Shown: one piece after another, positions 1 to 64,000 of the stretch
Layout of the letters: each line of letters starts with the position of its first letter
Position numbering within the stretch: position 1 is the first letter of the stretch
NCBI RefSeq assembly: GCF_000355805.1
Contig: NZ_CM001837.1
Location: 199,434-263,433 of the forward strand
From: Dokdonia sp. PRO95
GTDB taxonomy: Bacteria; Bacteroidota; Bacteroidia; Flavobacteriales; Flavobacteriaceae
Length of the DNA: 64,000 bases
Direction: 5' to 3'
Notes under the pieces: model-generated
Told to the model about the DNA's origin: nothing
Database searches by the model: none
The model's input: the letters and a program-made list of their open reading frames with translations, nothing else
Position numbers and translations under genes: made by a program

Positions 1-133
1 ATACATGACCAGCAGATGTATATTTTATGTCGTTATATACAAGTTTAAAATTGAGGATACCATGTCATTTTCACAATGCTTTAACGACCAAGTCTACAGT
101 AATGAATTAACTTTACTTAAAAAGAAAATTGAT

Positions 134-613
134 ATGAAAAGAATAATAGGAGTATTTGCTTTATTAAGCATTTTTACTAGTTGCACAGGGTCTGCTCAAG
201 AGAGCAAAAAAGAAAGCTTTGAGGTTACAAAAACAGATGCGGAATGGAAAGCACAGCTAACCGAAGAACAATATTATGTATTGCGTTTAGAAGGTACAGA
301 GCGACCTAACTCTAGCCCGCTCAATAATGTAAAAGAAGCGGGAACTTTTCACTGTGCTGCTTGTGACACACCGCTTTTTAAAACAAAAAATAAATTTGAT
401 AGTGGAACTGGCTGGCCTAGTTTTGACAGAGGTATAGAAGGAAATATAGCATATAGCTCTGATCGTAAACTTGGTTATACAAGAACCGAAGAGCATTGTG
501 CTACATGTGGAGGACATCTAGGACACGTTTTTAACGACGGACCTAAAGAAACTACAGGAAAAAGACATTGTATTAATGGAGATGCACTCGTATTTGTGCC
601 AGAATCAAAATAA
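134..613 (+). CDS. msrB: Peptide-methionine (R)-S-oxide reductase, lipoprotein form
   Basis: MsrB reduces methionine-R-sulfoxide in proteins. This copy (159 residues) starts at MKRIIGVFALL and has a lipoprotein signal ending in FTSC, so Cys17 is the likely lipidation site and the enzyme should repair envelope proteins. An upstream in-frame ATG exists but would bury the signal peptide. The domain follows from about residue 35: two zinc CxxC pairs (CAAC, CATC), the GTGWPSF and GGHLGHVFNDGP motifs and the resolving/catalytic cysteine in RHCINGDAL, where most family members have an RYCxNSxxL form. A second msrB begins one base after the stop, so the two are probably co-transcribed. Confidence 0.93.
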   Translation: MKRIIGVFALLSIFTSCTGSAQESKKESFEVTKTDAEWKAQLTEEQYYVLRLEGTERPNSSPLNNVKEAGTFHCAACDTPLFKTKNKFDSGTGWPSFDRGIEGNIAYSSDRKLGYTRTEEHCATCGGHLGHVFNDGPKETTGKRHCINGDALVFVPESK

Positions 614-614
614 T

Positions 615-1004
615 ATGAGTTACCCAATACAAAAAACGGAGGCAGAATGGCTCGAGGAGCTAGGCCCAGAACGTTATCGCATACTGAGAGAAAAAGGAAC
701 AGAACGCCCATTTACTGGAACTTATAATCTACACAACGAAGAAGGCGCTTACCATTGCGGTGCCTGTGACCAAAAGCTTTTTGAAAGCGCATCAAAATTT
801 GACAGTGGTTGTGGATGGCCTAGTTTTGACGAGTCCATCCCAGGAACTGTAGAGTATGTACGTGACAAATCACTGGGAATGATAAGAACGGAAATTCTAT
901 GTTCTAATTGCGGTTCTCACTTAGGACACGTTTTTGACGATGGCCCTACTGCAAGCGGACAACGATACTGTGTAAATTCACTAAGTATAGATTTTGAAAA
1001 ATAA
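615..1004 (+). CDS. msrB: Peptide-methionine (R)-S-oxide reductase, cytosolic form
   Basis: A second MsrB of 129 residues, starting MSYPIQKTEAEW directly after the stop of the lipoprotein MsrB (one base between). It has no signal peptide and should act in the cytosol. CxxC pairs CGAC and CSNC bind zinc; the active-site cysteine is in RYCVNSLSID. Its N-terminal pattern (KTEAEW...RILREKGTERPF) closely parallels the preceding protein (KTDAEW...VLRLEGTERPN), suggesting a tandem duplication in which one copy was sent to the envelope. A hairpin terminator follows at 1041-1070. Confidence 0.95.
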   Translation: MSYPIQKTEAEWLEELGPERYRILREKGTERPFTGTYNLHNEEGAYHCGACDQKLFESASKFDSGCGWPSFDESIPGTVEYVRDKSLGMIRTEILCSNCGSHLGHVFDDGPTASGQRYCVNSLSIDFEK

Positions 1005-1007
1005 GAA

Positions 1008-1029
1008 TTACGCTTTCGCGAAAGCGTAA
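1008..1029. repeat. Iterated palindrome, copy 1 (intergenic)
   Basis: A perfect 22-bp palindrome, TTA plus the core CGCTTTCGCGAAAGCG plus TAA, just after the msrB stop and before its terminator. It has no T-run of its own and is a member of the window-wide family. Confidence 0.9.
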
Positions 1030-1040
1030 AAACAACAATT

Positions 1041-1070
1041 AAAACCGAAGCAAACACTTCGGTTTTTGTG
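1041..1070 (+). terminator. Rho-independent terminator after msrB pair
   Basis: Stem AAAACCGAAG / CTTCGGTTTT with loop CAAACA, followed by TTG and T-rich sequence, 37 bases after the second msrB stop. Confidence 0.85.
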
Positions 1071-1094
1071 TTTTATATATGACGGGATAATCCG

Positions 1095-1102
1095 TATTTT
1101 TG
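1095..1102 (+). promoter_or_regulatory. Possible -7 element of lpdA promoter
   Basis: TATTTTTG matches the Bacteroidota -7 consensus TAnnTTTG and would place the transcript start about 25-30 bases before the lpdA ATG. No convincing TTTG lies at the expected spacing upstream. Confidence 0.4.
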
Positions 1103-1135
1103 AACTACAATAATTAGACTTAAAAAAATCTAGAT

Positions 1136-2512
1136 ATGAGCAAATATGATGTAATCGTTTTAGGAAGTGGTCCAGGCGGATATGTAACAGCAATACGCGC
1201 AAGCCAGTTAGGCTTAAAAACTGCGGTTATTGAAAAAGAAAGCCTAGGAGGCGTTTGTTTAAACTGGGGTTGTATCCCTACAAAAGCCCTTCTTAAAAGT
1301 GCTCAGGTATTTGAATACTTAAATCACGCAGAAGACTATGGTCTTAAAGCAACAGGAGTAGAAAAAGACTTTACTGCAGTTGTAAAACGTAGTCGTGGAG
1401 TGGCAGAGGGAATGAGCAAAGGTGTTCAATTCTTAATGAAGAAAAATAAAATAGACGTTATAAACGGTTTCGGAAAGATCAAGCCTGGTAAAAAGGTAGA
1501 TGTAGACGGTAAAGAATATAGCGCAAACCATATTATAATCGCAACGGGCGCTCGCTCACGTGAGTTACCTAATCTTAAGCAAGATGGTGAGACGGTAATA
1601 GGTTACCGTAAAGCGATGACACTTGAGAAGCAACCTAAATCTATGATTGTAGTAGGATCTGGAGCTATAGGTGTTGAGTTTGCTAGTTTTTATAACACAA
1701 TGGGTACAGAAGTAACTATTGTAGAGTATTTACCAAACGTTGTTCCTGTAGAGGATGAAGATGTATCAAAACAATTTGAGCGTTCAATGAAGAAAGCTGG
1801 AATTAAAGTGATGACAAACTCTTCTGTAGAAAAAGTTGAAAAAACAAAGACTGGTGTAAAAGCTACGGTAAAGACTAAAAAAGGAGAAGAAATCCTTGAG
1901 GCTGATATCGTATTAAGTGCTGTAGGAATCAAAACTAATATTGAAAACATAGGCTTAGAGGATGTAGGTATCGTAACAGATAAAGACAAAATTATCGTTA
2001 ATGATTTTTACCAAACTAACATGCCAGGTTACTATGCAATAGGAGATGTAACTCCTGGTCCTGCTCTTGCTCACGTAGCATCTGCAGAAGGAATTACTTG
2101 TGTAGAAAAAATTGCAGGTATGAACGTAGAAAAAATAGACTACGGCAACATACCAGGATGTACGTATGCAACTCCAGAAATCGCATCTGTAGGACTGACA
2201 GAAAAGCAAGCAAAAGAAGCTGGATACGAACTGAAAGTAGGTAAATTCCCTTTTTCTGCATCTGGTAAAGCAAGTGCTTCTGGAGCAAAAGATGGGTTTG
2301 TAAAAGTAATCTTTGATGCAAAATATGGTGAGTGGCTAGGATGTCACATGATAGGTGCAGGAGTTACAGATATGATTGCAGAAGCTGTCTTAGGACGTAA
2401 GCTTGAAACTACAGGTCACGAAGTATTAAAAACCATCCACCCACACCCTACAATGAGTGAGGCTGTGATGGAAGCAGTAGCAGATGCTTATGATGAAGTA
2501 ATTCACCTATAA
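1136..2512 (+). CDS. lpdA: Dihydrolipoyl dehydrogenase (E3)
   Basis: FAD-dependent E3 subunit that reoxidises dihydrolipoyl groups of 2-oxoacid dehydrogenase complexes and the glycine cleavage system, passing electrons to NAD. The 458 residues are the usual length. Visible motifs: N-terminal FAD Rossmann site GSGPGGYVTAIRA; redox disulfide in GGVCLNWGCIPTKAL; NAD site VVGSGAIGVEFASF; FAD contact YAIGDVTPGPALAH; and the C-terminal interface motif HPHPTMSEAVMEA carrying the catalytic His-Glu pair. No E1 or E2 genes flank it, so it is a free-standing lpd serving several complexes. Confidence 0.97.
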   Translation: MSKYDVIVLGSGPGGYVTAIRASQLGLKTAVIEKESLGGVCLNWGCIPTKALLKSAQVFEYLNHAEDYGLKATGVEKDFTAVVKRSRGVAEGMSKGVQFLMKKNKIDVINGFGKIKPGKKVDVDGKEYSANHIIIATGARSRELPNLKQDGETVIGYRKAMTLEKQPKSMIVVGSGAIGVEFASFYNTMGTEVTIVEYLPNVVPVEDEDVSKQFERSMKKAGIKVMTNSSVEKVEKTKTGVKATVKTKKGEEILEADIVLSAVGIKTNIENIGLEDVGIVTDKDKIIVNDFYQTNMPGYYAIGDVTPGPALAHVASAEGITCVEKIAGMNVEKIDYGNIPGCTYATPEIASVGLTEKQAKEAGYELKVGKFPFSASGKASASGAKDGFVKVIFDAKYGEWLGCHMIGAGVTDMIAEAVLGRKLETTGHEVLKTIHPHPTMSEAVMEAVADAYDEVIHL

Positions 2513-2541
2513 GAGCTACACTTTATTCATATGAAGTTTTT

Positions 2542-2575
2542 AGAAAATCCTGCCTTAGGCAGGATTTTCTGTTTT
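2542..2575 (+). terminator. Terminator after lpdA
   Basis: Perfect 13-bp stem AGAAAATCCTGCC / GGCAGGATTTTCT with a TTA loop, then GTTTT. It lies 30 bases beyond the lpdA stop. Confidence 0.9.
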
Positions 2576-2622
2576 ATAACCTCTCAAAATAGTTAGCTTT
2601 ACTGTTGGTAATTAACAGCTGT

Positions 2623-3915
2623 ATGATGAAACATTTTGATTTCTTTAAATTATTACATCTCTTTGTAATTTCCTTCATATTAGGGTCGTGTGGACCTGCT
2701 TCAAACGTAAATCGTTTTGCTCCACTTACTACAGTAAATACTGCAGAGTCTTTAAAAAAACCATACGTAATATTGATATCACTCGATGGTTTTAGACACG
2801 ATTATGTAAATACTTATAACCCTCCTCATTTAAGTTCATTTATACAAGAAGGATCTCAAGCTGCTTCCTTGATACCATCTTTTCCCACAAAAACATTTCC
2901 TAATCACTACACGATTGCAACAGGAATGTATCCTGATAATCACGGCCTGCTTGCAAACTCATATTATAATTATGAAAAGAAAAAAACATACAGCATAGGT
3001 AATCGAGAGACCGTGGTAGATGGGTCTTTTTATAATGGAACTCCATTATGGGTAAATGCAAATAGTGAAGGTATGGTAACGGCTAGTTACTTTTTTGTTG
3101 GCACAGAAGCAGATATTCAAGGTGTACACCCTACTTACTATTATAATTACGATGGGAAAGCAACCAATCAAGAACGCGTAGATCAAGCAATAAAGTGGTT
3201 AGAAATGCCCGAACAAACAAGACCACATCTTATCACTCTATACTTCTCTGATATGGATGATACTGGACATCGTTACGGCCCAAACAGTAAAGAGAAACTA
3301 AAAGAAGCGCTTTTTAAACTAGATAGTACACTAGGAAATTTATTCAGTCGCGTTGATAACACGGGATTACCAGTAAATATTGTTATTACCTCAGACCATG
3401 GTATGGCAGAGCAATCTATTGAAAAACTCATTAGTACGGAGCCACTAATTAACGATGCGCTTTACAACATGATTGACAACGGTGTCATTCTCAATATACA
3501 CCCTCATACTAGTGCGGAAACAGATAAAATTTTCAATAAATTAAAGAAACTAGAAAACAAATTCACGGTTTATAAAACCAAAGACACACCACATTTTGAG
3601 TATGTCCCAAAGAATAAAAACTGGGGACCCATACAAGTAATTCCTGATCATGGGTATTACTTTAGTTCAAGTAAGAGTATCGAAAGAAGAAAAACTGGAA
3701 ACCAAGAAGTCTTTGGTGTACATGGGTTCACTCCTGCTTTAAAAGATATGCACGGTATTCTTTATGCAAAAGGTCCAGCGATAAACGCGGGAGGAAGATT
3801 ACCTTCTGTAAAAAACATTCACGTATACCCTATGATATGTAAAATTCTAGGACTTTCTGTACCTAGTAATGTAGATGGCAAATTATCTTACTTAAGAGAC
3901 ATGCTTAGAGAATAA
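2623..3915 (+). CDS. ENPP-type phosphodiesterase / nucleotide pyrophosphatase, lipoprotein
   Basis: Alkaline-phosphatase-superfamily enzyme of the type I phosphodiesterase/nucleotide pyrophosphatase family (about 430 residues). A lipoprotein signal ends in FILGSC, so it is periplasmic or surface-attached. Metal and catalytic motifs are present: LISLDGFRHDY (first metal Asp), the nucleophile Thr in TKTFPNHYT, DMDDTGHRYGP (Asp and His ligands), TSDHGM (Asp-His pair) and GVHGF. The start is ATG 2623 or the adjacent ATG 2626; an in-frame TTG further upstream would only lengthen the signal peptide. Substrate (nucleotides, phosphodiesters or nucleotide sugars) cannot be read from the sequence. It may supply phosphate from extracellular nucleotides. 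Confidence 0.85.
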   Translation: MMKHFDFFKLLHLFVISFILGSCGPASNVNRFAPLTTVNTAESLKKPYVILISLDGFRHDYVNTYNPPHLSSFIQEGSQAASLIPSFPTKTFPNHYTIATGMYPDNHGLLANSYYNYEKKKTYSIGNRETVVDGSFYNGTPLWVNANSEGMVTASYFFVGTEADIQGVHPTYYYNYDGKATNQERVDQAIKWLEMPEQTRPHLITLYFSDMDDTGHRYGPNSKEKLKEALFKLDSTLGNLFSRVDNTGLPVNIVITSDHGMAEQSIEKLISTEPLINDALYNMIDNGVILNIHPHTSAETDKIFNKLKKLENKFTVYKTKDTPHFEYVPKNKNWGPIQVIPDHGYYFSSSKSIERRKTGNQEVFGVHGFTPALKDMHGILYAKGPAINAGGRLPSVKNIHVYPMICKILGLSVPSNVDGKLSYLRDMLRE

Positions 3916-3944
3916 CTGCTTTGCATAGCGGTTTAAAATCTCTT

Positions 3945-4367
3945 TTAATCCTTCATCAAAAAGTTCTCAATGGCGAGATCATAACTTCTAAGACCAAAAC
4001 CTATAATTACCCCTTTTGCGTATTTTGACAAGTAAGAATGATGCCTAAACTCTTCTCTAGCAAATGTGTTTGAAATGTGAACTTCTATAACAGGTGTACT
4101 TATAGATGCTACGGCATCCCCTAATCCCACAGAGGTATGCGTATAAGCTGCACCATTTAAAATCACTCCATCAAATGTATCATTTGCTTCGTGCAATTTT
4201 GAAATGAGCTCTCCTTCTATATTACTTTGAAAATAGCTAAGCTCTGTATCCTTATATGCAAATTGAAGTTTTGTAAAATAGTCTTCAAATGTTTGAGTCC
4301 CATAAATTTCTGGTTCACGCTTACCGAGCATATTTAAATTTGGGCCATTAATTATAAGTAATTTCAT
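3945..4367 (-). CDS. aroQ: 3-dehydroquinate dehydratase, type II
   Basis: Third step of the shikimate pathway: 3-dehydroquinate to 3-dehydroshikimate. The 140-residue protein begins MKLLIINGPNLNMLG, the family's standard N-terminus with the catalytic Tyr in EIYG. Further motifs: NGAAYTHTSVGLGDA, the catalytic His in EVHISNTFAREEFRHHSY and GVIIGFGLRSY. The frame stays open upstream to 4403, but that extension translates the palindrome at 4385-4404 (LSRKRT) and is not part of the family, so the start is 4367. It converges with the ENPP-like gene. Confidence 0.95.
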   Translation of the reverse strand: MKLLIINGPNLNMLGKREPEIYGTQTFEDYFTKLQFAYKDTELSYFQSNIEGELISKLHEANDTFDGVILNGAAYTHTSVGLGDAVASISTPVIEVHISNTFAREEFRHHSYLSKYAKGVIIGFGLRSYDLAIENFLMKD

Positions 4368-4384
4368 AGGATATAGTTGTTGAG

Positions 4385-4404
4385 TACGCTTTCGCGAAAG
4401 CATA
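4385..4404. repeat. Iterated palindrome, copy 2 (5' of aroQ)
   Basis: TACGCTTTCGCGAAAGCATA, one mismatch from the perfect 20-mer, 18 bases upstream of the aroQ start and therefore probably in its leader or promoter. Confidence 0.88.
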
Positions 4405-4426
4405 AAAATACAGATTTACAAGGCGT

Positions 4427-4454
4427 AAAAAAAGCGCCTACAGTGAGGCGCTTT
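4427..4454 (-). terminator. Terminator of the outer-membrane barrel gene
   Basis: On the minus strand, stem AAAAGCGCCT / AGGCGCTTTT with loop CACTGT is followed by a run of T, 24 bases past the stop of the 4478-5086 gene. Confidence 0.88.
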
Positions 4455-4477
4455 TCACAATTCTTACTAATTAATTT

Positions 4478-5086
4478 CTAGAATGCAAATCCAGCTCCTA
4501 ACATAAATACTCTATTACGAGCATCAAGGTCAAAACCTCCTAAATCTTCACTACTAAAAACGTCAGAAAGTCCTAGATTATAACGTGCGTTAAAAAATAA
4601 ACCATTGTTAAGTTTATATCCTAAGCCACCTACAACAGCAAAGTCTACCGTGTTTATGGCATCGTTATTAAAGCTAATATCTCCAGAATCACCATCAGGA
4701 TTAGAATCGATCTCGCTATTTACATTAAATCCTATTTGTGGCCCTACTTCCCCATAAAACCCATCTACAAAGTAGTACTTTGCAAGTACTGGCACATTAA
4801 TATAATCTAGCTGAAACTCAACATCGTCTCCGTTATCAACACTCTGGATATCATACCCTTGACCCGAATAATAAACCTCCGGCTGTATTGAGAATTTCTC
4901 TGAGATAGGCACTTCTACAAATCCTCCAAAATGGAAACTTGTTCTTGCATCTGGATCATCAAAATCATCACCTCCTACGGTTGCAAAGTTAACTCCTCCC
5001 TTTGCCCCAAAAGACACCTCGTCTTGTGCTTGAACTGCTACAGTTCCAAATAAGGCTGCGATGGCTACTACTACTATTTTTTTCAT
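4478..5086 (-). CDS. Outer-membrane beta-barrel protein, OmpA/PorT-like
   Basis: Secreted protein of 202 residues. The signal peptide ends VAVQAQ, followed by alternating strands typical of small 8-stranded barrels of the outer membrane beta-barrel family common in Bacteroidota (SFGAKGGVNFATVGG, FHFGGFVEVPISEKFSIQPE, YINVPVLAKYYF, GEVGPQIGFNV, AVVGGLGYKLNNGLFFNARY) and a terminal aromatic residue (MLGAGFAF). Asp-rich loops (GGDDFDDPDAR, SNPDGDSGD) are expected on the outer face. Its specific function is unknown. It is a monocistron between its own terminator and the xerD promoter region. Confidence 0.85.
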   Translation of the reverse strand: MKKIVVVAIAALFGTVAVQAQDEVSFGAKGGVNFATVGGDDFDDPDARTSFHFGGFVEVPISEKFSIQPEVYYSGQGYDIQSVDNGDDVEFQLDYINVPVLAKYYFVDGFYGEVGPQIGFNVNSEIDSNPDGDSGDISFNNDAINTVDFAVVGGLGYKLNNGLFFNARYNLGLSDVFSSEDLGGFDLDARNRVFMLGAGFAF

Positions 5087-5118
5087 GTTTGTGTTTGTGT
5101 TTGTTTTTAAATGTTATT

Positions 5119-5126
5119 CAAAGCTA
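5119..5126 (-). promoter_or_regulatory. Possible -7 element for the barrel gene
   Basis: CAAAGCTA on the plus strand reads TAGCTTTG on the minus strand, matching TAnnTTTG, about 33 bases before the start codon. No clear -33 TTTG was found. Confidence 0.35.
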
Positions 5127-5209
5127 TCCATCATCCTGTTAAATGCGTGTTAGGCACTTTCTAAACTCTTGTTAATTGAGAATCCTTTAATAATTGTATT
5201 TTCACTTTC

Positions 5210-6112
5210 GTGAAATGGGAAACAGGCATATCAAACTATAAAAGCTACCTACGTATAGAACGTGGTCTCTCTGAGAACACTATAGACAATTATGCTCGAG
5301 ACTTAAAGAAACTAACGCGCCATCTAGAGCAATTAGATAGTGCACAAGACCCTATTACTATATCTAAAGATGACATTCAAGATTTTATATATACCATAGC
5401 AAAGGAAGTACAAGCTAGATCACAAGCGCGTATCATCTCTGGACTTAAAGGTTTTTTTAATTACCTGATATTTGAAGATTATAGAAAAGATAATCCATTA
5501 GATCTTATAGAATCTCCTAGATTAGGTCGTAAACTTCCAGACACATTAGCTGAAGAGGAAATAGACGCTCTTATTTCCGCCATTAATCTCTCTACGCCTC
5601 AGGGAGAACGTAATCGCGCAATGCTAGAAACACTCTATTCTTGCGGACTTCGAGTAACAGAATTAATAAGCCTAAAACTTTCTGACTTATATTTTGAAGA
5701 AGGGTTTATAAATGTGATAGGTAAAGGAGACAAACAGCGCTTTGTCCCTATAAGTGAGCATACTCAAAAGTATATCGACATTTACCGTAATGAAATACGA
5801 ACGCATATAGACGTCAAGCCAGAGCATGTAGATATTCTATTTTTAAATAGAAGAGGTCGCCAGCTCACACGTGCCATGATTTTTACAATCATAAAAGATC
5901 TCGCTGTAAAAGCTGGAATTAAGAAAAGTATTAGCCCGCATACGTTTCGTCACAGCTTTGCTACCCACCTTTTACAAAATGGCGCCGATTTGAGAAGTAT
6001 TCAGCAAATGTTAGGTCACGAGAGCATCACAACTACCGAAATCTATATGCATGTAGACCGCAGTGATCTCGCTCGTGTGATGGAGAAATATCACCCTAGA
6101 AAGGACTCTTAG
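5210..6112 (+). CDS. xerD: Site-specific tyrosine recombinase XerD
   Basis: Tyrosine recombinase that resolves chromosome dimers at dif. It has 300 residues and a GTG start (GTGAAATGGGAAACA) giving the usual short N-terminus. The N-terminal core-binding SAM-like domain covers about residues 1-95 (YLRIERGLSENTIDNYARDL). The catalytic domain carries the Arg in SCGLRVTEL, the Lys in IGKGDKQR, the HxxR box in SPHTFRHSFATHL, the His in LGHESITTT and the nucleophile in TEIYMHV. No att-like repeats or phage genes surround it, so a housekeeping role is likelier than a mobile-element integrase; XerC cannot be strictly excluded. Confidence 0.92.
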   Translation: MKWETGISNYKSYLRIERGLSENTIDNYARDLKKLTRHLEQLDSAQDPITISKDDIQDFIYTIAKEVQARSQARIISGLKGFFNYLIFEDYRKDNPLDLIESPRLGRKLPDTLAEEEIDALISAINLSTPQGERNRAMLETLYSCGLRVTELISLKLSDLYFEEGFINVIGKGDKQRFVPISEHTQKYIDIYRNEIRTHIDVKPEHVDILFLNRRGRQLTRAMIFTIIKDLAVKAGIKKSISPHTFRHSFATHLLQNGADLRSIQQMLGHESITTTEIYMHVDRSDLARVMEKYHPRKDS

Positions 6113-6127
6113 GGTTTTCTTTCAATT

Positions 6128-6143
6128 TTTCGCGAAAGCGTAA
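6128..6143. repeat. Iterated palindrome, copy 3 (degenerate)
   Basis: TTTCGCGAAAGCGTAA after xerD. The right half is intact, while the left arm is eroded (TTTTT instead of CGCTTT). Confidence 0.7.
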
Positions 6144-6148
6144 CTATA

Positions 6149-7459
6149 CTACTTTACAATAAGTATTTCCTCTTGTCTTCCTGAAACATACCTAAAGCCA
6201 TCTTCACCCCAGAATCCTGCTTCCTCAAGCATAATTCTAATGTCTTTATTCCACTCCGGAATAGTTACTGTTGTATTAAGTTCTATAGCATATGCCGTGT
6301 TCTCGTAGAGTTTGTAATCTCCTGTACCTGGCACCCCTCCTTGAGAATCCCACATCCCGATCGTAGGGCCAGCGGCATGACCGTAGTGTCCAAGTGGATG
6401 CGTGTAAATAGACGGAACAAGACCTTCTGCTCTAGCCTCTTTTAATGATTTTAAAAGTATCTCATTACCTGTTTTACCTGTTTTAAAATTTGAGGCAAGC
6501 ACATCTTGCACACGATTACCATCTGCAAAAGCCTTACTCAAGAATGCTGGCACTTCTTTCTCGTCATCCTTTAAAACGTATGCGTGTTGCTGGCAATCTG
6601 TATTGAGTCGTAAGTAAGTTATTCCAAAATCACAGTGTAGCAAGTCACCCTTCTGGATTACTTTACCTTCTGGTCTATTAGAAAATGATACTATATGACT
6701 CTCTAATTTTTCTTCAGATCGCTGGATATCAACTGTAGGGTGAAACCATGTTTCCAGTCCCATATCTGTAACTCGCTGGCGTAAGTACCACACCACATCA
6801 TCTGTAGTTGTAACACCTGGGACAATCACTTTATAGCTAAAGGCATCCTTTATAATATCATGAGTCACATCTACTAGCTGTTCAAAATATTTCATTTCAA
6901 GTGCCGTGCGTGTTTCTAGCCATCCTACAGCTAGATTTTGTGCAGAGACTACTTTTGCTTGTTGGGCAGGAGATAATTTTGATATAAATGCCTCATAATC
7001 TGTCTTTACAATTCCATCTGCAAGACCAAAATTATCAGAATAATTAAGACCAATTTTTGAAGGGTTGCGCTCTTCTATAATCTCTAGAAGACGTGCCCAT
7101 TGATCTGGTTGTTTTTCTTTATCCCATGCAGAGATGATATTCTTCCCTACGTTGTATCTAGCGACTGCTAGCTTTTCAATTGTGTTCTCTTCTTTATTTC
7201 TATAAAAAACTAATATGGTTCTTCTTCTCGCATTGAGCCAGGTAGAAGGAAGCATGGTTTTTATAACTGGATCTTCATTATACTCTCGAGAAATCACAAC
7301 CCACATATCGATATCTGAGCGATCCATTAAAGTAGGTAACAGATTATCAAATCTATCTGCCAATACCTCATCGATTACATCTGCCCTATCGCGTTCTGTT
7401 AAAATCTGACCGTACATGCATGTAAATGGAAGTAGTAAAAGTAATAGTAATGCTTTCAT
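6149..7459 (-). CDS. Secreted M24-family metallopeptidase (Xaa-Pro peptidase-like)
   Basis: Creatinase/aminopeptidase P-like protein of 436 residues. The signal peptide MKALLLLLLLPFTCMYGQ sets the start at 7459; an in-frame ATG 36 bases upstream would spoil it. The N-terminal creatinase-like domain spans about residues 20-195 and the pita-bread catalytic domain the rest. Metal ligands can be matched: two Asp in LLHCDFGI...LNTDCQQ, His in THPLGHYGHAAGP, Glu in AIELNTTV and Glu in IMLEEAGF. Function: probably cleavage of Xaa-Pro bonds in imported or periplasmic peptides. An inactive creatinase homologue is unlikely because the ligands are kept. Confidence 0.85.
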   Translation of the reverse strand: MKALLLLLLLPFTCMYGQILTERDRADVIDEVLADRFDNLLPTLMDRSDIDMWVVISREYNEDPVIKTMLPSTWLNARRRTILVFYRNKEENTIEKLAVARYNVGKNIISAWDKEKQPDQWARLLEIIEERNPSKIGLNYSDNFGLADGIVKTDYEAFISKLSPAQQAKVVSAQNLAVGWLETRTALEMKYFEQLVDVTHDIIKDAFSYKVIVPGVTTTDDVVWYLRQRVTDMGLETWFHPTVDIQRSEEKLESHIVSFSNRPEGKVIQKGDLLHCDFGITYLRLNTDCQQHAYVLKDDEKEVPAFLSKAFADGNRVQDVLASNFKTGKTGNEILLKSLKEARAEGLVPSIYTHPLGHYGHAAGPTIGMWDSQGGVPGTGDYKLYENTAYAIELNTTVTIPEWNKDIRIMLEEAGFWGEDGFRYVSGRQEEILIVK

Positions 7460-7495
7460 AGTTAAGTTGCTAGTCCTTAAAAATACTAAAAACAA

Positions 7496-7523
7496 AAAAG
7501 AGTATTCAAATGAATACTCTTTT
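7496..7523 (-). terminator. Bidirectional hairpin terminator
   Basis: AAAAGAGTATTCA / TGAATACTCTTTT stem with an AA loop and T-runs on both sides. It follows the 7552-8034 gene on the minus strand and so separates it from the M24 peptidase gene. Confidence 0.8.
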
Positions 7524-7551
7524 CTTATATATAAATTGCTGTATGACTATT

Positions 7552-8034
7552 TTATTTGTCACCTTTATTTTTGCGCTTTTTCTTGCGCTCTTTCTTTTGC
7601 TTTTTCACTTTCTTTTCTGCGTTTCCTGTCTCTTCTTCAATAATAAGTCTTTCTACTTGCTCTTCTGGAAGGAAATCATCAAGTAAAGATTTGAACTCTT
7701 TTTTTTGTGCTTCTACGCTCTTTTTACGCTCTTCTAGAGGAGACTCTTCATCAAATTGGATTTGAATTAGTTTTGTATAATGATCTTTCAAATAGCTTTT
7801 CAAAACCTCCTTTGTAAATACGTCGAGTCCTAAAAGTTCTTCGTACATATTTGCTCTTTCTATACTTAAAATGTTGGCATCTGGCTTTTCATTATACGAC
7901 GCTGCTACTCCGGGTGTAGATGGAACTAAACGCCTACCTCTACCACTAAAATTAGTGCCGCTTTGACCTCCAAATCCTTGAGCCTCTACACTCACTAGGC
8001 ACAACATCATTACTGCTACTATAAAATATCTCAT
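7552..8034 (-). CDS. Secreted protein of unknown function with Lys-rich tail
   Basis: I do not recognise the family. About 160 residues: signal peptide MRYFIVAVMMLCLVSVEAQ, a Gly/Ser/Arg-rich linker (GFGGQSGTNFSGRGRR), a mainly helical middle (SIERANMYEELLGLDVFTKE, then LKSYLKDHYTKLIQIQF) and an extremely basic C-terminal tail made almost only of Lys, Arg, Glu and Asn. Two adjacent ATGs (8037, 8034) are possible starts. The charged helical build recalls periplasmic Spy/LTxxQ-like proteins, but the signature motif was not seen. It is a monocistron with its own terminator. Confidence 0.7.
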   Translation of the reverse strand: MRYFIVAVMMLCLVSVEAQGFGGQSGTNFSGRGRRLVPSTPGVAASYNEKPDANILSIERANMYEELLGLDVFTKEVLKSYLKDHYTKLIQIQFDEESPLEERKKSVEAQKKEFKSLLDDFLPEEQVERLIIEEETGNAEKKVKKQKKERKKKRKNKGDK

Positions 8035-8321
8035 CATCTCGACTATCAGTTTTTGCAAATATGCATAATTATTTTGTGATTACTCGTATCCAATAATGAT
8101 GCCTAAAATCATAAATCCTTAATTACATAAGGATTTCTAGCAACATCGTTGATGTATTCAAAGTAATGGCACTGCCTAAATTATTTATGCTATTTGCTTT
8201 TTTGCCCTCTGTTATTGAAATGAAAAACTTCTGATTTAGGTTTATAGATAAAGCCCCCTTATCAAAAATTAAGATAAGCTAGTGTGGGTATTTACGCTTT
8301 CGCGAAAGCGTAGCCTCAAAC
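8035..8321. other. Intergenic, largely featureless
   Basis: It holds a weak hairpin (AAATCCTT / AAGGATTT, 8113-8136) and palindrome copy 4. No open frame with coding character was seen. Confidence 0.5.
8293..8312. repeat. Iterated palindrome, copy 4 (3' of menE)
   Basis: Perfect 20-mer TACGCTTTCGCGAAAGCGTA, 10 bases past the menE stop (minus-strand gene). Confidence 0.92.
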
Positions 8322-9416
8322 CTATAAACTATTTAAATACTCTTTTAAGGTTTGACCCCGTTGAATTTTACCTGTTGCTGTGCGCTTAAAGGAAGTTAAA
8401 GAAACTGCTATTTTAGGAAGTTCAAAAGGACCAAAATCCTTTATATCAGTAACATGCTCTTTAATAAAAAGAGGTTCTTCTTGCTCTACAAATAACGTTA
8501 ATTGCTCTCCCAGCAATTGATCTGGGACTCCAGCGACAAAGTATGGAACGTGGATATATGGCGCCAACTTAGCTTCTATTTGTTCTGGAAACAATTTTAC
8601 TCCACCACTATTTATCACATTATCAATACGACCTAGCCAGATAAACTTTTTATAGGTTATGAGCTTTACAAGGTCATTTGTAATCACTGGGTCTGAGCTT
8701 ACTTTAGGAGCCTTTATAACAAGGCAGTCTCTGCTATCTGTATCTACCGTGACTTTATCTAGCAATTTAAAAGGAATAATTCCTTCTTTATTTTTTTTAG
8801 GATTAACCCTCCTCGCTGCAATATGAGTAACGGTTTCAGTCATTCCATAGGTTTCATAAACCTTGGTTTTTAGACCCTGCAGCCTTAAAGAAAGTGCTGG
8901 TGATATTGCACCTCCTCCTACAATGAGCTTAGAAAGTAAGTGTAATCTTGATAGTGAATTATCAAGCTGAAAAGGTGTCATCGCACAAAAATCATACGTT
9001 CTATACACAGCATCCAGCGGATTGGATTTTGGTTGCGCCATATCTATACGCCATCCCAATGTCATCGCCCTCACAAGCATCATTTTACCAGCGATGTAAT
9101 GCGCAGGAAGACACAACAATGCCGTTGTCTTTTCAAAAACATTAAAATGTTTTGCTGTTGCCTTTGCACTATTAATCATGTGCTTCTTGTTTATTTTAAT
9201 AGGCTTAGGTGTTCCTGTAGATCCAGATGTATGTACTGTCACATACTTCTTAGCATCTAGCCATTCTAAGATAAACTCACCTACAGATTCTTCATAAGGC
9301 TCACCTTCTTTAATAAAGGTGTGCGCTTGCTCCTTTAATGAAGCAATAGTAAATGAAGCGCCGTTAAGCTTAAATTTAGGATGTAAGCGCGTATATTTTT
9401 CAACAAGCTCCGTCAT
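8322..9416 (-). CDS. menE: o-Succinylbenzoate-CoA ligase
   Basis: Menaquinone biosynthesis: activates o-succinylbenzoate with ATP and CoA. It belongs to the acyl-adenylate-forming superfamily but is short (364 residues), as in other flavobacterial MenE proteins. Motifs: phosphate loop VTVHTSGSTGTPKPIKI, YETYGMTETVTHIA (A5), WLGRIDNVINSGGVKLFPE (A8 hinge) and KRTATGKIQRG (A10 catalytic Lys). menC lies upstream on the same strand with only a CPBP-protease gene between, supporting the pathway assignment; the other men genes are not in the window. Confidence 0.9.
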   Translation of the reverse strand: MTELVEKYTRLHPKFKLNGASFTIASLKEQAHTFIKEGEPYEESVGEFILEWLDAKKYVTVHTSGSTGTPKPIKINKKHMINSAKATAKHFNVFEKTTALLCLPAHYIAGKMMLVRAMTLGWRIDMAQPKSNPLDAVYRTYDFCAMTPFQLDNSLSRLHLLSKLIVGGGAISPALSLRLQGLKTKVYETYGMTETVTHIAARRVNPKKNKEGIIPFKLLDKVTVDTDSRDCLVIKAPKVSSDPVITNDLVKLITYKKFIWLGRIDNVINSGGVKLFPEQIEAKLAPYIHVPYFVAGVPDQLLGEQLTLFVEQEEPLFIKEHVTDIKDFGPFELPKIAVSLTSFKRTATGKIQRGQTLKEYLNSL

Positions 9417-9487
9417 ATATTTTAAATATACGGGTTCCGTGTAAGATTAATATTAAGCAAACGTAAAATGTATGCCTAGGCAACTAC

Positions 9488-10426
9488 TTAATCAGCAACA
9501 GGAGGCTTTACACTTCCTGTGAGTTTCTCTTTCCAGTTGGACCATTTGTATTTTCGCGCAAAAACGAACATAAGAATAGGCAGTATTATAAAGATTGGAA
9601 CTATTTGACCTATAGCTGAAGGCTCTGCAACATCCAAGAAAATAGAGTTGGTTTGCAATGCACTCCAATCTGAAGTAACTAGAAGTGCAATAAACATATT
9701 ATTTGCCGCATGAAACCCTAATGCGAGCTCCATTCCATCATCCATGAGCGTTATAATTCCTAAAAAGAAACCTAGACCTATGTACACAGATAAAATACTA
9801 TATCCAAGCTTTTCAATTTCCGGATTAAGTGCATGCATGAGTCCAAAAATGAGTGATGTGATAATAAGAGGTACAAACTTATTACCTGCAGCGACTCCTA
9901 TTCCCTGCATTAAGTACCCTCTAAAAAGAAACTCTTCAAAAGAAGTTTGTAAGGGCAACAATATTAAGGTGATTGCTAGAAGCCCAAGAAAAGGCATGAG
10001 ATTAAAATTCCACACAAGATCTTCTGGGGCAAAATAGTAGGCCACTACTGTGGATACCACAGAAAATATACCCCAAATGGTAAATGCAAAGAAAAAACGG
10101 GACCAATCTATGTTTTTTCTAGCGGTTACTAGCTTTGTAAATCGCTGTTTATGAATATACTTTACCACAATAACGAGTCCAAGTAACCCTCCTAAAAAGG
10201 TGCAAAGTGCAAGTATTAAGTAGAGATTACTTTCTCCCTCAAAAAGTGGAAAGAAGTTCTCTTCACCTGCTTCCATAAAGGTATCTATATCGCCAGCTTT
10301 CATCCATGATCCTACCGTTATAGGGATTACTCCTAAAAATTGCCATCCTACAAAGAATATTATTAAGAAACCTACTATGTATCTCCACCCCTCGTGTAAA
10401 CTCTTATACGCCTGCTCTATATACAT
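9488..10426 (-). CDS. CPBP-family intramembrane metalloprotease
   Basis: Polytopic membrane protein of 312 residues related to the Rce1/CAAX-prenyl protease family. About eight hydrophobic segments are visible. Conserved motifs: EEFLFRGYL (motif 1, Glu-Glu and Arg), FGLMHAL (motif 2 His) and GFHAANNMF (motif 3 His-Asn). It begins 3 bases after the menC stop and ends 71 bases before menE, so it is probably co-transcribed with menaquinone genes; what it does there is unknown. The tail ends in a soluble KWSNWKEKL segment. Confidence 0.88.
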   Translation of the reverse strand: MYIEQAYKSLHEGWRYIVGFLIIFFVGWQFLGVIPITVGSWMKAGDIDTFMEAGEENFFPLFEGESNLYLILALCTFLGGLLGLVIVVKYIHKQRFTKLVTARKNIDWSRFFFAFTIWGIFSVVSTVVAYYFAPEDLVWNFNLMPFLGLLAITLILLPLQTSFEEFLFRGYLMQGIGVAAGNKFVPLIITSLIFGLMHALNPEIEKLGYSILSVYIGLGFFLGIITLMDDGMELALGFHAANNMFIALLVTSDWSALQTNSIFLDVAEPSAIGQIVPIFIILPILMFVFARKYKWSNWKEKLTGSVKPPVAD

Positions 10427-10429
10427 ATA

Positions 10430-11464
10430 TTATAATTTAAAATCCCACTGCTTGTTATTATTCATTTTTAAAGTTCCATTCACTACTTCTAGTGGTGATG
10501 GAATATTATTTGTAAAAAGACTACCTGTACCCAGTCCTTGAGGTCCTTTTGCTCCTATTTTGTGTGTCCATTGTGCGATTGCGTTGAGCCCAACATTACT
10601 TTCTAATGCAGAAGTAATCCACCATTCGATTCCTAATGAATCTGCCACATCAATCCACTCTTGACTTCCCTTAAAACCTCCTACAAAACTAGGTTTTAAA
10701 ATAATATATTGCGGTTTTATAGTTTCTAGTAGCTCACGTTTTGAAGCGAGATCTGTCACTCCTATGAGTTCTTCATCTAGCGCTATGGGTGTAGGTGTAC
10801 TGGCACATAATTCGGCCATTTCCTTCCACTGTTTTGTAGCAATAGGTTGTTCTATCGAGTGAATATCTAGCTCAGCTAGTTGGGCTAGGACTTCTTTAGC
10901 TTTCGCGAAAGCAAAACCACCATTTGCATCAACCCGCAAGGTAAGCTGCTCTTTACTATAATCCTTTCTTATAGAGGAAAGAATCGCCATTTCGTCTTCA
11001 AACTCAATAGCACCTATTTTCATTTTTATGCAATCAAAACCTTGCTCAAGCTTTTCGGCTACTTGGGTTCTCATAAAATCCTCATCTCCCATCCACACAA
11101 GTCCATTAATATCTATAGCCGATGTTCCTTTTGTAAAAGAAGATGGAAATAGAACGAAGGGATCACTAGACGCGAGTGATAAGAACGCCATCTCGACACC
11201 TGCCTGTATACTTGGGTATTCCATTAGCTCATCCCAAAGCGCCTGAGGCCCATTTGAAATATGATTACAAACCCATTGTAATTTTTGTTCATAATCTGGC
11301 ACGTCATCATAACTAAGACCCCTGAGGATACCGCACTCACCTACACCAGTTTTACCAGCATCTTGAATAATAATATACCACGTCTCTTTAGTACGTAATA
11401 TACCTCGAGAAGTACCGCTAGGTCTTTTAAACTCTAAAATATGTTTTTTATACTGTGCTTTCAA
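10430..11464 (-). CDS. menC: o-Succinylbenzoate synthase
   Basis: Enolase-superfamily enzyme (344 residues) that dehydrates SHCHC to o-succinylbenzoate in menaquinone synthesis. Visible residues: KMKIG (KxK catalytic lysine), metal ligands Asp in RVDANGGF, Glu in SIEQPI and Asp/Glu in IALDEEL, and the second catalytic Lys in YIILKPSFVGG. The product feeds MenE, encoded two genes downstream. Palindrome copy 5 (10899-10912) is translated in frame as AFAKA just after the RVDANGG motif. Confidence 0.93.
   Translation of the reverse strand: MKAQYKKHILEFKRPSGTSRGILRTKETWYIIIQDAGKTGVGECGILRGLSYDDVPDYEQKLQWVCNHISNGPQALWDELMEYPSIQAGVEMAFLSLASSDPFVLFPSSFTKGTSAIDINGLVWMGDEDFMRTQVAEKLEQGFDCIKMKIGAIEFEDEMAILSSIRKDYSKEQLTLRVDANGGFAFAKAKEVLAQLAELDIHSIEQPIATKQWKEMAELCASTPTPIALDEELIGVTDLASKRELLETIKPQYIILKPSFVGGFKGSQEWIDVADSLGIEWWITSALESNVGLNAIAQWTHKIGAKGPQGLGTGSLFTNNIPSPLEVVNGTLKMNNNKQWDFKL
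10899..10912. repeat. Iterated palindrome, copy 5 (inside menC)
   Basis: Core GCTTTCGCGAAAGC; coding frame gives FAFAKAK in a helix after a metal ligand. Confidence 0.9.
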
Positions 11465-11748
11465 TAGAATTATATTGGTCTAGTAAAAATACTTAATCAT
11501 AGGCATACATTACTCATAGAATAGTATTCTCAAGAATTTGAATAATCACTCTTTTAGTGTACAAGCAAGCGGTTCATCCCCTATTTATTGCCTTACATCT
11601 ATGTTCTTTTCAATAGACATCAAACAACAAAATCATAAATACCTATAAAACAATTATTTAACTCAAATTTTTACAAGTTAAAAATATTCGAAATATATTT
11701 TTTGTAATAAAAAAAATAAGTAGTTTTATATAAATAAACGTCACTATT

Positions 11749-12309
11749 ATGATTGCATATCCTACAAAGGGACATTTATTAGTAGCCGAACCATCAATAC
11801 TGGGTGATACTTCATTCACTAGGTCTGTTATTCTTCTTGCAGATCATAATGATAAAGGCTCTGTAGGGTTTATTCTTAACAAACCCCTGGATGTCAAACT
11901 ATCAGATTTAATAGAAGGTATAGAAGATTGTGAGATGCCCATATACAATGGTGGTCCCGTAGAGCAAGAGAACTTATATTTCATACATACTGCGCCAGAT
12001 CTTATAGAAGGTAGTCTAGAGATAGCATCAGGCATTTACTGGGGAGGAAATTTTGAAAGAGCTCTAGAACTTATCATAAATGAAGAGATATGCTGTGAGA
12101 AAATTAAATTTTTTCTTGGATATAGTGGGTGGGACAGTAACCAACTTAATCAAGAGATTATCCAGAACAGCTGGGTAATTCTTGAAAATGAACAGCAAGA
12201 CGAGCTACTTAAAGATAACCACACAGCGCTGTGGAGAGATAAAATTATTGAGATAGGCGGCGATTATGCGTTATGGTCTAATGCTCCTGAGAATCCACAA
12301 TATAATTAA
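11749..12309 (+). CDS. YqgE/AlgH family protein (DUF179)
   Basis: Cytosolic protein of 186 residues matching the YqgE/AlgH family: PTKGHLLVAEPSILGD, FTRSVILLADHNDKGSVGF, ILNKPL, NGGPVEQENLYFIHT and FLGYSGWDSNQL are all family hallmarks. The biochemical role is not settled; AlgH has been linked to alginate regulation in Pseudomonas, though nothing ties this gene to the alginate locus here. Its last 4 bases overlap the end of the convergent aminotransferase gene. Confidence 0.92.
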   Translation: MIAYPTKGHLLVAEPSILGDTSFTRSVILLADHNDKGSVGFILNKPLDVKLSDLIEGIEDCEMPIYNGGPVEQENLYFIHTAPDLIEGSLEIASGIYWGGNFERALELIINEEICCEKIKFFLGYSGWDSNQLNQEIIQNSWVILENEQQDELLKDNHTALWRDKIIEIGGDYALWSNAPENPQYN

Positions 12310-13151
12310 CCCAACCTTACTTTTACATTAAGCTTTTTAAGAAGTGCAGAGGCTGTATCTATCTTGAACTGCTTCTTTCTATACTTTGTAATGGGTTGTA
12401 TTCCCATAATTGTGTTTGTAATAAAAAGCTCATCTGCCTTTTGTAATTCAAAAGGTGATATTGATGCCTCTTCAAAAGTATATTCATCCATCAATCCTAT
12501 TATACTGATGAGTTGTTTCCTTATAACTCCACGCAAGCAACCATCAGATAGTGGCGGCGTTTTAATATGAGTTCCTTTTACTAAGAATAAATTTCCTTGA
12601 AGTGCTTCGGCTATATTTTTCTCATTATTTACTAGAAGACAGTTATCATATCCATTTTCTTGAGCATAGATGCTCCCTGTAACGTGTACAATCTTATTTG
12701 TAGTCTTGAGCGTAGATATTAAATCTGCATTTATGTAATGATCTTTATACAACTCAACTTCATACGGCTCTTCGTTGAGAAGATAAAATGGATTAGTGTG
12801 CGCTTTCGCGAAAGCGTAATAGCCCACACCACGCTCCTCCGGAAGATATTTACCACCACCAGATCTATACACCGTAATGCGTATACGAGCAGTTTGATCA
12901 ATTAAACTTGATGCTTCAAGTGTTTTTAAGAGTTCTTGTTCGAGAAATTCTGGCGTAAATTCCATAGGGATTTCCATGCGGAGAATACGCATAGAAGCCA
13001 TGAGTCTAAAGTAGTGGTCTTCCCAGAAAAGAAGCTTCCCGTTTACTGCCTTGATTGTTTCAAAAAGTCCATCGCCATAAAGTAAACCTCTATTAAATGG
13101 ATTAAGTTGCGCGTCTTCTGGTGAGAATAAAGTTCCGTTGTGATTGATCAT
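12306..13151 (-). CDS. Class IV PLP-dependent aminotransferase
   Basis: Fold-type IV PLP enzyme (281 residues) of the branched-chain aminotransferase / 4-amino-4-deoxychorismate lyase family. MINHNGTL, FNRGLLYGDGLFET and the lysine in STLKTTNKIVHV, with TNTIMGIQPIT near the end, fit the family. PabC-like lyase or a D-/branched-chain aminotransferase are both possible. The ATG directly follows the T-tract of a hairpin terminator (see 13152-13178). Palindrome copy 6 is read in frame as YYAFAKAH. Confidence 0.85.
   Translation of the reverse strand: MINHNGTLFSPEDAQLNPFNRGLLYGDGLFETIKAVNGKLLFWEDHYFRLMASMRILRMEIPMEFTPEFLEQELLKTLEASSLIDQTARIRITVYRSGGGKYLPEERGVGYYAFAKAHTNPFYLLNEEPYEVELYKDHYINADLISTLKTTNKIVHVTGSIYAQENGYDNCLLVNNEKNIAEALQGNLFLVKGTHIKTPPLSDGCLRGVIRKQLISIIGLMDEYTFEEASISPFELQKADELFITNTIMGIQPITKYRKKQFKIDTASALLKKLNVKVRLG
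12801..12816. repeat. Iterated palindrome, copy 6 (inside aminotransferase gene)
   Basis: CGCTTTCGCGAAAGCG, coding for AFAKA. Confidence 0.9.
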
Positions 13152-13178
13152 AAAAAAACCGCCTTTTTGGGAGGCGGT
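13152..13178 (-). terminator. Terminator of the START-like gene, abutting the next start codon
   Basis: Minus strand: ACCGCC / GGCGGT stem with loop TCCCAAAAA, then seven T, then directly the ATG of the class IV aminotransferase. It lies 25 bases after the START-like stop. Confidence 0.82.
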
Positions 13179-13202
13179 GCAAAGATATTAATTAGGCTTT
13201 AG

Positions 13203-13589
13203 TTATGATGAGCCTATTACTTGTTTCAACTCTGAAATTTGATTTTCCCAAAACATTTTACCTTCATCTACTTCATCTTCCTCTGCAAAGTCTGTTACCA
13301 TAAGTGATACATCCTTTGTAATCTCATCTACTTGTAGGCGCAATTCAAAATAATACTCCTCACCTTCGTCTGCTGCCCACTGAAATTTTATACGATCACC
13401 ATTCTTTTTAGTAAGAAGCTTTGCTTTTTCTTCACTTCCATCCCAAATAAAAGTATAGTGGTCGCCTCTTAAATTTACATTATCTGCAAACCACTCGCTC
13501 ATCCCTGATGGAGTAGCTATGTATTGGTATAACAAAGAAGGAGAAGCCCTTACAACAAACTCAATCTCATATTTAATTTTATCGCTCAT
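13203..13589 (-). CDS. START-like domain protein (AHSA1-type fold)
   Basis: Small cytosolic protein (128 residues) with a START/SRPBCC-like helix-grip signature: KYEIEFVVRASPSLLYQYI, then SGMSEWFADNV, YTFIWDGSEE, a DRIKFQWAADE strand and a C-terminal long helix (WENQISELKQVIG). Flavobacteria commonly carry one such START-like protein. Ligand and partner are unknown. Confidence 0.8.
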   Translation of the reverse strand: MSDKIKYEIEFVVRASPSLLYQYIATPSGMSEWFADNVNLRGDHYTFIWDGSEEKAKLLTKKNGDRIKFQWAADEGEEYYFELRLQVDEITKDVSLMVTDFAEEDEVDEGKMFWENQISELKQVIGSS

Positions 13590-13671
13590 AGAAATTTCTT
13601 AATGGTATGACAATATATTGAAAGTAATTAGGAGAACAAAGTAATTAAATTGATTTTATTTAAGAAAGAGG

Positions 13672-13702
13672 TTTGCACAACCACTAATATATTTTATATT
13701 TG
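13672..13702 (+). promoter_or_regulatory. tRNA-Met promoter, full Bacteroidota consensus
   Basis: TTTG (13672-13675), a 19-base spacer, then TATATTTG (13695-13702). This is an exact fit to the Bacteroidota TTTG / TAnnTTTG promoter and the best promoter in the window. Transcription should start about 65 bases before the tRNA. Confidence 0.88.
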
Positions 13703-13773
13703 CACCCGCTTAGGAACATTGCTTAAGCAACAACGTAAATTGCTTTCTCTTTAAAACTGCAATTTATAATTAT

Positions 13774-13847
13774 GGCGAGGTAGCTCAGTTGGTTAGAGCG
13801 TCGGATTCATAACCCGGAGGTCGGGGGATCGTGCCCCCCTCTCGCTA
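13774..13847 (+). tRNA. tRNA-Met (CAU anticodon)
   Basis: Cloverleaf folded by hand: acceptor GGCGAGG/TCTCGCT, D arm GCTC/GAGC with loop AGTTGGTTA, anticodon loop TTCATAA with CAT at 13808-13810, variable loop AGGTC, T stem GGGGG/CCCCC, discriminator A. Position 1-72 is paired (G-T), arguing against the initiator. A lysidine-modified tRNA-Ile2 also carries CAU and is not formally excluded. The T loop reads ATCGTGC instead of the usual TTCGAxT form, and A31-C39 is a mismatch. CCA is not encoded. Confidence 0.9.
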
Positions 13848-13855
13848 CAACAATA

Positions 13856-13886
13856 AAAAGGCTTCACAGAAATGTGAAGCCTTTTT
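13856..13886 (+). terminator. Terminator after tRNA-Met
   Basis: Stem AAAGGCTTCACA / TGTGAAGCCTTT with a GAAA tetraloop and a T6 run. Confidence 0.92.
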
Positions 13887-14051
13887 TGTTATATGAAATT
13901 TTCGTTGAAATGTAAACTATCCGTATTCATCAACTTCTCAGCTTTTTATAGAGTTAATTACTCTAGACACTATCAATACAAATAAGCATGACAAAGGTTG
14001 TAAATTCACAATTATCTTACTGTATGCAACCTAGGTATGAAATAACGTAGT

Positions 14052-14135
14052 ACGTAACATTATAATCTTCTTTAGACCTTAGTAATTTTTGACACTTAAA
14101 TTTGTGCAAAATGGTAATTATAAGGCATGAAACAA
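14052..14135 (+). repeat. 84-bp direct repeat, left copy
   Basis: Identical at about 78 of 84 positions to 27477-27560. It contains the same TAAATTTG (14097-14104) and ATG-AAA-CAA start, but the frame closes after seven codons (MKQSDIT, stop). The copy stops 8 bases short of the GH3 stop codon, and its promoter element points antisense into the GH3 gene. It looks like an orphan copy of the PAP2 promoter. Confidence 0.9.
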
Positions 14136-14142
14136 TCAGATA

Positions 14143-16770
14143 TTACTTAATAATAATATTTTTCACCAACACCTCTGTGGTAGGCGCATCTGCTATTCCC
14201 TCAAATCCAGGTTGCTTTCCACCTACCTCAACAATTATATCTTGTGGCTCAAAAACCTTCTGGCCATCATCATTTATTCGTGCATAGGTCTCAGGAGCAA
14301 CCTCAAATGAAACCGTTTTAGACGATCCTGCTGCTAATGAAATACGCTTAAATGCAACAAGACTACGATTAGGATTCATTCCCTCTACTCCTTTGTGTTT
14401 TACATAAACCTGAACAACTTCATCTCCATCCAAATCTCCTGTATTATGAACATCTACCGAAAATTTGAGTGGTGCTTTTACTCCTATTTGTTCGTTTAGA
14501 GTAAGATTGTCATATTTGAAAGTTGTGTAGCTCAGTCCGTGACCAAAAGGGAAAAGTGGTTCTCCTTTGAAATATTTATAGGTTCTACCTTCCATGTCAT
14601 AAGATTTAAAATCAGGCAGATCATTAACACTCTTATAAAAAGTAACAGGTAATTTCCCTCCAGGATTATAATCTCCAAATAACACATCTGCTATTGCTTG
14701 ACCACCAAACTCACCTGGATACCAAGCTTCAAGTATAGCGGGCACTTTGTCTGCAGCCCAATTAACTGCAAGAGCACTTCCATTCATCAAAACAACAACG
14801 GTTGGTTTACCAAGTGCTTGAACTTTTTTCATAAGTTCTATTTGAGTTTTAGGGAGTGTAATTTCTGAACGGTCACCCTTATCGAATCCTTCTAGTAATA
14901 CCGGCATCTCTTCTCCCTCAATATCTGGTGAGAGACCCAAACAAAGAATAACAACTTCAGACTTTCTTGCTGCCTCTAGGGCTGGAGTAATTAAATCCTG
15001 ATTCATTTTTGCCCAGACAAAATGAGCTTGCGGATCTGCATGGTAATTATAATAGTCAATGCGTACTTTACTTACTTCTCCTTTATCAAGTGCTACATCA
15101 AAATATTTAGTCTTAGGCTCGTGGTCATCCATAAACTCAAACTGTAAAGAATCATTTACATATAATTTAGCAGCGCTACTCGCTTTCACCCCAATTCTGT
15201 AGGTACCACTCTCTGGGGCTGTAAGCTCTCCAGACCAACGTACCGAGAAGGTATCAGTACCTAAACTATCAATTGGCTTTTCTGGCATCCAAATGAAATT
15301 TACATTTTCATCTACTCTAGTAAATGCAGGTTCACCTTTCCATGAACGATTAGCAAAATATTCTGCTTTTAAACCAGGCTTACCAGAATGTGATAATGCA
15401 GAAGCTGGAATAACATCAAGAATAGGCCAACCTTCAGCAACATCACTTCCTAAAGCGTAAAGTACTTGAGCATTTGGAAGTTTTTCTCTTATAGATTTTA
15501 GCGGTGTATAATAGTTTGCAGGTGTACCGTGATAATTCCCTAGTAATGCTTGCTTTGAATTTGCATTAGGACCTATAACAGCAATAGATTTTATATCCTT
15601 ATTCAATGGCAAGAGGTTATTCTCATTTTTGAGTAACACCATTGATTCTCTCGCAACCTTTTTAGACAATTCATAATGCTCTTCACTTGCAACCACATCA
15701 TAAGAAATATCTGCCCACTTAACATTATCATCAAACATTCCTAATTCAAAACGCGCAGAAAACAGTCTTGTTAGCGCAATATCTAATTTGGACTCATCTA
15801 TCAGCTTTTTGAGAACAGCTTCCGTAAGAGAAGGATCATAAACGCTTCCACAATTTAAATCTGTACCTCTATCAACTGCTAATGCTCCTGCGGCTGCTGG
15901 AGTTTCTGTCAATCCATGTTTTCCAGGTTCCCAGAAATCATTGATTGCCCAACAATCTGAAACAACATATCCTTTAAATCCCCAATCATCTCGTAAAATC
16001 CTATTAAGTAATAGATTACTACCACAACAAGCTTCATCTCGATACCTATTATAAGCGCACATTACCGAGTGTACATTTGCTTCTTTGACTGCTGCCTCAA
16101 AGGCAGGTAAATAAGTTTCGTATAAATCCTTATCTGTAGTATGATAATTATCCTCATGCCTAGATTTCTCTGGACCACTATGTACCGCAAAATGCTTTGC
16201 AGTGGCAACCACCTTTAAGTAATCTGGATCATCACCTTGTAGTCCCTTAATATAGTTTACACCCATACGACTAGTTAAATAAGGATCTTCTCCATATGTT
16301 TCTTGCCCACGGCCCCATCTAGGATCTCTAAATATATTAATGTTAGGAGTCCAGAACGTTAAACCCTGATAAATACCTCTTTTACCTTCATTTACAAACT
16401 TATGGTGTTTTGCTCGAGCTTCATCAGAAACAGCTACACCCATGTCGTGAATTAAGTCCGAATCCCAAGTAGCACCCATTCCAATTCCTTGTGGAAATAC
16501 TGTTGCTAGTCCAGCTCTCGCCACACCGTGCAAGCATTCATTCCACCAGTTATATTCAGGCACCCCTAATCTCTCGATAGCCGGAGCATCATAACGCATT
16601 TGAGAAACTTTCTCTTCTAAAGTCATTTGATTAATCAAATCTTTAACACGATCTTCTCGTGGAAGTTTCTGGTTTTGAAATGCAAACTCATAAGAGATTG
16701 CCTTTTCTTCACAACTCGAGAGCAATGCAATACATATTGCTAAAATTGATATAGTAAGTATTCTATTCAT
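14143..16770 (-). CDS. Glycoside hydrolase family 3 lipoprotein with PA14 insert (beta-xylosidase/beta-glucosidase)
   Basis: 875-residue exported enzyme with lipoprotein signal ending LLSSC. GH3 N-terminal barrel: NIFRDPRWGRGQETYGEDP, AKHFAVHSGPE and the nucleophile Asp272 in GYVVSDCW. A PA14 domain lies at about residues 455-600 (GLKAEYFANRSW...YRIGVKASSAAKLYVND). The GH3 C-terminal sandwich (VVILCLGLSPDIEGE, WYPGEFGGQAIADVLFGDYNPGGKLPVT) and an Fn3-like domain (EVVQVYVKHKGVEG) follow. Neighbouring xylose genes make beta-xylosidase, releasing xylose from xylo-oligosaccharides, the best guess; beta-glucosidase is the alternative. Confidence 0.88.
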   Translation of the reverse strand: MNRILTISILAICIALLSSCEEKAISYEFAFQNQKLPREDRVKDLINQMTLEEKVSQMRYDAPAIERLGVPEYNWWNECLHGVARAGLATVFPQGIGMGATWDSDLIHDMGVAVSDEARAKHHKFVNEGKRGIYQGLTFWTPNINIFRDPRWGRGQETYGEDPYLTSRMGVNYIKGLQGDDPDYLKVVATAKHFAVHSGPEKSRHEDNYHTTDKDLYETYLPAFEAAVKEANVHSVMCAYNRYRDEACCGSNLLLNRILRDDWGFKGYVVSDCWAINDFWEPGKHGLTETPAAAGALAVDRGTDLNCGSVYDPSLTEAVLKKLIDESKLDIALTRLFSARFELGMFDDNVKWADISYDVVASEEHYELSKKVARESMVLLKNENNLLPLNKDIKSIAVIGPNANSKQALLGNYHGTPANYYTPLKSIREKLPNAQVLYALGSDVAEGWPILDVIPASALSHSGKPGLKAEYFANRSWKGEPAFTRVDENVNFIWMPEKPIDSLGTDTFSVRWSGELTAPESGTYRIGVKASSAAKLYVNDSLQFEFMDDHEPKTKYFDVALDKGEVSKVRIDYYNYHADPQAHFVWAKMNQDLITPALEAARKSEVVILCLGLSPDIEGEEMPVLLEGFDKGDRSEITLPKTQIELMKKVQALGKPTVVVLMNGSALAVNWAADKVPAILEAWYPGEFGGQAIADVLFGDYNPGGKLPVTFYKSVNDLPDFKSYDMEGRTYKYFKGEPLFPFGHGLSYTTFKYDNLTLNEQIGVKAPLKFSVDVHNTGDLDGDEVVQVYVKHKGVEGMNPNRSLVAFKRISLAAGSSKTVSFEVAPETYARINDDGQKVFEPQDIIVEVGGKQPGFEGIADAPTTEVLVKNIIIK

Positions 16771-17080
16771 TCGGCTACTGTAAAAATTAAACTATTTATA
16801 AATGCAAGAATTTTATTCTCAACACTCCCAAATTTAATCTCTTTATCAACATACTGGTTAGAAGACATTAAGCAGTACATACCATTTATGTTGCGATTAA
16901 GTGCTTATATGCCCCAAATGCAACATTTGAACTATATCGTGCTTCATTTCTCTTACATGACCGAAACTAGCCAATTGCTAAGGGAGAAATGTATCTAGCG
17001 AAGAGATTTGATTGTAAGTGATGTTTTAAAAAATGCTATTATAATGTATTTCTTAAAGGAAATAGAAGATTATATATTAA
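16771..17080. other. GH3 upstream region
   Basis: CAAATTTA at 16829-16836 (TAAATTTG on the minus strand) is a plausible -7 element for the GH3 gene, giving a leader of about 50 bases. Nothing else with coding or repeat character was seen. Confidence 0.4.
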
Positions 17081-20000
17081 TCAATCTCTAGGCTGAGCCT
17101 CCGTAGGTAGAATTCCAAAATGCGCTTTAAAACACTTCGTAAAGTATGAAGGTGAGGAAAAGCCAACTTTATAACAGACTTCACTTACGTTTGCATTTTC
17201 AGTTTGCAATATCTGTTTAGCTCGCTCTAATCTAAGCTTACGCACAAATTCATTAACTGTTTGCCCCGTGAGTGATTTAACCTTGCGATAGAGTTGACTC
17301 CTGCTAAGGCTAAGTTCTGATGCTAATGACTCGACACTTAAATTAGAATCACTCATATTATTATTTACATAAGTTAGTACCTTCTGTATAAATACTTTAT
17401 CAATAGAGGTTGCACTAGCATTCTCATCTGATCCACTTATGGCTCCAAAGTATTTATCAAATATCAACTGTCTACTCTTAATGAGCTGCTCCAAACGTAA
17501 TTTGAGTAGTCTAAAATCAAAGGGCTTTACCATATAGGCATCTGCGCCATACCCTATTCCCTCTATACGATCGTCTATGAGCGCTTTGGCTGTGAGCATT
17601 AATAAGGGAATGTGGCTTGTGCGTATGTCATTTTTAATTTGCTTACAAAATTCAAAACCATCCATTTCAGGCATTATCACATCAGTAATAATAATATCTG
17701 GATTCGATTCTTTAGCAACATTGAGTCCTTCAACCCCATTAGCCGCTTGTAAAATTTTATACGTCCCTTTAAGTTCGCTACGCAAGTATTTTCTAAGTTC
17801 CGCGTTGTCCTCCACTATCAATAGGGTGTGCGACCTATGTGTAGGTAGAACATCAATTTCTTCTGGGATATTTGTTATGAATGTTTGTGGTGTTTTTTCT
17901 TTCTGTATCTCGAGATCTGTTTCTTTTGATATTAATTCTTTCTTTTTAAAATGCTTTTTACCAGAGGGCAATAATATTCTAAATGTTGTTCCTTCCCCAT
18001 ACTTACTATCTACCTTGATTTCACCTCGATGAAGCTGTACCAAGTCCTTTACAACCTCTAGACCTATACCTGTCCCACCATAATAAGTTTTATTAAGATT
18101 TTCTACTTGGTAAAAACGATTAAATATACGCTTGAGTTGTTTCTTTTTAAGTCCTGGTCCAGTGTCGCTAATGATGATTTCGACTACTGCAATTTTTTTA
18201 TCGGGATTAATTAACGGCATTATCTCGCCAGCCTCGTTTAATTTTACCTCCACATTTATTGCTCCGCCGTCTGGGGTTACTTTTATAGCATTTGACATGA
18301 TGTTGAAAATAACTTTTTCAAGCATGCCTTCATCTGCATATAACTTCACATCTGGGATTGCGGCGTCTACCGAAAGATATATATTACGATTAAATGCTTC
18401 CTCTTTAAAATATGAGATAATATCTTGGGTAAAACTAAGTGCATTAATCTTCTTTGCTCGTATTCGTAATTTGTTCAATTCGAGCTTACGTAGGTCCATC
18501 AATTCATTAATGAGCCTAAATAATCGATCGGTATTTTTATAAATGATATGATGCTTTTCCTTTATACGTTGTGGTAAATTGAGTGTTGTGTCATTGAGAA
18601 TATCCTTCAGCGGACTAATCATTAAAGTAAGTGGAGTTCTAAACTCATGTGAGATGTTTGTAAAAAACTGTAGCTTTTTCTCGTGTAATATGTCTTCTTG
18701 TTCACGTTGAGCACGCTCGTTTGAGATTGCCTCTTTTTCGCGTAAGCGTTGCTTTGAAATCTTACTTATAGCGTAAAGGCCTAGTACAAATAACAAGATA
18801 TAACATACAATCGCTAGATTAGTCTTCCACCAAGGAGGAAGAATTTTAATTTTTAATTCTAGAACATCTTCATTCCAAACACCATCATTGTTAGCAACCT
18901 TTACTTTAAAAGTATAATCGCCATTATCTAGATTTGTATAAGTAGCACTTCTTGCATTTCCTACATAATTCCAAGTTGTTTCTAGCCCCTCAAGATAGTA
19001 CGCATATTGATTTTTTTCAGGACGTGTAAAACTTACTCCAGCATACTCAATAGTAAATACAGATTGCTTGTGATTAAATATAATTTCACTAGTCTCAGCG
19101 ATTGATTTTTTAATAGGAGCATCCTCTTGTGAAGGATCTACCTCTTCATTATAGATTTTTAAACCTGTAAAATATAAAGAAGGAACGTTGTTGTTTATTA
19201 CAATCTCGGCTGGGTTAAAAAAGTCAACTCCCCTATAATTACCAAAATATAATGTACCATCACCATCCTTTAAGACTGCATTAAAATTAAAATCGTTAGA
19301 GAGTAAACCATCACTACTGGTGTATTCTGTAAACGTGTTTTTTAATACATCATATTTAGTAATTCCAGAATTACCTGCAAACCACATATTGCCGTCGTTA
19401 CCCTCAATAATACTTACTACGTTATCATTGCTCAATCCGCTGTTAGTGTTTAGCCAACTGAAAGAATCATCACGTATGCTATAATGACACACCCCAGCTC
19501 CTCTAGTTCCTATCCACATATCACCATTTGAGCTTTGATATAAGGATAATATATGGCGCGCACTCTTTCTATTTTCGCCTGGCTTTTCCATTCGGTCTAC
19601 TAATGAAATCGCCCGCCACTCTTTATTTGCAAATTGGTCAATTTTAAAGAGTCCATCTGTAGAACCCAACCATATCGCAGAATCACGGTCTACGAGCACC
19701 TTACGCACATCACTAGTCTCAATGCCCAAACTTTTAAAAGCTTCGCCATCTTGATGTACAATTGTCTTAGTGACTGGATCAAGAGTATGCAACCCTCCAT
19801 AAAAAGTACCTATAATGATTGTTCCATTTTCATCTTCGTCAAAACTCAAAATAGCATCAGAGATAAGGGCTCCATCCGTATTTAGTCTATTAAAATTCTT
19901 AAATACCCTAGAACCTTTCTTTAAGAAGTAGATACCATTATCCCAGCTCCCTATCCACACATTCTCCTTGCTATCTATAAAAATAGTTTGAAGATAGTCA

Positions 20001-21229
20001 CTATCTAGACCTTGGTACAAACCATAACCTTCTCCGTTTACGTGTGTTATCTTACCTGAAATGGGACTATAAATATCCAGACCACCACCGTCCATCACTA
20101 TCCAGATATCACCACTGGCATCTTGTGACATACCAGTAACAGAATTTTCTTTAAGTGAGTTTTCATTATTAGATAAGCTCTCTATATTATTAAACTTGTC
20201 ATATAATTTATCACTTACAGCTACGCCATTATTGTAATAGCCCATCCACACTCTCTCATTATCGTCCAGAAAAAGTGACCAGATAGAGTTTGATAAAATA
20301 CTATTATCATCCGTACGATCAGATAGATAATGTTTAATGAGCGTTCCGTCACTTCTCAGATGAAATAAACCATCGTTCTCACTACCGAACAATAAAGAAT
20401 TATCTGATAAAGTGATTGCAGAAAGTATACGCTTTCGCGAAAGCGGGAAATGCTCCACCTTACTTACTGTGGTTCCATTTTTTAAGGTGAGCTTATAAAT
20501 ACCTTCAGAAATAGTACCTAGCCATAAGTTATCTTCTTTGTCAAAAACAAGCGTCTGTATTTGACTTTGAAAAACCTGAGTGTTTTCTAATTCACTAGAA
20601 GGCAATAACACTTGGTTAGTATGTTCATTATAAACACGTAATCCATTTAAGGTTCCTAAAAATGTTTGATGTGATTCACTTTCTAGTTTAAGACTAGATT
20701 GTATAATAGTATTTCTACCATCATAATCATTTATATATTTGCTTTCTAAAGTTTTTGTTTTGAGTACTATCAGCCCCGCCTCTGTTCCTAACAATAGCTC
20801 ATTGTCTTTAGAGTTTCCTATACTCAATATTGATATATTGGCTAGCACTTCACTACCTAAAAAGACTTTCTCAAATCTATCTAAAGATTTATTATAACGA
20901 TTAAGACCATCTTCTGTACCTACCCATAGTGTGTTTTCAGTATCTAGATACATACTATAAATAAGATTACTAGATAAAGAGGCAGGGGCATTTACTTCAT
21001 ATCTATATGAAGTATATGTTACACCATCAAATTTGTATAATCCGCTACCGTTGGTACCTATCCAGATAAAACCGTAATCATCTTGTATAATAGACGAGAT
21101 CCCTACTTTAGATATTCCATCCTTTATGCTTACAAAATTCAAAGATTTTGTAGCATTCTGTGCTTGAGTCGAAAATGACTGAAGACAAAACAGTAATGTA
21201 ATCAGTAAAAGTAATTTTCTGAAAATCAT
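17081..21229 (-). CDS. Hybrid two-component system sensor/regulator (HTCS)
   Basis: One-protein phosphorelay of 1382 residues. Signal peptide, then about 14 periplasmic propeller repeats (recurring IWIGTNGSGLYKFD-like motifs, residues about 30-720), a Y_Y_Y domain (about 715-790), one membrane helix (ending at about 815), a histidine kinase with phosphoacceptor His861 (NISHEFRTPL) and ATPase motifs (NAIKVT, DTGPGL, GTGIGLEVV), a receiver domain with Asp1183 (ITDVIMPEMDG) and an AraC-type DNA-binding domain (about 1275-1382). HTCS proteins sense sugars in the periplasm and switch on adjacent glycan genes, here the GH3/xylose genes. Palindrome copy 7 encodes PLSRKR in the propeller. Confidence 0.95.
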   Translation of the reverse strand: MIFRKLLLLITLLFCLQSFSTQAQNATKSLNFVSIKDGISKVGISSIIQDDYGFIWIGTNGSGLYKFDGVTYTSYRYEVNAPASLSSNLIYSMYLDTENTLWVGTEDGLNRYNKSLDRFEKVFLGSEVLANISILSIGNSKDNELLLGTEAGLIVLKTKTLESKYINDYDGRNTIIQSSLKLESESHQTFLGTLNGLRVYNEHTNQVLLPSSELENTQVFQSQIQTLVFDKEDNLWLGTISEGIYKLTLKNGTTVSKVEHFPLSRKRILSAITLSDNSLLFGSENDGLFHLRSDGTLIKHYLSDRTDDNSILSNSIWSLFLDDNERVWMGYYNNGVAVSDKLYDKFNNIESLSNNENSLKENSVTGMSQDASGDIWIVMDGGGLDIYSPISGKITHVNGEGYGLYQGLDSDYLQTIFIDSKENVWIGSWDNGIYFLKKGSRVFKNFNRLNTDGALISDAILSFDEDENGTIIIGTFYGGLHTLDPVTKTIVHQDGEAFKSLGIETSDVRKVLVDRDSAIWLGSTDGLFKIDQFANKEWRAISLVDRMEKPGENRKSARHILSLYQSSNGDMWIGTRGAGVCHYSIRDDSFSWLNTNSGLSNDNVVSIIEGNDGNMWFAGNSGITKYDVLKNTFTEYTSSDGLLSNDFNFNAVLKDGDGTLYFGNYRGVDFFNPAEIVINNNVPSLYFTGLKIYNEEVDPSQEDAPIKKSIAETSEIIFNHKQSVFTIEYAGVSFTRPEKNQYAYYLEGLETTWNYVGNARSATYTNLDNGDYTFKVKVANNDGVWNEDVLELKIKILPPWWKTNLAIVCYILLFVLGLYAISKISKQRLREKEAISNERAQREQEDILHEKKLQFFTNISHEFRTPLTLMISPLKDILNDTTLNLPQRIKEKHHIIYKNTDRLFRLINELMDLRKLELNKLRIRAKKINALSFTQDIISYFKEEAFNRNIYLSVDAAIPDVKLYADEGMLEKVIFNIMSNAIKVTPDGGAINVEVKLNEAGEIMPLINPDKKIAVVEIIISDTGPGLKKKQLKRIFNRFYQVENLNKTYYGGTGIGLEVVKDLVQLHRGEIKVDSKYGEGTTFRILLPSGKKHFKKKELISKETDLEIQKEKTPQTFITNIPEEIDVLPTHRSHTLLIVEDNAELRKYLRSELKGTYKILQAANGVEGLNVAKESNPDIIITDVIMPEMDGFEFCKQIKNDIRTSHIPLLMLTAKALIDDRIEGIGYGADAYMVKPFDFRLLKLRLEQLIKSRQLIFDKYFGAISGSDENASATSIDKVFIQKVLTYVNNNMSDSNLSVESLASELSLSRSQLYRKVKSLTGQTVNEFVRKLRLERAKQILQTENANVSEVCYKVGFSSPSYFTKCFKAHFGILPTEAQPRD
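20430..20445. repeat. Iterated palindrome, copy 7 (inside HTCS gene)
   Basis: CGCTTTCGCGAAAGCG, read in the frame that gives LSRKR rather than AFAKA. Confidence 0.9.
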
Positions 21230-21495
21230 GAAGAAAAAAGTTATTGAAATCTAAAGGTACTGTCTTTCACAAAAACAAACTGACCTCAAGTGCTTCTACT
21301 ACCTCATAGTAATAGTTACGATAGTGCTTTCCAGTTTTACCATCTCTTTAATAGATAAGTTCAAGTACACTCTTCTAGAAATTCTGTGCGTTTTGAAGTA
21401 TAATAATACTTTATTTTTTAATTAAAATAGCCTCCCAACAGTTTGACATACTATAATTATCACGAATAGTCGCAAAATATTAAATGTATTTGATT

Positions 21496-21515
21496 TACGC
21501 TTTCGCGAAAGCGTA
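21496..21515. repeat. Iterated palindrome, copy 8 (3' of xylE)
   Basis: Perfect 20-mer 11 bases beyond the xylE stop on the minus strand. The 297-base gap 21230-21526 holds nothing else recognisable apart from the presumed HTCS promoter. Confidence 0.92.
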
Positions 21516-21526
21516 TTCTACCTCAA

Positions 21527-22948
21527 TTACTTCTTAATCCAAACGTCCTCCATCTCTTCCAGAGTTTTTCCTTTGGTCTCTGGTATAAATTTCCACACAA
21601 AAAGCATCGCTAGTACACTCATACCTCCGTAAACCCAGTATGCAAAACCATGATTAAACTGCTCGGTTAGATAGGTATTATCATCCATCATAGGAAAAGT
21701 GAGTGATACTAGATAGTTTGCTATCCATTGTGCCGCAACGGCTATAGACATTGCACGACCTCTAATTTTATTAGGAAAAATTTCTGAGAGTAACACCCAT
21801 GTAACAGGACCCCAACTCACAGCAAAACTTGCCACATAAACCATCATACATGCTAGTGCGAGATATCCAGTAGCACCGGTAAAAAAGACAAATCCTAATG
21901 AGAACATTGCAATAGCCATTCCTAACGCACCTATCATCATTAAAGGTTTACGTCCATATTTATCTACCGTTTTTATAGCAACGATAGTAAATAAGAAGTT
22001 TACAACACCGACAATTATGGTGAGTAACAGCGCACCGTCCGTATTAGGATCAATCTTCTTGAAGATTTCCGGAGCATAATATAAAACCACATTAATACCT
22101 ACAAATTGCTGGAGTATAGAAAGTAAGACCCCCACAATAATCACTAGCCATCCAAAGGATAGTAATTTACCCGAGTGCTGCGTGAGCGACTCTTTGATCT
22201 GATCTAAAATATACTGCCCAGCCACTTTTCCGTTCACTTTTTCAAGTACGTTAAGTGCCTCTTGGGGATTGTTACGTAGCATTAATGAGCGTGGTGTATC
22301 TGGTACTCCTAATAAAAATATGAAAAAGAGCCCTGCAGGTATAATTTCACTAGCAAACATATAACGCCATCCTAAAGTATTAAGCCACTCGTCAGACCCT
22401 CCAGTTTTTGAGATAAAGTAGTTTACAAAATAAACTACCATAAATCCAGCAACGATAGCCAGCTGATTGTAAGAAACAAGCTTCCCTCTAATATTTGCAG
22501 GCGCAATCTCTGCAATGTATAATGGTGACATCATAGACGCAAGTCCAACTCCCATACCACCAATAATTCTGTAAACGATAAAAACAGTACTAAATGTATG
22601 ATCACCTTGACCTATACTCTCAAAAAACAACTCTGGCATCGCCGAGCCTATGGCAGATATCAAGAAAAGTATAGCCGCAAGAATTAATCCATTCCTTCTA
22701 CCTAGCCAGCGGCTTACAAAACCACTCAAAGCTCCACCTATAATACAGCCTATAAGGGCACTGGACACTATAAATCCTTTGAAAGCATTTGCTGCTGTCT
22801 CACTAAGCCCTTTGGGTATTACAAAGAAGCTATCTAGAGAACCTACGGTTCCAGAAATAACACCTGTATCGTACCCAAAAAGGAGCCCTCCTAGCGTTGC
22901 AACTACAGTAAGTTTGAGTAAATAGCCTGATTTTTTATCGTTTGACAT
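21527..22948 (-). CDS. xylE: Sugar porter of the major facilitator superfamily, probably xylose:H+ symporter
   Basis: 473 residues with 12 predicted membrane helices. Sugar-porter signatures: GGLLFGYDTGVISG in helix 1, RWLGRRNG loop, GGMGVGLASMMSPLYIAEIAP, PDTPRSLML (PESPR-like), QQFVGINVVLYYAPEIF in helix 7, DKYGRKPLM, and FIPETKGKTLEEME at the end. The gene follows xylA by 10 bases and is the last of xylB-xylA-xylE, so xylose is the likely substrate; other pentoses or glucose are possible. Confidence 0.9.
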   Translation of the reverse strand: MSNDKKSGYLLKLTVVATLGGLLFGYDTGVISGTVGSLDSFFVIPKGLSETAANAFKGFIVSSALIGCIIGGALSGFVSRWLGRRNGLILAAILFLISAIGSAMPELFFESIGQGDHTFSTVFIVYRIIGGMGVGLASMMSPLYIAEIAPANIRGKLVSYNQLAIVAGFMVVYFVNYFISKTGGSDEWLNTLGWRYMFASEIIPAGLFFIFLLGVPDTPRSLMLRNNPQEALNVLEKVNGKVAGQYILDQIKESLTQHSGKLLSFGWLVIIVGVLLSILQQFVGINVVLYYAPEIFKKIDPNTDGALLLTIIVGVVNFLFTIVAIKTVDKYGRKPLMMIGALGMAIAMFSLGFVFFTGATGYLALACMMVYVASFAVSWGPVTWVLLSEIFPNKIRGRAMSIAVAAQWIANYLVSLTFPMMDDNTYLTEQFNHGFAYWVYGGMSVLAMLFVWKFIPETKGKTLEEMEDVWIKK

Positions 22949-22958
22949 CTAATTAAGA

Positions 22959-24275
22959 TTATATGTATTGATTAATGATGTTCTCAAAAAGCTCTTGCTT
23001 TCCACTAATTAATGGTAACTCTCCGTTTTCTTGAGCTATTTTGTATAAATCAGTAAGGTCTAGTTTTCCGTTTTCAAAATCCTTTCCATTACCTCCATCA
23101 AATGAGCTATACCTATCTGTCACCATCTTTTTATAAGGTGAAGATGTAAGAATTTTATCTGCTGTGATTAAAGCACGTGCAAACGTATCTGCACCGCCTA
23201 TGTGTGCAAGAAAAACATCCTCCATATCTGTGGAGTTTCTACGCACTTTTGCATCAAAGTTTACACCACCGCCTTGCAGTCCGCCAACTTGTAAGAATAC
23301 AAGCATCGCTTCTGTAGTTTCTTGAATATTATTAGGAAACTGGTCTGTATCCCATCCATTTTGATAATCACCACGATTTGCATCAATACTACCTAGCATT
23401 CCCGCTTTTGCAGATACTGCAAGCTCGTGCTGGAAAGTGTGTTGCGCAAGTGTAGCATGATTTACCTCTATATTCATTTTAAAATCTTTCTCAAGACCGT
23501 ATTCATGTAAAAAGCCTATTGCAGTAGCAGCATCAAAGTCATACTGATGCTTCATAGGTTCCATAGGCTTTGGCTCGATAAAGAAATTCCCTTTAAAACC
23601 TTGGCTACGTGCATAATCTCTAGCCATTCCAAAGAAACGACCTAGATGGTCTTGCTCACGTTTTAAATCTGTGTTGAGTAAAGACATATATCCTTCACGA
23701 CCACCCCAGAACACATAGTTCTCTCCATCTAATTTCATGGTAGCATCTAGTGCCAGTTTTATCTGTCCGCCTGCTCTTGCTAGGACATTAAAATCTGGAT
23801 TACTCACAGCACCATTCATATATCTAGGGTTAGAAAAGCAGTTTGCCGTTCCCCATAATAATTTGATACTAGTATCTGCTTGCTTTTGTTTGATATAGTC
23901 TGTAATACCGTGAATTCTTTTTTCACTTTCGGCAAAGGTTGCTCCCTCTTCTACAAGATCAAAATCATGAAAACAGAAATAGTCAAATCCCATTTTTGTG
24001 ATAAATTCAAATGCTGCATCTGCTTTCGCGAAAGCGGCATCCATGGGATCTTTTGGTGCATCCCAAGGAAAGTTTTGTGTTCCAGGACCAAAAGGATCTG
24101 CGCCCTGCCCACAGAAGGTATGCCAGTAAGCAATTGAAAATCTAAAATGCTCACGCATAGTTTTACCTGCCACTACTTGGTCTGGGTTGTAATATTTGAA
24201 CGCAAGTGGATTATCTGAATCTTTACCTTCAAATTTGATTTTTTCTATGTTTTTGAAATAAGTTTTTGTTGCCAT
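22959..24275 (-). CDS. xylA: Xylose isomerase
   Basis: Converts D-xylose to D-xylulose; metal-dependent TIM barrel of 438 residues, typical of the long class II type. Motifs: catalytic His in [44 protein letters not shown] (metal Glu/Lys), [18 protein letters not shown] (metal Glu/His), [20 protein letters not shown] and [13 protein letters not shown] (metal Asp). The start overlaps the xylB stop by one base (TAATG), implying translational coupling. Palindrome copy 9 is read in frame as AAFAKAD. Confidence 0.97.
24022..24035. repeat. Iterated palindrome, copy 9 (inside xylA)
   Basis: GCTTTCGCGAAAGC, coding for FAKA. Confidence 0.9.
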
Positions 24276-25762
24276 TAGTTGTGTTTTTGTACTATGAATT
24301 CTAATTCTGTTTTCCAGTTATTATATGCCGCTTCGTAGGGCTCTTTATTTTTAATAGGGATATAGGTCATCACGTGGTCGTTCTTTGTAATACTTTCTCC
24401 AAAACGATCAAAATCACCATCTGTAAGTCCGGCGGCTCTTGCTGCACCTACGGCACCCGTAGTATTATAAATCTCTATTTCTTGACCTATGAGAGTTGCT
24501 ACTGTATTTGCAAATATTTCAGAACGGAATAGGTTATCATTTCCTGCTCTTATAACGTTGATTTCGGTTTGATCTTTCTTAAGTATATCCATCCCATAGA
24601 CAAATGAAAAAGCAATACCCTCCAGTGCAGCCCTATATAAATGAGCGTTGCTATGCTGGTTGAGATTGAGATTACAAAAGTGCGTACCCACATTTTTATT
24701 ATCCAGCATACGTTCTGCACCGTTACCAAAAGGGATTACAAGAACTCCATCTGATCCTATAGGTAACTTTGAAGCTTTACGATTCATGTTCTCGTATGAA
24801 TTCTCTACACTATTATTGCGTAACCAGCGATACTGGATCCCCGCACCATTAATATTGAGTAATCTCCCTACAGTGGGATGCTCTTTTGTATAATTTACGT
24901 GAGCAAAATGATTTACTTTACGTATTTCTTTAAATTCACTTTGATCTGTTACTGCATAAATCACCCCTGAAGTTCCGCCGGTGGCGGCAACTTCTCCCGG
25001 TCTAAAAATGTTGAGTGACAGTGCATTGTTAGGTTGGTCACCAGATCTGTAGGTCACAGAGATTCCCTTAGGTAAACCTGTAGCCTTAGCTGCAGCAGTG
25101 TGCACTTTACCTTGATCTGTAAAATTATCTACAACATCTGGGGTAAGACTGTGATCAATACCGTAATAATCTAGAAGCTCTGTAGCGACTTTATTTGTTT
25201 TATAATTCCATAAAGTACCTTCGGCTAGACCATTTTTTGTGGTTACTAGTTCTCCTGTAAGTTTATAGGCTACGTAGTCTCCTGGCAACATATATTTATG
25301 AATCTGTTCATAAATATGTGGCTGGTTATCTTTAACCCATTTTAACTTAGATGCAGTAAAGTTTCCTGGTGCGTTAAGTAACTCTGTGGCACAAAACTCA
25401 TGACCTAAATCTTGATATGCCTTGTCTCCTATTGCTACAGCTCTACTATCACACCATATGATAGAATTGCGAAGGCTTTTACCCTCTTTATCTACTAGTA
25501 CTAAACCGTGCATCTGGTATGAAATACCGATGGCAGTAATTTTAGTGGCATCTATTTTTGCTTCCTGAAGAATGCGTTTTGTCGCTTTACAAATGTAATC
25601 CCACCATTGTTCTGGATCTTGTTCTGCCCAATCTCTTTGTATGGCGATAATCTCCATTTCGCCTGGTGGCTCATGCAATGAAGCCAGTTTTTTGCCCGTC
25701 GCAGCCTCAACTATGGCAACTTTTACCGACGAACTCCCGATGTCATATCCTATAGTATACAA
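24275..25762 (-). CDS. xylB: Xylulokinase
   Basis: FGGY-family carbohydrate kinase (495 residues) phosphorylating D-xylulose to xylulose-5-phosphate for the pentose phosphate pathway. Motifs: phosphate-binding [29 protein letters not shown] (substrate/Met-His), IIWCDSRA, catalytic Asp in [10 protein letters not shown], and [10 protein letters not shown]. First gene of the xylB-xylA-xylE operon, with about 570 bases of spacer upstream. Confidence 0.96.
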
Positions 25763-25840
25763 TATATGTTATTTTAAATTTTAATAAGTTTTATCTGTTT
25801 CCTATCATTAATAAGGATATCATACACACGATTTTTATGA

Positions 25841-26188
25841 ATGCATACTCAAACTCACCAGTTACCTCATCACATTAAAGAAGAGTTGCTGCTACTTTTT
25901 ATGTACTCTAGAATGCTAAATGTGGTCATACTCAATTGCATTTTTGCTACAATAAGAAATGCGTGGATAATGTATGTTTAACAAGAAGCTAAAAATAGTC
26001 TTAGACCTAAATTGAGCTTAGAACAAATCGAGCATCTTATAGAACAAATGATGCGAATAGCAGTAAAAACAACAATTTACAGCTCTATATTCACACCTCA
26101 ATTAAGATATTTTATTTCTAGTGACCGATTATCATATTCTAATGAACTAGCACTTTTTGGCCATCAAAATAGTGGCAACAATCGATGA
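25841..26188 (+). pseudogene. Possible broken gene between xylB and the epimerase
   Basis: A 116-codon frame starts at ATG 25841 (MHTQTHQLPHHIKEE) and is interrupted only by TAA at 25979-25981; the same frame continues with helix-like sequence (KLSLEQIEHLIEQMMRIAV) to TGA at 26186. I do not recognise the protein. A single stop in so long an AT-rich frame may be chance, a nonsense-mutated gene or a gene remnant. The surrounding spacer (25763-26362) otherwise shows nothing but the presumed divergent promoters. Confidence 0.25.
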
Positions 26189-26362
26189 TTTAGATAAACT
26201 ATAATCAAATTTCTTGTTGAAAAGTAAACCTCAAATTATGTATACAATTCTTTTGAAACTGCTTTAAAAAAAACGTATCCTATTACAAATGTTGTATCTG
26301 TGTATTTATGTCCACAATAGACCGCAGGATTTCTTATGTTTATTAAAATTTTAAAGACTACT

Positions 26363-27415
26363 ATGCAGTTATTTCCAGCTACAAATTTTCAAGAATCTTT
26401 TGGGTCAAAAAAATCAAGCTTATTTACGATACACAACTCCAACGGGATGACCGCCCAGATTACAAATTATGGAGCAACACTCGTTAGTTTGTGGGTAAAG
26501 AATGCTTTGGGTAAAGAAAACGATGTGGTTTTAGGGTATGAACGATTATCTGATTATCGCAAAATGACTAATCCGTATTTTGGGAGAACTATTGGTCGTT
26601 ATGGAAATCGCATCTCAAGTAGTCAATTCACCATTGACAATAAGGTTTTTACATTAGAAAAAAATGATGGCCATCATAATCTACATGCTGGAAGTGATGC
26701 ATTTCATACTGCAATATGGGATCTTGTTGAACATACTGCAAACACACTAACGCTATCATACCTATCACCACATCTTGAAGGTGGATTTCCAGGAAATCTA
26801 GCTGTTTCTGTTATATTTAAAATCACAGAGGAGAATGCTTTAGATATATCTTATAAGGCAACAACAGATGCTACAACCCATGTTAACCTCACTCATCACT
26901 CTTACTTTAATCTCAACTTAGATAAAACTGAACCTATAGATAATCACTTGCTCCAAATACACGGAAGGTCATACCTCCCGATAGATAAAGAATGTATCCC
27001 TACAGACTATATAGAAGCGGTTTCTAATACTCCGTTCGACTTTAGAAATTTTAAAAAAATAGGACAAGACATTAATGCTACACATCAACAAGTGATACTC
27101 GCAGGTGGCTATGATCACAATTTTATTCTTGATGGGAAAGATATGAGAGTTGTCGCACAAGTGAGTAGTCCATCCTCAGGAATTACGATGACTGTTACTA
27201 CAGATGAGCCTGGATTGCAGTTTTATAGTGGTAATCACATATCCTCTACTCCTGTTGGAAAATATAATGAGACCTACATTGACAGAGGTGGTTTTTGTCT
27301 TGAGACGCAGCACTTTCCAGATAGCCCCAATAGAGCTGATTTTCCATCTACTCTTTTAGAGGCTGGGTCCCTTTACACTTCAAAGTGCACATTTACTTTT
27401 AGCATAACTAAATAA
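26363..27415 (+). CDS. galM: Aldose 1-epimerase (mutarotase)
   Basis: Interconverts alpha and beta anomers of aldoses, here probably xylose before XylA. The 350-residue form starting MQLFPATNFQESFG is of family length; an upstream in-frame ATG (26336) adds nine residues without a signal peptide. Motifs: GRTIGRYGNRISSSQF, NDGHHNLHAG, the catalytic His in NLTHHSYFNL, YDHNFIL, DEPGLQFYSGNH and the catalytic Glu in CLETQHFPDSPN. It is divergent from xylB and is the last gene inside the repeat-flanked module. Confidence 0.92.
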   Translation: MQLFPATNFQESFGSKKSSLFTIHNSNGMTAQITNYGATLVSLWVKNALGKENDVVLGYERLSDYRKMTNPYFGRTIGRYGNRISSSQFTIDNKVFTLEKNDGHHNLHAGSDAFHTAIWDLVEHTANTLTLSYLSPHLEGGFPGNLAVSVIFKITEENALDISYKATTDATTHVNLTHHSYFNLNLDKTEPIDNHLLQIHGRSYLPIDKECIPTDYIEAVSNTPFDFRNFKKIGQDINATHQQVILAGGYDHNFILDGKDMRVVAQVSSPSSGITMTVTTDEPGLQFYSGNHISSTPVGKYNETYIDRGGFCLETQHFPDSPNRADFPSTLLEAGSLYTSKCTFTFSITK

Positions 27416-27476
27416 ATATAAGCGCTTTATAGCAGTGCTTTCTGTCTTAACGACATATTCTAAAAATAAATTTAGA

Positions 27477-27560
27477 ACGTAACATTATAATCTTCTTTAG
27501 ACTTTACTAATTTTTGATACTTAAATTTGTGCAGAATGGTAATTATAAAGCATGAAGCAA
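27477..27560 (+). repeat. 84-bp direct repeat, right copy (PAP2 promoter/start)
   Basis: Partner of 14052-14135. It spans the promoter region of the PAP2 gene, including TAAATTTG (27522-27529, a Bacteroidota -7 element), and the first three codons of PAP2. Because it feeds an intact gene, this is probably the original copy. Confidence 0.9.
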
Positions 27561-28280
27561 AAACTAGCATCACTTATTTATTGGATTAAAAGTTTACTAG
27601 TCAAGATATTTAAAAAATATGATGGTAGATGGGCTTATATTATCACCACAACCATAGCCTTAGCACTCTTTATAGGCGGTATAAAATTATTTATATCCCT
27701 TACAGAAACTTTAAAAAGCACCTATCTAGCTGAGTCTGATGCGGCAATCTCTAATTATGTAGCTAGTTTCAGAACACCTTACCTCACTAGTTATTTTGTT
27801 TTTGTCACAGATCTAGGTGATGCATTAGGTTATGTAATCACATTTATATTATGTACAATTATATTTTACTTTACGTTTAAAAAATGGAGGTACGTTGCCC
27901 AGCTTGCATTTGTAATGGTACTTGCACTTAGTTCTAATCTTCTCTTAAAACAACTTATCAATAGAGCGCGACCAGATGTAGAACACCTCGTTACAGTAGA
28001 AACTCTGAGTTACCCAAGCGGGCACGCTATGATGGCGATGGCTTTTTACGGGACATTATTATTTTTAATAAGTAAGTTTCCTATTAAGAGGTTATATAAA
28101 GTCCTATTTATCACTTTGTGCTTAATCTTGATTTTAAGTATCGGTATAAGTCGTATCTATCTAGGTGTACACTATCCCTCAGATATCGCGGGTGGATTTA
28201 TTGCAGGCTTTGTTTGGGTAGTATTTTGTGTGATTGTTTTTGATTTAATTCAAATTTTTAAACGTGACCCAGCTACCTAA
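27552..28280 (+). CDS. PAP2-family membrane phosphatase
   Basis: Integral membrane protein of 242 residues with six hydrophobic segments and the three-part acid phosphatase signature: KQLINRARP, YPSGHAMMAM and SRIYLGVHYPSDIAGG. These form the vanadium-haloperoxidase-type active site outside the membrane. Likely substrates are phosphatidic acid, phosphatidylglycerophosphate or undecaprenyl pyrophosphate. Its 3' end is followed by a lipoprotein gene on the same strand. Confidence 0.9.
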   Translation: MKQKLASLIYWIKSLLVKIFKKYDGRWAYIITTTIALALFIGGIKLFISLTETLKSTYLAESDAAISNYVASFRTPYLTSYFVFVTDLGDALGYVITFILCTIIFYFTFKKWRYVAQLAFVMVLALSSNLLLKQLINRARPDVEHLVTVETLSYPSGHAMMAMAFYGTLLFLISKFPIKRLYKVLFITLCLILILSIGISRIYLGVHYPSDIAGGFIAGFVWVVFCVIVFDLIQIFKRDPAT

Positions 28281-28292
28281 TATAGGTTTTAA

Positions 28293-28306
28293 GCTTTCGC
28301 GGAAGC
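28293..28306. repeat. Iterated palindrome, copy 10 (variant)
   Basis: GCTTTCGCGGAAGC, one mismatch from the core, between PAP2 and the lipoprotein gene. Confidence 0.75.
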
Positions 28307-28344
28307 AAGAAAAAACACTCACAGTATCTTTAAAAAGAAATCTA

Positions 28345-29223
28345 ATGAACTATAGAAAATATATACCACACCTATTTATTGTCACTCTCGCTATCATTCT
28401 TACTATAAGCTGTGCAAATAGCTACAACGGCCAGAGCGATGAAAAAGACAAAACAACGATTAAGAAAAAATCTAAAAAAGATTATACGATTCTAAACACC
28501 TGGGAGATGCCGAAGGTTTTAAATGAAGTAAGTGGCATCTCGTGGCTTTCAAATAACACCATTGCTTGTGTAGAAGATGAGGACGGCATTATTTTCATAT
28601 ATGACCTCAAAAAAGAAAAAGTCATTCAAGAGATAACATTTGCTGGTAGTGGAGACTATGAGGGTATCGTGATTAATGACAAGGATGCTTATGTGATGCG
28701 TAGTGATGGTTTGATTTATGAGGTATCACGCTTTCGCGAAAGCGAACCCAAAACAACTACTTTCCAAACAGCATTTACCGCTCGTAATAATATAGAAACA
28801 CTCACGCTAGATGCCGAAAAAAATAGCCTAGTAGTAACACCTAAGGATCGCGATCAATCTGATGATTTCAAGGGCATATATTACATCCCACTAGATTCAA
28901 AAAAGATGGACGCCCAGCCTTTCATACAAATTAATATGAAAGATAAAGCGTTTAAAGATTTTAAAAAGAAGAAAGCGTATCGCACCTTTAGTCCGTCTGA
29001 TGTAGCAATACATCCAGTGACTGGCGATTACTATGTGCTCGAAGGTAAAAACCCAAAGCTGGCGATACTAGATAGCGATGGTACAATTAAAAAAGTATAC
29101 AAGCTTGATAAAGACGACTTTGCCCAGCCAGAGGGAATTACTTTTAGTCCTAACGGAAAGCTTTTTATCTCTAACGAAGCTAGAAAGGACGAAGCAACTA
29201 TTGTAGAGGTGGTTTTTAAATAA
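28345..29223 (+). CDS. SdiA-regulated-domain lipoprotein
   Basis: 292 residues starting MNYRKYIPHLF, with a lipoprotein signal ending TISC (Cys23). The mature part is a beta-propeller like the SdiA-regulated family: VSGISWLSNNTIACVEDEDG, GDYEGIVINDKDAYVMRSDG, FSPSDVAIHPVTGDYYVLEG and FAQPEGITFSPNGKLFISNEA, each a propeller blade. Upstream in-frame ATG codons would precede the signal peptide and cross palindrome copy 10. Function of the family is unknown. Palindrome copy 11 encodes SRFRESEP. Confidence 0.82.
   Translation: MNYRKYIPHLFIVTLAIILTISCANSYNGQSDEKDKTTIKKKSKKDYTILNTWEMPKVLNEVSGISWLSNNTIACVEDEDGIIFIYDLKKEKVIQEITFAGSGDYEGIVINDKDAYVMRSDGLIYEVSRFRESEPKTTTFQTAFTARNNIETLTLDAEKNSLVVTPKDRDQSDDFKGIYYIPLDSKKMDAQPFIQINMKDKAFKDFKKKKAYRTFSPSDVAIHPVTGDYYVLEGKNPKLAILDSDGTIKKVYKLDKDDFAQPEGITFSPNGKLFISNEARKDEATIVEVVFK
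28729..28744. repeat. Iterated palindrome, copy 11 (inside lipoprotein gene)
   Basis: CGCTTTCGCGAAAGCG, read as RFRES. Confidence 0.9.
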
Positions 29224-29333
29224 AAAAAATCTCTTGTCAATTAAAACAATACACTCTTAAAAGAAGTATGATATACTCACTATAAATTTATAGGCATAGC
29301 ATTTATGTCATTCCATGATACTGCCTTTACAGT

Positions 29334-29954
29334 TTATGGCATTAAATCAAAGGAGATTTTTACTCCTTCTATAATCATCCCCGTACCTATAATACCTATT
29401 ATTAAACCCATAATTTTACCTATTACAGAGATTACGTTATTTCCTAAAAATCTAACAATAAAATTACTAGCACTAAATGTCATATACATGAGCATACACA
29501 TAATAGCAAAGATGAAAATCACTACCGCTATTTCTATGTAAGTTGCGTCTGATACTGAGTTCATTGCGGTTACAATCGTACCTGGACCTGCGATAATGGG
29601 GATCGCTAAGGGTGAGATTGCTATATTTTCATCTATATCTACTTCCTTAAGATGCTTGACATTGACCTTTTTAGACTGTAGCATATCAAAACCAATAAGA
29701 AATACTAGAATACCTCCAAATATCTTAAAAGCCGGTATTGTTATTTGGAATAACTCAAAGATAAACTTGCCTAACAACACAAAACCAGCAACAATAATAA
29801 ACGCAACTATGTTTGCTCTTTTATTGATGTTTTGCTTTGTCTTTTTATCTGCTCCTTCTGTGAGTGACAAAAAGATAGTCATGTTTGAGATAGGATTAGT
29901 TATAGCAAAAAAGCCCGTAAATACGGTAATTGCAAACGTAATTAAGTTATCCAT
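29334..29954 (-). CDS. MarC-family integral membrane protein (UPF0056)
   Basis: 206 residues with six membrane helices. Family marks: FFAITNPISNMTIFLSLTEG near the start, FKIFGGILVFLIGFDML and PLAIPIIAGPGTIVTAMN in the middle. MarC proteins were once linked to antibiotic resistance, but their role is undetermined. Convergent with the lipoprotein gene. Confidence 0.88.
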   Translation of the reverse strand: MDNLITFAITVFTGFFAITNPISNMTIFLSLTEGADKKTKQNINKRANIVAFIIVAGFVLLGKFIFELFQITIPAFKIFGGILVFLIGFDMLQSKKVNVKHLKEVDIDENIAISPLAIPIIAGPGTIVTAMNSVSDATYIEIAVVIFIFAIMCMLMYMTFSASNFIVRFLGNNVISVIGKIMGLIIGIIGTGMIIEGVKISFDLMP

Positions 29955-30284
29955 AAGCGGTGGGGTTATGTCTGGTTCTACTATATATTACAATTCTCCG
30001 TAATAATTCATCACAACACTGATGTATATTTAAAAATTGTTTCTAAGACATGATGAATATATGACTTTTTGTTGAAAGAGAATGTGATGAGTATATAACT
30101 CAAGAACATTACTATTCTATGTGTCTGTAATTATATTTCAACAAACAGATAATCACTCTTCAACGAGTTATTACAAGATTTAAATAAATCACAAAAAACA
30201 AAGGGTATCTCTCGATACCCTTTGAATACAAACTAAATGTAAATAAACAAACTAATTCAAATAATTGTGAGCCTTATGACGCTC
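29955..30284. other. Spacer between MarC and the alginate operon end
   Basis: AT-rich with no coding character seen. It contains the operon terminator at 30192-30224 and presumably the MarC promoter. Confidence 0.5.
30192..30224 (-). terminator. Terminator of the alginate catabolic operon
   Basis: Minus strand: AAAGGGTATC / GATACCCTTT with loop GAGA, then GTTTTTTGT. It is about 60 bases past the eda stop. Confidence 0.85.
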
Positions 30285-30956
30285 TTATTTACCTCTTATA
30301 ACTTTTACTAAGTCGATAGCTAATGCTGTCTTTTCTTCTATTTTCTTATAATCCCATGCGCCATTATCATCTACTGCTATGAGTTTTGAGCCTAGGCCTA
30401 CACAGGTTACTCCTGCTTTAAACCATTCTTCTAAGCTTTCTTTGGTAGGAGAAACACCACCTGTAGGCATCACCGAAGTCCAAGGACATGGACCTTTAAT
30501 CGCTTTTACAAACTGGGCTCCATAAATACCTCCTGGAAAGAGTTTTACAATCTCACAGCCTAGCTCTTCGGCGCGAGCAATTTCTGTTAGCGATCCGCAG
30601 CCTGGTGACCATAGCACTTTTCTTCTATTACACACCATGGCGATATCTTCACGCAGTACGGGAGTCACTACAAAGTTTGCTCCTAGCTGCAGGTATAAAG
30701 AAGCTGCTGCTGCGTCTGTGACACTACCTACACCAAGTATTAACTCAGGTAATTCCGCTTTCGCGAAAGCGCACAACTCATCAAACACTTTATATGCATT
30801 ATCACCGCGGCTAGTAAACTCTATTACTCGAGCACCACCGTTATAACAAGCCTGTAATATATGCTTTCCTACCTCAACAGATTCATTATAAAACAAAGGA
30901 ACAATTCCCGTGTCTTTCATTACTTGTGCTACTTCTAATCTTGTAAATCTTGCCAT
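30285..30956 (-). CDS. eda: KDPG (2-keto-3-deoxy-6-phosphogluconate) aldolase
   Basis: Cleaves KDPG to pyruvate and glyceraldehyde-3-phosphate, the final step of the alginate route here. Class I aldolase of 223 residues: catalytic Glu in VIEFTSRGDN, GVGSVTDAAAA, FVVTPVL, the Schiff-base Lys in CEIVKLFPGG and MPTGGVSPT near the phosphate site. Last gene of the operon, 2 bases after kdgK. Palindrome copy 12 is translated as CAFAKAEL. Confidence 0.95.
   Translation of the reverse strand: MARFTRLEVAQVMKDTGIVPLFYNESVEVGKHILQACYNGGARVIEFTSRGDNAYKVFDELCAFAKAELPELILGVGSVTDAAAASLYLQLGANFVVTPVLREDIAMVCNRRKVLWSPGCGSLTEIARAEELGCEIVKLFPGGIYGAQFVKAIKGPCPWTSVMPTGGVSPTKESLEEWFKAGVTCVGLGSKLIAVDDNGAWDYKKIEEKTALAIDLVKVIRGK
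30756..30771. repeat. Iterated palindrome, copy 12 (inside eda)
   Basis: CGCTTTCGCGAAAGCG, coding for AFAKA. Confidence 0.9.
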
Positions 30957-30958
30957 AA

Positions 30959-31981
30959 TTATCTTGAAACTTTTCCTGATTGATCTCCATCCATAAACCG
31001 TTCTATATCTTGTAAAGAGACCAAGTTGTAATCACCATAAATGGTATGTTTTAAACAACAAGACGCTACAGCAATATCTACTGCACGCTGCTTGTTCATA
31101 GGGTCATCTATGAGACCAAAGGCTAGACCACCCATAAATGCATCTCCACTACCTACACGGTCTACCACGGGAGTTACTTCTTGTATGTGTGCTCTATACA
31201 CTTGCTCACCATCATATAATAATCCTCCTATGCGCTGGTGAGATGCACTCACAGAGTATCTTAATGTGGTCGCAACCTGCTTGAGGTTAGGGCATAGTTT
31301 AAAAAGCTTATCATACAAAACAGGAAGTGATTTTTCATCCTGATAGTTAGGACCTACTTTGTCCTCACCTAGCATAAAAAAAGCAGTGTCTATATCTCCT
31401 AATATTAAATTACTATAATTAAGAAGTTCTGGCATTACATCCTTAGGCTCCTTGCCCCATTTCCAAAGCTTTGAACGGTAATTCAAGTCTGTAGAGATGG
31501 TGAGCCCCATCTTACTAGCTACTTTTACAGCCTCTAGACACTCTAGCGCTGCTGCTTCTGATATTGCTGGGGTGATACCACTCCAGTGAAACCATGTAGC
31601 ACCTTCAAAAATAGCTTCCCAGTCAAAACATCCTTTTGTGATAGTAGCCATAGAGCTACCAGCACGGTCATATACCACGTTGCTAGCTCTTGTTCCGGCT
31701 CCTGTTTCTAGAAAGTAAATCCCTAGTCTATCTCCACCTCTTTTTATATACTTATCGCCTACTCCAATTTTTTTAATTTCTTGAAGTGCTGTATCGCCTA
31801 TTTCATTATTAGGAAGCCTAGTAACAAAGTCTGCAGAGACGCCTAGATTATTAAGTGAGACTGCTACATTAAATTCTCCTCCACCATAGGTTACCCCAAA
31901 GGTTTTGGCTTGAGAAAATCTCAAGAATCGCTCTGTAGAGAGCCGTAACATAATCTCACCAAAAGTGACTACTTTACTCAT
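30959..31981 (-). CDS. kdgK: 2-keto-3-deoxygluconate kinase
   Basis: PfkB/ribokinase-family kinase (340 residues) that phosphorylates KDG to KDPG. Motifs: FGEIMLRLS at the start, TYGGGEFNVAVSLNNLG (PfkB signature 1) and VDRVGSGDAFMGGLAFGL (signature 2, with the catalytic Asp in GSGDAF). Lying between the DEH reductase and eda fixes the substrate. A 21-base gap separates it from the SDR gene. Confidence 0.94.
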   Translation of the reverse strand: MSKVVTFGEIMLRLSTERFLRFSQAKTFGVTYGGGEFNVAVSLNNLGVSADFVTRLPNNEIGDTALQEIKKIGVGDKYIKRGGDRLGIYFLETGAGTRASNVVYDRAGSSMATITKGCFDWEAIFEGATWFHWSGITPAISEAAALECLEAVKVASKMGLTISTDLNYRSKLWKWGKEPKDVMPELLNYSNLILGDIDTAFFMLGEDKVGPNYQDEKSLPVLYDKLFKLCPNLKQVATTLRYSVSASHQRIGGLLYDGEQVYRAHIQEVTPVVDRVGSGDAFMGGLAFGLIDDPMNKQRAVDIAVASCCLKHTIYGDYNLVSLQDIERFMDGDQSGKVSR

Positions 31982-32002
31982 ATTCTAAGAATATATATTT
32001 TT

Positions 32003-32764
32003 TTAAATACCTAATGCTTGACCACCACCTACTTGAATTGTTTCGGCAGTTAAGAAGGCTGCATCTTTACTCGCAAGGAATGATACTACACCTGCTACAT
32101 CATCTGGCTGACCAAGACGACCTAACATGATATTATTTGCCCATGAAGCAAATACTTCTGGCTTAGTCTCCTTAATTTGCTTGTGGAAAGGTGTATCAAT
32201 AGTTCCTGGTGATACTGCATTCACACGGATACCATATTCTGCAAGATCCTTTGCTAGTGCTCTCGTGATTGTATGCACTCCAGCTTTTGAAGTACCATAA
32301 ATACCTGCTCCTGGTCCACCTGCATTCCACCCAGCGTTAGAAGTATAATTAATAATTGTAGGGTGATCTCCTTTTTTAAGGAATGGTATTGCTGCTCTAG
32401 AAGCAAAGAATACGGAGTCTAAGTTAAGCGCCATTACAAATCTGTAAAACTCTGTAGTCATCTCTTCAAATCTTGAACGACCACCTAGTCCACCAGCGTT
32501 GTTTACTAGCACATCAATCTTACCGTACTTCTCCCCTATTTTTTTAATGTTTTCTGTTACCGCTTCATCATTAGTTACGTCAAAGCCATAATACTCGGCA
32601 GTAATACCTTCTGCCTTAAGCTCCTCAAGTCTTTTTGCACCTTCTTCATCTTGAATTCCGTTTATTATAACGGTATATCCATCGTTACCTAATCGTTTTG
32701 CTACCGCAAATCCTATTCCTCCTGTGGCACCAGTTATAATAGCTACTTTTCCTTTATTACTCAT
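32003..32764 (-). CDS. SDR oxidoreductase, probable DEH (4-deoxy-L-erythro-5-hexoseulose uronate) reductase
   Basis: Short-chain dehydrogenase of 253 residues. Rossmann TGATGGIGFAVAKRLG, NNAGGLGG, a Ser in YTSNAGWN, catalytic YGTSKAG and RVNAVSPGTIDTPF. In alginate metabolism an SDR reduces DEH to KDG, and the gene order (kdgK and eda downstream, uptake gene upstream) fits. A KduD-like activity is the alternative. Cofactor preference cannot be settled from sequence alone. Confidence 0.85.
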   Translation of the reverse strand: MSNKGKVAIITGATGGIGFAVAKRLGNDGYTVIINGIQDEEGAKRLEELKAEGITAEYYGFDVTNDEAVTENIKKIGEKYGKIDVLVNNAGGLGGRSRFEEMTTEFYRFVMALNLDSVFFASRAAIPFLKKGDHPTIINYTSNAGWNAGGPGAGIYGTSKAGVHTITRALAKDLAEYGIRVNAVSPGTIDTPFHKQIKETKPEVFASWANNIMLGRLGQPDDVAGVVSFLASKDAAFLTAETIQVGGGQALGI

Positions 32765-32788
32765 AATATTACTTTTTACTTTTTATTA

Positions 32789-34090
32789 TTATCTATTTGA
32801 TTTAAGAAGTTCAATTTTTGGGATTAATATCCACACACTCGCAATTACAATAAATGCTAATGCCGCCCCTATTGCAAATGCTGGTGTATAATTACCACCT
32901 TCAGTTAATACTGGTACTAATGCTACGAGTCCTGCTCCTGTAAGTTTTGCTGCTGTTCCAGCAAAGCCTGATAGCGTACCTACTGTCTTTTTACCATACA
33001 AATCACTTGGTAATGTTTGTACATTTCCTATCGCCGTTTGGAACCCAAATAGCACTACTGCCATTATTAAAACAGCTGCTATAGGCGATCCTGGATTTGA
33101 TAAGGCAAGAAGCGCAGGTAACATAATGACACATCCTAGTGTTATTACCATCTTACGAGTCTTGTTAATATTCCATCCTGATTTTAATCTATTTTGTGCT
33201 AATAAACCACCAAACCAAGCTCCAAACATAGCTCCTACATAAGGAACCCAACCATAGATACCTATCGCTTTTACATCCATACCATACACTTCTGAAAGGT
33301 ATATAGGGATCCAAAAAACAAACAGCCACCATATAGGATCTATCGCTGCAGAGGCTATAATCACACCCCAACTTTGCTTTTTAGAAAGCAACTCTCCTAC
33401 CCCAGGGTTATACTCCGTAAGTTTTTCATCTTCCTCTGTTTCTTCTTTTATTTTTTGCCCCTTTAGAATATGTTGCTTTTCTAATTCTGTTAGCCACGGG
33501 TGACTTTTAGGCGGTGCTTTTACTAAAATTAACCAAGGAACTAACCATAACAATCCTATAAGACCTATGATTACAAATATCATTTGCCAGCTAAAATAAA
33601 CAGTCAAAAAAGCAATGGTTGGAATTGCAACGATACCACCTATAGCTGCGCCAGAATTAAACAATCCTTGTGCAAATGCTCTCTCTGTGGCTGGAAACCA
33701 CTCTGCATTTCCTTTGGCCGCTCCTGGCCAGTTTCCTGCTTCAGAAATCCCTAAGATTGATCTAAAGATTGAGAAACTCAATACTCCATTTGCTAGCGCA
33801 TGTAGCGCTGTAGCGATAGACCAAAACCCTATTGATAATACAAATCCAAACCTAGTCCCTACCTTATCGAAAATTTTACCAAAGATGGATTGTCCAAAAG
33901 CATATGAAAACATAAAAACCACCGATATTAAAGCGTAGATCTCCTTTCTTTCGGTAGTGGTCTTATCTGGATATAAATCTTCTGCTATACTAGGCCATAA
34001 AACAACGAGAGCTTGACGGTCTATATAATTAATAACAGTTGCCAGCGCTATAAGTCCTACAACCCACCATCTTAGTCCTTTAAGTTTCAT
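32789..34090 (-). CDS. MFS transporter of the hexuronate (ACS) type
   Basis: 433 residues, 12 membrane helices, anion:cation symporter-type features: NYIDRQALVVLWPSI in helix 1, GKIFDKVGTRFGF loop, GISEAGNWPGAAKGNAEWFP and FNSGAAIGGIVAIP. ACS members carry hexuronates; here DEH or unsaturated uronate formed in the periplasm is the likely cargo. It is the first gene of MFS-sdr-kdgK-eda (24-base gap to sdr). Confidence 0.87.
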   Translation of the reverse strand: MKLKGLRWWVVGLIALATVINYIDRQALVVLWPSIAEDLYPDKTTTERKEIYALISVVFMFSYAFGQSIFGKIFDKVGTRFGFVLSIGFWSIATALHALANGVLSFSIFRSILGISEAGNWPGAAKGNAEWFPATERAFAQGLFNSGAAIGGIVAIPTIAFLTVYFSWQMIFVIIGLIGLLWLVPWLILVKAPPKSHPWLTELEKQHILKGQKIKEETEEDEKLTEYNPGVGELLSKKQSWGVIIASAAIDPIWWLFVFWIPIYLSEVYGMDVKAIGIYGWVPYVGAMFGAWFGGLLAQNRLKSGWNINKTRKMVITLGCVIMLPALLALSNPGSPIAAVLIMAVVLFGFQTAIGNVQTLPSDLYGKKTVGTLSGFAGTAAKLTGAGLVALVPVLTEGGNYTPAFAIGAALAFIVIASVWILIPKIELLKSNR

Positions 34091-34192
34091 AAACTATAAT
34101 TTTATATCTAATTAATTACTTTAAATAAGGCAAATAATTACCCTAGCCATGCGTGCATGACTTTTAAATATTTTCAACTTTTCTTTGAGTTT

Positions 34193-34212
34193 TACGCTTT
34201 CGCGAAAGCGTA
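34193..34212. repeat. Iterated palindrome, copy 13 (between gntR and MFS gene)
   Basis: Perfect 20-mer, 10 bases beyond the gntR stop on the minus strand. Confidence 0.92.
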
Positions 34213-34221
34213 CTTTATACC

Positions 34222-34926
34222 TTAAATATTATAGCAATATTGATACAAAGCTTTAAAGTGTTTTTTCATCATTGCTTTTGCTTCTTGAGGTTTTTGTTGC
34301 TCTATTGCGAGGTATATTTTCTCGTGCTCTTCTATAGCTGATTGTGACATTCCAGAGTCACAAACATGATACTTTTCAAAATTTGTGATTATTTCTGGAG
34401 TTATAATGAGCATGAAATTATTCATGGTACTATTACCTGATGCTTTTGCAATGGCTAGGTGAAAGAGTAAATCTTCTTGCACCGCATCTTTACCATTGAT
34501 TACTTTTTCTGTGTAAGCATCTAGCGCTTGTCGCATTTTTTTGAGATCACTATCTGTGCGTCTCAATGCAGCGAGTCTAGCAGTTTTAAGCTCTAAGAGA
34601 ATACGTGTTTCAACCAGTGATTTAAAATCTGGATCTTCTAGCTTAAGGATATCATCTATCATCCCATTAAGAGCAATGACCCCAATGTTTGCAACAAAAG
34701 TTCCACTTTGTGGTATAGACTTTAGAATTCCATAAAACTCTAATTTTTGAATAGCCTCTCTCACACTACTACGAGTCACTTCAAAACGCTCAGATAACAT
34801 ACGCTCTGAAGGTAGCTTATCACCTGGCTCCAAATTTTTGAGATTAATAATATCCCTAATTTGACCTATGATTGCCCTTCCCGCATCTTTATTTTCAATT
34901 GTCTTTGTACGTGTCTCCAGTTTCAT
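34222..34926 (-). CDS. GntR-family regulator, FadR subfamily (alginate/uronate repressor candidate)
   Basis: 234 residues: N-terminal winged helix (LEPGDKLPSERMLSERF, VTRSSVREAIQKLEFYGIL, SGTFV) and a C-terminal all-helical FCD ligand domain (about 85-230; Asp/His residues in DLLFHLAIAKASGN and the C-terminal helices fit the metal site). FadR-subfamily uronate regulators such as UxuR/ExuR bind TTGGTATACCAA-like sites. Five such sites occur upstream of susC and of the PL6 gene, so this protein probably represses both operons until a uronate intermediate binds. Confidence 0.9.
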   Translation of the reverse strand: MKLETRTKTIENKDAGRAIIGQIRDIINLKNLEPGDKLPSERMLSERFEVTRSSVREAIQKLEFYGILKSIPQSGTFVANIGVIALNGMIDDILKLEDPDFKSLVETRILLELKTARLAALRRTDSDLKKMRQALDAYTEKVINGKDAVQEDLLFHLAIAKASGNSTMNNFMLIITPEIITNFEKYHVCDSGMSQSAIEEHEKIYLAIEQQKPQEAKAMMKKHFKALYQYCYNI

Positions 34927-35158
34927 ATCGTAACCTATTTAGTATAATTAACAAGTATCCATCATTACTATTATAACAGTCTAACTATAAGCATCAAATC
35001 CTAATTTGATTAAAGATACACAGTTGCATAAAACTATCATTTTCTCCTCCTATTATCATTAAGAATTTTACAAAAAAGTTTTACAATTTTAATCTTCTAT
35101 GAATTATTGAAAATGTACCAATCCACAAACGGACTGGCACATTTAAATAAACTAAATT
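34927..35158. other. Spacer between susD and gntR
   Basis: AT-rich. No TTGGTnnACCAA site and no clear hairpin terminator was seen, so susCD transcripts may run into gntR or gntR may have its own unregulated promoter. Confidence 0.45.
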
Positions 35159-36487
35159 TTAATATCCTGGGTTTTGGGTGATTACTCCACCACTTGCTAA
35201 AATTTCAGAAATTGGAATAGGGAATAAAAAGTAATCACTATTAATCGCTTCTCCCATTTCTGCTTCTGCAGTTCCAGTTCTTACTAAATCAAACCATCTG
35301 TGCCCTTCAAAGGCTAATTCAAGTCGTCTTTCATCTTGTATAGATTGTCTTACTAATGCTTGCGTATTTATAATTACAGGGTCTAGCACTGGTAATCCAG
35401 CTCTTGTTCTGATATCATCAAGCTCTGCAAGAGAGACCGCTGGTGTAGCTCCGTTTTCATTTAATGTCTCGGCATATAATAATTGTACATCTGCAAGTCT
35501 TATCTCGATCCAATCATGATCAGGCCCTCCTGTTTGAGGATATTTTGGTGAAGAGAGAAGTGTTTCATCTATATTTACAGCTCTTCTCAAATCTGTATCA
35601 CCTCCTGCTTCACTAGCATCATATGCTGCAATTAAATCTGAATCTAATGGCATTAATGCTTTAGTATCTAAACCTCCATACCAAGACCAAAATTCTGAAA
35701 ATCCATACTCATCAGATATCGAGCTTGAAATTTGCGTAGCAAAAATAACTTCAGAATTCAAATCGTTATCTACTCCAAATATATCTGCATAATCAGCTTG
35801 CAATTGAATTCCAGCAGCTGCAGCTCCATTTACAACGGCTGCTAATTGTGTCTCAGCATTTCCAAAATCTCCTCTTGTCATGTAAACTTTACCCAATAAA
35901 CTTTGTGCTGCATATCTAGACGCTCGCCCTCCCACTATTTCCGTATCTAAAGCGGCAATAGCATCCATTAAGTCTGGAACTATGATATTGTTGTACACAT
36001 CTTCGAGTGGTTGCCTTACTAGTATTGAGGTATCAGTAGTACTAGGCGTAGGTGATAAATTTACTGGCACATCTCCAAAGACTCTTACTAATTTAAAATA
36101 AGATAGTGCTCTCAAAAACTTAGCTTCACCCACTTGAGTCTCATCTAGTGAATTATCGATTACGTTATTTGCACTTAAGATTGACTTATACATCGCTGTA
36201 TAAAATGGTCCAAAAAACTGATCTTCCATTACAGTTAATTCAGCATTATACCTGTCAAAAGCCGGGAAAGGCTCCTCATCCATTAATGCATTATCTGCTC
36301 TGAAATCTCCCATGACAGCCATAGGAGTTACAGACCCGTGCTGATAAAAGTATGCTGCATTAAGAACCCCATCAAAATTTGTTAAAGAGTCTGTACTAGC
36401 AATATTTGGCGGAACTTGATCTAAGTCACTATCACATGCTGTTATTAACAGCAGCGATCCTAATAAATATTTATATACTGTTTTCAT
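35159..36487 (-). CDS. susD: SusD/RagB-family glycan-binding lipoprotein
   Basis: Surface lipoprotein that caps the SusC channel and binds oligosaccharide, here presumably alginate oligomers. 442 residues, lipoprotein signal ending LLITAC. The N-terminal SusD fold has TPR helices (FLRALSYFKLVRVFGDVP is the classic motif) and the RagB/SusD C-terminal signature is QSIQDERRLELAFEGHRWFD. It follows susC by 11 bases. Slightly shorter than many SusD proteins. Confidence 0.93.
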   Translation of the reverse strand: MKTVYKYLLGSLLLITACDSDLDQVPPNIASTDSLTNFDGVLNAAYFYQHGSVTPMAVMGDFRADNALMDEEPFPAFDRYNAELTVMEDQFFGPFYTAMYKSILSANNVIDNSLDETQVGEAKFLRALSYFKLVRVFGDVPVNLSPTPSTTDTSILVRQPLEDVYNNIIVPDLMDAIAALDTEIVGGRASRYAAQSLLGKVYMTRGDFGNAETQLAAVVNGAAAAGIQLQADYADIFGVDNDLNSEVIFATQISSSISDEYGFSEFWSWYGGLDTKALMPLDSDLIAAYDASEAGGDTDLRRAVNIDETLLSSPKYPQTGGPDHDWIEIRLADVQLLYAETLNENGATPAVSLAELDDIRTRAGLPVLDPVIINTQALVRQSIQDERRLELAFEGHRWFDLVRTGTAEAEMGEAINSDYFLFPIPISEILASGGVITQNPGY

Positions 36488-36498
36488 TTTTTCCTTCT

Positions 36499-39400
36499 TT
36501 AAAAATTAACATTTAAACCTAGCGTAAAACTTCTCGCTATCGGGCTTGCTCCTACCTGTACTCCATAAGTAGTAGGTCCTAAATAACCTCCATTTGAAGT
36601 TTCAACACCTTCTGGATTGAAAGAAGTATAATCATCTCCCCATAAGTATAAAAGGTTTGTTGCTGCCGCATACACTCTTGCAGAACTTACACCTACTCTA
36701 CGTATAGTTTCTGAATCTATCGTATACCCAATTGTAAGATTTCTTAAGGCTACGTATGATGCATCTTGCACTTGTGCATCTAATTGATTTCTTGACTGTG
36801 TATAAAATTGTCCATTTGCATCAGCAATACCGTCACCATTTGCGTCAAAGCTATCTCTTAATCTTCCACCAAATTCAGAATTATAGTAAATAGGATCTAT
36901 ATTAAACACATCACCTCCTTGAGCTCCTTGGAATTGGAGTGACATATCAAATGCTTTGTAAGCAACTTGAGCATTAAAGCCCCAATAGAAATCTGGTGTA
37001 TTTTGTCCAATTTTCACTAAGTCTCCACCTTCTTCAACAGTTTTAGTCCGATCTATTATCCCATCACCATTTTGGTCTACTACATAATATTCAGAACTAT
37101 TAATATCTATAGCACGCGAAGGATCTTCAATATGGACATCTTCAACGCGTCCATTAGTTTCTAATCCCCACATTTCTCCAATCTCACCACCTACATAGTT
37201 TCTAAATACTGGACCCCTTCCACTTTGACCATAAATAGTTTGTGGTAATTCGTCTAGACCACCTAAGTCTGTGATTTCTGTGTTTACTGTAGAGAGGTTT
37301 GCACCTACATTTATAGTAAAGTCTTCCTTCCTAAGCACTGCTGCCGTAAGTTCTAATTCTAACCCAGAGCTTCTCACGTCTCCAGAGTTGAGTCTTATTG
37401 AAGTTGTTCCTAAAACTTCTGACACACTCTGATTAATTAAGATATTTTCAATATCCGATGTATAGTAATCTGCGCTTAATCTAATTCGGTTTTTAATAAA
37501 TCCTAAATCAATACCATAATTAGTTTCTGTATTAGTTTGCCATGTAAGGTCTTCATTTGCAACATCTGCAGGGATTAAAAACCCATTCCCTAAAACTGTT
37601 GCTTGAGGGTTAAGAAGACTTAATGAATTATAAGCTCCTAAATCTGAAGTTGTTCCTAAAGAACCTGTACTGAATCTCACCTTTAGTGAGCTCACAGCTT
37701 CAGAGTTATAAAATCCTTCATTATGAACATTCCATCCTACTGAAAGTGCTGGGAAAGTTTCGTACTTGTTATTTCCTCCAAATCTAGAATCACCATCTCT
37801 TCTAACGGATGCAGATAATAAATAACGATTATCAAACGCATAATTTACACGCCCAAAAACACTTCTTCTTACAATAGTTTCATCTCTCTCTGTAACTGCA
37901 ATATCTGCAGGATCTAAGAGATTGTAGTTAATTATATCTCCAAAAGGAACATTAGATCCTCTCAAAGCAACACCCTTAGTATACAGATTTTGAAATTCAA
38001 TACCAGCAACTGCCGAGATATCATGCTTACCTATCAATTTACTGTAATTTAAAGTTGTTTCACTAAGTGTAGAGATTCTCTTAACATCAGTTTTATCTAA
38101 AGCTGTTTGATTAGTTCGTCCTCTTGAATCAAATTCAAGACCTCTCCAGAAGTAATCTTCTGTATCTCTAATATCTGCCCCTAAGACTGTTTTAATATTT
38201 AAACCATCAAGAATACTATATTGAAAATAAGAAGTGACATTTGCAAAAAATGTTTTTTGATATCTGTCTGTATTGTTCAGTTTTGTTGCTGGACCAGCAT
38301 CTCCGGTTCCTCCTATACCATTGCCAGATCGCCCATAATGCCAGTCTTGTGCAGTATCACCTACCTCTAAAGTATAGATACTATTATTAAAAGGAGAATC
38401 ACCTCCTCTGTATCCAGAATCGAAACTAGCAAGTCCTAATCCTTGAGCTTGCTGATCAAGCTGTTGCACAAATGCGATTGAAGCTTCTGTGTGATTAATA
38501 GGATGAATACTATAAGCTCTCAATAAATCTCTCATATCATGACCTACAATATCTCTATCTGATGTAAATCCATTAAAACTTAAACCTGTTTTAAACTTAT
38601 CGCCAAGTTTTGCATCAACATTCATCCTTGCATTAAGTCGCTCAAAACCTTGAGTTCGAACAATACCTTCTGTTTTCTGATAACCTAATGAAGCAAAATA
38701 GTTTACATCTTCACTACCACCACTTACACTAAAATCATGACTTGTAGTATATCCATTTTGAAAGAGCCAGTCTTCAATACCAACTACATCTGGTGAGTTT
38801 TTATAAGCGTTTAAACGGTAATCCAACAATTCAGGATCTACTTCAGAAACGTCATAAGTTCCATTTGCTATTCCGTTTTCTAGTGTAGTCGCCCACTCTG
38901 CAGCAGTAGATTTAATATTATCTCTAAGATATCTGCTTGATGTACTTGCATACGTATTATAGCTAAACTTAGCCTTTCCTTCTTTTCCTTTTTTAGTAGT
39001 AACTAGAATTACCCCATTTGCTCCTCTAGAACCATAAATCGCAGCAGATGCTGCATCTTTAAGGACCTCTAAGCTTTCTATGTCATTGGGATTCACAGTT
39101 GCCAAACTTCCAGAAATAGGATAACCATCCACAACAATAAGCGGACTTGAATTACCATTAATAGAAGATGCTGCTCTTATTTGAATCTTTGGGTCTGCAC
39201 CAGGAGCACCGTCTTGGTTTTGAATTAAAACTCCAGATAATTTACCCGCTAGAGCCTCATCTACTCGACTTGCTTGAATTGCAGCTATATCACCACCTTC
39301 TACTTTTGCTACCGCACCAGTAATTGATGATTTCTTTTGAGTTCCGTATCCAATTACAACTACTTCATCAAGAGCATTCGAATCTGTAATTAAGGTAACA

Positions 39401-39678
39401 TTTGCAACAGCTTGACCTGTCACCGCAATCGTTTGAGTAGTAAAACCTACATAAGAGAATTGCAAAATATCTCCTGATGTTACAGAAATCTGGTAGTTAC
39501 CGTCAAAATCAGTTGAAGCGCCTGTTTGCGTGCCGCGAATCGCGACATTTACTCCAGGAATAGGAGCATTTCCTTCGTCAGATACAACAGTTCCCTTTAT
39601 AATGTAACTCTCCTGCCCAAAGAGCAAGACACCACACAAAAGAAAAAGGACTAAGGAAAACTTAGTTTTTACATTCAT
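36499..39678 (-). CDS. susC: SusC/RagA-family TonB-linked outer-membrane transporter
   Basis: 1059 residues. Signal peptide to GVLLFGQ, carboxypeptidase-D-regulatory-like domain (about 25-110: GTVVSDEGNAPIPGVNV), SusC signature LDEVVVIGYGTQKKS, plug domain (about 120-230: VDGYPISG, YGSRGANGVILVTTKKG) and a 22-strand barrel ending in a terminal Phe (FTLGLNVNF). It imports oligosaccharides with SusD, powered by TonB; the alginate genes around it point to oligo-alginate. Three operator-like sites lie 175-215 bases upstream, with several hairpins between them and the start codon. Confidence 0.95.
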   Translation of the reverse strand: MNVKTKFSLVLFLLCGVLLFGQESYIIKGTVVSDEGNAPIPGVNVAIRGTQTGASTDFDGNYQISVTSGDILQFSYVGFTTQTIAVTGQAVANVTLITDSNALDEVVVIGYGTQKKSSITGAVAKVEGGDIAAIQASRVDEALAGKLSGVLIQNQDGAPGADPKIQIRAASSINGNSSPLIVVDGYPISGSLATVNPNDIESLEVLKDAASAAIYGSRGANGVILVTTKKGKEGKAKFSYNTYASTSSRYLRDNIKSTAAEWATTLENGIANGTYDVSEVDPELLDYRLNAYKNSPDVVGIEDWLFQNGYTTSHDFSVSGGSEDVNYFASLGYQKTEGIVRTQGFERLNARMNVDAKLGDKFKTGLSFNGFTSDRDIVGHDMRDLLRAYSIHPINHTEASIAFVQQLDQQAQGLGLASFDSGYRGGDSPFNNSIYTLEVGDTAQDWHYGRSGNGIGGTGDAGPATKLNNTDRYQKTFFANVTSYFQYSILDGLNIKTVLGADIRDTEDYFWRGLEFDSRGRTNQTALDKTDVKRISTLSETTLNYSKLIGKHDISAVAGIEFQNLYTKGVALRGSNVPFGDIINYNLLDPADIAVTERDETIVRRSVFGRVNYAFDNRYLLSASVRRDGDSRFGGNNKYETFPALSVGWNVHNEGFYNSEAVSSLKVRFSTGSLGTTSDLGAYNSLSLLNPQATVLGNGFLIPADVANEDLTWQTNTETNYGIDLGFIKNRIRLSADYYTSDIENILINQSVSEVLGTTSIRLNSGDVRSSGLELELTAAVLRKEDFTINVGANLSTVNTEITDLGGLDELPQTIYGQSGRGPVFRNYVGGEIGEMWGLETNGRVEDVHIEDPSRAIDINSSEYYVVDQNGDGIIDRTKTVEEGGDLVKIGQNTPDFYWGFNAQVAYKAFDMSLQFQGAQGGDVFNIDPIYYNSEFGGRLRDSFDANGDGIADANGQFYTQSRNQLDAQVQDASYVALRNLTIGYTIDSETIRRVGVSSARVYAAATNLLYLWGDDYTSFNPEGVETSNGGYLGPTTYGVQVGASPIARSFTLGLNVNF

Positions 39679-39750
39679 AATTAATGATTTAGATTAAATT
39701 AATTTGTTTTATTAAATAATCCTCAGAAACCTATTAACTGCTCTCTATTC

Positions 39751-39849
39751 TGTATGCTATTTCATACATTTACAATAGATAAGCTTGCTGAGCTTATTTA
39801 TACTTCGTACCAGAAGTAATAATAAAGAGGACGGTGTCGAAGCTGTCCT
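39751..39849 (-). other. Four consecutive hairpins in the susC leader
   Basis: Inverted repeats TGTATG/CATACA (39751-39768), ATAAGCT/AGCTTAT (39779-39797), TACTTC/GAAGTA (39801-39818) and AGGAC/GTCCT (39828-39849). All lie between the operator array and the susC start, so they would be in the 5' leader if transcription begins near the operators. Confidence 0.5.
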
Positions 39850-39852
39850 TTT

Positions 39853-39893
39853 TTTGGTTTACCAAACTGGTCAACCAAATTGGTTTACCAAAT
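39853..39893. promoter_or_regulatory. Operator array upstream of susC (three sites)
   Basis: TGGTTTACCA, TGGTCAACCA and TGGTTTACCA, each an inverted repeat of TTGGT, with centres at 39859.5, 39872.5 and 39885.5, exactly 13 bp apart. They resemble UxuR/ExuR-type sites of the FadR subfamily. Confidence 0.82.
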
Positions 39894-39942
39894 ATGAGTA
39901 TAATATTCTGTTAATACAAAAATTATAGTGTTAAAATATTAA

Positions 39943-40290
39943 CTATTCCATAAAATCTTCTCTTATTGGCGAGAATACGTCAATTAACACCCCTGCCTCA
40001 GTACAAATTGCTCCATGTAATTCATGTGGTGGTATGTAAAAAGAATCACCTCCTTTTAATGTTTTTGTCTTACCGTTAATAGTCACATCAAAAGACCCAC
40101 TTTCTACATATGTTACTTGTGAGTGATAATGCTCATGCATAGGTCCTATTCCGCCCTTCTCAAAGTGTACTTTCACAAGCATGATTTTGTCATCATAGCC
40201 CATTATTTTACGTTTTACTCCTTCACCTACAACTTCCCACTCAATGTCGTTTCCTTCTATAAATTCTTTACTTGCTCCAAATGATTTCAT
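39943..40290 (-). CDS. kdgF: KdgF-like cupin, unsaturated uronate linearisation
   Basis: Single-domain cupin of 115 residues. The metal site is MHEHYHSQVTYVESG (His residues) with PPHELHG as the second motif. KdgF proteins convert 4,5-unsaturated monouronate from alginate or pectin to the linear keto form (DKI/DEH). No signal peptide, so cytosolic. Last gene of the PL6-lyase-PL17-kdgF operon, 4 bases after the PL17 gene; its product feeds the SDR in the next operon. Confidence 0.9.
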   Translation of the reverse strand: MKSFGASKEFIEGNDIEWEVVGEGVKRKIMGYDDKIMLVKVHFEKGGIGPMHEHYHSQVTYVESGSFDVTINGKTKTLKGGDSFYIPPHELHGAICTEAGVLIDVFSPIREDFME

Positions 40291-40294
40291 ATTC

Positions 40295-42592
40295 TTAGTT
40301 TTTAATTTGTTTTAATGTATAACTACCCTTCCAGGTGTATGTTTGATTTGATATAGTAATGGAGTGTTGCGCTTTCGCGAAAGCGTTATCTACTAACACC
40401 ACAAGTTGCTCCTCTCCAGATTGCATAGTGATTTTTATAGCCACATATCCTTCTGGTGCTTGTTCTTGAGTTATAGATGCCACAGATGCATATGCATCTT
40501 GCGCTTTTTCTGTAACCGCATTATATGTACCATGAGACTCTAGTACTTGAGCGTACACTGCATTTTTCACTCCCGTTTTACGATGTATAAACATAGGATC
40601 TCTACGTAGGTTAAACGATGGGTCATTTGCTCCTACACGTCCAAGAATAAAAGTATCCTTACTATCTGAAAGTGTGGTGACGCTATAAAACTTGTTGTTG
40701 TTAAGCCATGTAAACTGGCTACTGGCTTCCTTAGGAGTACCAGTAGCTTCCTTCCATATATGTTGATAGCCATTTCCAGTTCCTAGCGGTCGTAATTCTC
40801 CCGGTGCTTCTACATCAAAACCAGTATAAATCACCTGCCCATGATAGTAAAATGGCAAGTCTATTTGATGCGCTTGGTCACTCTTTATTAGGTTAATATC
40901 TATGATGTATGGCTTGCTACTACCTTCTGGTGTTAACATCATCATAGTACGTGTAATCTTCGTTCCAGGATACGCGTTATTTTCTGTAGCGCTTACTACT
41001 TGTAGGTTTTTATCATTTGTATCAAAAATGATAATCTCAGGATGATGCTTTGAGCTTTCCTTGAAACTACCTTTAAAATGTGATGTCTCATCAATCACTA
41101 CGGTATTATGAGCAATGGTCTGTTTTGCCCATGTCGTATTTTCTTTTAGATAACCGCCACCATTCTTTTGTTCGACATTTACAAAACGCGCTAGACCATA
41201 ATCTTGTAATATCTCCTCCCCATCCTCGTAAAGAGAATAAGAGAGTTTATCAAAATGCCCATGACTAAGCCCGTGACTCGCGTTCTTCATTACGAGGGCG
41301 GTAGTGCCAGACTCATGGTTTGCTCTTAAAATGGCAACACCACCTTGATTGCCTTTTGGACCGTCATGTAGTAAAACAGACTCCTTTGTGAATGGGATTG
41401 CTTTACCCGCCTCAATTGCCTGTGCTACTGCAAGACCGGTAATATCAAGCTCTACTTGTCCTTGCTGCTGCGCTACCGATAGTAAACGTGCATCTTGATT
41501 TCCATAGTAATAAGCAATATCCACTGCAGATACTAAGGAAGAAGTGTTGTAAGACATTCCTTTTTGACCATCATTAAGAGGGAAAAATTCACCATCTTCA
41601 TCGGTGAGGTTAAGTAATGCATCTACTGCTTTTATTAAAACTCCGCCGTTGTATTCAAATATTTTAAGGGTTGGTTTTTTGGTTTCTAACGCTTTCGCGA
41701 AAGCTAAAAAAGGATACATCGCATATCGCTGATAATACGGTCCTTCTGTATAATAGCCATCTGGTGAAAAAGGTTCGTCTAGATTTGCAAGAAAACCTGT
41801 TTTTTGACCTTCAGCCTTTATGAGGCCTCCATCATTATCCATCGCGGTTGCCGAAATACTATCGTTTTTAATGCCGTACAATGCTCGATCTACAAGCTCA
41901 TCATCATCCATCACTAAACCTATCATACCTACAGCAACAGTTCCCCAAGTGCTGTGATTATGTATACGGTTAAAAAATTGTGGTGTTTCTACAGACAGAA
42001 AATCTGCAAAAGGACGAAATAGCTCTGTATCAAGTGTCTCACGATCTTCTTCTGGTATCCAACTACGTATGGCGTCATAAGCTTGGCTCATATGCACTAG
42101 CCAGTTTGCATCATTGAGGCATTGCCAGAATATCTTCCCACGAGAATATGATCGCTCTTGTGGATGACGTGGTAATGAAGGATACATCTCTGCATATTTC
42201 ATTAATACATCTCTCGTATACTGTGCATATTTCTCTTCTCCCGTGAGCTGAAAAATCACTCCTGCCTTATGAAGTATGGTATAATTTAATTTATGCTGTG
42301 TGTGGGTATAACCTCCAGCCATATCTTTTGGGATAGGCACTTGTATCCCTTTTTCCATAGCTGCATCTACTTCTTGTTTTGCTACAGCTAGCGAATTATC
42401 AAACAACGGAACACTTCCCAACTTAGCTCTAATATCATCAACCACAGTTGCGGTAAGTACTACATTTGGGTTTGCACTACTCATAGTAGCAACCGATGTG
42501 TCTTTACTAGCTGCCTGCTCATCACAAGAAACCAGTAAGGTCGAAAGTGTGATACCAACTATAAGAGCCGTATTTCTGCTAATTAATTTCAT
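40295..42592 (-). CDS. PL17-family oligoalginate lyase, lipoprotein
   Basis: 765 residues, lipoprotein signal ending LLVSC. N-terminal alpha/alpha toroid of the alginate-lyase type (RHPQERSYSRGKIFWQCLND; Asn-His in FFNRIHNHSTWGT; catalytic Tyr region YTEGPYYQRYAMYPF) and a C-terminal heparinase II/III-like beta-sheet domain (KNASHGLSHGHFDKLSYSLY). PL17 enzymes are mostly exolytic and release unsaturated monouronate from alginate oligomers. Two palindrome copies (14 and 15) lie within it, both translated as AFAKA. Confidence 0.88.
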   Translation of the reverse strand: MKLISRNTALIVGITLSTLLVSCDEQAASKDTSVATMSSANPNVVLTATVVDDIRAKLGSVPLFDNSLAVAKQEVDAAMEKGIQVPIPKDMAGGYTHTQHKLNYTILHKAGVIFQLTGEEKYAQYTRDVLMKYAEMYPSLPRHPQERSYSRGKIFWQCLNDANWLVHMSQAYDAIRSWIPEEDRETLDTELFRPFADFLSVETPQFFNRIHNHSTWGTVAVGMIGLVMDDDELVDRALYGIKNDSISATAMDNDGGLIKAEGQKTGFLANLDEPFSPDGYYTEGPYYQRYAMYPFLAFAKALETKKPTLKIFEYNGGVLIKAVDALLNLTDEDGEFFPLNDGQKGMSYNTSSLVSAVDIAYYYGNQDARLLSVAQQQGQVELDITGLAVAQAIEAGKAIPFTKESVLLHDGPKGNQGGVAILRANHESGTTALVMKNASHGLSHGHFDKLSYSLYEDGEEILQDYGLARFVNVEQKNGGGYLKENTTWAKQTIAHNTVVIDETSHFKGSFKESSKHHPEIIIFDTNDKNLQVVSATENNAYPGTKITRTMMMLTPEGSSKPYIIDINLIKSDQAHQIDLPFYYHGQVIYTGFDVEAPGELRPLGTGNGYQHIWKEATGTPKEASSQFTWLNNNKFYSVTTLSDSKDTFILGRVGANDPSFNLRRDPMFIHRKTGVKNAVYAQVLESHGTYNAVTEKAQDAYASVASITQEQAPEGYVAIKITMQSGEEQLVVLVDNAFAKAQHSITISNQTYTWKGSYTLKQIKN
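40370..40385. repeat. Iterated palindrome, copy 14 (inside PL17 gene)
   Basis: CGCTTTCGCGAAAGCG, coding NAFAKAQ near the C-terminus. Confidence 0.9.
41691..41704. repeat. Iterated palindrome, copy 15 (inside PL17 gene)
   Basis: GCTTTCGCGAAAGC, coding LAFAKAL after the catalytic YYQRYAMYPF motif. Confidence 0.9.
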
Positions 42593-42598
42593 AAAATC

Positions 42599-44833
42599 TT
42601 ACTTAATTTTATATTCAAGCCTAGCTGCGGGAGCTAGCGGCTGAGATATGTTTTGTTTTCCTTGGGTAATCGTAATTGTGGTAGGCTTATCACTTAACAG
42701 TGTAATGTATAAACGGTCGTTTTCTACTTGCGTCATCACATCGGCCTCTTGTGAAAAATCAATAATCACATCACCTATTGTTAATTGTGAAGTAGCAAAT
42801 GATATGTTAGTATCATCCTTAGATAAGGTGATACTATTGTTTTGAGTATCGCTAGTAGTAATAATTGACCAATCGGCAAATTTGTTACCCATGCTATCTT
42901 CATGTATCCTCTTATCGTAAGTGTCAAATGGATAAAGCACCGTCACAAAACTGAAGTTATCTGCAGCTGCTTTTTGCACAACAGACCACTCTTTACCACG
43001 TTTACCGTCTGTAACTACAGTATCTACGGCTTGTAGTTGTAAAATATCTAAGCCGCTTCCATTATCAAAAGTAGCTCTAAGTAACGCTGGGCTATGCTCA
43101 CTACTATAATGACCCTGCCAGACTTGCTTGTAAGTATGTGGAGCCTCTGATTGAAAATTATCTTTAACAATCCAGAATTCATTCTCAACATTTATTACTT
43201 GTCTAGTATAGCTGACACCTACATTTTCAAATCCGTTGTGCGAGCCTACAAACACATCTGCTGTAGCATTTGCGCTCCACCCTAAGACCTTTGGCGTAGG
43301 AAGTTCTTTAAATTTCCCAAAACCGCTTCCTCCTTTATTTGAAGTGTATTGCTTGCCTTGCAGCTCGTCATCTACAAGCGCCACATTTTTTACCATACTA
43401 TTTTTAAATAGCTCAAGATCTTCTAGAGAGTAACGTACTTGGTAGTTAGGCAATACTACCATTCCATTTGCCATTGCTTGAATACCCAGCATATCTCCAT
43501 GCTGATGGTCAGGCTTATCTGCATCAAGTCCGGCAGCTATGACAAGCATATTATCTTGGTCATCCCAGCCTTCTCTCATGATATAGTATCCCGTATTTTC
43601 AAAAGCATAAGAGCCTACTTGAGGTGTGGTAGCTTTAATATCTTTTAAGGCACCTAGTTGTTCCTTACTTAAATTCCATAAATACTTAGGTTTTACCGTG
43701 CTCTTTGCAAAGTATCCCATCTCAGGATCATCAAATAAAAGATACCCCAAAGTAAGTGTTCCAGAAATATCGTTTTTCTCTGCCCAAGGTGCATCTGTAT
43801 CATCAGATAATACTGGCGCAGATGCGTCTGGAAATGCGATTTTAGTAAGTGTAGTAAAAAGAGATTTTAAACGTTCTTCCCAGATGGGGCTTACTTTCTT
43901 ATTACTTTTTTGAGCAAGTTGATAGATATAAAAGTAGTTGTCAATATCGCTTTGATGATAGTGAATGGTACGTTCAAACTGGAAACCATCCTCATTAATC
44001 TCGCGCTGCAAGTGCTTCTCGAGAATACTCATCGCTCTTTCATACCATAAATCTGCATCTTGAAAATCATTGAATATAATAGCAAGCATAGCCAGCGCAC
44101 TCAACCCTCTCGTTTGATGATTACCAGATTTAAACTCGGCATTATTCTCATATAGGTGTGAAGCGTGTTGTAATAAGGTGGCGATGGTGGTAAGCTGCTC
44201 CTCATCTGAATATGCTTTCTCTCCAAGAAATCCATTATGAATTTGTAGCCAATTGAGAACTCTGTAACCAGACCTAAAGGCTTCGTAAACTCCGTTTCCA
44301 TCGGGAATGGTTTCATATTCACCTGCGATTAAAGCGTCATTGAGTGACTGCAGCTGTCCTGTGAAGTAATCAATGTATTGTGCATCTTTATCCTTGTAGC
44401 GATAAAGAAAGGAAATATCCACCATTTTATGCTGTCTCGCTAGGTGCCTGAGACCGTATGCATTGATAGGAGTATCATTTTTATAATTAAAAGGTAACTT
44501 CCAGTGCGTACTGGCATCAAATTTATCTAAGTGATCTTGAGCACGAGCAGTATGAGAAACTTCCATCGCAGGATACAAGGATTTATACTCCTCAAAACGA
44601 GTATCATTCTCTGTCCAGTCGTAAAAGTAACGTTCTTGAAAAACAGTTCTAAAATGAGCAGCAAGCTTCTCTACTGTGTCATCACCAAGCTCATCTTTCA
44701 CCTCTTTTTTTAGATAAACAGCAAGGTCTTCTACAGCTACCACCTTATCTGATGGTAATTTCTGAGAACAAAGCGTAAGTGAAAATAAACAAAAACACCA
44801 CTTCAATAAAGGGAACTGTTGTGGCTTATACAT
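42599..44833 (-). CDS. Heparinase II/III-superfamily polysaccharide lyase (putative alginate lyase)
   Basis: 744-residue exported protein (signal MYKPQQFPLLKWCFCLFSL, possibly lipidated at a Cys near residue 14-22). Toroid domain features: HWKLPFNYKNDTPINAYGL, EAFRSGYRVLNWLQIH, NHQTRGLSALAML, and EDGFQFERTIHYHQSDIDNY as in heparinase N-terminal domains. The C-terminal beta domain has LDADKPDHQHGDMLGIQAMA and YEIMREGWDDQ-like strands. The exact PL family is not clear: it is not an obvious PL17, and heparinase-fold alginate lyases exist elsewhere. The start overlaps the PL6 stop by one base and the gene precedes PL17 by 6 bases. Confidence 0.75.
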   Translation of the reverse strand: MYKPQQFPLLKWCFCLFSLTLCSQKLPSDKVVAVEDLAVYLKKEVKDELGDDTVEKLAAHFRTVFQERYFYDWTENDTRFEEYKSLYPAMEVSHTARAQDHLDKFDASTHWKLPFNYKNDTPINAYGLRHLARQHKMVDISFLYRYKDKDAQYIDYFTGQLQSLNDALIAGEYETIPDGNGVYEAFRSGYRVLNWLQIHNGFLGEKAYSDEEQLTTIATLLQHASHLYENNAEFKSGNHQTRGLSALAMLAIIFNDFQDADLWYERAMSILEKHLQREINEDGFQFERTIHYHQSDIDNYFYIYQLAQKSNKKVSPIWEERLKSLFTTLTKIAFPDASAPVLSDDTDAPWAEKNDISGTLTLGYLLFDDPEMGYFAKSTVKPKYLWNLSKEQLGALKDIKATTPQVGSYAFENTGYYIMREGWDDQDNMLVIAAGLDADKPDHQHGDMLGIQAMANGMVVLPNYQVRYSLEDLELFKNSMVKNVALVDDELQGKQYTSNKGGSGFGKFKELPTPKVLGWSANATADVFVGSHNGFENVGVSYTRQVINVENEFWIVKDNFQSEAPHTYKQVWQGHYSSEHSPALLRATFDNGSGLDILQLQAVDTVVTDGKRGKEWSVVQKAAADNFSFVTVLYPFDTYDKRIHEDSMGNKFADWSIITTSDTQNNSITLSKDDTNISFATSQLTIGDVIIDFSQEADVMTQVENDRLYITLLSDKPTTITITQGKQNISQPLAPAARLEYKIK

Positions 44834-47133
44834 TAGTAAACCAGTTTAAGTTTCAGATTTTGAACTACTTTTATTTCACCAGAGTTAGACACTGTATTGT
44901 CTACTGGCTCTTGACCTTTTTCTCCCCAAAGAACCGCGACATACTTCACACGATTATTTGTAAATGTGTTATTTGCTAGGGTAACATTTACAATACCTCT
45001 TGTTTGTAGTAAGATATTAGCGCTATCACTAGCACCACATTTTGTAAACGTATTTCCCGTAACTACAAGGCTTCCACCTATGGTAGACTCATCATAACCA
45101 CCTCGATAGTAATCTAACACATCACTGGCTACATTTTCAAACTGAGAATCTTCTATAAATACAAAAGCTGCATTATAATCACCTTTATCATTTACCTCTT
45201 TATTAAGTTGGATACCACTTTGTGTGTTTTTAATCACACTATTTTTAATCATGATGGTATCTGCAAAAGATGCTTTACTCGTTTCTAGCACACTTTTGAA
45301 TCCATTTATTTCTACATTATCAAGCCATAATTCATAAGACTGCCCCATGTTTTTGTCAAGCGTTGCAAAAGCATCTGTGGTTGACGTTCCTTTAAGTGAA
45401 ATGTTTTTGAGTTTGAGTTTTGCTCTTGGTTGTAGCTCAAAACCTTTGGCAGTATTACTAAATGTAAGTACCGGTTTTTCTGAAGATGCAGATTGAAGAG
45501 TTACCGCTTTCGCGAAAGCGTACTTTTCATTAATCTCATAATTACCAGCACTAAGCTCGATAGTATCTCCATCATTACTTGTCGCAACAGCCTCTGTAAG
45601 CTCTGCTGTAGTTGACACTTTTACCGTTTTTCCTGCTTGTTTTTCTGGATGTGGGTTGAACCATGAGGTCCCGTAATTAGTTACGTCAAGCAAGGCCGAT
45701 GCACCTGTAGTGGCTCCTGAGATGGCACCTACACTATTGCCCGACGCCCTTTTGTTTCCAAAAATATCTTCATTAATCTTATCAAAACCAAAGCCGTTGT
45801 ACATCTCTGTCTCCAGTGATTCTGGCGACTGAAAGATTTCTGTAGGTGATGATAATGTCACTTCTTTGGTTAACAAACCATCTGTTTGATAAGCACTTTT
45901 ATTTTCTACGTTAAGAATGTTATTTTTAAAAGTAACCCCAGTGATGCTATCGTAATTTTTGATGATTTCTGTAGTTTCAATATCTCCGTACACTAAGTTA
46001 TTTGCAACAATCATACGTTCTGCGCGGGCAGAGCGTATTTCTGAAGCCGGAAGGACTTCTGCCTGACTTAGGTTTGCTCCTACTCCAAAATGCCAAGGCG
46101 TCTTTGTGTTTATAAATGAATTGTGAGCGACTACCACATCTGTAACCTGATTATAACGATTGAGTGGTGACTTAGGAATACCATTCATTACTGCCAGAGG
46201 AGCACGAAATTCATTTCCTTTTAAGTTATAGAAGTAATTATTTACAATAAAATGACCCGTATTAATTACTCGTATCCCTCCTATAAACTCAGATGCATCA
46301 TTACCTATAAATACATTACCATCTATGGTCGCATAATTACCGTGACGAAGCACTAGCGAACCTTCTGACTCAAAAAAGACATTATTTTTAAAGGTATTAT
46401 AATTAGACTTACTTGAGATAATCTCTACTTCTCCATTACACTTTTCAAAATAATTGTGTTCTACATTTACATAACCCGGTGTCATAGACGTATAGCTGTC
46501 TCCTAGCTGCATAGTCTCTGCACGAGGCCCACCTTTTCTAGGACGTGGTCCGAAATGGTTATCCTTAATCTGGTGATAGGTATTTACATTTTCATTACCC
46601 TTTAAAAACACGCGAAGCGTAGGCCCTTGGTTTGTTTTACCAGTAATATAATTATGATCAAAAGTATTATGTTGCCCCCATAATTCTATCCAGTGGTTTT
46701 TACTATCACGATCTGGATTTGTAAAATCTTCTATCACACAATCTGTTACACGCGAGTGATATGCTATCCTCTCATCATCTATTTTAAAACGTATAATGGC
46801 ATTTTCTGTGGTATAACCATTTTTAAAATAAAGTCCTTCTACTACAAGGTGCTTCCCTCCTAGTTTAAGTGAAGAGTTGCCTTCTAAAATAACTTTTCCA
46901 GCATTTTCTGCCTTAAGAGTAATAGGATTTGCCTCCGTTCCTTCTCCGTAAAATTTTATAGCTAAATCTTTCCACACGCCATCTTTAAGACTGATTACAT
47001 CTCCTGGCTTTGCATCTTTAATTGCTTCTTTTAATTCCTCTGGGGTAGTGACTGTCTGTGACACTAAAGTAATAGGCTCCTTGCATGATGCAAAGATGAT
47101 AAGGCTACAAAAGAGAAGAAGATATCGAGTCAT
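44833..47133 (-). CDS. PL6-family alginate lyase, two-domain lipoprotein
   Basis: 766 residues starting MTRYLLLFCSLIIFASC (lipoprotein). The frame is open further upstream, but that part translates the palindrome (LLSRKRT) and precedes the signal. N-terminal PL6 parallel beta-helix, chondroitinase B-like: NHWIELWGQHNTFDHNYI, RKGGPRAETMQLGDS (Glu and Arg, Ca-binding region), catalytic Lys in ISSKSNYN and catalytic Arg in GSLVLRHGNY. A second beta-helix (about residues 520-766) follows, as in AlyGC-type PL6. First gene of the lyase operon, with operators 139-166 bases upstream. Palindrome copy 16 encodes YAFAKAV in the linker to domain 2. Confidence 0.9.
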   Translation of the reverse strand: MTRYLLLFCSLIIFASCKEPITLVSQTVTTPEELKEAIKDAKPGDVISLKDGVWKDLAIKFYGEGTEANPITLKAENAGKVILEGNSSLKLGGKHLVVEGLYFKNGYTTENAIIRFKIDDERIAYHSRVTDCVIEDFTNPDRDSKNHWIELWGQHNTFDHNYITGKTNQGPTLRVFLKGNENVNTYHQIKDNHFGPRPRKGGPRAETMQLGDSYTSMTPGYVNVEHNYFEKCNGEVEIISSKSNYNTFKNNVFFESEGSLVLRHGNYATIDGNVFIGNDASEFIGGIRVINTGHFIVNNYFYNLKGNEFRAPLAVMNGIPKSPLNRYNQVTDVVVAHNSFINTKTPWHFGVGANLSQAEVLPASEIRSARAERMIVANNLVYGDIETTEIIKNYDSITGVTFKNNILNVENKSAYQTDGLLTKEVTLSSPTEIFQSPESLETEMYNGFGFDKINEDIFGNKRASGNSVGAISGATTGASALLDVTNYGTSWFNPHPEKQAGKTVKVSTTAELTEAVATSNDGDTIELSAGNYEINEKYAFAKAVTLQSASSEKPVLTFSNTAKGFELQPRAKLKLKNISLKGTSTTDAFATLDKNMGQSYELWLDNVEINGFKSVLETSKASFADTIMIKNSVIKNTQSGIQLNKEVNDKGDYNAAFVFIEDSQFENVASDVLDYYRGGYDESTIGGSLVVTGNTFTKCGASDSANILLQTRGIVNVTLANNTFTNNRVKYVAVLWGEKGQEPVDNTVSNSGEIKVVQNLKLKLVY
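45505..45520. repeat. Iterated palindrome, copy 16 (inside PL6 gene)
   Basis: CGCTTTCGCGAAAGCG, coding AFAKA at the start of the second beta-helix. Confidence 0.9.
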
Positions 47134-47156
47134 AAATATGTTGTGAGTACTAAGAG

Positions 47157-47174
47157 TACGCTTTCGCGAAAGCA
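47157..47174. repeat. Iterated palindrome, copy 17 (5' of PL6 gene)
   Basis: TACGCTTTCGCGAAAGCA, 24 bases upstream of the PL6 start, probably in its leader. Confidence 0.88.
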
Positions 47175-47271
47175 AAAAAAGCAATACACTTACGTTATAA
47201 TTGTCTAAAATCAATCACTCGCCACATTGCTATTTAAGAGTGTAATAATTTTAAAATTGAGCTTTAAACAA

Positions 47272-47299
47272 ATTGGTTATCCAAACTGGTTGACCAATT
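47272..47299. promoter_or_regulatory. Operator array upstream of the PL6 operon (two sites)
   Basis: TGGTTATCCA and TGGTTGACCA, centres 47278.5 and 47291.5, again 13 bp apart. Same motif as the array upstream of susC, 139-166 bases before the PL6 start. The rest of 47134-47504 is AT-rich spacer with palindrome copy 17 and no gene seen. Confidence 0.78.
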
Positions 47300-47504
47300 T
47301 ACAATCTCAAATATATAGATAATTACGATACTCACAATTATTTACACAATTATTTATTGAATTCCCACAAAAATGAAGACAAACTGAGCGAATATTAAAT
47401 CACTGTTGTCGTTGTGACTCTCAGCATATAAGCTAGATTTCATATTTACCTGTACTACTACACGAAGATTATCTAATTGCTTAGTTAAAAAGAATATGAT
47501 GTGG

Positions 47505-48020
47505 TTATGAGCGCAACAGTTTTTTACCTGTAGTCACAAAAGAAATTCCTTGCTGGCCGTAGGTACTTATCATAATCGCTTCAATGATAGGTTCATTAGT
47601 ATCAGGCTGTATTTTCCAGTCAAAGATGAAATTTGCACCCGTGCCTCCTTCTTTATCCACGCCGTCTATAACAATCTGAACGGTCTCCATAGGGTTGATA
47701 AAAATGGTTTTGTCAAAATACACACGTATTGGCTTGCCGTAGGTGTTATAGTACACTGCCTTGTCCACATACACCTGCGCTTCTCGATTAGGATTATGCA
47801 AACTTATGGTCGCCGTTAAGTCTGCTTGATCATTTTCTGTGCGTAGGTAAATTTGAGAGTAAATAGATAAAAAGGTACTCCCCGACTCAAGCGAATCATT
47901 TATAGCCCCTTTCACTGTTCGCTTCTCCCAGTTCACTGGGTCTACAGAGCTAAGTGGCTTTGGCTCCTCACAAGAAAGAAGTAATAGATATACTAAGACA
48001 AAAGGAAGTAAATATTTCAT
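47505..48020 (-). CDS. DUF3124-family lipoprotein
   Basis: 171 residues with lipoprotein signal ending LLLSC. The mature part matches DUF3124: STFLSIYSQIYLRTEND, TISLHNPNREAQVYVDKAVYY, INPMETVQIVI, GGTGANFIFDW, IEAIMISTYGQQGISF. Function unknown. It is upstream of and parallel to the alginate lyase operon but separated by 371 bases with operators, so it is probably not part of it. Confidence 0.8.
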   Translation of the reverse strand: MKYLLPFVLVYLLLLSCEEPKPLSSVDPVNWEKRTVKGAINDSLESGSTFLSIYSQIYLRTENDQADLTATISLHNPNREAQVYVDKAVYYNTYGKPIRVYFDKTIFINPMETVQIVIDGVDKEGGTGANFIFDWKIQPDTNEPIIEAIMISTYGQQGISFVTTGKKLLRS

Positions 48021-48466
48021 AATAGAGCTGAGATATATGTAAGGTGTACATACTATAATAGATAAGTACTACAAGATATCAAATTTCTGGGTTTAAATTG
48101 GTGTATGGTGTTTGTATCTGTTCTTTTTAAAGGAATGTTTATAAAATCTAAAAAACACAAAAGGAAATTCAGATTCTTGCAATTTACGTAAGCTAGCTAG
48201 TACCGAATTATTATAAACAACTGCCCTACAACATCATATATCACTAATCAAATAGAAAAATTTCAATAGAAATAAAATTTTTATAAATTTTCTTAATCCG
48301 TGTTAAGTACAGTAAAATATGACTGTCCCGCATTAATTATTACAAGTACAAAATATCAGAGTCGATATAACCTCCAATATTACCGTCAAAATACAAAGCT
48401 CAACTTTTGATTAACATTTATTTATATATTTTAGCCCTAACAAACTAACCATCTTTCTATTATCGC
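48021..48466. other. Divergent spacer before the toxin-like operon
   Basis: 446 bases, very AT-rich. It must hold the promoters of the DUF3124 gene (minus) and the large plus-strand operon. TTTTG near 48410 followed by TATATTTT is suggestive but the spacing is poor. No ORF, repeat copy or terminator was seen. Confidence 0.4.
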
Positions 48467-50956
48467 TTGAAGAAATTACTCCCTCACCTTCTTTTGCTAT
48501 GCGCTTTTTTTGCAAATGCTCAAGATTTAACTCAAATAGGCAAAGCCAAACTCTTTACGTTGGGTGGTGGCGTTTCTGCAAACTCAGTGTACTACAACGG
48601 TGACGGACAGCGAGACCCTTTTACTTACGTATTAAATGGTAACCTTAACCTAAACATAAGCGGTATTTATAATGTTCCTATATCGTTTGCGTATTCTAAC
48701 CAAGATTTTAATTACAGTCAGCCATTTAAGTTCAATAGGCTTAGTTTAAACCCATCTTATAAATGGCTTACAGCGCATATAGGAGATGTATCGATGACGT
48801 TCTCTCCCTATACTTTAAGCGGTCACCAATTTACTGGTTTAGGTTTTGACGCAACGCCTACAGCAAAGCTCAAACTGAGCGCTATGTACGGGCGTTTAAT
48901 ACGAGCAAATGAATATGACCCAGAAGATCCTCAAGCAGTACCTGCCTATAAACGTATAGGGTACGGATTAAAATCTGCTTATGATTTTGAAAAATTCTCG
49001 TTAGGCCTCACCTTCTTTGCTGCAAAAGATGAAGAAAACTCTATAGAAAACCCCTTTCCTGTAGAAACTGATGTGAGTCCACAAGATAACCTGGTGATTA
49101 GTGTGGATGGTAAAGTAAAACTTTTTGGATCTGCTGTTCTTAATGTAGAGTATGCAACATCTGGAATTACAGACGACACAAGAGCTTCAGGTTCTCCAGA
49201 AAATGGCGGTCCAGTGGGGCTCCTTTATAAAGGGAATGCTACTACCAGATACTATAATGCCTTTAACGCACAACTCTCTACTAGCGTGGGTAATGGTAGT
49301 GTAGGTGCTACTTATGAACGTATAGACCCAGGGTATCAAACTCTAGGAGCTTATTTTTTTAATAATGATCTTGAGAATATCGCTGTAAATGCTTCTCAAT
49401 CTATTTTTGATAGCGCTATAAATATTTCTGTAAATGCCGGACTCCAGCGAGATAATCTGGATAAAGCAAAAACATCTGAGTTACAACGTGTCGTAGCAGC
49501 GGTAAATATTAGTGCGCTCGCCACAGAAAAACTTAACATAAACGCCTCTTATTCTAACTTTCAGAGTGTAACAAACATTAGAGATCAGTTTGATTATATC
49601 AATGCAGTTACGCCCTTTGACAACATAGACACCTTAAACTTTAGGCAGTTATCTCGCAATGCGACCTTAAATCTAACCTATGCGATTGCAAAATCTAAAG
49701 AGCGTGTTCAAAATGCGAGCATAAATCTATCCATGCAGGATACAGAAGATTTGCAAGAGCAATTTTTATCTGGAACCCAGACCACTGTAGGAGCTACTAC
49801 GTTTTATAATACGGGTGGAAATTACTCTATTAATTTTGTACCCATTGACCTTAGTGTGACCGCAGGCGTTAATGCCTCATTTAATAAAACATTAGAATCT
49901 AGCAATAATACCCTAGGACCTACTGTAGCAATATCAAAACTCTTTTTTGATAAAAAACTACGAAGCTCCTTTGCTGCTTCTTATAATAGAAGTAGTGCAG
50001 ATGGGGAATTACAAAACACCATACTCAACTTTAGAGCAAATGCTGGTTACCAGCTCTTTAAAAAACACCAATTTAACTTAAGCCTATTATCTCTTTTTAG
50101 AAATAATGCAACGGCTGCTACTAATAACCTTGTAAATGACTTTACAGCAACACTAGGCTATAACTATTCTTTTACCGTAGGTAAACTCCCTGCTTTAAGA
50201 TTTGGAGAGCGAGATCCTCGCGAGTCTTCCTCTGGACTTACAGAGATACAATTTAGGTCTGACGGGACAATCTATCAAGGAAACGCAAATGAACTTGACA
50301 CCCAGATATCTGACGCAAAAGATCGAGATGCTTTCTCATTCATACCACCTGTGGTAAAGGAAAAGGTAGATGGTGCAAAGCTTACGATGCTAGATCTAAA
50401 GACAGCAAAGGAGAAGGATCTTAGAGATGCTGCTATTGAATATCTCACGGAGGTGGATGATTATAACGCTTTCGCGAAAGCGTATGACCAAGCAATTCTT
50501 ATCGCCGTAAGAAGATTAACGCCAGATGCCATGTACCTTGATGATACTATCGAAAAGGAATTTGCTATTGCAGGTGCAAAAGTGCAAGCACATCAATACA
50601 AAGGAATCCCACTTGCAGATGTTCCGGATAAAACGAGTATAAGCTACAAGGACTATAAGATATATTATGATGCTTTTGAAATCAAACGAGAAAAACTCAT
50701 AAATCACAGGTATATGCTAGAACGCATTGCCAAAATTAGATCTATGCGTGACTTAAAGGACGATAAACAGCTTAAACAGTTTAGAAAAGAGCTCGCTGCC
50801 AAAGTGTATGAGGCTTATGGAAACATTGCAAAAAACCCAACTTCCTTAAGCAAGGCACTCACCGTAGACCTTATTTTATACTATAAAAACCTAGCAACCA
50901 AGTTTGCTGATAAAGATGAGTACACGATAAAATACTTATCTAAAATTAAAAACTAA
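48467..50956 (+). CDS. Outer-membrane beta-barrel protein with helical C-terminal tail, unknown function
   Basis: 829 residues; TTG start giving MKKLLPHLLLLCAFFANAQ, a clean signal peptide. Residues about 25-580 are amphipathic strands with outer-membrane barrel character (YVLNGNLNLNISGIYNVPIS, FSFAYSNQDFNYSQP-like, SFAASYNRSSADGEL, FTATLGYNYSF). Residues about 590-829 are charged and helical (LEYLTEVDD-type helices, MRDLKDDKQLKQFRKELAAK). First gene of the operon with the TANFOR/zincin protein 10 bases downstream. It could be the outer-membrane anchor or exit pore for the large secreted partners, which is inference. Palindrome copy 18 encodes YNAFAKAYD. Confidence 0.75.
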   Translation: MKKLLPHLLLLCAFFANAQDLTQIGKAKLFTLGGGVSANSVYYNGDGQRDPFTYVLNGNLNLNISGIYNVPISFAYSNQDFNYSQPFKFNRLSLNPSYKWLTAHIGDVSMTFSPYTLSGHQFTGLGFDATPTAKLKLSAMYGRLIRANEYDPEDPQAVPAYKRIGYGLKSAYDFEKFSLGLTFFAAKDEENSIENPFPVETDVSPQDNLVISVDGKVKLFGSAVLNVEYATSGITDDTRASGSPENGGPVGLLYKGNATTRYYNAFNAQLSTSVGNGSVGATYERIDPGYQTLGAYFFNNDLENIAVNASQSIFDSAINISVNAGLQRDNLDKAKTSELQRVVAAVNISALATEKLNINASYSNFQSVTNIRDQFDYINAVTPFDNIDTLNFRQLSRNATLNLTYAIAKSKERVQNASINLSMQDTEDLQEQFLSGTQTTVGATTFYNTGGNYSINFVPIDLSVTAGVNASFNKTLESSNNTLGPTVAISKLFFDKKLRSSFAASYNRSSADGELQNTILNFRANAGYQLFKKHQFNLSLLSLFRNNATAATNNLVNDFTATLGYNYSFTVGKLPALRFGERDPRESSSGLTEIQFRSDGTIYQGNANELDTQISDAKDRDAFSFIPPVVKEKVDGAKLTMLDLKTAKEKDLRDAAIEYLTEVDDYNAFAKAYDQAILIAVRRLTPDAMYLDDTIEKEFAIAGAKVQAHQYKGIPLADVPDKTSISYKDYKIYYDAFEIKREKLINHRYMLERIAKIRSMRDLKDDKQLKQFRKELAAKVYEAYGNIAKNPTSLSKALTVDLILYYKNLATKFADKDEYTIKYLSKIKN
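50467..50482. repeat. Iterated palindrome, copy 18 (last seen)
   Basis: CGCTTTCGCGAAAGCG, coding AFAKA in the helical tail. No further copy was found from here to the end of the window. Confidence 0.9.
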
Positions 50957-50966
50957 TACAGATACA

Positions 50967-53900
50967 ATGAAGCAATATCTCCTACAGTTATTCTTTTTGC
51001 TTTTTGCTATACAGGTAGTGATAGCACAGCAATTTCCTGTACAAGTAATTCCACAGACCATACCACCTAGGCCTGTAGTATTATCTGACTATGCAAATGC
51101 ATCATCTGTTAATGATAAGGTGCGTGTGCAACTTATTCTCAATGACCTTACAGAGCTTAACCGCGAGGTACGCCTCAAGCTTTTTATAGAAGGACAAGGT
51201 ATTAATGCACAGAGTAATGATGTGGTTGTAGGAGCCACTCCAATATTTCTAGAAGGTGGTGTCGCAACTACCTTAGGCACGGCACAACTAGCTCCTTATT
51301 TTGACCTTCAGAATTTACAAGGTATCTCTCCAGGAGTATATGGTAATTCCTTACCAGAAGGATCTTATAGCTTCTGTTTTGAAGTTTATGACTTATTTAC
51401 TGGTAATGTAGTCTCGGCAAAGACTTGTACTAATTTTGTGCTTTTTGATAATGATCCTCCCCTACTTAACCTTCCATTAAACGCAGTGGGAATACAAGAG
51501 ATGAACCCTCTTAATATTGTTTTCCAGTGGACACCTAGACACATCAATGTTTCAAACGTACAGTACGAACTTATAGTTTCTGAAATATGGGATCTTAACA
51601 TAGACCCTCAAGCGGCATTTTTATCTTCTCCTCCCATTTTTCAAACCACTACTACACAAACTACCTTCATTTATGATGGATTACAACCCTCATTAATACC
51701 TGGCAAACGTTATGGATGGCGCGTGCGTGCCTTTGCAGCCGCAGGAGCCGAAGAGATAGGTGTATTTACAAATAATGGCTTTAGTGAGATCTTTTACTTT
51801 GACTACCAGACACAGTGTGATGAGCCGCTATTTCCGGATGTAGAGGAGCTTACTAATCGCAGCGCGGAGCTTACCTGGCAAGGTAACTTTGACCATCTTG
51901 ATTATACGGTAAAGTATCGCGAGAAAGATGCAGAATCAGAATGGTATGACTTAACTACTCCTCAAGATTATATCGAAATTGACAATCTTGAACCTGAGAC
52001 TACCTATGAATATAAGATACAAGGTAACTGTATGTTTGGCAGTTATGGAGAGACTTTTATTCAAGAGTTTACAACACTTTCTGATGAAGCTTCGAGCTAT
52101 CAAGGTTGTGCGATTGAGCCTGAGCCTATTCTTCTTGAAAATCAAGAGCGCCTTACGGAGCTTTTCTTATATGATAACTTTACTGCTGGTAAGTTTAAAG
52201 TACGCGTACTAGAAGTAGAAAATAGCACCTCTCCTTTTAAAGGAAAAGGATACGTTACCATACCATGGCTAGGATTTATCACTATCGCTGCAGAGTTTGA
52301 AAACATTGAACTCAACACCGATAAAGAGCTTATTTCTGGAGCAGTAGTTACTACCTATGATCCGGATTGGGGTAATGTCTTAAATACAGATGGTGTATTT
52401 GATGATGTTTTTGGTAACAATGGTGATGTCATTCAATTTGATGCCTCAGATATGGTTATCAGTGATGTACAAGTCTCTGCAGATGGGGCTATTACATTAA
52501 TTGATAATGAAGGTAATTCTGTCCCTATTGTAGTAGGTACACCGGTGGTAATCACTGATAGCACGGGGAATCAATGGCTCGTAACAAATGATGGAGAAGT
52601 AGTAGAACTAGGTCCTGCAGCAGAAGGTGGCGTTGTTACTTCTGAGAATACAAACGGCGTGAGCTCTAGTGGAAGTGTTACAGCGATTTCCTCTCAAGAT
52701 GTTGTAGTAACATTTACAGAATCTGGCTTTTATGCTTTTGACCCACTACCAGCAGGTGCCTCATCTAGTCTTGCGAGTGAATATAATACAATCTCTCAAG
52801 CAAGTGGAGGAACATACGATGTACCCTATAAAGCAATTTCTGATATCACAGGACATACTACAGACTTTCTAGAGGGGAATGTAACTTTTGCCAATGGAAA
52901 AACTAAAAGTGATCTCATTTTTAAAACTACAGAAGGTACAGCGATAGACACTACATGGTCTGGAAACACCGTATCGTTATCCCTTACAAAACAATTTGAA
53001 TTTGGAAAAACTGCAATTCTTGCAACCGTAAAACCAGCAGACTCTACTGGAAATTATGATGTGGCTGGTACTGCAGATTTATGGCATATGAGTCCCAAAA
53101 CTGTAAATGTAACAGTCGTTCCCATTAATGGATCAAGTACAGGAACAGCTTCTCAAATACAAACAGAACTTAATACGATTTATGAAAAAGCAGGTATTTC
53201 ATTTAACGTTGATTTAAAAGATGATTTTGAGGTACCTGCAAATGTTTGGGACATAGGGCCAACCACTGGAAGTCTTGACGTAGGTGATAGCGGTGTTTTT
53301 TCTAACTACTCTCCAGAAGAGAATGCCATTAAAAATTATTATAAAGATGCTCGAGATATTGAAGATGATCAATACTATATGTTTGTCTTTAACAATGTAC
53401 CTATCGTTAATGAAGACCCATCAAAAAATACGCAAGGGTTTATGCCGCTTAAGCGTCAATATGGATTTGTCTTTAATAACAGCACAACGACCATGGCTCA
53501 TGAGCTAGGTCATGGTGTTTTTGGGTTAGAACATTATACGGCAAGTGGCACAGATGATTTCTTGATGCATGAAGAGAATATCACTGGAACAGTATTACCA
53601 CACATGGACTGGCAAACTATTCATGCTGCTGGATTACAGTTATATCTTTTTCAAGGTGATTCGGATGGGGAGAATTATGTGTCATCTGGATTATTTAGTA
53701 AGTTAAACTTCGGTAAAAATGAAGATAACACCTACACATTTTTGACTCCTGCTGCGCAATATATTGTGCTTCCTGATAGTGTTAAAAATGTCACTAAATA
53801 TTATGGATATTATGGAACTAGTTTCTTGAGTAGTGAAGAACAATTTAAAGAATTCATGACAGTAGTACCTGGCACGCTAAAATCTTTTCAGGTTGGTAAT

Positions 53901-56219
53901 AAAACATTCCAAGCAAATATAATATCATCTGGAGAAGACTTTGTTCTAGCTGGTTACTTTAGCGGAGATGAACGTTACATTGAGTCCAATTATGGGATAG
54001 AAATAAATGAACAGAATAATAATTCTACACTAATATTTGCAATTGAGAAGAATGAAAACAATATTGGGTATAAGGCAATACAACTTGAAGTTGGAGAGAA
54101 TTTTACTAGCTCTACTACAAATAGCGTATTACAAAACCCAACCGACTTTCCATATTCCAGTAGCTGGGTAATTGACAGAAAGGATTTAAACGTATCTGCA
54201 ACAGGATCCCAGTACTCATATTCTGAAGCTGAAATTGCCTACTTTTTTGATCAAAACTACAATGAAAATAACACACATAATACACTCCTTATAAGAAACA
54301 AGCTTTTAGAATTCAAAACAGCATACCCATCCTTTGTGAGTGAATATGCAGGTTTACAGTATAACGAAAGTCAATTTGAAAACTGGTCAATGTGTGCAAC
54401 ATTCAAATCATTTGAGGAATTAGGCATTCCTAGGACATTTGAGGTTGATATTACCAATGAATTTTGTCAATGTGTCCAATATGACAATACAAATAATTCT
54501 CCAACCTATCCAGACTACAGGCATGAGTGCTCTCAAAATACTAATTCTCCATACTCAACAAGCGAACCTACAAGGAGAGAGTGGCTGGAATTATTTTATA
54601 GATACTTAAAGGATAGATCTTTTGAAATAACGGAAACTATTTCTAATGATATCTTAGATTATAATCAAGTTAATCCAGACTTAGTTTCTAGTGAAGAAAC
54701 TTTAGATATTATAAGAACAATTAATCTAGCTAGTCAAAACGATATTGCTTCAATGAGTTCATTAGCCATATTAAGGATTTTATCCAAAATTGCTAATGAA
54801 CCTTATGTCAGTGAAAATAATGACCTTAATAGAGATATGGAAGCAGCGGCTATTAAATTAATTCAGTACAGTAGTGAATTAATAGCTAAGGATATTATAC
54901 TTGGTATGGAATCCCCTAATATATATAATTCGTCCGTTTATCTCTACGAACAACTTTTCAGATCAATTGATGATGATTATCTATTTGGTCTAACAAATAA
55001 TAATAGAGAAAAGTTTATATCTGAGTGTACAAAGTTAATTTACAAAGATTCACAGTTCTTTGATACACGCCTAACAAGCTCTATAGAGGATATGGAAAAC
55101 AGGTTATTCATTTTTGAATACTCAAACTTCGTCAAAAGCTTAGGGATATTTATTGTTCAAACTGCGGAAGCTACTTCAGTTTTTGATGAAATTTCAGGGG
55201 TTTCAATTAATAATGAAATATTACATTATGATATCGATAAGGAATTCTTAGATACTGGTAAAATTTCCCTATCACAAACATTAGATTCTGGATGGTTTAC
55301 ACAACAGACATCATTTACCAATGATGATCTTCTACCTTTTGACTTGGTCACTTTCGTCAATAGGTCAAATCTTTCTTTGGTTAAAAGTTACACCGAAAAT
55401 CTAAAAGATTCTAGTCTACCCGTACCTGCTATAGCAATTGCTTATGCTTCACAAGCAGCTTCTAATGAAACTACATCTCAAGCTATTTATACCACGTTAG
55501 ACGTAATAGGATTGATTGGAAGTGGTGGCACCTTGGCAGGGGTAAGTGGATTATCAAAACTTCAAAAAATATATTTGATAGCAGATATTGGAAGTAGCGG
55601 TTTAAGTATTACATCAACTGCCTTGAGTGACAATGAGGCTAATGCGGAGGTTAGAAGCATATTAAATACCATATCAGGTATTACTGGAGTAGTTTCATTA
55701 GGAGATAATATATCTGGGTTCAAAAACTTGGTTGCTCAATCTAAAAATAAAATTAATTCTGGAGCTGATGTCGTACAACTTGTCGATGATATTGAATCAC
55801 TGCCTACTAAAATTGCTAATATGGATGATGTAGATATAACAAAACTTGTTACTAATTATCCTGACGTTACTGAAAATTACATTAAGCTTACTTTAAAAAA
55901 CATTAGTGATAAACTAATTGCTGGAGAAAATAACATCGATTTGATGAAAAATCAATTAGTAAGAGTTTTACAAAGTCGCAAAGCAGTAAATAATGGTTTT
56001 ATACAGTTAATTACCACTACATATCCTAACATTCTAAACAAGTACAATAATCTTCTCAGTACAGATGTTGAACAAGCTGCTAAGTTTCTAAATGACTTTT
56101 CAAATGCGGATACTTCAGTACTAGTCCAACTTAATAAAACAGGCAATGAATCTATTTTATTTGAAGCTTGGTTAAATTTCACAAATAAATATCCTAATAG
56201 AATATTCTCTTGTAATTAA
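50967..56219 (+). CDS. Large secreted TANFOR/Fn3/zincin protein of polymorphic-toxin architecture
   Basis: 1750 residues. Signal peptide to VVIAQQ; TANFOR-like N-terminus (about 20-280: FPVQVIPQTIPPRPVVLSDY, VRVQLILNDLTELNREVRLK); fibronectin III (about 285-375: NRSAELTWQGNFDHLDY); linker; then a zincin-like domain with HELGHGVFGLEH at 845-856, preceded by GFMPLKRQYGFVF and followed by DDFLMHEEN. The rest is low in GC and divergent, with a hydrophobic Gly/Ala region at about 1505-1590 (DVIGLIGSGGTLAGVSGL) resembling the pretoxin segment of Bacteroidota polymorphic toxins. The chain ends FEAWLNFTNKYPNR with no recognisable effector domain. The zincin may process the chain after export. No T9SS sorting tail was recognised. 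Confidence 0.78.
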   Translation: MKQYLLQLFFLLFAIQVVIAQQFPVQVIPQTIPPRPVVLSDYANASSVNDKVRVQLILNDLTELNREVRLKLFIEGQGINAQSNDVVVGATPIFLEGGVATTLGTAQLAPYFDLQNLQGISPGVYGNSLPEGSYSFCFEVYDLFTGNVVSAKTCTNFVLFDNDPPLLNLPLNAVGIQEMNPLNIVFQWTPRHINVSNVQYELIVSEIWDLNIDPQAAFLSSPPIFQTTTTQTTFIYDGLQPSLIPGKRYGWRVRAFAAAGAEEIGVFTNNGFSEIFYFDYQTQCDEPLFPDVEELTNRSAELTWQGNFDHLDYTVKYREKDAESEWYDLTTPQDYIEIDNLEPETTYEYKIQGNCMFGSYGETFIQEFTTLSDEASSYQGCAIEPEPILLENQERLTELFLYDNFTAGKFKVRVLEVENSTSPFKGKGYVTIPWLGFITIAAEFENIELNTDKELISGAVVTTYDPDWGNVLNTDGVFDDVFGNNGDVIQFDASDMVISDVQVSADGAITLIDNEGNSVPIVVGTPVVITDSTGNQWLVTNDGEVVELGPAAEGGVVTSENTNGVSSSGSVTAISSQDVVVTFTESGFYAFDPLPAGASSSLASEYNTISQASGGTYDVPYKAISDITGHTTDFLEGNVTFANGKTKSDLIFKTTEGTAIDTTWSGNTVSLSLTKQFEFGKTAILATVKPADSTGNYDVAGTADLWHMSPKTVNVTVVPINGSSTGTASQIQTELNTIYEKAGISFNVDLKDDFEVPANVWDIGPTTGSLDVGDSGVFSNYSPEENAIKNYYKDARDIEDDQYYMFVFNNVPIVNEDPSKNTQGFMPLKRQYGFVFNNSTTTMAHELGHGVFGLEHYTASGTDDFLMHEENITGTVLPHMDWQTIHAAGLQLYLFQGDSDGENYVSSGLFSKLNFGKNEDNTYTFLTPAAQYIVLPDSVKNVTKYYGYYGTSFLSSEEQFKEFMTVVPGTLKSFQVGNKTFQANIISSGEDFVLAGYFSGDERYIESNYGIEINEQNNNSTLIFAIEKNENNIGYKAIQLEVGENFTSSTTNSVLQNPTDFPYSSSWVIDRKDLNVSATGSQYSYSEAEIAYFFDQNYNENNTHNTLLIRNKLLEFKTAYPSFVSEYAGLQYNESQFENWSMCATFKSFEELGIPRTFEVDITNEFCQCVQYDNTNNSPTYPDYRHECSQNTNSPYSTSEPTRREWLELFYRYLKDRSFEITETISNDILDYNQVNPDLVSSEETLDIIRTINLASQNDIASMSSLAILRILSKIANEPYVSENNDLNRDMEAAAIKLIQYSSELIAKDIILGMESPNIYNSSVYLYEQLFRSIDDDYLFGLTNNNREKFISECTKLIYKDSQFFDTRLTSSIEDMENRLFIFEYSNFVKSLGIFIVQTAEATSVFDEISGVSINNEILHYDIDKEFLDTGKISLSQTLDSGWFTQQTSFTNDDLLPFDLVTFVNRSNLSLVKSYTENLKDSSLPVPAIAIAYASQAASNETTSQAIYTTLDVIGLIGSGGTLAGVSGLSKLQKIYLIADIGSSGLSITSTALSDNEANAEVRSILNTISGITGVVSLGDNISGFKNLVAQSKNKINSGADVVQLVDDIESLPTKIANMDDVDITKLVTNYPDVTENYIKLTLKNISDKLIAGENNIDLMKNQLVRVLQSRKAVNNGFIQLITTTYPNILNKYNNLLSTDVEQAAKFLNDFSNADTSVLVQLNKTGNESILFEAWLNFTNKYPNRIFSCN

Positions 56220-56226
56220 TAATATT

Positions 56227-57111
56227 ATGAATAAAATTAAATTATTATTACTTGTTTTTCTTCTCTTCAGTTTTGGAGCTAACTCTCAGTGTTGGCTATC
56301 AGATTTAACAGCAGAATTAACTAGTGGTTCAGTGGAATTTAAAGCGTTAATTAAGTCTAATAATGAAGGTATTAACGCATATAGAATTTTACATTCAGCT
56401 GGTAGGTCGGGCCTGAGAACTACACCTGAAGCTTTAGCAAGTTTATCTACAATTTTATCTAATACTAAAGCTCAAAATATTTTAGGAAATGAAATGAATA
56501 CTATTTTGACAAAATTTGCGCAAACTCATTCAACTTCATTTTACAATAGAATGGCTTTTAAAGATCATTTAAATCTTCTTAATTCTCAAATAAATAAATA
56601 TGAAGGTATTCCCGGTTTCAATAAAAGTATTCGAGATCCTTTAAACAATGCTAATACAAATGTACAAGATGGCTTTTGGCACACTTTAAAGGATATGGAA
56701 GCCCGAAATATACCTCCATCACATATCAAAAAAGTCGATATGCAATTTGACAGCGCAGAATTACCTTGTACATATTGTAAATTTGATTTGGAACTTAATA
56801 CAAATAGCCCTATAAAATATTTAGAATATAAGAGCTATCAAGACGCAAGTAAAATATCTAAAAATCAGTTTCTCAACTATTTAGCTAGTATCGATAATTT
56901 TGATCAATTAAATTATGTCTTTAGCAGTCAAAAACTATCCGTTACACAGGCTCAAGATGGCTTAAAGTTATTTTTAAAAAATAATGAAATAGATATTATT
57001 GATAATTTGAATGAATCACTCAAATTAGAAATTACTTTAAGCGAAGCTTCAATTAGTTTGACTACTTCACAGATTAATTATATCGCAAATAAAATTACAA
57101 CAATATTCTAA
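56227..57111 (+). CDS. Secreted nuclease-like protein, candidate effector
   Basis: 294 residues with its own signal peptide (MNKIKLLLLVFLLFSFGANS). Residues about 30-80 (EFKALIKSNNEGINAYRIL, then GRSGLRTTPEALASLSTIL) look like the linker that precedes effector domains in Bacteroidota polymorphic toxins. The C-terminal part has D187 in CKFDLELN and E200-x-K202 in YLEYKSY, spaced as in PD-(D/E)xK nucleases, plus a C181-C184 pair. It starts 7 bases after the zincin protein and its stop overlaps the start of the next gene (TAATG). Nuclease activity is inferred from the motif only. Confidence 0.6.
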   Translation: MNKIKLLLLVFLLFSFGANSQCWLSDLTAELTSGSVEFKALIKSNNEGINAYRILHSAGRSGLRTTPEALASLSTILSNTKAQNILGNEMNTILTKFAQTHSTSFYNRMAFKDHLNLLNSQINKYEGIPGFNKSIRDPLNNANTNVQDGFWHTLKDMEARNIPPSHIKKVDMQFDSAELPCTYCKFDLELNTNSPIKYLEYKSYQDASKISKNQFLNYLASIDNFDQLNYVFSSQKLSVTQAQDGLKLFLKNNEIDIIDNLNESLKLEITLSEASISLTTSQINYIANKITTIF

Positions 57112-58202
57112 TGGTAATTATAGAAAATGTTTCCGACTTCAAAGTCAACAGTGATTCGTTAATCACTATGCATGGAAAAATGACGTCTCGTAGGTTGCAA
57201 ATCTGGAATAACATCCATAATTATTGTACTGAGATCTTTGATAATAGGATAATACCTACTATTAAATTTCAAGACATTGACAATGTATGGATTTACACAC
57301 CTCAAAAAACATTCAATTATTGTATTTCTAAAGATAAAATATCCAAATCATATGAGCACTTTGTTCCTCAAGTAGATATAGATGGAGTTTTAATTGGTCA
57401 TCATTTAGAAGATGATGACAACAAAATTTCTGCTATTGACGAGGTCACTGGATCAACTCTTTGGAAAACTAAGTATAAAAACTCAGGCTTTATATCTCAG
57501 AATCTCAATAATGAGTTCATATTTATAAATAGCGATGAGGAAATGAAACGAGATAAGCTCATTTCCATAAACGTTAAATCTGGTACTGAAAACTGGATTT
57601 ACTCATTGGATAAGACACAAAGCCTTCATAACAATCTTAACCACGCATCAACTCTGGCATTTGTAAAAATAATTTGTGAAGAAAACGATATAATATGGAT
57701 TGCTATTAACACTGGTTCACTATATGGAATTTCAAGAAAAAATGGAGCGTTACTATATTCTTTTCCACAGAGTTCGACTAAAGGAAAAGACAAAGATGTA
57801 GAACCCTATTCTTCTTTTGGACAGCAAACTATATATGATAAAAACAGAAAAATTATTGTAAGTCCTAATGGCAAGTTTTGTTCATTAGTTAACCTGTCCC
57901 AATCTAGCCCTTTCATCACAATTAAGGAGATTGACTACGCTTCATATACTACGGTGTTTTTGAATAAAACAGCAGGTATCTTTAACGATAATATTTTCTT
58001 TTTTGAGGGAGGAGACAGCAATCTATATGGGATATATAATTTCATTAATAATAAAATCATATCTCTCAAAACTATAGAGATTGTTAAAGACAAATTCCCC
58101 GCAATTAGAAAAATGGATGTCTCAAATGGCATTATTTATATCCTTGATCATTTTTATTCATTACACATTTACTATGATTCTAAAGAAAATCATATATCAT
58201 AA
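57111..58202 (+). CDS. Cytosolic PQQ-like beta-propeller protein, candidate immunity protein
   Basis: 363 residues and no signal peptide, unlike every other protein of this operon. Propeller repeats of the outer-membrane-BamB/PQQ type are visible: ISAIDEVTGSTLWKTKY, LISINVKSGTENWIYSLD, SLYGISRKNGALLYSFP and GIIYILDHFYSL. The start overlaps the stop of the nuclease-like gene, so the two should be made in fixed proportion. A cytosolic protein coupled to a putative secreted toxin is the classic immunity-gene position; the immunity role is inferred. DNA is AT-rich like the toxin gene. Confidence 0.65.
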   Translation: MVIIENVSDFKVNSDSLITMHGKMTSRRLQIWNNIHNYCTEIFDNRIIPTIKFQDIDNVWIYTPQKTFNYCISKDKISKSYEHFVPQVDIDGVLIGHHLEDDDNKISAIDEVTGSTLWKTKYKNSGFISQNLNNEFIFINSDEEMKRDKLISINVKSGTENWIYSLDKTQSLHNNLNHASTLAFVKIICEENDIIWIAINTGSLYGISRKNGALLYSFPQSSTKGKDKDVEPYSSFGQQTIYDKNRKIIVSPNGKFCSLVNLSQSSPFITIKEIDYASYTTVFLNKTAGIFNDNIFFFEGGDSNLYGIYNFINNKIISLKTIEIVKDKFPAIRKMDVSNGIIYILDHFYSLHIYYDSKENHIS

Positions 58203-58211
58203 CCAAGCTTT

Positions 58212-61200
58212 ATGAAAACCAAAACCCACATATTCACCCTTCTCGCATTCCTACTGTGTACTGTGACCTTTGCTTCAACGGGCAAAGACACTCTTGCGGT
58301 AGGGAAACGCACACGTACTTTTGCTACAGCTCCTGTAGCAAGTACGATCTCTGCAAATACAGAAGCGTTGCGCATTTCCAAGAAATCGTTACAACCGGCC
58401 AATTTTAAAACAAGGTCATTTGCTGCGCTTGATGAGAAGATAGATGTTGAATATGAGCTCATGGAAAACACCTATCGCTCTGAGTTTTCTAACTCTTACT
58501 TTAATGAACTGTATCCAATTTCAGAGAATGACAGTACATATTTACAAGAAGTAAAAGCAAAAGCTATTGCTGTATTTAACCGGTTAGATGAGACTGGTAA
58601 TGTTGTTGATATACTTAGTATTGAAACCCTATTAGATTTAGTTAACCCTCTTGAACCAATTGAATTTCCAATAGGTCTGAGTAAAACAATTGCAGGGTCT
58701 ACTTACATAGTGGGCATAAGTGATGCTGCTTTCTACCCCACCTATACGGAACTTACAATATTTGTTCGTATTACAATACCTCAGTCTGATGGGCAAGGAG
58801 CGCAAAAACAGCTATTTTTTGGGGCTACAGGTATTAAGATATCTAATGATGGAGGACTATTAGGCGATACAAACCTCGCTCTTCTAGGCGATTATCCTAT
58901 CCCTATTAGTGGTGGGAATGGGGCACTTGTTATAAAAGGTGGTTTTAACCTTGAAACAGGAGATATTGCTGACAAAACGTATGTTACTATAGACTGCGAT
59001 GGGTTCAAAGAACTTAGTATAAATGCACAGGTTCAATTTTCAAGGAATCTTGTTGTACCGCTCAAACCGGATTATACCGTAGACAATTCTAATTATGAAG
59101 GCACGTCTATTAAAAAAAGAGTAGGAGCTGATTTTGAAATTGTTGTCTCAGATTGGAATGATATTATGGGGGAAGTCACTATACCCCGATTTGCACTTAA
59201 ATCTCAAGAAACAGAAAATGAAGGTAGTGCAAAAAGAAGCTTCGTTTTTGAGGTAAATACAGCTGTATTCGATTTTAGTGATATTAGAAATGCTGACAAT
59301 ATAGTATGGCCTCCTGAATATGAACAAGACTATCTAGACACTGATTCCCCAGAACTATGGAAAGGCGTGTACGTTCAATCGTTAACCGTCTCCCTACCCG
59401 AGCAGTTTAAACGTAAGGGAAGTACAGAACGTATCGAACTTAGCGCATCAAATCTATTAATCGACGGTCAAGGTGTCTCTGGAGATTTCTCGGCAGATAA
59501 TATATTACCACTAAATGAAGGTTCGGCCTCAAAATGGCAATTTTCTGTAGATCATATAGAAGCATCCTTTATTGCAAATAATTTTACAAGAGCAGAGTTC
59601 AGAGGTGCCATTGTCCTCCCGATATCAGAAGAAGTTACAGATGAAGATGTAGCAAACCAGCAAGAAAATTCGAGTAATGAGAATACTCCAAGCGCCGCAC
59701 TCGCTTACGAAGGTTTAATCAATCCTGCTACTGATGAATATACCCTCACGGCAAGCCCCACAACGGCTATTAAATTCAATGTATGGAAAGCGACAGCTAC
59801 CATTGCTTCTAATTCTTACGTTCGCTTTACCGTTGCAGAAAATAAGTTTAAACCAGAAGCGATGCTTCATGGAAGCATGGGAATCTATGCAGATAATAGT
59901 GACCCACCAGGTGAAGGAGTACCAGAAACCCCTCCAGATCCTAATGCTAAGAAAACTGTAGAGTTTGAAGGAGTCACATTTGAAAGTCTGCACCTAAAAA
60001 CAGATTCCCCTATTTTTAGTGTGGCTTATTTGGGGTATGAAGGTGAGGTTAAACTCGCTAACTTTCCAATATCAATAGGTGATATAGAACTTACTACCAC
60101 AGATAATACGGCAAAATTAGAATTTGACTTAATGCTTAATCTGCAGGAGGATGCTTTTGGCGCTTCCACGCGTCTAGCAGTTAATGGAACTTTTGGCGAA
60201 GATGAAGGAATCACTAGATGGAAATACCAAAACATTACATTCTCTGAGATTTCTATAAATGCAGATATAGGAGGCGCAGAGTTTGAGGGAAGTATCACAT
60301 TAATGGATAACGACCCTACTTATGGAGATGGATTCCAAGGAAATCTTACTGCTAGATTTAAAGGAATGGGTTCTGAAAAAGTTACCGTTTCTGCAAATGC
60401 TATATTTGGTAAAACAGAGTTTAGATATTGGTATGTAGATGCCCTAGCAGATGGATTAAATGTTGAGACAGGAACGGGCTTCACCATCAAAGGTTTTGGT
60501 GGAGGTGCTTTTTATCGAATGAAGAAAGCTGGCTTTAGCTCTAGCTTTACAGCTTCTGGATCAGAGTATGTCCCAGACCTTGATTCTGGACTTGGAATTA
60601 AGGCTATGATTTTATTTGCTACTACAGGTACTTCAAGAGCTTTAAATGGTGGTGCTGGTTTTGAAATTGCTTTCAATAGCTCTGGCGGTCTTAACCGTAT
60701 TAGTATTTATGGAGAGGGTCACGTCATGCAAGATTTTGATATTCCTAATCCCGCTGCTAAGCTTAAAGGAACGCTCGCAGAAGTAGTACAAAATGAAGCA
60801 GGTTTTTCTGATGCTGTTCTTGATCAGCTTAAAGAAACCAATCTTGTCGAAGTGTCAAAACAAGTATATCCAGATAACGTAGCTGGAGAAGTGGGTCTTA
60901 ATGCATATGCTGCCATAGAGTATGACTTTACAACAAGTACACTACACGGTACTTTTGATCTTTACATCGATGCTGCTGGAGGTCTTTTTAGAGGCCGTGC
61001 ATCTGGCAATAGAGCTGGATGGGCAGTCTTGCACTTTGCACCGGACACTTGGTATGTACATATGGGTACCCCTACAGATAGATTAGGTCTCAAGGTGGGT
61101 ATAGGTGGTGCCTCTATTGAAAGTGGAGGTTATTTTATGCTAGGAGATAACATACCTGCAAGTCCACCGCCACCAGCAGTTGTTGCAGATATCTTGGGGG

Positions 61201-63110
61201 TACAACTAGCCGAACTAGATTCTATGCGGGATGAAAATGCGCTAGGAAATGGCCGTGGCTTTGCCTTTGGAACAGACTTTAGTTTAGACACTGGAGATAT
61301 AAGCTTCTTGATATTTTATGCAAGACTTCAAGCAGGTGTTGGTTTTGATATCATGGTAAAAGATTATGGTACTGCCGAGTGTAACGGCAGTGGTCAAATA
61401 GGTCTAAACGGCTGGTATGCAAATGGACAAGCTTATGCATATTTGCAAGGAGAACTAGGAGTTAAAGTACGCCTCTTATTTATTAAAAAAGATATTCCTA
61501 TAATAAGTGCTGGACTCGCAGTATTAATGCAAGCAAAACTACCTAACCCTGTTTGGTTTAGAGGATATGCTGGTGGGCATTTTAGTGTTCTAGGTGGTCT
61601 TGTAAAAGGAAGGTTTAGACTAAAAGTTGAACTTGGGGAGCAATGCGAATTTGTAGATGGAGCACCTTTAGGCGGTCTCAAAATTATTGCAGATATTCAA
61701 CCTGGTGATAACACTTCTAATGTAGATGTTTTTACAGCTCCACAAGTTGGTTTTAATATGCGTGTTAATCACATATTTGAGCTAGAGGATGAACAAGGAA
61801 CTTTTACGTACCGTATTAAATTAAAAGAGTTTGAAGTAACAAATGCTGGGGTTCCTCTTGTAGGTACTACAGAGTGGAATGATAATAATGATCTCTTAAC
61901 ATTTGTACCTGATGATATACTCCCTCCAACCACAGATTTACAGATAAAGGTATCTGTAAACTTTGAAGAACGCGTGAATGGTGTATGGCGAATACTTACT
62001 GATAATGGACAAGAAGCGGTAGAAACAGAGATTCGTAGCTTTACTACAGGTGAAGCTCCAGACTACATCCCGCTTTCTAACATTGCATATATGTATCCTA
62101 CCATAGATCAAAAGTTTGTGCATAAGGATGAATATGGACAAGCGTTTGTACAGTTAAAAACAGGTCAAGATTATCTTTTTGAAAATCTCGAGGGCTACAC
62201 TCAAAAGGCATACTTTGTTTCAGATCAAGGAAGTGAAGATGTAACTATAGGCTATAATAACTCAGATAACAAGGTGTTTTTAAATATGCCTACCATGAGT
62301 GACAACTTAGATTACACCTTAACTATGGTCACAGAGCCCATATCCTCAGAAACTCAAGGAAGTTTAACGGAAACATTTACAGAGCAAAACTTAGGTGAAG
62401 ATACTGAAGTAGAGGTACGCGAAGTAACCTTAGGACAAACGGTAATTAATGCAGAGGCTGTAGAGATGCTTTCTTTTGACTTTCATACAAGTGTGTATAG
62501 CACATTTGCTGCAAAACTGGCATCTAAAGCATATACACAACCTATGGTTGAGATTATATACTCAGATGTGCATGCACTACACACAAAGTCTAATGAAACA
62601 GAACGTTTTAATCTTGAAGAGGTAGAAGGCACAGAACTTACTAACTATGCTCCTATGATGCGCATAGAAGCAGATTTAAGTAACAATACTTATTATCAAA
62701 ATGAAATCTATCCTTTAATTTACCAGAATTACCCTATCAGTAATTTTACTGTAAATAGAGATGTCTCAGACTTAGGATTGCCTCCAGTAAAAGCTATGGA
62801 TCTTTTAGAGTGGTATCCAGTTTATACCACTACAGAGCCTAATAATTATTTATTAAGAGAGCGCATCCCTTTCAGGTATTTATTGCCACTCACCTTCAAG
62901 GAAGATTTTATTGATATTCAATATAAGATAACCAATGCATATCTAAATAATTCATCGCAATATGCGCAACACATTGCTCAATATGACTACATCATAAACG
63001 GCATATTCCCATATATAAAACAAGGTAATTACAATACTAAAATTAAGTATGTACTTCCCGATGGAACCGTAACAAGTATCACAGATTACATGTACAACAA
63101 GCCCAATTAA
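58212..63110 (+). CDS. Very large secreted protein of unknown function
   Basis: 1632 residues with signal peptide MKTKTHIFTLLAFLLCTVTFA. I do not recognise a family. The middle (about 200-1100) is dominated by long beta strands with recurrent sequence such as FEGVTFESLHLKTDSPIFSV and YQNITFSEISINADIGGAEF, suggesting a repeated beta-solenoid or lipid-transfer-like sheet (each strand pair ends in EFEGxI / EYEGEV). A Gly-rich stretch (about 790-1100) and an Ig-like C-terminal part (about 1170-1310: FTYRIKLKEFEV, TTEWNDNNDLLTFVPDD) follow. It lies 9 bases after the propeller gene and 2 bases before the next. Base composition returns to that of the operon's start. Confidence 0.7.
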   Translation: MKTKTHIFTLLAFLLCTVTFASTGKDTLAVGKRTRTFATAPVASTISANTEALRISKKSLQPANFKTRSFAALDEKIDVEYELMENTYRSEFSNSYFNELYPISENDSTYLQEVKAKAIAVFNRLDETGNVVDILSIETLLDLVNPLEPIEFPIGLSKTIAGSTYIVGISDAAFYPTYTELTIFVRITIPQSDGQGAQKQLFFGATGIKISNDGGLLGDTNLALLGDYPIPISGGNGALVIKGGFNLETGDIADKTYVTIDCDGFKELSINAQVQFSRNLVVPLKPDYTVDNSNYEGTSIKKRVGADFEIVVSDWNDIMGEVTIPRFALKSQETENEGSAKRSFVFEVNTAVFDFSDIRNADNIVWPPEYEQDYLDTDSPELWKGVYVQSLTVSLPEQFKRKGSTERIELSASNLLIDGQGVSGDFSADNILPLNEGSASKWQFSVDHIEASFIANNFTRAEFRGAIVLPISEEVTDEDVANQQENSSNENTPSAALAYEGLINPATDEYTLTASPTTAIKFNVWKATATIASNSYVRFTVAENKFKPEAMLHGSMGIYADNSDPPGEGVPETPPDPNAKKTVEFEGVTFESLHLKTDSPIFSVAYLGYEGEVKLANFPISIGDIELTTTDNTAKLEFDLMLNLQEDAFGASTRLAVNGTFGEDEGITRWKYQNITFSEISINADIGGAEFEGSITLMDNDPTYGDGFQGNLTARFKGMGSEKVTVSANAIFGKTEFRYWYVDALADGLNVETGTGFTIKGFGGGAFYRMKKAGFSSSFTASGSEYVPDLDSGLGIKAMILFATTGTSRALNGGAGFEIAFNSSGGLNRISIYGEGHVMQDFDIPNPAAKLKGTLAEVVQNEAGFSDAVLDQLKETNLVEVSKQVYPDNVAGEVGLNAYAAIEYDFTTSTLHGTFDLYIDAAGGLFRGRASGNRAGWAVLHFAPDTWYVHMGTPTDRLGLKVGIGGASIESGGYFMLGDNIPASPPPPAVVADILGVQLAELDSMRDENALGNGRGFAFGTDFSLDTGDISFLIFYARLQAGVGFDIMVKDYGTAECNGSGQIGLNGWYANGQAYAYLQGELGVKVRLLFIKKDIPIISAGLAVLMQAKLPNPVWFRGYAGGHFSVLGGLVKGRFRLKVELGEQCEFVDGAPLGGLKIIADIQPGDNTSNVDVFTAPQVGFNMRVNHIFELEDEQGTFTYRIKLKEFEVTNAGVPLVGTTEWNDNNDLLTFVPDDILPPTTDLQIKVSVNFEERVNGVWRILTDNGQEAVETEIRSFTTGEAPDYIPLSNIAYMYPTIDQKFVHKDEYGQAFVQLKTGQDYLFENLEGYTQKAYFVSDQGSEDVTIGYNNSDNKVFLNMPTMSDNLDYTLTMVTEPISSETQGSLTETFTEQNLGEDTEVEVREVTLGQTVINAEAVEMLSFDFHTSVYSTFAAKLASKAYTQPMVEIIYSDVHALHTKSNETERFNLEEVEGTELTNYAPMMRIEADLSNNTYYQNEIYPLIYQNYPISNFTVNRDVSDLGLPPVKAMDLLEWYPVYTTTEPNNYLLRERIPFRYLLPLTFKEDFIDIQYKITNAYLNNSSQYAQHIAQYDYIINGIFPYIKQGNYNTKIKYVLPDGTVTSITDYMYNKPN

Positions 63111-63112
63111 CA

Positions 63113-64000
63113 ATGACTCATAAACTTTTTATATTCTTTTTATTAATAAACTTTACCGTTACAGCACAGTCTGTAACTGATACACTTGTAAAAAGTGATA
63201 ATCGTATAGAAGTTTTGGCTCGGGTTTCAGAAACGGAAGCTCTGATACGATGGGCACCTACAAAACCTATTGCTTGGAAGCAATTAAACCAGTACGGTTA
63301 TATTATAGAACGATATACGATTATAAGAGATGGAAAAACCTTACCTAATCCAGAAGCCAGAACACTCACTTCTATTCCTATAACACCAAAGCCACTTGAG
63401 GCTTGGGAGGCGATTGTTCAAAATAATGATAATGCCGCTATTGTAGCTCAAGCTATTTACGGAGAACGTTTTGATGTAAGCGGCACTGATAAGATAGAAG
63501 CGATTGTAGCGCTATCTGAAGATCTAGAACAACGTCACACATTTGCACTCTACACTGCAGATCAAGATTTTGAAGTTGCCGTTATGGCAGGTTTAGGCTT
63601 TAGAGATAATACCGCAGCATCAAATGAAAAGTATATTTATCGTGTGGTTTCTAATGTGCCAGAAAGCATTAATAACATAGCATACGGAGGGGTATTCCAA
63701 GGCTACCAAGATTTTGAACCTTTACCAAAACCGATAGACTTAGTGAGCACTTTTTCTGACGCGGCTACATCTCTAAGCTGGAATTTTAAAATTCATAGAT
63801 CACTATTTACGAGTTATAATATTGAAAGAGCGCAAGAAGGTGAGTCATTTAAAAAAATTAATAAACGACCATACACTTTATTGAATCAAGCAGCAGATGA
63901 ACGTAGTGGCCGCATTTATTACATGGACTCTATTGCAAATAACAAAGGTTATAAATATAGAGTACAGGGTATATCTGTCTTTGGTGAACTAAGCCCTTAC
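63113..64000 (+). CDS. Secreted fibronectin-III-like protein (partial, runs off the window)
   Basis: Frame open from ATG 63113 to the window end (296 codons). Signal peptide MTHKLFIFFLLINFTVTAQ; the mature part has Fn3-like strands (RVSETEALIRWAPTKP, QLNQYGYIIERYTI, and again ATSLSWNFKIHRSLFTSYNI, GYKYRVQGISVFGELSPY). Two Fn3-like domains appear so far. It starts 2 bases after the 1632-residue gene and belongs to the same operon. Confidence 0.8.
   Translation, partial: MTHKLFIFFLLINFTVTAQSVTDTLVKSDNRIEVLARVSETEALIRWAPTKPIAWKQLNQYGYIIERYTIIRDGKTLPNPEARTLTSIPITPKPLEAWEAIVQNNDNAAIVAQAIYGERFDVSGTDKIEAIVALSEDLEQRHTFALYTADQDFEVAVMAGLGFRDNTAASNEKYIYRVVSNVPESINNIAYGGVFQGYQDFEPLPKPIDLVSTFSDAATSLSWNFKIHRSLFTSYNIERAQEGESFKKINKRPYTLLNQAADERSGRIYYMDSIANNKGYKYRVQGISVFGELSPY

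Follow-up and report, generated by a model that had tools for sequence, protein, structure and literature searches.

For AusR of Zobellia galactanivorans, the primary paper is reportedly that of Dudek et al. 2020 (NAR 48:7786). In the available excerpts of three publications, AusR is described as a regulator of the GntR family that represses most of the alginate genes (PMC8286568) and whose operators occur singly, doubly or triply in the promoters it binds (PMC7874173), and two neighbouring copies of the regulator are described in Zobellia (PMC8073546). Repeated operators are also known for NanR of E. coli, for which FadR-type dimers pack on (GGTATA)3 and the spacing matters for cooperativity (PMC8012715). 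A survey of GntR-family sites, carried out without Bacteroidota regulators of the FadR subfamily, has given TKGT/ACMA as the consensus of this subfamily, the centre being 2 nt long in some groups, and has located extra half-sites at a distance of 7-12 nt from the sites of the family (PMC4494728).

The window, that is, the whole stretch of 64,000 nucleotides of Dokdonia sp. PRO95 that was analysed, contains on its minus strand a complete alginate locus running from the PL6 lyase (47148) down to the KDPG aldolase (30285). The features considered are the following:

47305..47340 (approximate), minus strand: putative promoter of the PL6 operon, TTG-N19-TATATTTG (sequence)
47273..47297, minus strand: array B, two operator units at a 13-bp step, upstream of the PL6 operon (sequence; profile E 2e-5)
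39943..47148, minus strand: PL6 (Chondroitinas_B), heparinase II/III-type lyase, PL17-type alginate lyase and KdgF-like cupin, the operon behind array B (Pfam)
39854..39891, minus strand: array A, three operator units at a 13-bp step, upstream of susC (sequence; profile E 5e-8)
39679..39853, minus strand: susC leader between array A and susC, with two conserved hairpins at 39801-39852 (folding, covariance model)
36499..39678, minus strand: susC-like TonB-dependent transporter that heads the operon behind array A (sequence, without a Pfam run)
35159..36487, minus strand: susD-like binding protein (sequence, without a Pfam run)
34222..34926, minus strand: AusR-type regulator of the GntR/FadR subfamily (FCD), predicted binder of arrays A and B (Pfam GntR and FCD)
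30285..34090, minus strand: MFS transporter, SDR (DEH reductase-like), PfkB kinase (KdgK-like) and KDPG aldolase (KdgA/Eda-like) (Pfam)

A Pfam search of the genome for PL7 alginate lyases was without match, and the control genomes were likewise without any match, so that this result is no evidence of absence. A gene for an HTCS (Reg_prop, HisKA, HATPase, response regulator and AraC HTH) is found at 17081-21229 on the minus strand, next to a GH3 gene and a sugar transporter, and this region is probably a separate glycan locus within the window.

The original prediction, made from the sequence of the window, had described two arrays of three and two sites with centres exactly 13 bp apart, and this was read directly in the sequence. 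Array A is TTGGTTTACCAA.A.CTGGTCAACCAA.A.TTGGTTTACCAA, with unit starts at 39854, 39867 and 39880, and it reads actcatatTTGGTAAACCAATTTGGTTGACCAGTTTGGTAAACCAAA on the minus strand, with its promoter side toward susC; array B is TTGGTTATCCAA.A.CTGGTTGACCAA, with unit starts at 47273 and 47286. The motif said to be shared by the five sites is recognisable in all of them, with an exact match to TTGGTnnACCAA in two units and one mismatch in each of the remaining three. A step of 13 bp corresponds to 1.24 turns of the helix, or about 86 degrees, and neighbouring sites are located on different faces, as predicted.

Genome-wide scans, consisting of pattern and profile searches, revealed that specificity resides in the tandem and that the single site is at chance level. 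Single sites with up to 2 mismatches were not enriched in the window (31 versus 34 +/- 5.5 in shuffles), and exact TTGGTNNACCAA 12-mers numbered 5 in the whole genome, compared to 6 for the reversed control pattern. Three isolated exact copies, all inside coding genes (the GH3 gene at window position 14802, a dnaE-like gene and a thiH-like gene), were rejected as regulon members. The 13-bp tandem with at most one mismatch was found at arrays A and B only in the 3.3-Mb genome, and in a search with a 38-nt profile derived from relatives these two arrays were followed by a next match at E 0.07; neither the tandem pattern nor the profile located a third array elsewhere in the genome. The motif, when taken as a tandem, is therefore not widespread near unrelated genes, though isolated 12-mers turn up at other places by chance. 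The predicted alginate regulon of this genome consists of two promoters.

The regulator encoded at 34222-34926 matches the Pfam GntR and FCD domains, with the GntR match beginning at residue 18, and it combines the winged-helix GntR domain, the FCD domain and the TKGT/ACMA operator profile of the FadR subfamily. Its closest named relatives are from Dokdonia (99% in a Dokdonia MAG). An AlphaFold model of the monomer (mean pLDDT 83.6, with low confidence at residues 1-12) matches GntR/FadR structures. Residues R42, R52 and R56, as well as D152, H156, H201 and H223, are invariant across 27 orthologues. The three arginines, placed in the winged-helix domain, correspond to those with which FadR recognises TGGT, and the other four residues make up the FCD arrangement known for metal-mediated binding of carboxylate ligands.

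As far as the available excerpts on AusR go, the system of the window fits its description in every tested point and is a known kind of system. In both cases a GntR-family regulator (GntR plus FCD in the window) is encoded in a flavobacterial alginate locus, and alginate promoters carry multi-copy operators, which in the window are one triple and one double array. Repression by AusR is relieved by alginate breakdown products according to those excerpts, and release by such products is a proposal for the window. The alginate regulon of the original prediction stands in that one operator is common to the lyase operon and the uptake operon and arrays are found only in the alginate locus, but its logic is not new, being that of AusR in the excerpts of PMC7874173. 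What may be new relative to published AusR is the fixed 13-bp step, the fusion with the promoter and a sister group with steps of 15 or 16 bp, all considered below.

NanR is similar to the regulator of the window in belonging to the FadR subfamily and in having a repeated operator, on which it acts cooperatively with release by a sugar acid; unlike it, NanR uses repeats of single hexamers, not palindromes, and needs a 32-residue N-terminal extension (PMC8012715). Such an extension (about 32 residues) was looked for in the GntR of the window and found to be absent, to judge by the position of the GntR domain, the orthologues and the model, so that the contact surface between dimers would have to be a different one; a NanR-like cooperative action through another contact is possible. 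The arrays share the TTGGTNNACCAA half-site with UxuR/ExuR of gammaproteobacteria and the 2-nt centre with UxuR, whereas ExuR sites have a 3-nt centre (PMC4494728). Tandem arrays are the rule here, unlike in those systems, and the likeness lies in the half-site alone, so the designation of the sites as UxuR/ExuR-like is kept for the half-site and implies no orthology of the regulators. The extra half-sites of the survey are also recognition boxes beside a palindrome at about the same distance, but here the neighbours are whole palindromes, a second and a third one, always at the same step.

The distribution of arrays and regulator was analysed in 397 genomes of the family to which the window belongs, an array being defined as a pair of exact TGGTNNACCA sites no further apart than the gap allowed. 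This pattern was present in 111 genomes, with the reversed control pattern almost missing, and an orthologue of the GntR (E <1e-20) in 103. Both were found in 98 genomes, the array alone in 13, the regulator alone in 5 and neither in 281, that is, the regulator occurs in 98 of 111 genomes with arrays versus 5 of 286 without them (Fisher p 2e-71, phylogeny ignored), and array and orthologue sit in the same locus. This co-occurrence supports the GntR as the partner of the arrays, as had been proposed. At least one of the five genomes with the regulator alone (G207, L079) does contain arrays, which were overlooked by the strict pattern.

Sixty loci (0.99 Mb) were fetched, most of them picked for the array or the regulator, so that their count describes a spacing rule and not the frequency of arrays. 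Pairs of exact sites separated by up to 60 bp were found in them at 13 bp (97) and 26 bp (11) and at no other distance, and seven control dyads gave no pairs in the same loci. A set of 80 named loci, including partly the same species, gave pairs at 13 (98), 26 (22) and 39 bp (1); Zobellia is absent from this set. In a sample of the phylum, 13-bp pairs were found in the family of the window only. The 118 arrays counted comprised 76 double and 42 triple ones, and arrays preceding susC were triple in 32 of 47 cases, while those preceding lyases were double in 26 of 28 (p 1.6e-7). In several triple susC arrays (L079, L091, L093, L095, L096, L104 and L110) the middle unit is canonical and the outer units are often TTGGAAAACCAA or TTGGTTTTCCAA.

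In the relatives, operator and promoter are fused. The flavobacterial sigma A -7 box is TAnnTTTG (PMC9723704), and of 116 arrays oriented by their downstream gene 98 have a perfect copy at offset 0 (any other offset, at most 2 each), its TTTG consisting of a T and the first unit's own TTG. Among 83 clear cases, 69 have the box toward the gene and one has it on the opposite side, and 50 of the 98 fused arrays have a TTG at one fixed position, 27 bp upstream of the operator start, as expected for a -33 element. The family consensus is near TACATATATTTGGTAAACCAA(A/T)(C/T)TGGTNAACCAATTT. The arrays of the window are not the cleanest examples of this organization. In array A the -7 box is CATATTTG, fused to the first unit with one mismatch to TAnnTTTG. 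Array B is unfused and has a perfect TATATTTG with its TTTG 13 bp upstream of the first recognisable unit, a register also present in one other locus (L080), as though a first unit fused to the promoter had been lost by decay. Palindromes in twos or threes at a 13-bp step, fused to TAnnTTTG, provide a simple and highly specific signature for AusR-controlled genes in flavobacteria.

The gntR gene of the window has no array upstream, so its autoregulation would be absent or indirect. The gntR promoters of several relatives (L099, L102, L107, L108, L131 and L133) have an array with a degraded first half-site, e.g. TTAACAAACCAATCTGGTTAACCAA, which suggests a weaker autoregulation.

The same class contains a second family (f5) that has an alginate locus of this type (L230-L233, L302-L340), with susC, PL6 and a GntR of about 50% identity, the regulator being present in 63 of 199 genomes. 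Its site pairs are separated by 15 bp (41) or 16 bp (20), and by 13 bp twice among those listed; the regulator gene is mostly within about 150 bases of the array, and many of the arrays are likewise fused to TAnnTTTG. A tree of 85 regulators, each labelled with the spacing of the nearest array, grouped 48 of the 49 13-bp regulators in one clade (support 100/100), the lone outsider being a distant paralogue (36% identity) that shares its locus with a true orthologue. This clade spans the family of the window, including a genus (g2) with two neighbouring copies, and it also includes three regulators from f5 genomes (G872, G885 and G930). In G872, a 75% identical regulator of the 13-bp clade is accompanied by a 13-bp array (L329, contig C289), which is either a transfer or a misbinned contig, this assembly having 310 contigs and 3% contamination. 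G885 appears to hold both types of regulator, with a 13-bp array on one contig (L331, C35) and a 15-bp array on another (L332, C8). Contamination possibly explains some 13-bp-clade regulators in f5 assemblies, and the coupling of regulator and spacing holds regardless. By sequence comparison, the spacing goes with the clade of the regulator and not with the host. Among the residues by which the 13-bp clade differs from the other regulators are 2, 16, 30, 45, 87, 89, 158, 167, 169, 171, 224, 230 and 231.

Arrays A and B very probably serve as operators for the AusR-type GntR/FadR repressor encoded in the locus itself, which is predicted to act by covering the promoters. The sites, their spacing, the promoter fusion in relatives, the co-occurrence and the clade tracking were observed; binding, repression, inducer and, from the spacing alone, cooperativity are what we infer. 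When alginate is absent, repressor dimers would be placed side by side on the operator units, which in array A overlap the -7 box, whose end lies in the first TTGG, and in array B are located just downstream of the -7 box, and an occupied array would block either the binding of RNA polymerase or the start of transcription. An intracellular uronate from alginate breakdown (candidates are DEH, KDG and KDPG) would bind the FCD domain and release the repressor, and lyases, uptake and catabolism would then be switched on together. The 13-bp step would be fixed by contacts between adjoining dimers or by their shared flanks, and the spacing would consequently be a property of the regulator clade.

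In a rival reading the step is without protein-protein meaning. Operators of 12 bp with shared A/T flanks would be packed most closely at 13 bp and could be maintained there by tandem duplication of 13 bp; the units are indeed 13-bp direct repeats, and an 18-bp site of the UxuR type that overlaps its neighbour by 5 bp also gives 13. Nevertheless, the sister regulators have the same half-sites at a step of 15 or 16 bp, the 13-bp arrays within f5 accompany regulators of the 13-bp clade, and duplication alone would permit intermediate or larger spacings, none of which was found in 1 Mb, so this explanation is considered doubtful. It seems to us an even call that the step is heritable with the repressor, one clade having 13 bp and the sister group 15-16 bp at loci of one type, that arrays and regulators have passed jointly from one bacterial family to another, and the leader RNA behind the susC array perhaps adding a second, post-initiation layer of control. 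If this is true, the interface between DNA-bound dimers has changed, the base contacts have not, and the DNA has followed. The switch between 13 and 15/16 bp, which goes with the regulator even inside one genome that seems to carry both types (G885), offers a natural experiment on the evolution of cooperative repressor arrays.

Promoter fusion in the relatives makes a repressor placed over the core promoter the best mechanism. The distance of 7.4 kb between both arrays makes a loop conceivable, but activation by the GntR, or an action of the arrays through DNA bending or looping instead of promoter covering, is quite improbable, given that in most relatives the -7 box ends inside the array and the start site is covered by it, which is the position of a repressor, and that AusR is reported as a repressor in the excerpts available. 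Binding of the arrays by a different regulator of the genome, in place of the adjacent GntR, is still harder to credit: co-occurrence is not binding and the window does contain an HTCS gene (17081-21229), yet array and this GntR are together in 98 genomes and in f5 usually within about 150 bases, the operator has the TKGT/ACMA consensus of the FadR subfamily (PMC4494728), and the HTCS gene adjoins a GH3 gene 13 kb off the alginate genes.

The susC leader behind array A contains two hairpins that are conserved across many flavobacterial genera. The first one (AAAAGGAYAGG..CCTATCCTTTT) has terminator-like A/T-run flanks and a few double-sided pair changes, and the second has an ACTTC/GAAGT stem with a loop that is often GGAGG. 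The covariation in the leader is slight, and the A/T flanks would make a bidirectional terminator a sufficient explanation; a function of the leader as susC attenuator is a possibility. A search of the leader against Rfam gave nothing at the gathering threshold, with weak matches at chance level only. A long-range third helix, seen in single folds, was not recovered by alignment folding and is not claimed. In 24 of 46 sources the covariance model matched each locus once, on the coding strand, and gave weaker, overlapping echoes on the opposite one; in the whole genome it matched a single copy, located at the susC leader. Three whole leaders folded singly were more stable than all of their shuffles (z -3.1 to -4.7).
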